Shown here: positions 1 to 35,425 of the stretch, piece by piece
Position numbering within the stretch: position 1 is the first letter of the stretch
Layout of the letters: each line of letters starts with the position of its first letter
DNA from: Gemmatimonadota bacterium
Lineage (GTDB): Bacteria; 4572-55; J002
Assembly (NCBI GenBank): GCA_003697105.1
Contig: RFFQ01000033.1
Location: forward strand, 1 to 35,425
Direction of reading: 5' to 3'
Length of the DNA: 35,425 bases
Translations under genes and position numbers: made by a program
Notes under the pieces: generated by a model
Seen by the model: only the letters and a program-made list of their open reading frames with translations
What the model was told of the DNA's origin: nothing
The model's database searches: none

Positions 1-55
1 CCTCATAATATGCCTTGAGGATGGAGTCGTTGATTTCCGTATGAAAAACCGACAT
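1..55 (-). CDS. Partial CDS, N-terminus of an unidentified protein (runs off the window)
   Basis: A minus-strand ATG at 55-53 opens a frame that stays open to the window edge (18 codons, beginning MSVFHTEIND). A ribosome-binding-like AAGGGTGA lies about 8 bases upstream of the ATG at a normal spacing, which is the main support. Too little protein is present to assign a family. The gene is transcribed away from everything else in the left part of the window, so the region to its right would hold its promoter. Confidence 0.4.
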   Translation of the reverse strand, partial: MSVFHTEINDSILKAYYE

Positions 56-645
56 AACCGGTCACCCTTAAATCTATAAAAAATCTTTGCTCTACATATG
101 CAGACCCACGCTATCAAATTTATTAGTGGGGTGTCAACCCAATTTCCCTTCAATCTGAAAGAAGTCCACCATTATGAATCAGATAAATGTAGAAGCCTTA
201 TTATAGTAGTAACTATTAGTACTGTCAACGGTAAAGAAGGGTCTGAAAAAGGACGATTTTCGCAACCTCAACCTTGACGGATAATCCTATCCACGCTATA
301 TTGTCCCTGTCCGTCAGGGGGGTTCTCTGAATCATGCGCGGCGTTAAAACGTGATAGACATGAGTGCGATATTTGAAAAAGCGTATGAGATTTATACGGA
401 ATGCGTTCTGATCACAGTTAAGATCACACTTACACTATTTATCGGGAAATTTAATCCCGGCACTGCAGGATTTGGATGATGCCAGGGATCAGGAGTTAGG
501 GATTAGGTGGTGCCATAGAACATCATTTTATGGAAATATTGGAGAAGTGGATGAAATGACAAGAACGCTGCGATCACCGATCAACGCCAGTTGTTGAGCT
601 TTATTTCACCCATTCAAAAACATCATATACTAAGGAGTTCTACCG
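56..645. other. Long intergenic region with little coding content
   Basis: Nearly 590 bases without a convincing gene. It contains one sigma70-like promoter (274-302), a short hairpin CCCTG/CAGGG at 305-319, and a second 5-bp hairpin CGGGA/TCCCG at 443-459. A 39-codon frame at 360-479 has no ribosome-binding site and no recognisable motif, so I do not call it a gene. The right end provides the ribosome-binding site of the next gene (TAAGGAG, 631-637). Confidence 0.5.
274..302 (+). promoter_or_regulatory. Sigma70-like promoter
   Basis: TTGACG (274-279), a 17-base spacer and TATATT (297-302) match the -35/-10 consensus well. The nearest plausible start codon on this strand is at 646, so the transcript would have a leader of roughly 330 bases or would be a small RNA. 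No transcript evidence is available. Confidence 0.45.
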
Positions 646-1158
646 GTGAAGGGGAAAGTGATCCGAAAATCCCCCAAAAAAACTTCCAAAGGGCTATCCA
701 AAACGGCTGGGTCCAGCTTGATGCTCGGCGGTTTGGGATTGATATTGGTGATTATCGGGGGATATTCACTGTTCAGCAAATCGGATTTTGAAAAAGAAGG
801 CGTACCGGCAACGGCAACTATCATCAAGAAATTCGACCTTTCGGGGATGAGTGTTGATGGCTTCCCCATTCGCAGTTTTATGGTCACCCTTCAATTTGAC
901 GATACTACCGGAAACACTCAGACGCATGATTTGGAATTGCACGAAGTATATTGGAAAACACTCCGTGAAAATGAGACCCTCGAAATTATCTATTTACCGG
1001 AGACGCCAGCACAGTTGACTCTGGCAAAAAATGTCAAATCCGGAACGGGAGAAGCCAGTGTGCTCATGATTGCCGGAATCGGTGCAATGGCGCTGGGAGC
1101 TATCCTCTGGTGGATGGAAGACCGGAATAAAACCCGTTTGAATGCTTCACATCATTAG
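646..1158 (+). CDS. DUF3592-like two-TM membrane protein
   Basis: 170 residues from a GTG start preceded at normal spacing by TAAGGAG (631-637). A basic N-terminus is followed by a membrane segment at about residues 24-43. Next comes a beta-rich soluble domain (about 50-130) beginning GVPATATIIKKF, and a second membrane segment at about 137-157 ending in WW before a short charged tail. This layout, with the 'a.A.i' opening strand and the late 'Y.P..P' motif (YLPETPAQ), fits the DUF3592 family, whose molecular role is not established. The soluble domain probably faces the periplasm. It is the first gene of a likely operon with the Tudor-like gene 79 bases downstream and the receiver protein after that. 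Family assignment is by pattern only. Confidence 0.65.
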   Translation: MKGKVIRKSPKKTSKGLSKTAGSSLMLGGLGLILVIIGGYSLFSKSDFEKEGVPATATIIKKFDLSGMSVDGFPIRSFMVTLQFDDTTGNTQTHDLELHEVYWKTLRENETLEIIYLPETPAQLTLAKNVKSGTGEASVLMIAGIGAMALGAILWWMEDRNKTRLNASHH

Positions 1159-1237
1159 CTATACCCTATTTCAGAGATGAGAGAGATACCAGACCTTTTT
1201 AACCCATTTAAAACCTAATATACAAGGAGTTTAGCGT

Positions 1238-1843
1238 ATGACGGATTTCAAAGTCGGAGACCGGATCGAGCATCCTCGATTTGGGCAAGGCACCATTGTC
1301 AAAATTGAAGGAGATACGGAACTGGATGATATCCGGTTGTTGATCGAATTTTCCGATGGCAAAAAGTCTATTGACCCGGCATATGCCCCCATTGAAATCA
1401 TTGGAACCGATGATACGTTTACCTTAAAAGAGACCCTCCGGCAAGTGATCCGGGAGGAATTAAACAGCCTACAGGCAACGGCTACGGCGGGAAGCAGTAT
1501 CGATATTAAAGCCGCCTTCCGCGACATCATCGCCGAGGAATTGGGCATTACCCCTGTAGAACTTGGCGACCGCTGGATCGGGGGTACACTTTATCTGCAG
1601 CCTGGACGAGAGGGACTTAAAGAGAAAGAAATCCCCATTGAAACCTTTTTCCACAAGATTGTGATGGTGCGAGACCGGTTGCGCGTGCTAGAACAACAAA
1701 TTAACTCTCATCCCAAATTGGATGATGAAGATAAAGTCAATTTACAGCAATATATCACCCGCTGTTATGGTTCCCTGACGACCTTTAACGTCTTATTTAA
1801 GGAACGGAGCGATTGGTTTGTCGGGTCAAGCCATCGTGGCTAA
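1238..1843 (+). CDS. Hypothetical protein with N-terminal UvrD/PcrA-tail-like Tudor domain
   Basis: 201 residues, ATG preceded by an AAGGAG ribosome-binding site. Residues 1-48 (KVGDRIEHPRFGQGTIVKIE) closely resemble the small Tudor-like beta-barrel at the C-terminus of UvrD/PcrA helicases and related transcription-coupling domains, which typically bind RNA polymerase or other proteins. The remaining residues, about 60-200, are mainly helical with a charged, probably coiled segment near 140-175, and I do not recognise a family. There are no catalytic motifs and no signal peptide, so it is probably cytoplasmic. The stop codon is 16 bases before the ATG of the tandem-receiver gene, so co-expression is likely. 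A role as an adaptor in regulation is possible but is only inference from the domain and neighbour. Confidence 0.75.
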   Translation: MTDFKVGDRIEHPRFGQGTIVKIEGDTELDDIRLLIEFSDGKKSIDPAYAPIEIIGTDDTFTLKETLRQVIREELNSLQATATAGSSIDIKAAFRDIIAEELGITPVELGDRWIGGTLYLQPGREGLKEKEIPIETFFHKIVMVRDRLRVLEQQINSHPKLDDEDKVNLQQYITRCYGSLTTFNVLFKERSDWFVGSSHRG

Positions 1844-1859
1844 ATCGAATAGGTGCTTC

Positions 1860-2600
1860 ATGAAAATTACCCCCCGAATTTTGATTGTCGAAGATGAACC
1901 CTCGGTAGTGGTTTATCTCAAAAGTTTGTTAAGACGCTGGAATTGTGAGGTGTGTGATGTCGCGTACACCGGTAAAGAAGCGGTCACAAAAGCATTGGAG
2001 CACCAACCGGATGTTATTCTGATGGACATCATGCTGGTAGGAGATACGGATGGAATTGATGTCGCTCAAACCATTGAGTCCCAATTGAACACGCATATCA
2101 TTTTCATTACCGCAATTATCAGTAGTGTCACCAAAAAGATACCCGAAATTAAATCCCGGCCGCTGTTGCACAAACCGATAGACCCGAACCAACTGTTGCA
2201 AGCCCTAGAAAAAGTAACGGCTGCCGGTACGTTTGATGTCACATCTTCGACGAATCACCCCTTGCGGATATTGCTTGTGGAGGACAACCGGGTTACCCTA
2301 AAGATTGTCAGCAGTATGCTCAAGCGTCTCGGTTATGAGATTGTTGGCATGGTCATGAGCGGCGAGGAAGCCATCCAAAAGGCAGAAGCGTTACACCCGG
2401 ATATTATCCTTTCGGATGTGGACTTGATGGGCGACATGACCGGTCTGGAAGCGGCGCAGTACATCCGCACCCACTATCAAATTCCGGTTGTTTTCCTGAC
2501 AGGGCAATTAACAGCTATCGATAACTCTTTTGTGACCCTAAATAAAGCCGCGTTTACCGCCCGCGATATTCAGCAAGCAATTGAAAAAGCGATTGCCTAA
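1860..2600 (+). CDS. Tandem-receiver response regulator (REC-REC, no output domain)
   Basis: 246 residues from ATG 1860. A longer in-frame TTG at 1818 overlaps the upstream gene and adds no conserved sequence, so I chose the ATG. Residues 5-118 form a complete receiver domain: acidic pocket E11-D12-E13, phospho-acceptor D56 in ILMD, conserved Thr in FITA, and the Lys-Pro pair in HKPI. Residues about 132-245 form a second receiver with acidic ED, acceptor Asp in ILSD and Thr in FLTG. There the usual Lys-Pro is Lys-Ala (NKAAF) and the segment between is compressed. No DNA-binding, enzymatic or kinase domain follows, so signalling must go through protein contacts, for example in a phosphorelay. 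No histidine kinase is encoded in the window. It probably shares an operon with the two preceding genes. Confidence 0.9.
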   Translation: MKITPRILIVEDEPSVVVYLKSLLRRWNCEVCDVAYTGKEAVTKALEHQPDVILMDIMLVGDTDGIDVAQTIESQLNTHIIFITAIISSVTKKIPEIKSRPLLHKPIDPNQLLQALEKVTAAGTFDVTSSTNHPLRILLVEDNRVTLKIVSSMLKRLGYEIVGMVMSGEEAIQKAEALHPDIILSDVDLMGDMTGLEAAQYIRTHYQIPVVFLTGQLTAIDNSFVTLNKAAFTARDIQQAIEKAIA

Positions 2601-2641
2601 ACCCCATACTATTCTTGCCGGCAATGTTCTATTCTTTTTCA

Positions 2642-2670
2642 TTGACAAGTACGGGCAACCGGTTTATTCA
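2642..2670 (+). promoter_or_regulatory. Possible promoter upstream of the glutamate synthase fusion
   Basis: A perfect -35 hexamer TTGACA (2642-2647) is followed after 17 bases by TATTCA (2665-2670), a weak -10. If used, the transcript would begin just before the inverted-repeat element at 2698-2858 and carry it as a leader in front of the start codon at 2897. The weak -10 keeps confidence low. Confidence 0.35.
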
Positions 2671-2697
2671 TTAGCCATTCGATAGGCTCATTTCACG

Positions 2698-2858
2698 ATA
2701 ACCCAAGTTAAAATTTCGATGCACACGTCGCGACTGTTTCAATCCCAATACAATAATCTATCCCAGCAATAATTGGGATATTGCTGGTGCTGGTTGTTTT
2801 GGGGATATTGATGAAGCAGGGGCGAGATGCAGTGTTTTGGAGATTTAACTTGGGTTAT
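2698..2858 (+). other. Nested inverted-repeat element: structured leader RNA or TA-flanked MITE
   Basis: The ends are a perfect 15-bp inverted repeat, ATAACCCAAGTTAAA (2698-2712) and its complement (2844-2858). Inside lies a perfect 9-bp hairpin CCAGCAATA/TATTGCTGG (2763-2771 with 2779-2787). Its entire 7-base loop ATTGGGA (2772-2778) is complementary to TCCCAAT at 2743-2749, so a pseudoknot is possible. An 8-bp palindrome GTCGCGAC lies at 2727-2734, and GGGATATTG occurs twice (at 2775 and about 2812). The element ends 38 bases before the start codon of the 2830-residue gene. One reading is a structured 5' leader. The other is a small non-autonomous transposon, because the inverted repeats can be read as starting just inside a TA on each side, as in IS630/Tc1-type insertions. 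I do not recognise a known RNA family. Confidence 0.5.
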
Positions 2859-2896
2859 TTTTATTTGCTCCGATAATATCATCAGGAATTTGGCTC

Positions 2897-5800
2897 ATGT
2901 TTACCATTACACCACCTTTTGACGTGCTATGGCAACAATCTGTGCAAAAGCGGGTAGCCACCCAACATAGCGCCGTCGAGTTACTACTAGAGAAATATCA
3001 AGCCCACCTCGAAGCGATGCCCGCTATAGAGGATAATCCTCACTATCGCCGGGTAAAAGCGAAACTCAGCGAGGCTTCGGAGGTGTTCCCCCTGCGCGCC
3101 GTTCAGCAAGCCATTTATTACTCGGATGCCGGAACGGTGGTCGTACCCGATGAGATCAAACATCATTTGGTCAACATCAGTGCGCAATTTGTGGTGCGCC
3201 CGGGTTCGCTGGCGGACTTGCAAGCGTTCGTTCAACTGGCTTATCAGGAGCAAATTCGCTATACCATTCGCGGGTCTGGTACGTGGCCCTTCGGAGGCTC
3301 GATCCCGATGAATAAGGAGGTTGTTCTGGATCTCTCCTACCTGAATTTTCATCACTTGGATCTAGATCGGGCGCAGTTGACCGTTGCGCCGGGAACTGTT
3401 TTTGCCCCCATGCGGCAAATACTCCGCGATCAAGGGTTTGCTTTCCGGCAAGAGATCACCAATCCCCATTCCGGCACTATCTGTGGCTGGATTGCCACCG
3501 GTGGCTTGGGTATTGGTGCGTATAAGTACGGGCATGTGCAAGAGTCCGTCGCGGCAATCCTGTGGCTGACCCCCCAAGGCGAATGGCAAACCTTGACCCC
3601 AGACGATGATCGCTTTGACCTGCTGTTTGATTCTGAAGGGCAAATGGGAATTGTCGCAGGTGCGGTACTGGATGTAAAGCGCTTGAGTTACGTCTCAAAA
3701 CCGTATGCCTTTTCCTTTGATAACGCGGTGGCAGTCCAAACTTTTGTGGAGTTGATCGCTAAGTGGGAATTGCGACCCTCATCAATGATCTACTTTGACA
3801 AACATTACATGAATATCACGTATGCTATTGAATGCGAACACCTTGAACAACATGTGCAAGAGGCCCTCCGTACCGAAGATGACCTGCGTATCCGCCGGGA
3901 TCGCCACCGTAAAGAGGTCATCGAACGCCTGAATGGGCTTGACCATGTGCTGGTGTTGGAATTTGACACCCCAGAAGATTACCAACGCGCGTTGAAATAC
4001 CAGCCGTTCCGCAAGATGGGCGAACAACTGTTTCATGGGGTGTCATTCCGCCGTCTTCCCACAGATGTGGCACACCATATGTGGGAGCATCGCTACGCGC
4101 CGGTGCAGATGAAGCAAAAAGGACCCTCTATGCTGGTTGGAGAGACTATCTTGCCGGTTAAAAACTTCCCCGAATACATGAATTTTGTGGAAGCCGCCAT
4201 CAGCAATTGGACAGGCAATCCGGTAAAAACGGAAGCACACGTTCTTAGCCCGCAGGAAGTTCTCATCCAGACCATCTTGCTTGCCGACATCGATACCCTG
4301 CGGCATAAACTCTACCTCGGTTTGGTACCGTTCATGATCCAAACGTCGATCCAGTTGGGCGGCAAACCGTATGGTACGGGCATCTGGAACCTGCCTTTCC
4401 TCAAAGCCCGGATGAAAACCGGTGATGGGAAGCACATCCAAAAGTTAATCGATACCAAAAATACCCTCGATCCCCAGCACCTGATCAATCAATGCAAATT
4501 TATCAATGAACAGGGGCGCAAACCCGCTTTAAAGCTTTTTCAAAAAATGTCACCTGTCTTGGTCGAAAAAGGTGTTAAATGGCTCTATCAAGGCAAGTTG
4601 AAGGAGGGGAACTCGCTAGGGAAATGGCTTTGGAAGGCAAATAAAGCCCTTTTTCCGCAAATGGTGCCCCCTCAACTTCAGGCAAAGCGTCCGTCGCTAC
4701 TGGAAATCAATTCGGTCTGCGCGGAATGCGATAGCTGTGAGAAAGTCTGCCCCACCAGTGATGTGTTTGGTATGTGGGGGTTAGCGACACCAATTACCCG
4801 CCGCAAAACAGCCAATCGATTGGCTCGCGGTGAGGCGATCACCCCCAGTGAAGCCCTCGGTTTTCTGGTTTGTACCCGGTGCGATAACTGCACCCGCGTC
4901 TGCCCCACGGATATTCCACTAACCCGCATGTTTGACGCTGTTGAAGCGGATACCCATTACCAACTTGCCCTTGCCAAAGGGCTGGGTGCAGACCCCACCG
5001 ATAGCGATGATCTGGCAGAGAAAAAGAACGAATTTATTACTCGCTTTTGGGATATTATGAAGGAAAGCCCGCTCTACTTGCCCCACACTTTAGCGGAACA
5101 AAAAGAGGAAAAATCCCACTTACAACACGGCTTGAACATCATTTATCCCCGCGGGTTCGCCTACGCTGAACTTTTCATCGACCCCGAAACCTGCATCAAA
5201 TGCGGCATGTGTGCGCATGAAAACGCATGTACCTATGGGGCACGCAAAGGCGCCCCGCGTGAAATCCCCCAACTGATCGATCAGAACTGTGCCCTGTGCA
5301 ATGCCTGCATCAATTATTGTCCTCAAAATAAAGCAGTCCATGCGGAACGGGAGTACTTGGATAAGTTGATTAAGAACGCCATCGATTTGGAAGAACGCAA
5401 ATTCTGGCAGACCGAAAAGTCCTTTTTGCGCGATACGACCACCATTCAACGCTCCCCAGAGATCACGCATCAAGCGGATATTTATGTCACGGAAAATATT
5501 ATTATGGAGATCGATAAAGAATCCTCCACCGGACAAATTCCCGTCTCTGGGATGGGGCAAGGCGACCGGCACACGGGTATTGGGTTTGATGCCGAGCGGT
5601 TTTCGCACTTCCACATTGTCGGTCCGGCTCAAAACCGCTTGCATGAGGGCGACCCCGATGAAGAACTCTCCGTAAAATTGGGCAAACGGCATCGCTACTG
5701 CAAATTTGATGCGGACGAAAATCTCCACAATCCCCCGTATCACAAGATCGAACTTCAGACCCCGATGATGTATAACGCCGTGCCGCTGGATAGTAATGGG

Positions 5801-8800
5801 CATGTGGAATTGGCATTCATCAAGGTTGCCGAGCAACACCAAACATTGGTTCATATGACGCTGGATCGCTTTTTGGAGTATTACACCTTTTTCCTGAGTG
5901 AAGGCGGTTACGGCGAATTACCTCCGGTGATTGTCCCGCGTGTGGATGAAGAATTTATCGACCACCTGCAAGTCCAACCGACCGTCACTCGCAAATTACT
6001 GATGGACTTGTGGAAAATGCCAATGTTTGAGATCATCTACCACAAGGAGATGAACCAAACGATTGAGTTTGTCCGTAATTCGGTGCAAGCCCTAAACCGG
6101 GAGATCCCCCTCATCTGCGGCTATCTGGAAGTCTCCGAACATGACATCATCGGGGGGGAGCAAATCATCCCCCATGTGCTAGAAATGTTGGAGGACTTTT
6201 TACGCCTTGAGGTGGACGTGATTCACATCCGGGGTAAACGCAACAAAGACCACTATTTTACCACCTCGCAAGCCGTGCGCGCCATTCACCATTATCTGGT
6301 GGAGAGTGGACGGCGCCATCTGGTGTCACTGATTGCTTCCGGCGGTATCCGGTTGGCATCGGATAGCCAAAAAACGATTCAACGCGGCGCAGAAGCCACC
6401 TTGCTTGATTTCGCGGCTCTCTTGGCACTAGACCCCGATGCCTACAAAGCCATTGTTGAGCATAAAACCACTACCGAACACCTGATCGATCTGGACATTG
6501 AGTGGGCGATAGAACGATTAAACAACCAGATGGAATCCCGAAAAGTGCAAATTTTAGAAGTACTTGGCGCCGCCGGATTCAAGGATTTGAAAAAAACTGT
6601 GGGCGAAGAAGGACGCCTGATCGACTTTTTTCAACTGGAAGAACGTATCCAAAAAGAGATTTTTGAACAGGATGAGAAACTCAGCCAACAGGCAGAATTG
6701 AACCGGCAATTGATGACCACCGAAAGAGTGAATCCGGCAGATGCCTTTCGCTATTCGGAACTGAAACAGAAAGTGCAACCGCTAAAATCTCCGCACTACT
6801 TTTATGAACTCGGTGAGGTCAACCAGACGGTTTATCAACGGGATCACGTGTGGCCCGGCACCTTGATTGAGACCTTAGGACGCATGGCGGCAGGAGACCC
6901 CGCCATGTTTTATCTGAAGCATGTTAAATCTGTCGGCTTGTTAGGAGACGGCTTCGATGTGATGAAAATTCTCTACCAGCGGGACCCAGACACCATCGAT
7001 GAGACCGAACTAGACCGCGTTCAGACGGCGTTACCGCTCGATAAAGGGCTTATCCTCAAACAACCGTGGATGCTCGGCGGCAAATCGGTCGGTTCTATCG
7101 GGTTGGATACGTGGCGTGCGCATGTTATTCTTTCTCGTGAATTGGGCATTCAATACGATACCGGCGAAGGCGGCTACCCGACCTGTTTTTTCCTTAATCG
7201 CAAAGGGGAACCCATCTTTTTCACGGAGCGGGATATCCAACGCATCAAATACTTCTTTAAACATGATACCCATTACACCGTGAAAGAAATCAAGGCAATC
7301 TTACACGAAAATCGGATCACCGAGTCCACGCATCCCCACATTTATGAACAATTGAATGAACACCCAGACCTGAAACCATTCCTCTTTTACGAAGTGATTA
7401 GTACTGAGGATGAGCCGTTTGTCTCAACCGAACTCAAAACCGGTCTGTTTGGCGTGACCAAAGAGACCATCAAAAAAGCAAGACGGGTGGTCATCGCTTA
7501 CAGTCAAGGCGCTAAAATGGGGATTGGGGGACACATTCTAGCCCGGAAGGTCAATAAGTTGGTCTCGTACCTGCGCGGGATTCAAGGCTTGGAAGAACTC
7601 AATACCAGCCGTATCCAGCAATTGATCAAACGGATCGAAAAACTTGAAAAAGATGCCACTCACCCCATGCACGACCTCGCCACATCTGCCATGCCGGAAC
7701 TGATGCGTGCTAATGATGACGGCGAAATTTACCCCGAACTGAAAACATGGCTCTGGCAGATTCAACAGCGGACATACGAACTCCATGAAGCCAAAAAAAT
7801 CGACCCCATCGATTTTGAGTACCTGATTCGCCTCAGTGAGGAGGTCATCAGCTATAGCTACACCAGCGTGATTTCACCGTTTCCGTTCCATAACTGCTAT
7901 TCTATTGAAGATGTCAAAGCATTCATTGACATGGTGCGTATGATCAACCCGCAGGCGGTGATTTCGGTCAAGGTATCGCCTTCGGTGGACATCGAATTCA
8001 TTGCCGCCGGTCTAGCACGTATTGCCAAAGATAACACGGAGGAAGCGGAAAAGGGCATTAAAAATTCAACACCCCTAAATCCTGACTACGGCATGAAGAT
8101 CGAAATTTGGCTGGATGGTCCTCGGGGAGGGACGGGCGCATCGCCTAACATCATTAAGGGGCAGATGGGAATGCATCTGGAGTACGCGATTCCGTTGATC
8201 CATGACCGGTTAGTCCGCGATGGTTTGCGGAATTATGTGAAATTTATGGTCTCTGGGGGGATTCGCACCTATGAGGATGTGATCAAAGCGGTGGCGTTGG
8301 GAGCAGATGGTGTAATTTGGGGCACGGCGCCGCTGGCAGCAATTGGGTGTGATCGCAATCGCAATTGCCATGACGGATGCTCGCGCGGGATTGCCACTAG
8401 CAATTTAATCATGCAGAACCTGCGCAATGTAGATTTGAACTCCAAGCAGATGATCAACGCCTTCGTCATCATGCAAATGCAGGTGATTCGGGCGTTGGCG
8501 GGGCTAGGATTTACCGACATCCGGCAGTTGCGGGGTCGTTTTGATAAAATTCAGTGGTTAGGCTTGAAAGAGCGGGTTGATTTTCGCATTCGGCAGCGCA
8601 AATCGTTTGCTCAACAGATGCAGAGCGCCGGCTACAAAGCGCCGGAACGACAGCCGCACGCAACCGGACAGACCAATTGCGGTGTGGCGGCATTGATCGG
8701 TTCCCATCCGGTACCGAGTTTTATCATGGATGAAGCCCTCAAATCGATGAAAAATCGGGGGATGGATGGTGTCGGTATTGGTAAGACCCTCTGTTTTAAT

Positions 8801-11389
8801 ACCTTCCGAGATCACTATGCCTACCGGGTGATGGTCAAAGGCAAATTGCAATTGGAGGTAGAAGCGGAAGGCAAGAGACCAGATGCTAGAGCGGAACTAC
8901 TCGCGTATCGTTACCAATTAGCGGCAAAGATCAAGCGAATTTTCCTCGATCCGGATTTCGATTTTGCCGGAGATGTGGATGTGACGCAGGTACGGGAATC
9001 TTACAAAAAAGATGATCAGGGTCGAGAACGTGATTACCGCGATTTTGGTAATGAAAACACCGACCCGGGAGATGTTTTCCGCTGGTTCGTGCGAGTCAAG
9101 CCGGAAAAATTAGCCCACTTCATTGAACAGGAGATTTTGCAGCAATCGCGCTATGAATACATCCGTGAATACTTCCCCGAGGTGACCCAAGAGAATTACA
9201 CCGAGCACGCGAAATTTATGCAAAAGGCAGAAGATTTGTTTGTATTCAACCATTCTACGCGATTGACACAGGTGTTATACGTCTGGCAACCGGCGGATCC
9301 GCGAGTTGAAGGCGACCCGAATGATGACGCCGTATTGCATCGACTCAATGAGGTCAGTAAAGCGTACCCTCAAATCACCCATCGAGAGAAGTATGTGCCC
9401 CGGCTACGCAAAATTGCCGCGGTGATGTCCTGTGGTAAAAACTTTGCCGTGTGGAAAACCGCCGGACGTGAGATTCCGTGGGAAACACCGCCTTCACCGA
9501 ATAACATCATCCATGTGCGGCTGGCAACCGGTTCGATTGTGGAGCAGATGAATGCCCACCCATTTGGTAAGCTCCACACCGCTTTGACGCACAACGGGGA
9601 AACCACAAATTATGAAGCGTTAAAGCAACGGGTGGAACAGTTCGGCTTACCGCCACTGGCCACGACCGACACCGAAGTCGCCGCCCTCAAATTCCACTTG
9701 CTGGCGGAAGAGTTGGAATATCCCGATTGGGCACTCTTCGAGAGCTTCTCCCCAACGACCGGTGATGATCTTGCACTCGTTCCACCAGAATTACGTCACC
9801 AACTGGAAGAGGTTCAACGGGTTGAATTTACGTCTTCACCGGATGGACCCTACCAGTATCTGTGTTTACGCCATCACCCAGAATCCAACGTGACCGAACG
9901 CATCGATCTGAAAGACCCGGCCGATTTGCGTCCGAGTACCACCGGTTTTTGGTCGGATGGCAAAAAAACCTTTAGTGCCATTGCCTCGGAAGAACAAGCC
10001 ATCCAAAAAATGATGCAACTGTTGGATCAAGAAGGGCTTATTGACGGTGGTGTACCCGATCAGACGATGGTCAGTAATGGTATGATCAACCGTTTTGCCT
10101 TCAATGAACAAGGGCATATTGCCAATGTTGAATTTGTGGATCGCTATGGGCAGGAGATTCCGTTGGTAGATTACGGACGGCATTACAGCATCCGCCGTAC
10201 CCCGCTGGAAACACCGGTAAATCCCGAGACGTTAAGCGAGCAGATGGAGGCGCATCTACAACATCTGACCGCTTGGATACGGTCACAATTGCCAGAATGG
10301 GATTTTAACACGTACCGGTGGGTCATCGAAAATCTGAAAGACCATCCAAACCTTTCAGATTCAGAGAAAATCGCCACGTTCACCTATTTCATCGATTATC
10401 TGCGAACGATGAACACCGGTGACAAGGCAAAAAGCTCGCTGTTGGATGTGACCCGCACTATCTTTTATCGATTTTTGGATGCCTTGCCACAAGGGGAGGC
10501 GGCGGCGTGGGTTCGTATCACGTACCTCCAACCCGAAGTACCGCCGGTTTCTGGAGATCAGACATTGCTCATCGATGCCACAGGTTTTGAGCCGGAAGGT
10601 ACGAATCCGCGCCAATCTTTGGGCGCATTGTTGGGCATGGCGTATGACCGGGGTTGGCGCAACTTTTTGCTGTACCGCGTGAACGGGCAACGGCTTATTT
10701 CCACCGGCGTGATGGGGAACACCCACACCGATGATGTGGTAATAGATGTGTACGGGACACCGGGCGAATATTTTGGCGCGTTTATGCAAGGAGGACTCGT
10801 CCGGTGCCATGGCAATGCGCAGAACTTCACCGCGATGACCATGCATCATGGTACTTTACAGATTTTCGGCAATGCGGGCAAAGTGTGTGGTTATGCCTCT
10901 AAGGGAGGTACCGTCTTTATTTTAGGGGATGTCGTTGATCGGGTATGGACGAATTCGGTCAATGACCCCCGCTGCGATGACCTCAACGTTCATGTGTTGG
11001 GGAGTGCCAGTAAATATGCGGGGGAATCACTGATGGGAGGTGATTTCTTCTTCGGAGGGATGTATTTTGATCATACCGGAGCATTACGGGTGCAAGACCG
11101 CCCGTATCGAGGCACAAAATTGTTTGGTGGCGCCTCACGGGGAAATTTCCTCTTTTTTGACCCCTATGACCGGCTCGATCCGGCGCAGTACACGCATGGC
11201 AACATCAGCCCTATAGATGACCAAAGCTGGATTAAATGGACAAAAAGGATTACCGCAACGCTCACTCTAGCAGGCGTACCTCTTGTGGAAGGACGGTTTC
11301 AAGCAGATAACCGGTGGTTTGACCTCGACCCAAGCCATTTTAAGTTGATAGTCCCTCGCGGAGGGCTGAAAGGTTACGAATCGCACTGA
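2897..11389 (+). CDS. Giant FAD/Fe-S/FMN glutamate synthase fusion with internal glutaminase domain
   Basis: 2830 residues; ATG with CAGGAA 8 bases upstream. Order: FAD_binding_4 domain (about 85-262) with FAD-oxidase C-terminal part (to about 535, ending in a LDPQHLINQCKF motif); cluster motifs C608/611/614/618 with C659/662/665/669, then C766/769/772/778 with C798/801/804/808; a degenerate barrel-like region (about 880-1240); an intact glutamate-synthase FMN barrel (about 1300-1900) with GGTGASP, SGGIRTYEDV and a cluster motif C1818-x5-C1824-x3-C1828; class II amidotransferase (about 1928-2330) with C1928, R2208, N2233-G2234; GXGXG domain (about 2580-2770). Known glutamate synthase transfers glutamine amide nitrogen to 2-oxoglutarate using electrons through Fe-S and FMN. 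Here the electron entry seems to be a FAD dehydrogenase instead of the NADPH-linked small subunit. The electron donor is unknown. The domain order is permuted relative to standard GltB. It is probably cytoplasmic, and no gltD-like gene is in the window. Confidence 0.9.
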   Translation: MFTITPPFDVLWQQSVQKRVATQHSAVELLLEKYQAHLEAMPAIEDNPHYRRVKAKLSEASEVFPLRAVQQAIYYSDAGTVVVPDEIKHHLVNISAQFVVRPGSLADLQAFVQLAYQEQIRYTIRGSGTWPFGGSIPMNKEVVLDLSYLNFHHLDLDRAQLTVAPGTVFAPMRQILRDQGFAFRQEITNPHSGTICGWIATGGLGIGAYKYGHVQESVAAILWLTPQGEWQTLTPDDDRFDLLFDSEGQMGIVAGAVLDVKRLSYVSKPYAFSFDNAVAVQTFVELIAKWELRPSSMIYFDKHYMNITYAIECEHLEQHVQEALRTEDDLRIRRDRHRKEVIERLNGLDHVLVLEFDTPEDYQRALKYQPFRKMGEQLFHGVSFRRLPTDVAHHMWEHRYAPVQMKQKGPSMLVGETILPVKNFPEYMNFVEAAISNWTGNPVKTEAHVLSPQEVLIQTILLADIDTLRHKLYLGLVPFMIQTSIQLGGKPYGTGIWNLPFLKARMKTGDGKHIQKLIDTKNTLDPQHLINQCKFINEQGRKPALKLFQKMSPVLVEKGVKWLYQGKLKEGNSLGKWLWKANKALFPQMVPPQLQAKRPSLLEINSVCAECDSCEKVCPTSDVFGMWGLATPITRRKTANRLARGEAITPSEALGFLVCTRCDNCTRVCPTDIPLTRMFDAVEADTHYQLALAKGLGADPTDSDDLAEKKNEFITRFWDIMKESPLYLPHTLAEQKEEKSHLQHGLNIIYPRGFAYAELFIDPETCIKCGMCAHENACTYGARKGAPREIPQLIDQNCALCNACINYCPQNKAVHAEREYLDKLIKNAIDLEERKFWQTEKSFLRDTTTIQRSPEITHQADIYVTENIIMEIDKESSTGQIPVSGMGQGDRHTGIGFDAERFSHFHIVGPAQNRLHEGDPDEELSVKLGKRHRYCKFDADENLHNPPYHKIELQTPMMYNAVPLDSNGHVELAFIKVAEQHQTLVHMTLDRFLEYYTFFLSEGGYGELPPVIVPRVDEEFIDHLQVQPTVTRKLLMDLWKMPMFEIIYHKEMNQTIEFVRNSVQALNREIPLICGYLEVSEHDIIGGEQIIPHVLEMLEDFLRLEVDVIHIRGKRNKDHYFTTSQAVRAIHHYLVESGRRHLVSLIASGGIRLASDSQKTIQRGAEATLLDFAALLALDPDAYKAIVEHKTTTEHLIDLDIEWAIERLNNQMESRKVQILEVLGAAGFKDLKKTVGEEGRLIDFFQLEERIQKEIFEQDEKLSQQAELNRQLMTTERVNPADAFRYSELKQKVQPLKSPHYFYELGEVNQTVYQRDHVWPGTLIETLGRMAAGDPAMFYLKHVKSVGLLGDGFDVMKILYQRDPDTIDETELDRVQTALPLDKGLILKQPWMLGGKSVGSIGLDTWRAHVILSRELGIQYDTGEGGYPTCFFLNRKGEPIFFTERDIQRIKYFFKHDTHYTVKEIKAILHENRITESTHPHIYEQLNEHPDLKPFLFYEVISTEDEPFVSTELKTGLFGVTKETIKKARRVVIAYSQGAKMGIGGHILARKVNKLVSYLRGIQGLEELNTSRIQQLIKRIEKLEKDATHPMHDLATSAMPELMRANDDGEIYPELKTWLWQIQQRTYELHEAKKIDPIDFEYLIRLSEEVISYSYTSVISPFPFHNCYSIEDVKAFIDMVRMINPQAVISVKVSPSVDIEFIAAGLARIAKDNTEEAEKGIKNSTPLNPDYGMKIEIWLDGPRGGTGASPNIIKGQMGMHLEYAIPLIHDRLVRDGLRNYVKFMVSGGIRTYEDVIKAVALGADGVIWGTAPLAAIGCDRNRNCHDGCSRGIATSNLIMQNLRNVDLNSKQMINAFVIMQMQVIRALAGLGFTDIRQLRGRFDKIQWLGLKERVDFRIRQRKSFAQQMQSAGYKAPERQPHATGQTNCGVAALIGSHPVPSFIMDEALKSMKNRGMDGVGIGKTLCFNTFRDHYAYRVMVKGKLQLEVEAEGKRPDARAELLAYRYQLAAKIKRIFLDPDFDFAGDVDVTQVRESYKKDDQGRERDYRDFGNENTDPGDVFRWFVRVKPEKLAHFIEQEILQQSRYEYIREYFPEVTQENYTEHAKFMQKAEDLFVFNHSTRLTQVLYVWQPADPRVEGDPNDDAVLHRLNEVSKAYPQITHREKYVPRLRKIAAVMSCGKNFAVWKTAGREIPWETPPSPNNIIHVRLATGSIVEQMNAHPFGKLHTALTHNGETTNYEALKQRVEQFGLPPLATTDTEVAALKFHLLAEELEYPDWALFESFSPTTGDDLALVPPELRHQLEEVQRVEFTSSPDGPYQYLCLRHHPESNVTERIDLKDPADLRPSTTGFWSDGKKTFSAIASEEQAIQKMMQLLDQEGLIDGGVPDQTMVSNGMINRFAFNEQGHIANVEFVDRYGQEIPLVDYGRHYSIRRTPLETPVNPETLSEQMEAHLQHLTAWIRSQLPEWDFNTYRWVIENLKDHPNLSDSEKIATFTYFIDYLRTMNTGDKAKSSLLDVTRTIFYRFLDALPQGEAAAWVRITYLQPEVPPVSGDQTLLIDATGFEPEGTNPRQSLGALLGMAYDRGWRNFLLYRVNGQRLISTGVMGNTHTDDVVIDVYGTPGEYFGAFMQGGLVRCHGNAQNFTAMTMHHGTLQIFGNAGKVCGYASKGGTVFILGDVVDRVWTNSVNDPRCDDLNVHVLGSASKYAGESLMGGDFFFGGMYFDHTGALRVQDRPYRGTKLFGGASRGNFLFFDPYDRLDPAQYTHGNISPIDDQSWIKWTKRITATLTLAGVPLVEGRFQADNRWFDLDPSHFKLIVPRGGLKGYESH

Positions 11390-11412
11390 CCGGAGTACCA
11401 TGAGCTACGAAA

Positions 11413-11444
11413 AACGCCCGAAAATTTTATCAATTTCGGGCGTT
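11413..11444. terminator. Bidirectional intrinsic terminator
   Basis: An 11-bp perfect stem (AACGCCCGAAA with its complement) and a 10-base loop lie between the convergent stops of the glutamate synthase fusion and the nfuA-like gene. T-rich sequence follows on both strands (TTCTTTAT to the right, GTTTTTCG when read leftward), so it can end both transcripts. Confidence 0.85.
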
Positions 11445-11471
11445 CTTTATGGGTTCTGGTGAGTACAGTTG

Positions 11472-12059
11472 CTACCGGTAATACGGATTTAATCCTAAAT
11501 CATGTTCCGTCACATCGTAAATTTCACCTAAATCGGGGACGTTTTGGCGTAGGAGGGTCTCGATCCCTTGTCGCAGGGTAGCGGCTGCCATACCACAGCC
11601 TTGACAGCCACCGCCCATCTCCAAATAGAGGTCGTTGTCCTTGAGGTCGATGAGTGCCACCCAGCCGCCGTGCATCGCAATCGCCGGGTTGATGTGAGAA
11701 TCGATAATCTGCTGGATTCGTTCCGCCATAGGGTTATCTGCCAGATGTTCTGGCAATGTACTACTGTTCATCCCACTTTTATCAATTTTAAAGCCGCTCC
11801 CCATGCTGGTTTCCAGATAATCGATTTTGATATTTTCCACATAGGGTAGGCTTTGCGGATCGACATAGACATCAAATTCTTCAAAATTGACGGTGGTATC
11901 GGTAGGAGCAATTTCATCTTCAGCCACCAACGCTAAACCAAATTCGGCTTGTTGCATATTGATGGGTTTGGTGGTAATGCGAATCCCGGTGATGTTCTCT
12001 TCGGTCTCATCCATCAGTTGTAAAATTTTCGTTTTGGCATTGCTGGTAATGGTTATCAT
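11472..12059 (-). CDS. nfuA: NfuA-type Fe-S cluster carrier/biogenesis protein
   Basis: 195 residues, the usual length of NfuA (about 190). The start is preceded by AAGAGGTGA at good spacing. Residues 1-95 match a degenerate A-type scaffold domain (opening MITITSNAKTKI, with ITGIRI), lacking that family's cysteines as is normal for NfuA. Residues about 110-190 are a NifU C-terminal-like domain with HGGWVALID and the cluster-binding pair C152-x2-C155 in GGGCQGCGMA. In characterised relatives a homodimer holds a [4Fe-4S] cluster between the two CxxC motifs and delivers it to target enzymes, acting under stress. It is convergent with the Fe-S-rich glutamate synthase fusion and has its own promoter candidate, so a supply role for that enzyme is plausible but not shown. 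Confidence 0.92.
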   Translation of the reverse strand: MITITSNAKTKILQLMDETEENITGIRITTKPINMQQAEFGLALVAEDEIAPTDTTVNFEEFDVYVDPQSLPYVENIKIDYLETSMGSGFKIDKSGMNSSTLPEHLADNPMAERIQQIIDSHINPAIAMHGGWVALIDLKDNDLYLEMGGGCQGCGMAAATLRQGIETLLRQNVPDLGEIYDVTEHDLGLNPYYR

Positions 12060-12099
12060 GAGTTCACCTCTTGAATTGAATATGGAAAAGTATGTGACT

Positions 12100-12129
12100 A
12101 ACTTAATGATTTGCCTCGTAAAAAGTCAA
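12100..12129 (-). promoter_or_regulatory. Promoter candidate for the nfuA-like gene
   Basis: Read leftward, TTGACT (12129-12124), an 18-base spacer and TAAGTT (12105-12100) lie about 40 bases before the start codon at 12059. The -35 matches 5 of 6 consensus bases and the -10 is moderate. Confidence 0.4.
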
Positions 12130-12200
12130 TAGATTTTGGTGGAGAGGAGATCAGGGTAAATCCCCGCTAAAAACTATCAGAATATCTTCAAGAAAATGGA

Positions 12201-12229
12201 TTGACAGTTATCTTTTTTTAAGGTAAGGT
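12201..12229 (+). promoter_or_regulatory. Promoter candidate for the S74 fibre gene
   Basis: A perfect -35 TTGACA (12201-12206), 17 bases, then TAAGGT (12224-12229), a weak -10. It lies about 100 bases before the ATG at 12329 and diverges from the nfuA promoter candidate across the same intergenic region (12060-12328). Confidence 0.4.
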
Positions 12230-12328
12230 CACGGTTGTGTGTGTGTGTTTTTGCGTGATTCCCGCATTCAGATGTTTTCTTATTTGAAAACAACTTATCA
12301 TCTTATTAATTTTAAGGAGGAGGAAATT

Positions 12329-14422
12329 ATGATGGTGTCACGAACGTTTGGATTTTCACTGGTAATTTTAGCTTTCGTGGTGATGTGTGTTGCGCCGGTT
12401 GTCACCGCAGAATCGCTATTTGTGGTCAAAAATGCGGCAGGCGATACGGTTTTTGTCGTTACCGAAGAAGGGATTGTGGTGCGCGGTCGGGATGACAGCG
12501 GGAACATGGTCAATTTGATGACCATTTCCCCGGACAGTATGGTGTTTGAGTTGCCCGATGCCGTGACTCGTCCGGGCGGTGGCGGGGGTTACCAATTTCG
12601 CGGTCGTGGTGGGGGCGGCCGGACAGATGCGGTCAATTTACTGACCTTGACCTCCGATAGTGTTGTATTTGACCTGCCCGGTGCGGCAATTCGTCCGGGC
12701 GGTGGCGGGGGTTACCAATTTCGCGGTCGTGGTGGGGGCGGCCGGGAGGATGTTTCTAACTTCCTGACCCTAACCCCAGACAGCATCGTGTTTGAGTTAG
12801 CAAATACGGCCATTCGTCCGGCGGGCGGTGGCGGTTACCAATTTCGCGGTCGAGGCGGTGGCGGTCGTGTCGCGGAACCAGCTTGGTTGCACATCACTCC
12901 GGATAGCATGGTCTTTGACCTGCCCGGGACGGCGGGCCGTCCGGCAGGAAATGGGGGCGGGTATCAGTTTCGAGGTCGCGGGGGCGGTGGTGGCGGTCGC
13001 ACCGGCGAACTCAATTTGATGACCCTCTCTACGGATCCAGACTTTAGCGGTTCAATTGATGAGGAACGGATGCTCTGGTATCCGGTTAAAAATGCGTTTT
13101 TGGTGGGACGGGTGCTGGTAGAACATCCAGATAGTGTGGGTTCTAATTCTCTGGCGGCAGGATACCAAAACAAAGCGATGGGTGATTTTTCACAAGCAAT
13201 GGGGTATCAAAATATTGCCCGCGGACGTGGGGCTTCTGTATTTGGTTACCAGTCCCAAGCCAACGGTGAAAATTCCTTTGCCTTTGGTAATCAATCTATT
13301 GCCAATGGAGATAATTCCTTTGCCTTCGGTTCAGAAACCCGGTCAACACAGGAAAATACATTTTCCATTGGTAAAGAAGCATGGGCACTGGGCACCAATG
13401 CCTTTGCAATAGGTTTGATCTCTACCGCGAATGACTCCAACTCGATTGCCATTGGTACACGAGCGTTCTCCTACGGTGAAAATGCGTTAGCTTTAGGAAC
13501 AAACACCACGACTACTGAATCTAATGCCATTGCCATGGGTCATAGTAGTTTCGCGTGGGGCAGTGGGAGCGTCGCCATCGGGGATCAACCGGCGGCCTCG
13601 GGTATCAACTCCATCAGTATAGGCACTCAAGCGGTTTCGGCTAGTGACGGTACCGTGGCATTGGGTCAACAGGCATCCGCCGAGGGGCAGTATGCGATTG
13701 CCTTTGGCTATGGTGATTCTGCCAGCGGCTATTTTAGCTCCGCGATAGGTTACAGAAATAAAACGCTGGGATATGGGAGTGCTGCCTTCGGCTATCAGAC
13801 AACATCAACCGGTGACTACAGTATCGCTATGGGCAATAATGCAACGGCGGCGTCCTATTCCTCATTTGTGACCGGACGCTATAATGAGATCACCGGCAAT
13901 ACGTATTTTTGGGAGGACACTGACCCGCTCTTTGTGGTGGGAAACGGTTTCGATGCGAATAACCGCAGTAATGCCCTGACCTTGCTAAAAAATGGGGAAC
14001 TCATCGTGGCGGGCACGGTGAATGGTTCTTCCGATGCACGGTTAAAGACGAATATCACGCCATTGCGTAATGTCCTCAGTAAACTGGCTCAGATCAATCC
14101 GGTCTATTTTGAATTTAAGAACCAGCAGACACACCCGGCAGGGACACATATCGGATTTTTAGCGCAAGAAGTGCAACAGGTCTTCCCAGAGCTGGTCAGC
14201 GAGGATGCTTCCGGTTATCTAGCTGTCGCGTATGGCAATATGACGGCGGTATTGCTCCAAGCACTCAAGGAACAACAACAAGAGATTGACCGGATTCGCA
14301 GCGAAAATGACCAACTGCGTGCAAAAGTGGATCAATTGGAATCGTTGGAAAAACGGGTGAGGGAGCTGGAAGCCTTGTGGATACCGCACCAACCAGATGT
14401 TACGACTCGCGCCGCACGATAA
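12329..14422 (+). CDS. Exported trimeric-fibre-like protein: RGRGGGG repeats, YadA-head repeats, Peptidase_S74 chaperone
   Basis: 697 residues from ATG 12329, preceded by a very strong AAGGAGGAGG (12314-12323); a GTG 90 bases upstream lacks such a site. A signal peptide ends near VVTAES (about residue 28). Four 41-residue repeats each contain GYQFRGRGGGG (nucleotides 12515-13015). They are followed by eighteen 14-residue repeats of the YadA/trimeric-adhesin head type (pattern S.AIG...A.G, 13142-13897). From about residue 567 the motif SSDARLK and the later GFLAQEVQQVFPELV define a Peptidase_S74 intramolecular chaperone with predicted catalytic S568 and K573. A coiled coil (about 655-690) ends the protein. 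In known S74 proteins the chaperone trimerises the fibre and then cuts itself off. There is no YadA membrane anchor, so the route of surface attachment is unclear. Confidence 0.88.
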   Translation: MMVSRTFGFSLVILAFVVMCVAPVVTAESLFVVKNAAGDTVFVVTEEGIVVRGRDDSGNMVNLMTISPDSMVFELPDAVTRPGGGGGYQFRGRGGGGRTDAVNLLTLTSDSVVFDLPGAAIRPGGGGGYQFRGRGGGGREDVSNFLTLTPDSIVFELANTAIRPAGGGGYQFRGRGGGGRVAEPAWLHITPDSMVFDLPGTAGRPAGNGGGYQFRGRGGGGGGRTGELNLMTLSTDPDFSGSIDEERMLWYPVKNAFLVGRVLVEHPDSVGSNSLAAGYQNKAMGDFSQAMGYQNIARGRGASVFGYQSQANGENSFAFGNQSIANGDNSFAFGSETRSTQENTFSIGKEAWALGTNAFAIGLISTANDSNSIAIGTRAFSYGENALALGTNTTTTESNAIAMGHSSFAWGSGSVAIGDQPAASGINSISIGTQAVSASDGTVALGQQASAEGQYAIAFGYGDSASGYFSSAIGYRNKTLGYGSAAFGYQTTSTGDYSIAMGNNATAASYSSFVTGRYNEITGNTYFWEDTDPLFVVGNGFDANNRSNALTLLKNGELIVAGTVNGSSDARLKTNITPLRNVLSKLAQINPVYFEFKNQQTHPAGTHIGFLAQEVQQVFPELVSEDASGYLAVAYGNMTAVLLQALKEQQQEIDRIRSENDQLRAKVDQLESLEKRVRELEALWIPHQPDVTTRAAR
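12515..13015 (+). repeat. Four tandem 123-bp coding repeats (41 residues each)
   Basis: Period exactly 123 bp. The anchors lie at 12568, 12691, 12814 and 12937. Copies 1 and 2 share a perfect 55-bp block (12568-12622 and 12691-12745), which points to recent duplication or gene conversion. Copy 3 is diverged and copy 4 carries small Gly/Asn insertions. Each unit encodes a PDSMVFDLP-type strand followed by RPGGGGGYQFRGRGGGGR. Confidence 0.9.
13142..13897 (+). repeat. Eighteen 42-bp coding repeats (YadA-head type)
   Basis: The 252 residues divide exactly into eighteen 14-residue units of the form xNSxAxGxxxxAxG, the left-handed beta-roll repeat of trimeric adhesin heads. The DNA copies are diverged, so the repeat is maintained at protein level. 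Confidence 0.85.
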
Positions 14423-14466
14423 GACTGGATTCCATGTCAAGGTGGTTTTGTGCAGGCGGGATGCAA

Positions 14467-14491
14467 CCGGATGTTTTCCGGGTGATTTTTT
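14467..14491 (+). terminator. Weak intrinsic terminator after the fibre gene
   Basis: A 5-bp GC stem CCGGA/TCCGG (14467-14471 with 14477-14481) with a 5-base loop is followed within 4 bases by six T residues. It lies 45 bases past the stop of the S74 protein. The stem is short, so efficiency is uncertain. Confidence 0.4.
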
Positions 14492-14623
14492 CCTTTATTC
14501 TGAATGAAAATCAATTATATTGGAAGTAGTTTCACGTTGTGGCGCCGGTGAGTGGACGCTCCGGTGCCCGGCTACCGGACGGTAATTTAACGTTGTGCTC
14601 ATTCTTTTCAGGGAGGTACTACC

Positions 14624-15709
14624 ATGAAACGCGGTTTATGTTTTTTAACCCCGATGGCACTTCTGATGCTGTTTTTAACCCCCATTTGGGCCACGGTGAC
14701 GATTCGTGGTGAATTAACGACGATCGAACTCCACAACGGTGGTCAGATTGATGTGTACGGCGATTGGGAAAACGAAGGTATGTTTTCCCCCAACGGTAAT
14801 CGCGTGACGTTTACCGGAAACGGTGATGCCCAAATTATCAATACGGACGGAGAGACATTCGACCAACTGGTGGTGAATATCACTGGGGGTGACCTGATCT
14901 TAACCCACAATGTAACAGTAAACAACGTCTTGCAGATCGATCAAGGGAATGTTCGAGCGGAAACTAGCACACTCTCCCTCAGCGAAGGGGCACAATTGGT
15001 TGAAAATGGCGGTTCGTTATTGGGCAGTGTAACGACCACCCAGACGGTTGGCACCAATGCGGGAGATTTCACTCATTTGGGGGTCTCTATCAGTTCCGGT
15101 GCGGATGATTTGGGCACGGTGCGGGTCACCCGGTTCAATGGACCCGGTGGCGCTATTTCAAGCGGTGATTACACGGGGATCAACCGGTCGTGGCAAATTT
15201 TATCCGATAATCCGCCGGCTGCTGGGCGAGATGTGACCTTTAGCTGGTCATCCGCCGTTGATAATGGTAAAGATATGACTCAAGCACAGATTTGGCAAAG
15301 TACAACCCATGGGCGGTTGTGGGATGAAGCCTCTACCGTAACGAATGTGTCCGGCAATGACCCGCGTACCCTTACCGCCCCCAACCGCACCGATTTTGGG
15401 TTGTTTACCATCAGTGATGCCGCTAATCCGCTCAAAGTATGGCATGATTTTAATCAGGATGGCAACATTGATGTCTATGATGTGCAGGCGATTGCCCAGT
15501 ATCTCGGAACGACACTAGACCGGTACGACCTAAATGGGGATACCGTTGTGAATGCAGTGGATGTGGAATTGGTGTTAGAACAATGGCGCCAGTTACAACC
15601 GGAACGTGCCCGCGAACGTGCGTTATCCGGTGTGCCGGCACAAAAAGCGGCTTCCTCACCAACGCGAACGGGGCCTAAGCAAGCTGTGCCATCGCCAGTA
15701 CAACCATAA
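14624..15709 (+). CDS. Exported protein with C-terminal dockerin-like domain
   Basis: 361 residues; ATG with GGGAGGT at good spacing. A signal peptide covers about residues 1-23 (ending PIWA). Residues 24-135 are strand-rich with short Asn/Gly turns, resembling the beta-solenoid or G8-like starts of FCB surface proteins. Residues about 135-265 look like a beta-sandwich. Residues about 271-322 contain two EF-hand-type calcium loops, D275 in DFNQDGNIDVYD and D302 in DLNGDTVVNAVD, spaced as in type I dockerins. A Pro/Ala/Arg-rich tail follows. Dockerins normally bind cohesin modules on scaffold proteins, but no cohesin is recognisable in the window; in FCB bacteria such domains also occur simply as calcium-stabilised C-terminal modules. 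The hairpin at 15733 ends the transcript. Confidence 0.8.
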   Translation: MKRGLCFLTPMALLMLFLTPIWATVTIRGELTTIELHNGGQIDVYGDWENEGMFSPNGNRVTFTGNGDAQIINTDGETFDQLVVNITGGDLILTHNVTVNNVLQIDQGNVRAETSTLSLSEGAQLVENGGSLLGSVTTTQTVGTNAGDFTHLGVSISSGADDLGTVRVTRFNGPGGAISSGDYTGINRSWQILSDNPPAAGRDVTFSWSSAVDNGKDMTQAQIWQSTTHGRLWDEASTVTNVSGNDPRTLTAPNRTDFGLFTISDAANPLKVWHDFNQDGNIDVYDVQAIAQYLGTTLDRYDLNGDTVVNAVDVELVLEQWRQLQPERARERALSGVPAQKAASSPTRTGPKQAVPSPVQP

Positions 15710-15732
15710 ATCGCGCCGGTAGAAATGTGAAG

Positions 15733-15768
15733 GCTTGCCGAATCTGAATTAGATTCGGCAAGCTTTGT
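15733..15768 (+). terminator. Intrinsic terminator
   Basis: A 13-bp perfect stem (GCTTGCCGAATCT, 15733-15745, with 15751-15763), a 5-base loop GAATT and a TTTGTT tail. It lies 24 bases past the stop of the dockerin-like gene and before the VCBS protein gene, which must then use its own promoter. Confidence 0.85.
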
Positions 15769-15812
15769 TATGTTCCTGTGATGATTCTACTTGAATTGAA
15801 TGAGAAATATTG

Positions 15813-18800
15813 ATGAAACCATTCCGTTATATCTTGTTTTTTATCTGGCTCTTCATTGCGCCTCTGTATGCGCAAACCGCTGATATATCTGGCACGATAC
15901 ATTCCTTCCATGATTATATCTGGACAGAAGTTGATTATGAATGGATCGATCTGACTGAGATCGGTACACCTGTTCTTGAAGACGAATGGTTCAGCTTCCC
16001 GTGGATCGATGAAAATATGCCGGGTAGTGACGAAGGGTTTGCTAGCCCTTATGATGCCTCTTTTACCCCGCTCGGCTACGATCTTGGTTTTGATTTCCCG
16101 TATTATGGCTCGTATTATCGCTATATTTATATTGGCTCTAATGGGTTTTTAACATTTTACCCCTTTTGGGATCGGACATATCTAAACAGTGAATTACCTA
16201 ACATAGAGCGTATTCCCCAAGCGATCATTGCACCGTATTGGTCGGATATGTACCAACCGGAAGATGGTACAATTTATTATTACCGCGATGGCGAACGCTT
16301 CATTGTGGAATACCATCACTGGGGAGAGTGGATCGCAGGGACTCAACTTACCTTTCAGGTCATTCTTTCTGCAGAGGGTTCGATCACGTTTCAATACCAA
16401 CAGGTGCAGGAATACGCCCCAATTTACTCTATCGGAATTGAAAACGATGATGGGCAGTTCGGTGTACAGGTCTCCTATAATGAGTATTTTCTAAGTGATA
16501 GTTTGGCTATTCGTATTGAAGGTGCGCCGCTCAGCAATGTAACCGTGGAATTAAGTGGTGGCCACAGTGAGACGACTCTGACCAACCTCAATGGGCAGTT
16601 CCAATTTGAGGATGTCCCGACGGGGCTAGATTATACGCTCACACCGCACCTTCCGAATTGGGTATTTTTACCTGACCATATTGAAATTGACCCCCTGGAG
16701 GCGGACCAATTTGTCACATTTCAAGGCGGTGAGCCGTTTGAACAATTGCCCTATAGGGATGTCATTGGCACAGATTATGGGATCAGTTCGGATTATCGTC
16801 TTTCGCGCGGGGCAAGTTGGGCAGATTACGATAACGATGGGTTTATTGACCTCTTTGTAGCGAGTGTCGGCGTGAATGAACTGTACCATAATGACGGTGA
16901 TGGCACGTTCACCCGCGTTTATCAGGGCGAAATTATTGTGGATGAAGCCCGTTCCACCGGTGCGTGTTGGGGCGACTATGATAATGATGGTGACCTCGAC
17001 CTGTTTGTGTGTAACTATCCCGACCCCAATTACCCGAATTTTAATAACAGCCTGTATCAAAATAATGGCGATGGCACGTTTACCAAAATTGAAGATGACC
17101 CCGTCGTGACCAGTGGAGGTAAATCACAAGATTGCGCGTGGGGAGACTACAACCAGGATGGCTACCTCGATCTGTTTGTCATCAATTATGATGAAAATAA
17201 CTTTTTGTATCAAAATAACGGTGATGGCACGTTTACTCAAATCACAGAAGGGGTCATGGTCAATGATGGCGGATTCTCATACGGGTGTAACTGGGTCGAT
17301 TATGATTCAGATAATGATCTGGATATGTTTGTGGCAAATAAGTACGAAAACAGCCTTTACCACAACAATGGTGATGGTACGTTCAGTAAAGTCACCCGCG
17401 GCGCCCTCGTAACGGATGCCAGCCCCTCCTATGGGGCAAGCTGGGCAGATTATGACCAGGATGGTGACTTAGATGTGTATGTCGTGAATGCCAACGAAGA
17501 ACCAAATAACCTTTATCAAAATAATGGTGACGGTACGTTTACAAAGGTGACGGGAGGAAATCTCGTTACGGACTTTTTTATCTCCAAAAGTAGTAGTTGG
17601 ATTGATTTTGATAACGACGGTGATCTCGACCTGTTTGTCGCCAACGAACAGTACCAACGTGCGGCGGGAGATAATTTGATGTACCGTAACGAGGGCAACG
17701 GTCAGTTCACCCGCTTTTCGTTGAAGGATACCTATACGTACTCTGGCGGTTGCGCGTTTGGGGACATCGATAATGACGGTGACCTCGATGGGTTTGTCAC
17801 CAATGATTACGGCTTACCCAATACGTTGCTTATTAACGAGGGTTCTAGTGGACATTGGGTGGATATAACCGGTGTGGGCACCCTCTCGAATCGTGCCGCT
17901 ATCGGGGTGAACATTCATGTGAAAGCGACAATAAACGGGCAACCGGTCTGGCAGATGCACCAACTGATGACCCAGACCGGTCGATACGGTCAAAATCATC
18001 TTGTAGCCCATTTTGGGCTGGGGGATGCCACCCAAGTGGATTCGGTGGTGGTGCAGTGGCCTAGTGGCGTGATAACAACCCTCGGTGCCCAGCCTGTTGA
18101 TACCAATATTACCATCACAGAGCCGGAACATGAGCAAGTATTACGTGCCAATTTTTACACGCTAGACCGTACCGGCAATGCTCCGAAAACCGTTCAATTC
18201 ACAGATATTTCCACCCACACCAATACTCAAGTAACCCAGTGGGAATGGGACTTTGACAACGATGGTGTAATTGACTCCGAAGAACAGCATCCGGTGTGGA
18301 CATATAACGAACAAGGCGGGCACACCGTCACCTTAATCGTCTCTAATGGCACCGTACGGGACACGCTGACCCGCATGGATTATATTCATCTCAATCAATT
18401 TGAGTTTTTCAGCCAAAGTGTGGTTGCCACCGATGGCGGACGTTCCCGCGGGGGAAGTTGGGCCGATTATGATCAGGATGGCGACCCGGATTTATTTGTC
18501 GCTAATAACGGGAATAATTTTCTCTATCAGAATCAGGGGGATGGCTCATTTGTGGCAATTACGGAAGGAGCGATTGTCAATGATGGCGGAAACTCCACCA
18601 GTGCCACTTGGGGCGATTATGATAACGACGGCGACCTCGACCTGTTTGTGACGAATGCCTTTGGTGAATCTAATTTTCTATACCAGAATGAGGGAGACGG
18701 CTCCTTTACCAAAATCACAGATACCGAGTTGGTCTGGTATGGGGGCAATTATACCGGTGCCAGTTGGGGCGATTATGATAACGACGGTGACCTCGACCTG

Positions 18801-21434
18801 TTTGTGACCAGTTTGGGCGACCCTTTTAATTCCCTTTTTGAAAATCAGGGAGACGGTTCCTTTTACGAAGTACTCCACGAGGATGGTTCATTTGTATTTG
18901 ATGATGAAGGTAGTGACCGTTCCTATAGCTGTAGTTGGGCAGATTATGACCACGATAATGACCTCGACCTATTTGTGGCAAATGATGGACCGAATTTTCT
19001 CTATCGAAATAACGGTGATAAAACATTCACGCGGGTCACAACGGGAGATGTGATCACGGATGCGGATGTCTCCAAAAGTGGAAGTTGGGTTGATTATGAT
19101 AATGATGGCGATTTAGACCTCTTTGTAACCAATGGCGGCTTTGATTATAATGACCAGAGAGTGTTCCAGCCCAACCGGTTGTACCGCAATGAAGGCAATG
19201 GGAACTTCACCAAAATCACGGCAGGAGCGATTGTCACTGACGAAATGTCCTCCGTCGGGTGTAGCTGGGCAGATTATAACAATGATGGTGACCTCGATCT
19301 GTTTGTGGCAAATTACAATCAACATAACTCGTTCTATGTAAATCAGGGGGATGGCACGTTTCGGCGGGTGGATTATATCGATATGGTGACCCAAGAAGGG
19401 AGTTCCGAAGGTTGTAGTTGGGCAGATATTGACCAGAACGGGTCACCAGACCTCTTTGTAGCCAATCGAGGTGAAACTGGAGAAGCCAACGCGATCTACC
19501 GGAATACCGGCAATATGAATCATTGGTTCAAAGTACATTGCACCGGTGTGATTTCCAATTCTGCCGCGATTGGAACAGAGGTCTCGCTTTTTGCAGGTGG
19601 TACGGCACAAACCCGCCTACTTTCCGCTTCCAGTGGATTGGGCAGTCAAAACAGTTTGATCGCGAACTTTGGTGTCGGGAGCGCAACCGTTATCGATTCG
19701 CTCATCATCACGTGGAATCACCCCACAATTGGCTGGGACCGGGGGATTCAACGGGTATATTACCATTTACCCGTGGATACGATGGTGACCATCTACGAAA
19801 TTGATCATCCAGTGCTGATCGATTCCACGACACAGGTGCTAAACGCACTCGCTACAGAAGATGAAGCGTATGTGATTCGAGCGGCACTATTTAGCGTGAC
19901 AAAACCCGATTCCATCGGAATTTACTATGGGAAAGGCGCCGACCTGTTCCATGAAGGACAGCGGTTATCCATGACCCTCACGGGAACGCGGGACCAGTTT
20001 ATCGCGGAAGTGACGATTCCGGCATCAGATGTGACCGCCGAGGGGTTGTGGTATCGCTTTTATGCAGTAAATGAGCGGGGTCAAATGGCTTTTGACCATT
20101 TTCGGGATGTGGAAGTTCAGATTACCCATTACGACCGTATCTGGGCAAAAAGTGCGTACCCCGAGGGGATCCCTCCTGAAGCGTGGTACACCGTTTCATT
20201 GCCCTTTGCCGCGGATATAGAGCTGGCGGATGTGCTGGAACCCCAAGAGTTTAACAGTAGTGGTGAACCCACAAATTGGTCGGTGTACCGCTATGATAGT
20301 GTTGAAGGATTGATACCCGCCACCACGCTAACAAAACAACGGGGTTACTTTATTCATCATCGCCAGAACGAACCCGTGATTTTGGTTGCCGATTCTGCCA
20401 AATCCTACCCGTTACGTTCTGTTTTTCCCACATTGACTTTGCGCCCGGGCTGGAATGTGGTACCGTGGACATTTGCCTTTCCGGGCACAATTACCCGCCT
20501 AGATTCCTTACGAATTGGGCAAATTTGGCAATTAGACGCCAGCGAATGGCAACTGAACTCGCAACTTAAACCCTTTGGTGCTTTTGCCGTAGAAAATCGG
20601 ACAGACTCCAATCTCTTGTTAAGTTCGGTTCTGGCATGGCAACCCCTCGATGCGTCTGCGGAAACCCCCATAAAGCCACTCTCGACGATGCAAACCTATA
20701 CCAGCGGAGCGGTCATCATCCCGTTTAGCGTGGAATCTGCCACCCGGAAAGACCGGTTTAATGCCCTTGGATTTTCGCCGTACGCCGCACGAGGTTGGGA
20801 TGCGCTCGATGCCTCTGAACCAATGGGCATCGGAGATTTTGTACGATTGTATTTTACCGGGCACGACCAACTCCCACTTGCTTATGATATTCGATCCGAC
20901 ACCGCCGAGGGTCATATCTGGCAAATGATAATTGAAAATCAATCCGGTGCAAATCAACTGAAGGTGGCATGGGATGTCGCCAGCGTCCCGGAAGGGTACC
21001 ATCTGGCAATTTTGGATGACGCCGGGCAAAAATGGGTTGATCCGTCGGTGGGGCACTATTCGTTTACCGCGCATCCGGTGAACCGGTTTGAAGTGATCTT
21101 AGGTTCTGCCGCGTATGTTCAAGAGAAAATGAAGATGCTTGATCGAGCGATACCGGAACAGTTTTCCTTATCTCAAAATTTCCCCAATCCGTTTAACCCG
21201 GCAACAACAATCTACTATGATATTCCGGTTACCTCCTCAGTGACACTCCGTATTTATTCGATTTCCGGTCAGTTAGTCCGCACACTGGTGGATGAAACCG
21301 TCCCTCCGGGACGTTATGCGAAAATATGGGATGGACGTAATGAACACCATCAACCTGTACCGGGCGGTATTTACATCTATCGCTTGAAAACGGATCGTTT
21401 TAACCAGAGCCGTAAAATGCTATTACTCAAGTAA
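15813..21434 (+). CDS. Giant secreted protein: two seven-bladed VCBS propellers, ASPIC/UnbV, PKD, type IX sorting domain
   Basis: 1873 residues from ATG 15813 (an adjacent TTG adds only one residue). A signal peptide ends near PLYAQ. Order: Trp/Tyr-rich beta-sandwich (about 30-225); carboxypeptidase-regulatory-like domain (about 230-310); seven FG-GAP/VCBS repeats (about 320-675) with calcium loops such as DYDNDGDLDLF; an ASPIC/UnbV domain (about 680-770); a PKD domain (about 778-862, WEWDFDNDG); seven more VCBS repeats (about 868-1230); a second ASPIC/UnbV-like domain (about 1235-1330); a beta-rich stretch; and a C-terminal domain with NFPNPFNPATTI and GGIYIYRLKT (about 1785-1873), the FlgD-Ig type used for type IX export. 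It is probably displayed on or released from the cell surface and calcium-dependent. The stop at 21434 nearly touches the PEGA gene, suggesting an operon. No catalytic motif was seen. Confidence 0.92.
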   Translation: MKPFRYILFFIWLFIAPLYAQTADISGTIHSFHDYIWTEVDYEWIDLTEIGTPVLEDEWFSFPWIDENMPGSDEGFASPYDASFTPLGYDLGFDFPYYGSYYRYIYIGSNGFLTFYPFWDRTYLNSELPNIERIPQAIIAPYWSDMYQPEDGTIYYYRDGERFIVEYHHWGEWIAGTQLTFQVILSAEGSITFQYQQVQEYAPIYSIGIENDDGQFGVQVSYNEYFLSDSLAIRIEGAPLSNVTVELSGGHSETTLTNLNGQFQFEDVPTGLDYTLTPHLPNWVFLPDHIEIDPLEADQFVTFQGGEPFEQLPYRDVIGTDYGISSDYRLSRGASWADYDNDGFIDLFVASVGVNELYHNDGDGTFTRVYQGEIIVDEARSTGACWGDYDNDGDLDLFVCNYPDPNYPNFNNSLYQNNGDGTFTKIEDDPVVTSGGKSQDCAWGDYNQDGYLDLFVINYDENNFLYQNNGDGTFTQITEGVMVNDGGFSYGCNWVDYDSDNDLDMFVANKYENSLYHNNGDGTFSKVTRGALVTDASPSYGASWADYDQDGDLDVYVVNANEEPNNLYQNNGDGTFTKVTGGNLVTDFFISKSSSWIDFDNDGDLDLFVANEQYQRAAGDNLMYRNEGNGQFTRFSLKDTYTYSGGCAFGDIDNDGDLDGFVTNDYGLPNTLLINEGSSGHWVDITGVGTLSNRAAIGVNIHVKATINGQPVWQMHQLMTQTGRYGQNHLVAHFGLGDATQVDSVVVQWPSGVITTLGAQPVDTNITITEPEHEQVLRANFYTLDRTGNAPKTVQFTDISTHTNTQVTQWEWDFDNDGVIDSEEQHPVWTYNEQGGHTVTLIVSNGTVRDTLTRMDYIHLNQFEFFSQSVVATDGGRSRGGSWADYDQDGDPDLFVANNGNNFLYQNQGDGSFVAITEGAIVNDGGNSTSATWGDYDNDGDLDLFVTNAFGESNFLYQNEGDGSFTKITDTELVWYGGNYTGASWGDYDNDGDLDLFVTSLGDPFNSLFENQGDGSFYEVLHEDGSFVFDDEGSDRSYSCSWADYDHDNDLDLFVANDGPNFLYRNNGDKTFTRVTTGDVITDADVSKSGSWVDYDNDGDLDLFVTNGGFDYNDQRVFQPNRLYRNEGNGNFTKITAGAIVTDEMSSVGCSWADYNNDGDLDLFVANYNQHNSFYVNQGDGTFRRVDYIDMVTQEGSSEGCSWADIDQNGSPDLFVANRGETGEANAIYRNTGNMNHWFKVHCTGVISNSAAIGTEVSLFAGGTAQTRLLSASSGLGSQNSLIANFGVGSATVIDSLIITWNHPTIGWDRGIQRVYYHLPVDTMVTIYEIDHPVLIDSTTQVLNALATEDEAYVIRAALFSVTKPDSIGIYYGKGADLFHEGQRLSMTLTGTRDQFIAEVTIPASDVTAEGLWYRFYAVNERGQMAFDHFRDVEVQITHYDRIWAKSAYPEGIPPEAWYTVSLPFAADIELADVLEPQEFNSSGEPTNWSVYRYDSVEGLIPATTLTKQRGYFIHHRQNEPVILVADSAKSYPLRSVFPTLTLRPGWNVVPWTFAFPGTITRLDSLRIGQIWQLDASEWQLNSQLKPFGAFAVENRTDSNLLLSSVLAWQPLDASAETPIKPLSTMQTYTSGAVIIPFSVESATRKDRFNALGFSPYAARGWDALDASEPMGIGDFVRLYFTGHDQLPLAYDIRSDTAEGHIWQMIIENQSGANQLKVAWDVASVPEGYHLAILDDAGQKWVDPSVGHYSFTAHPVNRFEVILGSAAYVQEKMKMLDRAIPEQFSLSQNFPNPFNPATTIYYDIPVTSSVTLRIYSISGQLVRTLVDETVPPGRYAKIWDGRNEHHQPVPGGIYIYRLKTDRFNQSRKMLLLK
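16800..17805 (+). repeat. First block of seven VCBS/FG-GAP coding repeats
   Basis: Seven units of about 57 residues, each with a W(A/G/V/I)DYD.DGDLDLFV-type calcium loop and a following NNGDGTFTK-type strand. The seventh has AFGDIDNDGDLD. Seven units match one beta-propeller. Confidence 0.85.
18440..19470 (+). repeat. Second block of seven VCBS/FG-GAP coding repeats
   Basis: Seven further units with the same motif, ending in SWADIDQNGSPD. Parts of units 2 and 3 are almost identical in DNA (around 18612 and 18769), indicating recent homogenisation. The block is again followed by an ASPIC/UnbV-like domain, repeating the architecture of the first half. Confidence 0.85.
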
Positions 21435-21450
21435 AATGAGGGTCTTACCG

Positions 21451-22299
21451 ATGAACGTAACAGGATTCACGGGTGTGATGATGGCGATTGTGTGGGTCTG
21501 GCTGGCCATACTCCCGGCAGAGGCTCAAAATGCGGATACCTTAACTACCAATTTGGTCATCACTTCTAACATCAAACATGCGGCAATTTATATCAATGGG
21601 GATTCCACAGGTAAGCATACCCCCACCATATTTAAAAACCTACCGGAAGGGAAATATACCATCGAATTGGTCGAAAAATATGGTAAGAAATTGGAAAAAG
21701 TGATCCAAATCTATGCCGGTCAAGATAATGAAGTCCAACTCGATTTTTATGTAGGGCAATTTACGATTGATTCCAATTTGCCGCTGGACTCGATAGTCGT
21801 GAATGGGAATCGGGTCGAAGCGGTGGTTCCCGTCACATTTGATCATATGCCCGCGGGTGATTACTCCGTGCAGGTATATGAGTCCTATGGAAATAGCCTC
21901 AGCCAGAAATTTTTCCTTTCCCCCGGTGATTCCCTGTTTTTGCCCCTCAATTTTAGTCTGGGAGATTTAGAAGTTAAATCGAATCTCAAACATGCCGCCG
22001 TCTGGCTCAATGGTAAATTGACCGGTCAAACGGTACCGGCATTATTAACCGATTTAGCCGAAGGAATTTACGATGTGATGGTGGTTTCTGCCGATGGAAA
22101 GTATAAAATCGGGCAGACTATCAAGCTGAAACAGGGCAGTAACACCTTGAATTTAGCCTTTGAACAGAAAAATAAATGGCACTATTATCTATATGGGGCG
22201 GTAGCGGCAGGAGTAGGCGGGACGGTTTACCTGTTGACGCGTAAAGAGCAAGCCCCGGAAAAAGAAGGCATTCCCAATCCGCCGGATTTTCCCCGTTGA
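21451..22299 (+). CDS. Exported triple-PEGA-domain protein with C-terminal membrane segment
   Basis: 282 residues from ATG 21451, preceded by GAGGG at suitable spacing; an upstream ATG at 21436 would add 5 residues. A signal peptide ends near LPAEAQ (about residue 26). Three tandem PEGA domains of about 68 residues follow (about 35-105, 107-175, 177-245). Each has a SN-type opening, a VxxNG turn and a G.Y.V strand; the closest match to consensus is HAAVWLNGKLTGQTVP. A C-terminal hydrophobic segment (about 250-268) and a charged, Pro-rich tail end the protein. PEGA domains are found in surface-layer and cell-wall-associated proteins and probably bind polysaccharide or protein, but their exact role is unproven. 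The gene starts 16 bases after the giant VCBS gene, so the two are probably co-transcribed and may act together at the envelope. Confidence 0.82.
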   Translation: MNVTGFTGVMMAIVWVWLAILPAEAQNADTLTTNLVITSNIKHAAIYINGDSTGKHTPTIFKNLPEGKYTIELVEKYGKKLEKVIQIYAGQDNEVQLDFYVGQFTIDSNLPLDSIVVNGNRVEAVVPVTFDHMPAGDYSVQVYESYGNSLSQKFFLSPGDSLFLPLNFSLGDLEVKSNLKHAAVWLNGKLTGQTVPALLTDLAEGIYDVMVVSADGKYKIGQTIKLKQGSNTLNLAFEQKNKWHYYLYGAVAAGVGGTVYLLTRKEQAPEKEGIPNPPDFPR

Positions 22300-22364
22300 G
22301 CGGATACAGAAGGGTAAAAGCGCACGTTGGTACAACATAACCCATTATTTATGACGGGATTATA

Positions 22365-22405
22365 AAAAAAACAGACCTCCCTAAAAAGGGGCGGTCTGTT
22401 TTTTT
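22365..22405. terminator. Bidirectional intrinsic terminator
   Basis: A 13-bp stem (AAAAAACAGACC-type arm at 22365-22377 pairing with 22393-22405), with an inner CCCT/AGGG extension, is flanked by A- and T-tracts. It lies between the convergent PEGA gene (plus) and response regulator (minus) and can serve both. Confidence 0.88.
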
Positions 22406-22447
22406 AGGAAATGCGCGAAGCTTTTTTTACTTGCCTGTTGGTTTTGG

Positions 22448-22882
22448 TTATGATATGTTCACCTTATGTAGTTCCGGCGACGGGGATGTCTCTTCGGCGG
22501 GTTGATCCAGATCGGGGAAAAGCCTGCTAATTTCCTTCATCAGAATTTCGAGGGTAAATGGTTTTTTCATCAGGCTATCAATACCCCATTTATCTTTTTC
22601 AAGGATAAATTTCGCTTGCGTATAAACCGCTGTTAGTAAAATGATTTTTGCATTCGGATTAATATATTCTTTGATTCGCTTACTGGCTTCAAAGCCGTTG
22701 ATCTGCGGCATAAGACCATCCATAATGATCAGCGCCACTTCGGGATCACGCGAGAGCGCCACAGCTTCCTGCCCATCGTGTGCTACAATAACATCAAACC
22801 CTTGACGTTTTAAGCCCAACTGTAGAATTTTTGCTAATTTCGGATCGTCATCAGCAATTAAAATTTTCCCGTAAAACCGCAT
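22448..22882 (-). CDS. Single-domain response regulator (CheY-like)
   Basis: 144 residues; start preceded by AGGGGGT. Residues 5-120 form a complete receiver domain: acidic D11-D12-D13, phospho-acceptor D55 in LIIMDGLMP, conserved Thr in ILLTAV, and Lys-Pro in MKKPF. A roughly 20-residue Glu/Pro/Ser-rich tail follows with no output domain. It should be phosphorylated by a histidine kinase elsewhere and act by binding a partner, as in CheY or Spo0F-type proteins. No kinase is adjacent. It is divergent from the exported amidase gene across 126 bases that must hold both promoters. Confidence 0.92.
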   Translation of the reverse strand: MRFYGKILIADDDPKLAKILQLGLKRQGFDVIVAHDGQEAVALSRDPEVALIIMDGLMPQINGFEASKRIKEYINPNAKIILLTAVYTQAKFILEKDKWGIDSLMKKPFTLEILMKEISRLFPDLDQPAEETSPSPELHKVNIS

Positions 22883-23008
22883 AGGTACCCCCTGTCTAGT
22901 TATTTATCTATACTGAAAAAATCTTCACCAGATTTCGCAACAGCCAACTCTTTCTCACTCGATATAGCGTATCATGCTAGATCAATGCCACCAAAGGAGG
23001 GTAATTCG

Positions 23009-24697
23009 ATGTCATCTTATGTCACGTCTATTTCATTGATTATAATAGGCTTATCGCAGTTGGTATATGCAGAAGATTATCCCTTTACACCGGAAGACAT
23101 TCAAGCGGCGGCGACCATTATTGGTCTGGAGTTCACGGCAACAGAGCGTGATTCTATGCAGGAGGCATTAAATATACAACGCCAGAGCTACGAGACATTG
23201 CGAACGATTTCGCTGGAAAATTCGATTCCTCCGGCGTTGCAGTTCAACCCCATTCCAGTCGGCTTTACGGCACGAGAGGCAATCCGCTCACAAATCGATT
23301 CCACCCTCAGCGATGCCACCTTACCGGAAGTAACTCGCCCGGCAAACCTCGCCGATCTGGCATTTTATTCAATTCGAGAATTAACGTACCTCATCCACCA
23401 ACGGGAGATTTCCTGTGTAGAATTGACCCAGCTTTACCTTGACCGGTTGCGCACTTACGGAGATACCTTACAATGCGTGATTACCCTAACCGAGGAACGC
23501 GCATTAGCACAAGCAAAAAAGCTTGATGCGGAACTCGCTGCAGGCAAATCTCGTGGTATTCTGCATGGGATTCCATTTGGCGCGAAAGATTTATTGGCGG
23601 TTAAAGGATACCGGACGACATGGGGTGCGATGCCTTACAAAGATCAAGTGATCGATCAGGACGCCACAGTGATCCAGAAGTTAGAGGCAGCCGGTGCGGT
23701 TTTGGTTGCTAAATTAACGTTAGGTGCGTTGGCGTGGGGGGATGTCTGGTTTGGTGGGAAGACTAAAAATCCGTGGGACTTAGCACAAGGTTCTAGCGGC
23801 TCCTCGGCGGGTTCTGCGGCGGCAACGGCGGCGGGTTTAGTCCCGTTTGCACTTGGCTCGGAAACGTGGGGGTCCATTGTTTCACCTTCAACCCGGTGCG
23901 GGACGACCGGTTTACGCCCCACCTATGGGAGAGTCAGCCGTACCGGGGCAATGGCACTTAGTTGGACAATGGATAAATTGGGTCCCATCTGCCGTAGCGC
24001 CGATGATTGTGCCCTCGTTTTTGCCGCTATTCACGGATCGGATGGTATCGATCAAACGGTGGGAGATCATCCGTTTAGTTACCCAATGAATCCGGCGAAC
24101 CCAATCGATTTAAGTGCTTTGAAAATTGGTTATCTAAAACAGGCATTTGAAGATACCTCCGCGGAATATGCCGCCCAACAACCGTTCGATCAGGCGACGT
24201 TAATCACCCTAAAAGAACTGGGTGCCGAATTAATCCCTATCGAGCTACCCGATTATCCAGTGGAGGCGATCAGTTTTATTCTCAGTGCAGAAGCCGCCGC
24301 CGCGTTTGACGAATTGACACGGATGGATCAAGATGATCTGTTGGTACGGCAAATCCAAAACGCCTGGCCCAATGTGTTCCGTGCCTCGCGCTTGATTCCG
24401 GCAGTGGAATATATCAATGCCAATCGTCTGCGGTATCAAATTATTCAGGCAATGGCGCGCCTGTTTGAGAAGGTCGATTTGTATATTTCGCCGTCATTTG
24501 GTAGCAATAACCTATTATTGACCAACCTTACCGGACATCCGTGTGTGGTGTTACCGAACGGATTCGATCCCGAAGGACATCCAAAGAGCATTACGCTCAC
24601 CGGTAATTTGTACGATGAAGCGACTATTTTAGCCGTTGCCAGAGTGTTACAAGACGCCACCTCGTACCACCAGCAACACCCGCCGCGGTTCCGCTAA
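23009..24697 (+). CDS. Exported amidase-signature enzyme
   Basis: 562 residues from ATG 23009, chosen because AAGGAGGG (22994-23001) precedes it; an ATG at 22985 lies upstream of that site. Residues 1-22 are a signal peptide ending in VYAED. An unusual helical segment of about 90 residues precedes the amidase-signature fold (about 125-560). The Ser-cisSer-Lys triad is intact: K193 in FGAKDLL, S265 in GSSGSSAGS, and nucleophile S289 in ETWGSI. Spacings match the family (24 residues between the serines). The final LTGHPCVVLPNGF motif is typical of amidases. It hydrolyses an amide bond; the substrate cannot be told from sequence. It is not a tRNA amidotransferase GatA in context: no gatB or gatC is nearby and it is exported. 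Confidence 0.9.
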   Translation: MSSYVTSISLIIIGLSQLVYAEDYPFTPEDIQAAATIIGLEFTATERDSMQEALNIQRQSYETLRTISLENSIPPALQFNPIPVGFTAREAIRSQIDSTLSDATLPEVTRPANLADLAFYSIRELTYLIHQREISCVELTQLYLDRLRTYGDTLQCVITLTEERALAQAKKLDAELAAGKSRGILHGIPFGAKDLLAVKGYRTTWGAMPYKDQVIDQDATVIQKLEAAGAVLVAKLTLGALAWGDVWFGGKTKNPWDLAQGSSGSSAGSAAATAAGLVPFALGSETWGSIVSPSTRCGTTGLRPTYGRVSRTGAMALSWTMDKLGPICRSADDCALVFAAIHGSDGIDQTVGDHPFSYPMNPANPIDLSALKIGYLKQAFEDTSAEYAAQQPFDQATLITLKELGAELIPIELPDYPVEAISFILSAEAAAAFDELTRMDQDDLLVRQIQNAWPNVFRASRLIPAVEYINANRLRYQIIQAMARLFEKVDLYISPSFGSNNLLLTNLTGHPCVVLPNGFDPEGHPKSITLTGNLYDEATILAVARVLQDATSYHQQHPPRFR

Positions 24698-24765
24698 TCC
24701 GGCATGACGGTTTTTTTAGGTCTTACCCCGTTATTTTCAGAACATTCAAAGTGATACGGTGCAAA

Positions 24766-24960
24766 ATGGACTCACTTCAACTTATTTCGGAACGCATTAT
24801 TCATTATAAGCAACTGATGATCAAGGTCAAACAACAACAAAACCGCCCCGAAATAGAGGCGGTTTATCTGGATAAATATCAAGGTGTTATTGACGAATTG
24901 GAATTTCTGAAACAACAATTGGAAGAACCACCGGAGACGGCTGGTTTGTTTGAAGATTAG
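24766..24960 (+). CDS. Small hypothetical helical protein
   Basis: 64 residues from ATG 24766 (an in-frame GTG 15 bases upstream is an alternative). It is rich in Gln, Lys, Glu and Leu, with a coiled-coil-like pattern through most of its length (YKQLMIKVKQQQ, ELEFLKQQLEE), and has an acidic C-terminus. No signal peptide, no Cys pair, no known family. No strong ribosome-binding site is visible, so expression is uncertain. The stop overlaps by 4 bases the stop of the convergent minus-strand gene, an arrangement that fits two real genes packed together. Confidence 0.5.
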   Translation: MDSLQLISERIIHYKQLMIKVKQQQNRPEIEAVYLDKYQGVIDELEFLKQQLEEPPETAGLFED

Positions 24961-25367
24961 TCCCAGCGCAAGCCGACAATTTCAAATCCATCAATAGCGT
25001 GATTCCAACGCAAGTAAACTTCCACCCAGGATTGCCATTCCGGGGGCGTGTGGTGTCCTTTTTGGAGTGTTACTTTGAGGAAGTTCCGGCTCATCACGCC
25101 TTCCGTCATTTTATCGGGTAATAGCAGGCAGTGATCCCCCGTCCGCAGTTCCTGAAATGACATTAACTGATTTGCATTTTGCTCCATTTCATACCGATAT
25201 ACTACCGGATAAGCGGTCGTGTCTGTAAAGCAAAGATGCCCTTCATGTACCTCAAATTGTCCCTTGCGGTTCGGTTCGAGGTCTGGTACATGACCGGTAT
25301 GGTAATGGGAACAGCCCCAACAGAACCACAGCCCGCTTAAAAATGCGAAATAGCGAATGATAATCAT
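24957..25367 (-). CDS. Hypothetical exported protein, possible lipoprotein
   Basis: 136 residues if translated from ATG 25367, which has TGAGG 6 bases upstream; the frame is open further upstream to 25499 but without a ribosome-binding site. The N-terminus (MIIIRYFAFLSGLWFCWGCS) is a hydrophobic export signal ending in Trp-Gly-Cys, a poor but possible lipobox. The mature part (about 20-136) is probably all beta with several His and Trp residues, and carries KGHHTPPEWQSWVEVYLRW near the end. I do not recognise a family. It is convergent with the small helical gene. Confidence 0.6.
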   Translation of the reverse strand: MIIIRYFAFLSGLWFCWGCSHYHTGHVPDLEPNRKGQFEVHEGHLCFTDTTAYPVVYRYEMEQNANQLMSFQELRTGDHCLLLPDKMTEGVMSRNFLKVTLQKGHHTPPEWQSWVEVYLRWNHAIDGFEIVGLRWD

Positions 25368-25729
25368 TGCAAACCTCATGGCAAAGGATAACAGATAGTC
25401 TGCCATAAGATTACGAGAGGATATGGGAAAAGTCAACCCTAAAGAGACCATAAAATTTTTAACGGTAATTCTATTTGATCTATATTTTAGTAGCACCACC
25501 GGGCATACGGTCGATTCAGGAGAATGAAATACGCCAGATTCGTAATTTTATCCTAGACGAACCTCGATATTTTATGTAAGTTTTAGAGACTCATTCGACA
25601 AATGAGTCGTCAGGTGGAGCAAATCCGTTGGGTGACATGACACACTGTTCTAAAAGCCGGGTTCATTCAAAAGTGGCAACATTTTGGTATGTACCTTAAA
25701 TCCAATAAACTGTTTTTTGATGAGTGATT
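25368..25729. promoter_or_regulatory. Intergenic region with a perfect 8-bp hairpin
   Basis: About 360 bases between divergent genes. The only clear structure is GACTCATT (25588-25595), a 5-base spacer CGACA and AATGAGTC (25601-25608), a perfect inverted repeat that could be an operator or a hairpin. There is no T-tract after it, so it is not an intrinsic terminator. No convincing -35/-10 pair was seen for the ABC gene. Confidence 0.4.
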
Positions 25730-26494
25730 ATGATCCGGGCACAAGGTCTAACTAAAATTTATTCGGATAAAGAGCGTGGTGAATTTAAAGCCGCCGAAAA
25801 TATATCGTTTGAGTGTGAACCGGGCAGTGTGTTCGGGTTGTTGGGTCCCAACGGTGCGGGTAAAACCACCACCCTACGGATGCTGGCTACGTTGATTAAA
25901 CCAACACGCGGTACAGCAACCATCAACGGGTTTGATATTGTGAAAGAAGCCCGAAAAGTTCGGGAAAACATCGGTTTTATGACCGGCGAAACCGCCATTT
26001 ATGACCGGTTGACGGCACGAGAGATGATCCGTTACTTTGGACAATTATTTGGTCTGGAAAAAGAGAAACTCGACCAGCGGATAGAGGCCATTTTAGACCT
26101 GCTTGATATGCGTCATTTTGCCGATAAACGAAATGATAAGCTGTCAACCGGCATGAGACAAAAAGTTTCGATTGCCCGCACGATTGTGCACGATCCGCCC
26201 TGCCTGATTTTAGATGAACCCACTACCGGTTTGGATGTGTTGACTTCCAAAACCATTGTGGATTTTATTCATCAGGCGCGGGAAATGGGCAAAAGTGTGC
26301 TTTTCTCCACGCACATCATGAGCGAAGCGGAACGGCTTTGTGACCAGATTGCCATCATCCACAACGGGCATATCTTGGCGATTGGCTCCATTGAGGAGTT
26401 AAAAACAAAAGCGCAGGCTCACACCTTAGAGGATATGTTTATCAACATGGTCAATCAAACGGAAATTGACGGCACGGATGAGGCTCACCATTGA
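25730..26494 (+). CDS. ABC-2 type transporter ATP-binding protein (NatA-like)
   Basis: 254 residues from ATG 25730 (an in-frame GTG lies 6 bases earlier). Complete ATPase motifs: Walker [10 protein letters not shown] (about residues 38-46), signature LSTGM, Walker B CLILDEP followed by TTGLD, and switch His in STHIMSE. The EGF-type order and the C-terminal extension with a THTLEDMF-like segment fit the ABC-2 export family of NatA/CcmA/drug-export type. Such ATPases pair with a membrane permease, normally encoded next door, but the following gene is a dehydrogenase and no ABC permease is found in the window. The partner is therefore elsewhere, or the operon has been rearranged. The stop codon overlaps the next start (TTGA), so the two genes are translationally coupled. 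Confidence 0.9.
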
Positions 26495-27504
26495 TCACGG
26501 TTTTATTTCTTTGGCCGGTTCAGTCTGAATTACAAGCCTATTTTCGGCAGGGTTTACAAGACCTGCCCCGTATAAACTTGATCTTCCCCCCCAAAGCCTC
26601 CCCGGAGGAATTGCTCCAATATGCACCCCACGCTGACGTGATGGTCGGTTGGCGACCCACATTGGAATTGCTAACCGCCGCCCGCAATCTCAAATTAGTT
26701 ATCAATCCCGGGGCAGGTGTGCAGCATCTGATTCCCATGTTTCGGAAAATCAATCAAATTCGTCCGGTGGCATTAGCGAACGGGCACGGAAATTCTTATT
26801 TTACGGCTCAACATGCTGTGGCGTTGCTCCTCACTTTGATGAATCGAGTGGTAGCCCATCACAATTGGCTTGCCGCGGGCAAATGGCGTACCGGAGATGA
26901 CGATGCCGCCTCCATCCCATTACGGGATAAAACGGTGGGCTTATTGGGTTACGGTGCGATCAACCGCCGGGTGCATCGCTTTTTGAGCGGGTTTGACATA
27001 GATTTTGCTATCTTACGGCGTGGTCACTCCGCCGTGCCGGTTTCTGTGCTAACCCCGGCAACGTGGTTTACACCGGCTGAGTTAGATTCCTTTTTGGCGC
27101 TCTCTGACATCGTCATGATTGCCATACCCCATACATCGCTAACCGAAAATTGGATTTGCTTACCGGAACTGGAGCGGTTAGGACCGGGAGGGTTGCTGGT
27201 AAATGTGGCACGGGGCGCTATTGTCAATGAGGCAGATTTATTCTACGCCCTGAAAACCGGCCTCATTGCGGGTGCCGCCATTGATGTTTGGTATAATTAC
27301 CGTCCGGCACCGGATGCTGAGAATCATCTCTACCCGTACCATCACCCGTTTCATGAGCTGGAAAATGTGGTACTTTCTCCCCACCGGGGCGCATCCCCTT
27401 TTTCGGATTTGAAACGATGGGATGAGGTGATTGAGAACATCCGGCGCGTGGAGCGCGGCGAAAATGATTGGCTTAATCTTGTAGATTTAGATCGTGAGTA
27501 TTAG
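26491..27504 (+). CDS. D-2-hydroxyacid dehydrogenase-like protein with altered active site
   Basis: 337 residues from TTG 26491, overlapping the ABC stop codon. The fold is clear: an N-terminal substrate domain with the GAG motif (VINPGAGVQHL), the NAD-binding motif beginning LLGYGAINRR at G153, R241 in VARGAIVNE and H298 in SPHRG. Family members reduce 2-oxoacids or oxidise D-2-hydroxyacids with NAD(P). Two deviations stand out. The third Gly of GxGxxG is N158, and the segment that usually carries the catalytic Glu (DVF..EP) reads DVWYNYRP (265-272) without an acid. It may be a divergent enzyme with another proton-relay residue, or non-catalytic. It is coupled to an orphan ABC ATPase, which gives no clear pathway. 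Confidence 0.85.
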   Translation: MITVLFLWPVQSELQAYFRQGLQDLPRINLIFPPKASPEELLQYAPHADVMVGWRPTLELLTAARNLKLVINPGAGVQHLIPMFRKINQIRPVALANGHGNSYFTAQHAVALLLTLMNRVVAHHNWLAAGKWRTGDDDAASIPLRDKTVGLLGYGAINRRVHRFLSGFDIDFAILRRGHSAVPVSVLTPATWFTPAELDSFLALSDIVMIAIPHTSLTENWICLPELERLGPGGLLVNVARGAIVNEADLFYALKTGLIAGAAIDVWYNYRPAPDAENHLYPYHHPFHELENVVLSPHRGASPFSDLKRWDEVIENIRRVERGENDWLNLVDLDREY

Positions 27505-27528
27505 CTGAATCTCTTTTCAGATCACCGG

Positions 27529-27555
27529 AGTTCTGTTGATGAACTTGTTTTTTTT
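27529..27555 (+). terminator. Probable intrinsic terminator of the ABC/dehydrogenase pair
   Basis: A short hairpin AGTTC/GAACT (27529-27533 with 27541-27545, loop TGTTGAT) is followed by TG and a run of eight T residues. The stem is weak, but position and T-tract fit termination before the next gene's own ribosome-binding site. Confidence 0.45.
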
Positions 27556-27581
27556 ATTTTTTATAGATGGAGGTAACTTTT

Positions 27582-27884
27582 ATGACCGCAGTACCAACGA
27601 TTTCTCTACGCGAAACCGCTGTTTTAGAGATGCCCGCTGCTGAGGCAAAATCTCATTTGCAGCAACGATTGAAAGACCTGAACTTTCAACTACAGCAGGA
27701 AAATGAGGCGTATCTCGTATATAAGGAAAGACGAAAATTCACAACGACAAATCTGGTAGAATTAGCGATCTCACTTTCTGACAAAGGTGACAAAACAACG
27801 TTGGACATTGAAGGCACTATTGAGGGCATTGGTATGATTCATAAAAACCGGTTGGCAGAAGTGATTGATAATATTCTACGGTAA
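27582..27884 (+). CDS. Hypothetical protein, 100 residues
   Basis: Starts at ATG 27582 because GGAGGT lies 8 bases upstream; an ATG at 27567 precedes that site. The sequence is soluble with no signal peptide or Cys. It has a predicted helix near 16-34 (AAEAKSHLQQRLKDL), a few beta strands (YLVYKERRKFTT, TTLDIEGTIEG) and a final helix. The pattern helix, strands, helix resembles small alpha/beta 'lipid or START-like' folds, but no family can be named. It is a single-gene unit bounded by terminators on both sides. Confidence 0.7.
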   Translation: MTAVPTISLRETAVLEMPAAEAKSHLQQRLKDLNFQLQQENEAYLVYKERRKFTTTNLVELAISLSDKGDKTTLDIEGTIEGIGMIHKNRLAEVIDNILR

Positions 27885-27909
27885 GCGGCGTTCTGAGAGA
27901 TTGGAGAAT

Positions 27910-27944
27910 AAAAAAGCTGGCTTCAAATCGAAGCCAGCTTTTTT
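27910..27944. terminator. Strong bidirectional intrinsic terminator
   Basis: A 15-bp perfect stem: A-tract plus GCTGGCTTC (27910-27924) pairing with GAAGCCAGC plus T-tract (27930-27944), loop AAATC. It lies between the 100-residue gene (plus) and the convergent PKD-repeat gene (minus) and can terminate both. Confidence 0.9.
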
Positions 27945-27964
27945 ATTGGCATAACGTGCAACCA

Positions 27965-30900
27965 TTACGGGCCCGATTGTGGTTTAACCTCGATAATCGG
28001 GTCTGGTTTCTGATTGACTTTCACCTGAATGGTGTCCGTGTTGGAATTGCATTTTAAGCCGGAATCATCCATGACGGTTAAAGTCACGGTATATTCCCCC
28101 GGCGCGGTGTAGGTGTGGACGGTGCGAACTCCTTCGCCGGTTGCTCCATCCCCAAAATCCCACTGAAATGTTAAGCCGTCCCCGTCGGGGTCATACGAAG
28201 CGGACGCATCAAATTTGACCTCATCTTGGGCACAACCATTACACGCCATGATTTGCTCTGGACCCGCTTCGGCAACCGGCGGTTGCTTCACAACAACTTT
28301 CATTTTATCCACGTGTTGGTTGCATTTCGTGCCGGAATTATCGGTCACGGTTAATGTGACCTCATACGTGCCAGCGGCGGCATAGGCATGGGTCGGTTTG
28401 GCACCTTCTCCGGTAGAACCATCCCCAAAATCCCATTGATAATGGCTAATTTTGCCGTCGCGATCCAAAGAAAGTGTCCCATCGAACGTGATCGTTTCAT
28501 TAACGCAAGCAAACCGATCGGAGCCGGCATTTGCCAGCGGGGGATCATTCACGATAATTGTCACAGCGCCCGTACCGGAATTACACTCCAACCCGGAATC
28601 GTCTTTGACCATCAACGAGGCTTGGTATGTCCCCGGCAAGCTATAGGCATGGGTTGGCGTTTTGCCGTTCCCCGTGTCACCATTGCCGAAATCCCAGATA
28701 TATTCGGTAATGGAACCGTCCATATCGGACGACGCCGAGCCATCAAACGTGATGGTTTCATCAGGGCAAACTATGTGTTGCTCACCCGCATTTGCCTGCG
28801 GCGGGTTGTTGATGACCACAGTGCGAGTATCGGTAGCGGTGTTGCACGCCATTTCCGAATTATCGGTGATGGTCAATGTAACTTCATACGTGCCGGCTTG
28901 GCTGTAGGCATGTGCTGCAAGAATGCCCTCCGCACTTGCGCCATCCCCAAAATCCCATTGGTAGGACACCACCGAGCCATCACCATCCGAGGATCCAGAA
29001 CCATCAAAATTGATCATATCGTTGATGCACCCGTGTACATCCTCACCGGCATCTGCAACCGGCGCTTCGTAAACCGTTACAACCAATCGATCTTTATGGA
29101 TATTACAGGTCGTTCCGGATTGGTCGGTGACGGTCAGCACAACGTTGTAAATGCCGCTTTGTGAATACGTATGTGCCGGTTTTGCGCCTTCACCCGTTGA
29201 TCCGTCGCCAAAATCCCAGGTATAGGTCAGGGAGGTGCCTTCAGGGTCTGTTGAATTTGACCCGTCGAACTGAGCCATGTCTCCCAAGCAGATACTCTGG
29301 TCGGGACCGGCACTGGCGACTGGCGGCTGGTTGATAAACACGGTTATATCGTCCGTGTCCGTGCTACACTCTGTACCCATTTCATCGGTGACGGTTAATT
29401 GGACGGTGTACGTGCCCGGTGTGGCGTATGTGTGGGTCGGACGAACCCCATTCCCGCTGGTGCCATCGCCAAAATCCCAAGCGTAGGTCAGGGCGCCACC
29501 ATCGGGATCGCTGGAACGGCTGCCATTAAACGTGACTGTTGTATTGCAGGTCGTAATATCATCACCCGCATCTGCTTGTGGCGGAGTGTTGATTATCACG
29601 GTCATCTGGTCGGTATGGCGGTTACAGGCGGTCTGAGTGTTATCTGTGACGGTGAGCTTGACGGTGTATGTGCCCGGTGCGCGGTAGGCGTGTGCCGGAG
29701 AGGCGCCCTCGCCCGTACTACCATCGCCAAAATCCCATTGGTACGAGGTGATGGTGCCGTCGGGGTCGGAAGAACCCGTGCCGACAAATTGAATTTCTTC
29801 GGCGACACATGCCCGGCGATCTTCACCGGCTTCTGCTTCTGGGCGAGCATTGACCTTAACTAGCACGTTATCAAATGCTTTGTTGCAGGTTAAACCGGAA
29901 TCATCCGTGACAGTCAACGTGACCAAGTAGTTGCCGGGTTTTGTGTAGGCATGGTTTACTTTAGCACCTTCCGCGGTACTACCATCGCCAAAATTCCAGG
30001 CATATGTTGTGATTTTCCCATCCGAGTCGGTGGAAGCAGACCCGTCAAATTGCAGGCTTTGATCGGGGCAGGTGATGGTCTTCTTCTGATCACTGCCGAC
30101 GACGGCATTTGCAACCGGTGTGGCATTGATGCGCACCGTCAATTCATCTGTAGCGGTATCGCATTTCGTACCGGAATCATCACGTACGGTCAACTTCACC
30201 GTGTACGTACCTTCGGCACTGTAAACGTGGGTGGTTTTCATCCCGGAACCTTCAGCGCCATCGCCAAAATCCCAAATGTATTGTATCACGCGCCCATCAT
30301 TATCATACGAGCCTTCCCCGTTGAATTCCACGGCGGCATTGCACGTGAAGATGTCATCTCCTGCAACGGCGACCGGCGGCTGGTTGATAGTCACCGTGAG
30401 TTCATCGGTGGCAGTCGCGCAGGTGGTACCGGAATTATCGGTTACGGTGAGTTTGACGGTGTACGTACCCGCTTTGCGGTAAGCATGAGTTGGTTTTGCT
30501 CCCGAAGCAGTGTTTCCGTCGCCAAAATCCCATTGATAGGTACTAATTTCGCCATCCGGGTCGTAACTTTTTGAACCGTCAAATTGTAACGTTTCTTCAA
30601 CACAGCCTTTCAAATCGCGACCGGCAACGGCAATTGGGGGCGCGTTGATGGTCACGGTGACCCCACTAACGGCGCGGCTATTCGTGGTTTGTGCGTTATC
30701 TTCAACCATGAGTGAGGCCTCATAAATACCGGGTTGGGCATAGGTGTGGCTCACTTGTGCACCTTCCGCGGATTCGCCATCACCAAAATTCCAGATGTAT
30801 TTGACGACAGAACCATCGACGTCGGACGATTGCGAGGCATCAAACTGAATAGCTTCACCGGAACACGCCAGTTTATGATCACCGGCATTTGCCACCGGTG

Positions 30901-32617
30901 GAAAATTGATAATCACCTTCATAATATCGGTATCTTCGTCACAAAAAGTACCGGAACGGTCTTGCACCTTCAACTTGACGGTGTATTCGCCGGGTTGGGC
31001 GTAATTGTGCACCGGACGAACGCCGTTTACCGGTGGCGTACCATCACCAAAATCCCACGTGTAAATCAGTGGATCACCGAGCGCATGGGGGTCTGCATCG
31101 GGATCGTTGGAACCACTGCCATCAAATTGAACGGTCGTCGTACCCAACACGCCTTGATCGGGACCGGCATCGGCATTGGGACGGGCATTAATTACCACAT
31201 CTACCACATCTTCGGCTTTGTTACATTCCGTACCGGAATTGTCTGTTACAACCAACCGCACGCGATATTGACCCGGTGCATCGTAAGCGTGGGTCGGGCG
31301 GGGACCGGAACCACCGGTGCCATCACCAAAATCCCAGCTATACTCGGTGATTTCCCCATCGGGATCAAACGAACGGGTTCCGTCAAATTGGATTTCCGTA
31401 TTGGGACAGTCCTTAACCGGCTTACCGGCATCCGCAACCGGTGGTTCATTCACATTAATGTTGACCATACGGTTTGATACGGCACAGATAGTGCCGGAAT
31501 CATCCTTAACCGTCAAGGTCACGGGGTAATTGCCGGAGGTGGTATATTCATGGGTCACGCGGATGCCTGTTTTAGTCGTACCGTCACCTAAATCCCACTC
31601 GTAGGTTAGATTATCTCCGGCGTTCACATCAAATGATTTGGAAGCGTCAAAGATCATCGCATTACACCCTTCCTTGATCGTATGCACTTCTGGGGCGGGT
31701 AACGCCGGTTCAGGAACTTTCGGCGCATCCACCAGTGACAAGGGCAACCCAATTTTGATCAGTTCATCATCTCCCTTGCCATAAAAGACAATATCGTTAT
31801 TCCCTTCGGAGGGTTTTTCGATGTTGACGGACCAATCTCCTTGCAAAGGGGTCGGAAAGGTATGTACGGTAGATTCCCACGCATCATTGGCGGAGGTTCT
31901 AATGGATAACCGCTGGTTATCCGGCGTATTCAAGGTTAAACCGGCTTGCCGATCCGCATCAAAATTGTAAAGTTCTAATTTGGAGATCGCTTTTTCAATG
32001 TCCAGATCGATTTGGACTACCCGGATCAATGTTTTGGGGACTCGAAACGAGACTTCATAGGTGAAGAAATGTTGCCCTTCAACGGGTGTTCGTACCGTTT
32101 CGGACTGGCTCATATCAATTTTATAGAGATTGCCATCATTTCCGGTTTCACCGGTTACGACTAACTTAAAATACGCTAAATCGCCAATCTGTTCCCCTTG
32201 GGCAGGGCTAAATGGACCCCAGACGAGCCATTGTTCGTCGCGTGCGGGGTCAATTCCAAAGGTCTCTTCTTGGATCAAGTAACCGCTGGTTAGCCCCTCG
32301 GAGGGATTTGTCGTGATGGCATCAACCGTGTAGGCACCTTCACCGCCATATAACGCGAATTTGGTCTCGGTATCCCATCCCTCGTTAATTTCATCCATAC
32401 GACCGCCACAATCGGGGTCTTTTAACCAGATGTAAAAAGGGGCGGCATCCACCGGCACTGCCATAAATGCAACTAAATTGAAATCATCGTCACCCCAGGC
32501 GGTCGGGCATTCAGGACCGAACGTGACCAAATATTCCGTGTTCGTATCATCCTGTGCCAGCGCAACGGATGTGATTCCAATAAAAAGCAACATAAGAAAA
32601 AAGGTACGGTACATCAT
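27965..32617 (-). CDS. Giant exported protein with 14 PKD domains bearing paired cysteines
   Basis: 1550 residues from ATG 32617, chosen for the GGGGGAA site upstream and because it gives a clean signal peptide (MMYRTFFLMLLFIGITSVALAQ). Residues about 25-300 are a unique N-terminal region with three Cys, rich in acidic and aromatic residues, which I do not recognise. From about 305 to 1540 there are fourteen PKD domains of about 88 residues with the WDFGDG core and the (H/N).Y...G.Y.V.L.V motif. Twelve of the fourteen carry a Cys just before the E.IQFDGS strand and a Cys in the DNSGT.CN segment. PKD domains act as spacers or binding modules in extracellular proteins. There is no type IX sorting tail or membrane anchor. 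It is transcribed in the same direction as the outer-membrane receptor gene upstream. Confidence 0.9.
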   Translation of the reverse strand: MMYRTFFLMLLFIGITSVALAQDDTNTEYLVTFGPECPTAWGDDDFNLVAFMAVPVDAAPFYIWLKDPDCGGRMDEINEGWDTETKFALYGGEGAYTVDAITTNPSEGLTSGYLIQEETFGIDPARDEQWLVWGPFSPAQGEQIGDLAYFKLVVTGETGNDGNLYKIDMSQSETVRTPVEGQHFFTYEVSFRVPKTLIRVVQIDLDIEKAISKLELYNFDADRQAGLTLNTPDNQRLSIRTSANDAWESTVHTFPTPLQGDWSVNIEKPSEGNNDIVFYGKGDDELIKIGLPLSLVDAPKVPEPALPAPEVHTIKEGCNAMIFDASKSFDVNAGDNLTYEWDLGDGTTKTGIRVTHEYTTSGNYPVTLTVKDDSGTICAVSNRMVNINVNEPPVADAGKPVKDCPNTEIQFDGTRSFDPDGEITEYSWDFGDGTGGSGPRPTHAYDAPGQYRVRLVVTDNSGTECNKAEDVVDVVINARPNADAGPDQGVLGTTTVQFDGSGSNDPDADPHALGDPLIYTWDFGDGTPPVNGVRPVHNYAQPGEYTVKLKVQDRSGTFCDEDTDIMKVIINFPPVANAGDHKLACSGEAIQFDASQSSDVDGSVVKYIWNFGDGESAEGAQVSHTYAQPGIYEASLMVEDNAQTTNSRAVSGVTVTINAPPIAVAGRDLKGCVEETLQFDGSKSYDPDGEISTYQWDFGDGNTASGAKPTHAYRKAGTYTVKLTVTDNSGTTCATATDELTVTINQPPVAVAGDDIFTCNAAVEFNGEGSYDNDGRVIQYIWDFGDGAEGSGMKTTHVYSAEGTYTVKLTVRDDSGTKCDTATDELTVRINATPVANAVVGSDQKKTITCPDQSLQFDGSASTDSDGKITTYAWNFGDGSTAEGAKVNHAYTKPGNYLVTLTVTDDSGLTCNKAFDNVLVKVNARPEAEAGEDRRACVAEEIQFVGTGSSDPDGTITSYQWDFGDGSTGEGASPAHAYRAPGTYTVKLTVTDNTQTACNRHTDQMTVIINTPPQADAGDDITTCNTTVTFNGSRSSDPDGGALTYAWDFGDGTSGNGVRPTHTYATPGTYTVQLTVTDEMGTECSTDTDDITVFINQPPVASAGPDQSICLGDMAQFDGSNSTDPEGTSLTYTWDFGDGSTGEGAKPAHTYSQSGIYNVVLTVTDQSGTTCNIHKDRLVVTVYEAPVADAGEDVHGCINDMINFDGSGSSDGDGSVVSYQWDFGDGASAEGILAAHAYSQAGTYEVTLTITDNSEMACNTATDTRTVVINNPPQANAGEQHIVCPDETITFDGSASSDMDGSITEYIWDFGNGDTGNGKTPTHAYSLPGTYQASLMVKDDSGLECNSGTGAVTIIVNDPPLANAGSDRFACVNETITFDGTLSLDRDGKISHYQWDFGDGSTGEGAKPTHAYAAAGTYEVTLTVTDNSGTKCNQHVDKMKVVVKQPPVAEAGPEQIMACNGCAQDEVKFDASASYDPDGDGLTFQWDFGDGATGEGVRTVHTYTAPGEYTVTLTVMDDSGLKCNSNTDTIQVKVNQKPDPIIEVKPQSGP

Positions 32618-32679
32618 AAATTCCCCCAGCATTAGGAGTGAAAAGTGAACGGGTTTTATACAGATAAAATTACGCTGTA

Positions 32680-32695
32680 ATATTCTTGAGAATAT
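32680..32695. promoter_or_regulatory. Operator-like palindrome before the PKD gene
   Basis: ATATTCT, a 2-base centre TG, and AGAATAT form a perfect 7+7 inverted repeat 63-78 bases before the start codon at 32617, in the region expected for its promoter. Such a symmetrical AT-rich site fits a dimeric regulator; no regulator is assigned. Confidence 0.4.
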
Positions 32696-32822
32696 CTGCA
32701 AAATTCTTCCACACATACCGGAAAGTCAGGATCGGTTTTTACAAGAGTACCCGTATAACCCACAAATCCGGTAGGTGTTTCGCTGAGTATTAGAGCAGCT
32801 CCTTTATGAGGTTGAATATAGC

Positions 32823-32875
32823 ATCCCTCTACCATGATGTCAAAAAGATTATCTCTTAACCCCTATGGTAGGGAT
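32823..32875 (-). other. Imperfect inverted repeat downstream of the receptor gene
   Basis: ATCCCTCTACCAT (32823-32835) and ATGGTAGGGAT (32865-32875) pair with a 2-base bulge across a 29-base loop, just past the receptor stop at 32886. No T-tract follows, so it is more likely a 3' structural element or decay of a terminator than a working terminator. The rest of 32618-32885 holds nothing else recognisable apart from the palindrome. Confidence 0.3.
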
Positions 32876-32885
32876 GAAGATCGTG

Positions 32886-35117
32886 TTAGAAGTCGTACGT
32901 CATGCCAAGAATGATTTGGAAACCGTCGCGGAATACCGGTGAACCATCCAGTTCCTGATTGAAAAAACGACGCTGCGGATCAAATACCGGTGTGATCGTC
33001 TGGTGCGTGAGGTTAAGCACATCACCCACGAGTGATAGGTGTTGCCTCGGAAAATATCGAATGCGCACATCAATTTGATGATGGCGATAGGTCTGATCCG
33101 CATATTGATCAACCGTTGCGATGCCGAGCAGGTGAACGTACCACAACGGTGCGATTGCCATTTGAAGTTGTGCCGTAACACCGTGCCGCTGTTGCCAAAA
33201 AGGTGACGTCACGTTTACCTTGCTTGCTCGCCACCAGTAATATTCAATGCTGGCGGTCATTTCAGCGCGGTCAAACCACACCGGACCATGCCGGTATTGC
33301 AGGCTCACGCGATCCAGTGTAAACTGGCCCGAACTCTCCCACCGGTGCTCTGCGGTTTCTTGCGCTATCTGCGTATATTGCTGGTATTGGTAACCCAACG
33401 TAAACCGATAGACATCCTGAAACGTCCGCTGGTAACTCATCGCCGTCTGGAACAGTGACTCCATTTCAAGCAAGTGATAACCATTTCCCGGTTGCCCACT
33501 ATAAAATGTGTGAAATGGAGGCGGTTGGTGACGCCAACGGGTTGCGCCACACCATTGTTCATCTACTGAGGGGGAAAAACGTATCTCAAGCGCCGGGCTC
33601 GCCCCGAAGCGCGATTTGGAACCGGCGATTTCCGACCATGCGGCTGCCGGAGTCATTTGTTCCAGCCGGAGACCGGTTTGGATCTGCCACATTTTCGGTG
33701 ACCAATGGTGAGTTAGATATACTGCCGCGGATCTAGGCATTGCCCGGTAGATTTCAGACCGCTGGCTTGAATCGGGCATAACCTCTTGGTAATCTAAGTC
33801 TAACCGGAACTGTTCAAGGTTCACCCCAAAGCGCAGATCATGGTTATGGTAGAGGTGGGACTGAACTTCAACAGATGCGGTGGTGATGGCATCATGGCCA
33901 TCAAACCATACCGGTTTGTAAAGCTCAGCGGAAATCGATTGGGGATATACAACCTTTCCCTGCTCATCATAAGTCAAGTAGGATAGACTGGCAGTGATGT
34001 TCTTATGCTGGGCAGTGAAAATCGATTGGTCATGGTCAAGGTAGGTGAGGTCTGTTTTTAGCCAGAAATAGGGATTAAATTCGTACTCACCCCCCACGTG
34101 AAGCCAATAATGGTGATTTTTAACCTCCGGCAAGCCCCGTGGGTAACGCTCCCATGCCGGATCATATTCAATGGATTGGTACAAACTGATCAAACTTTGC
34201 AGTCGAAGTTCCAGATGAGGGAGCGCACGGATAGTACTTTTGAGATAAATATCCGCCGTTTGCTGGACAGGAAAATCGAAGGTTGGTGTTAGGAACTCCC
34301 GATAAGGTGTATCAGAGAGATTCATCCCGGCGGCGACGACAAAGGTACTGGGTAAATAAAATGGTAATGGTCCTTGCACCCTCACCCGGAACTGGCTGGC
34401 ATGATCCGACTGAACCATCCCCAATATGTCCGAAATCAACTGCATTTGACCTTGGAAAGCGGTGATGTCCTCTGTAGTGGCGGCATTGATTTGCCCAGAA
34501 AGCGCTTTACCACCGGGGCGAGTCGTGTGAAGGGTCAATTCCGTGATGACTTGCGGAGGTAGTGCATGGAATAAACGAGCATATTTCCGGCCCGGCAATG
34601 CGACGCCGTCAATGGCATATTCCCACGATTGAAACGCTCCCAAATAGAATGGTGGGAACGCGTACAGCACCTGCTCCACCCGGAATGCCGGTAGCGATAC
34701 GAGTTCCATACGAGGGATCGTCATTGCCACCGGTGTCAGGCATGATACTGCCGACGAGAATGGCAGCGTTAAATATTGCCACTCCATATTTTTGGGGGAG
34801 CGTTGTATTTCAACCGGCAGTAGAAGGGGGGCATCGCTGGAAATCCAGACATGATCGATTTGGTACGAAACATAGCCCATCATCACGACAACAACGGAAT
34901 ACTCGCCTACCGGTATGTTGGGGATAAAAAAAAGCCCGTCGGGACCGGCTAAGCCACCCATCACCGTCCCCTTGAGGAAAATATTTGCCCCGGCAACCGG
35001 TTCCCCTGTCTGGGCATCCATGACCCACCCTTCCAGCACACCGGTTGTTTTGGCGTTTGCGATAATAACGGTGGTAAGAAAATGAAAAACAAGGATGTAG
35101 GGTAACGTGAATTTCAA
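32886..35117 (-). CDS. TonB-receptor-like outer-membrane protein with carboxypeptidase-regulatory domain
   Basis: 743 residues if started at TTG 35117, which follows AAAGGGG at good spacing and gives a signal peptide (MKFTLPYILVFHFLTTVIIA). An ATG at 35153 and earlier in-frame codons lack ribosome-binding sites. Residues about 25-110 are a carboxypeptidase-regulatory/DUF4480-type domain (LEGWVMDAQTGEPVAGANIF). Next comes a plug-like segment with VITELTLHTTRPGGKALSGQ, then a long beta-barrel region with repeated aromatic-rich strands. The protein ends in YDF, the C-terminal Phe typical of outer-membrane barrels. The family imports large or scarce substrates or anchors complexes in Bacteroidota-like bacteria. 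No SusD-like partner, TonB box or ligand can be identified, so 'receptor-like' is as far as the sequence goes. Confidence 0.82.
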   Translation of the reverse strand: MKFTLPYILVFHFLTTVIIANAKTTGVLEGWVMDAQTGEPVAGANIFLKGTVMGGLAGPDGLFFIPNIPVGEYSVVVVMMGYVSYQIDHVWISSDAPLLLPVEIQRSPKNMEWQYLTLPFSSAVSCLTPVAMTIPRMELVSLPAFRVEQVLYAFPPFYLGAFQSWEYAIDGVALPGRKYARLFHALPPQVITELTLHTTRPGGKALSGQINAATTEDITAFQGQMQLISDILGMVQSDHASQFRVRVQGPLPFYLPSTFVVAAGMNLSDTPYREFLTPTFDFPVQQTADIYLKSTIRALPHLELRLQSLISLYQSIEYDPAWERYPRGLPEVKNHHYWLHVGGEYEFNPYFWLKTDLTYLDHDQSIFTAQHKNITASLSYLTYDEQGKVVYPQSISAELYKPVWFDGHDAITTASVEVQSHLYHNHDLRFGVNLEQFRLDLDYQEVMPDSSQRSEIYRAMPRSAAVYLTHHWSPKMWQIQTGLRLEQMTPAAAWSEIAGSKSRFGASPALEIRFSPSVDEQWCGATRWRHQPPPFHTFYSGQPGNGYHLLEMESLFQTAMSYQRTFQDVYRFTLGYQYQQYTQIAQETAEHRWESSGQFTLDRVSLQYRHGPVWFDRAEMTASIEYYWWRASKVNVTSPFWQQRHGVTAQLQMAIAPLWYVHLLGIATVDQYADQTYRHHQIDVRIRYFPRQHLSLVGDVLNLTHQTITPVFDPQRRFFNQELDGSPVFRDGFQIILGMTYDF

Positions 35118-35358
35118 GCTATCCCCTTTGTTAAGGAGGTCTGTATGCGTCATGTTTGGCTTTTTGGATTGTTTACGGGAGTTGCTGGACCTGTGTCCCC
35201 ACAGCTTCCTTCTAAAATCCTTATAAAACCACGAAAAAGGATGATATATCAATGATTTAGTGCATAGTACACGACAAAACTTGAAAAAAAGTCCATTTTC
35301 TTCTACTTTCTAGAACAATCCGCTCATTTTCTCGTTCTAAATTTGGAAGAAAGCAGAC

Positions 35359-35425
35359 ATGACACATTTGGTACCACTTTATCGTTTTTTGGGCAGCCAT
35401 TTGCCATGGTCATTGCCTCGTTTGA
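35359..35425 (+). CDS. Partial CDS at the window edge, possibly an IS4-type transposase
   Basis: An ATG at 35359 (GGAAGAAAG lies about 6 bases upstream) opens a frame to the window end: 22 residues beginning MTHLVPLYRFLGSHLP. The opening is reminiscent of IS4-family transposase N-termini, but 22 residues cannot prove it. The preceding 100 bases contain a TAGAAC/GTTCTA inverted repeat (around 35312-35338) and could include an insertion-sequence end. Confidence 0.3.
   Translation, partial: MTHLVPLYRFLGSHLPWSLPRL

Follow-up and report, generated by a model that had tools for sequence, protein, structure and literature searches.

The window, by which we mean the whole stretch of 35,425 nucleotides analysed here from a genome of the Gemmatimonadota, contains a single uninterrupted open frame encoding a protein of 2,830 residues (Table 1). 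From the N terminus this protein consists of a FAD_binding_4 domain, a divergent FAD-oxidase_C domain, four [4Fe-4S] motifs and a degenerate barrel (barrel1), followed in its C-terminal half by an FMN barrel that carries a [3Fe-4S] motif, then by a glutaminase of class II and by a GXGXG domain. GC3 is even across the modules (0.54-0.59). The domain content and order proposed in a first-pass annotation, made from the sequence alone, were borne out by a Pfam search, in which Glu_synthase matched the whole protein at 3.3e-60 in three stretches.

Table 1. Coordinates in the window of the fused gene and of its modules, cofactor ligands and predicted cleavage site
Feature	Position	Strand	Basis or remark
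Fused glutamate synthase gene, whole	2897..11389	+	2830 aa; orthologues known
FAD_binding_4 (PCMH/VAO-type FAD domain), residues 97-233	3185..3595	+	Pfam 1.8e-24
Divergent FAD-oxidase_C cap, residues 274-534, signature PYGxGxWN (491-498)	3716..4498	+	weak Pfam match
First [4Fe-4S] pair, Fer4_8 type, C608/611/614/618 and C659/662/665/669	4718..4915	+	Pfam 608-673
Second, ferredoxin-like [4Fe-4S] pair, C766/769/772/778 and C798/801/804/808	5174..5338	+	Pfam 760-814
Barrel1, degenerate paralogue of FMN barrel, residues 851-1300	5447..6796	+	hhalign
FMN/synthase barrel (Glu_synthase), residues 1391-1900	7067..8596	+	Pfam; alignment to A. brasilense GltB
[3Fe-4S] ligands C1818-x5-C1824-x3-C1828	8348..8380	+	aligned with A. 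brasilense C1102/C1108/C1113
Predicted self-cleavage site GQTN/C, between N1927 and C1928 (C1928 codon 8678-8680)	8666..8680	+	invariant motif; cleavage inferred
Class-II glutamine amidotransferase, residues 1928-2540	8678..10516	+	A. brasilense residues conserved
GXGXG beta-helix domain, residues 2541-2830	10517..11386	+	Pfam 1.3e-7; hhalign

The fused protein shares FMN, the [3Fe-4S] cluster, the class-II glutaminase residues and GXGXG with the NADPH-glutamate synthase GltBD of Azospirillum brasilense (PDB 1ea0/6s6x), and its barrel1 may resemble the central domain of that enzyme; its cofactor chain likewise parallels that of GltS (PMC8097209). Unlike GltBD, which is ordered glutaminase-central-FMN-GXGXG, carries an N-terminal Cys1 after a short propeptide and takes its electrons from GltD, the fused protein has its glutaminase between the FMN barrel and GXGXG, with the Cys at 1928, and it scores 113.6 bits against the NCBI GltB model PRK11750.1, below the cut-off of 1047 bits. 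Neither a GltD-like NAD(P)H/FAD module (Pfam) nor an NAD(P)H-binding Rossmann domain (Pfam and motif scan) was found in the 2,830-residue chain, whose only GxGxx[GA] strings lie in the FAD loop (203) and in a barrel1 segment (894).

The same gene in one frame is present in nine other genomes, all Calditrichota, at 57-70% identity, and recurs in public MAGs that were assembled independently (JAADJD010000038.1, WFTQ01000070.1, RFHE01000098.1). A 383-genome sample yielded two more copies, both full-length and 68-70% identical, and a scan of GTDB species genomes recovered these and another two. The length and conservation of the fused frame exclude chance. That an assembly artefact joined separate genes, the refutation anticipated by the first-pass annotation, might be suspected in a draft genome of 199 contigs; it is refuted by the recurrence of the frame, at this level of identity and beside different neighbours, in separately assembled genomes. 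Apparent natural splits of the gene in two genomes (G405 and G402) proved to be a frameshift and runs of N.

An alignment with nine other full-length or near-full-length proteins supports the earlier statement that the catalytic and cofactor motifs are in place. All 16 cysteines of what had been described as up to four [4Fe-4S] motifs are present and invariant, as are the three [3Fe-4S] cysteines (1818/1824/1828), the glutaminase residues, the SGGI of both barrels and, in the FMN barrel, the QGAK loop; the FAD loop is almost invariant. No published description of the fused architecture was found in a literature search covering mostly open-licence papers, in agreement with the suggestion that no enzyme of this kind had been characterised. 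Based on these comparisons, we regard the fused protein as a real and conserved glutamate synthase domain architecture that is apparently undescribed.

The survey of genomes that had been proposed for this architecture located it in the Calditrichota, so that it is not confined to the window. Within that phylum the fused gene or fragments of it were found in 16 of the 41 genomes examined, in members of five families; a sixth family (f247) had it in none of 16 genomes. It was absent from the one other genome examined of the window's own phylum. In a tree the window's protein falls, without a firm position, among Calditrichota sequences, and the gene may have been either inherited or transferred. 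No conserved neighbourhood of the fused gene was seen among the genomes inspected. In the window a convergent NfuA-like Fe-S carrier gene (11472-12059, minus strand; Fe-S_biosyn and NifU) follows it and does not lie beside the relatives inspected. Large surface-type proteins occupy 12239-14422, 15810-21434 and 27965-32716, with features including YadA-head/Peptidase_S74, FG-GAP/UnbV ending in a FlgD-like tail, and PKD-like repeats in a long series.

Several other genomes encode the core of this enzyme in pieces, with Fer4-barrel1, Fer4-FMN barrel and glutaminase-GXGXG as separate operon genes in the order of the fused protein. These two-barrel operons (G025, G118, G042, G143, G307; also G040, where both barrels are fused in one gene) differ from the fused enzyme in comprising two or three genes and in having no FAD_binding_4. 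Some of them lie beside glnA (G118, G040) and amtB (G118), which supports a role in ammonia assimilation, and FlpD, MTHFR and DUF5981 genes stand upstream of several of them. Combinations of glnA, amtB, FlpD/MvhD-type, MTHFR and DUF5981 genes precede the two-barrel split genes at L026:4357-13834 (G118), L029, L030 and L032, an arrangement that points to one more kind of electron-entry partner. At L028:1-5979 a split operon is followed by HdrC/HdrB-like genes and by a protein with HdrA-like and GltD-like matches, and the two-barrel operon of G025 is adjoined by another FMN protein related to glutamate synthase (L010:3017-4600).

By profile comparison the fused sequence is closest to the archaeal/clostridial-type split glutamate synthase and not to GltB: its modules match the clostridial enzyme at 1.4e-61 (FMN), 9.2e-29 (glutaminase) and 1.9e-17 (GXGXG; hhalign), and the latter two match GltB much more weakly. 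In Monoglobus (L085) such a synthase is made up of GATase (373 aa), Fer4-FMN (501 aa) and GXGXG (240 aa) proteins, together with genes for an Fe-S protein and a FAD oxidoreductase. The clostridial type ties Fer4 to the barrel as the fused enzyme does; the latter differs in joining everything in one chain, in its second, degenerate barrel, in its internal glutaminase and in having a FAD_binding_4/Fer4_8 module where the clostridial type has a nearby FAD-dependent oxidoreductase gene. The description of the enzyme as a permuted glutamate synthase is formally correct with respect to GltB. Because the fused order is the operon order of the split enzyme and the sequence is of the archaeal/clostridial type, fusion of split genes nevertheless looks like the simpler history.

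Barrel1 keeps the phosphate-site motif SGGI (1148-1151) and matches FMN barrels at 9.7e-40 over 356 columns (hhalign), and its profile clearly marks it as a paralogue of the FMN barrel, a product of duplication. The same profile matches the FMN domain of GltB at 2.5e-10 and its central domain at 2.3e-7, against 2.5e-4 for the control barrel IMPDH. The central and FMN domains of GltB show no mutual match in this comparison (0.037), and split-type barrel1 alone matches the central domain at just 4.8e-4. The central domain of GltB is a truncated barrel, and it is disputed whether this domain arose when the FMN barrel was duplicated or had a separate origin (2021 review, PMC8097209); we consider the resemblance of barrel1 to it suggestive in this respect.

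At the other end of the chain, FAD_binding_4 was matched in all five aligned family members, and FAD-oxidase_C (274-534) was matched at 0.0033 in the window protein alone and at 8.2e-8 in the best relative. A predicted model of the module (mean pLDDT 56), used for fold class only and too weak to place cofactors, matched D-lactate dehydrogenases in a fold search. By these domains and this modest model the module has the fold of D-2-hydroxyacid dehydrogenases. HxGDGNxH and GEHG, the metal/substrate motifs typical of those enzymes (GlcD/D-LDH/D2HGDH), are absent from all family members and PYGxGxWN is kept instead. The different electron entry claimed for this enzyme stands insofar as no GltD-like module was found by Pfam. 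Given the missing motifs, the FAD module could be a relay or could accept another donor.

Stand-alone relatives nearest the FAD module include proteins of 877-1030 aa (L079-L082; relatives of GlcD/GlcF, YdiJ and LctD) that combine FAD_binding_4, FAD-oxidase_C, Fer4_8 and CCG domains. They share the FAD module and the first Fe-S pair with the fused enzyme, and differ from it in that CCG domains take the place of the synthase and that their neighbours are an AFOR_N protein or genes of Rnf type. In three genomes (L079, L080, L081) the FAD-FeS-CCG oxidoreductase gene has as neighbours a small ferredoxin-like gene and a short protein of AFOR_N type, the domain of the latter having been tested in L079; at L082:1-7504 it adjoins a cluster resembling the Rnf complex. 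The PYGxGxWN signature of the fused family is shared, in the form PYG.GIWN, by L079-L081 and G252. In the last of these, whose phylum offered two genomes for finding further relatives, the Fer4-barrel1 gene is immediately preceded by a separate FAD-Fer4 gene, an adjacency that connects FAD module and synthase while the two remain unfused.

We propose that the fused protein is probably a glutamate synthase in which GltD has been replaced by a FAD/Fe-S module of the D-lactate-dehydrogenase fold, with a split synthase fused to it and the product cleaved by itself. Exchange of the electron-entry partner has precedents in ferredoxin-dependent glutamate synthase and in putative F420-dependent, FrhB-linked glutamate synthases (PMC9012536); the donor modules of both are unrelated to FAD_binding_4, and other glutamate synthases are not known to have an electron-entry module like that of the fused enzyme. 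It is unlikely, by comparison, that the FAD module serves as a reductase or has a regulatory role in a synthase fed by ferredoxin, entering at the ferredoxin-like clusters, or by NAD(P)H acting directly on FAD, since the chain has no recognisable NAD(P)H-binding Rossmann domain and the FAD loop, with the invariant cap residues K406, E446, H448 and PYGxGxWN, implies a conserved small-molecule site. MurB, of the same FAD superfamily, has its FAD reduced directly by NAD(P)H. A feed of this kind would also be consistent with the missing dehydrogenase motifs, with the CCG-domain homologue beside an apparent Rnf operon and with the FlpD/MTHFR-type genes that split relatives have instead.

In the reaction proposed, 2-oxoglutarate, glutamine and two electrons would give two glutamate. 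A reduced donor would deliver two electrons to the FAD of the module with the D-lactate-dehydrogenase fold, from which they would travel to FMN in single-electron steps, by way of both [4Fe-4S] pairs and then the [3Fe-4S] cluster. Ammonia freed from glutamine by the glutaminase would reach the FMN site through a putative tunnel and combine there with 2-oxoglutarate to 2-iminoglutarate, which FMNH2 would reduce to glutamate. LctD of the bifurcating lactate dehydrogenase complex is the best PDB hit by sequence for the FAD-module profile, and the same cofactor chain might run in reverse or bifurcate, with electrons from glutamate or FMNH2 driving reduction of an acceptor at the FAD module. This we judge improbable: no Etf-like gene was recognised among the neighbours scanned, the fully conserved glutaminase residues fit synthesis, and glnA and amtB accompany the split forms.

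The more specific version in which the self-cleaving enzyme couples oxidation of an organic hydroxy-compound (e.g. D-2-hydroxyglutarate or D-lactate) directly to the synthesis of glutamate, with neither NAD(P)H nor free ferredoxin involved, is rather doubtful. If it held with D-2-hydroxyglutarate, oxidation would yield the very compound to be aminated and the amination would be redox-neutral. A gene for a D-isomer-specific 2-hydroxyacid dehydrogenase lies on the same contig (26491-27504), with no evidence linking it to the fused enzyme.

Next to the FMN site lie two insertions specific to the family, some 75 and 90 residues long (~1430-1507 and ~1562-1655), and the loop reads KMGIGGH, with His in place of Gln of the canonical KPGEGGQ. 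Both features would be consistent with a synthase-like enzyme that aminates another 2-oxo acid and does not make glutamate, an alternative to which we give little credence: the GGH variant is also seen in clostridial and split synthases, the fused enzyme is the sole glutamate synthase found in its own genome, and canonical GltB occurs mostly in other Calditrichota genomes than the fused enzyme (15 and 16 of 41 respectively, three with both; one-sided p = 0.057, confounded by ancestry). This distribution hints, with the same confounding by ancestry, that the fused enzyme replaces canonical GltB in the Calditrichota. The window's genome also encodes one glutamine synthetase and three ELFV-dehydrogenase (GDH-type) genes, and with the latter glutamate could be made otherwise.

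The C-terminal modules retain sequence features of a glutamate synthase core; a structure predicted for this half of the chain (pLDDT 41) was too weak to place cofactors and was set aside. A Pfam GATase_6 core spans 2204-2264 (2.8e-7), and Cys1, Arg31, Arg210, Asn231, Gly232 and Asp273 of the A. brasilense enzyme all have aligned counterparts. The GXGXG domain scores 31.8 bits in the window protein, just below the cut-off of 32.5, and 41.6 bits, above it, in a relative (L025).

Class-II glutaminases carry the catalytic Cys at a free N-terminus, and aligned GltB and split glutaminase proteins have it behind short leaders. In the fused family the Cys1 equivalent is internal, at C1928, and on this ground we predict autocleavage of a precursor between N1927 and C1928 into chains of ~1,927 and 903 residues. 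The cut would most likely be made by the precursor itself and the two chains would stay together. The linker before C1928 varies in length and sequence, and GQ[ST]N followed by Cys is invariant across the family; the predicted 903-residue chain is similar in size to the glutaminase-GXGXG subunit that split operons encode as a protein of its own (870-900 aa). We know of no internal self-cleavage in class-II amidotransferases, and GQ[ST]N might instead be conserved as a structural linker. An internal translation start before C1928 was rejected as a general route, as two members have no ATG, GTG or TTG in the 40 preceding codons and no candidate start codon is common to the family before the glutaminase Cys. 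The earlier description of the enzyme as one polypeptide holds for the open frame; it may apply to the precursor only, given the need of the glutaminase Cys for a free N-terminus.

Glutamate synthase is a textbook iron-sulfur flavoenzyme put together from modules. Here its electron-entry module appears to have been swapped for one of an unrelated FAD family with everything fused into one gene, and unfused forms persist in other bacteria. The position of the glutaminase nucleophile behind ~1,900 residues predicts internal self-cleavage, and barrel1 provides material for testing duplication against independent origin of the GltB central domain, a question left open (PMC8097209). The fused enzyme also suggests a route of ammonia assimilation in an uncultured and little-studied group of bacteria.
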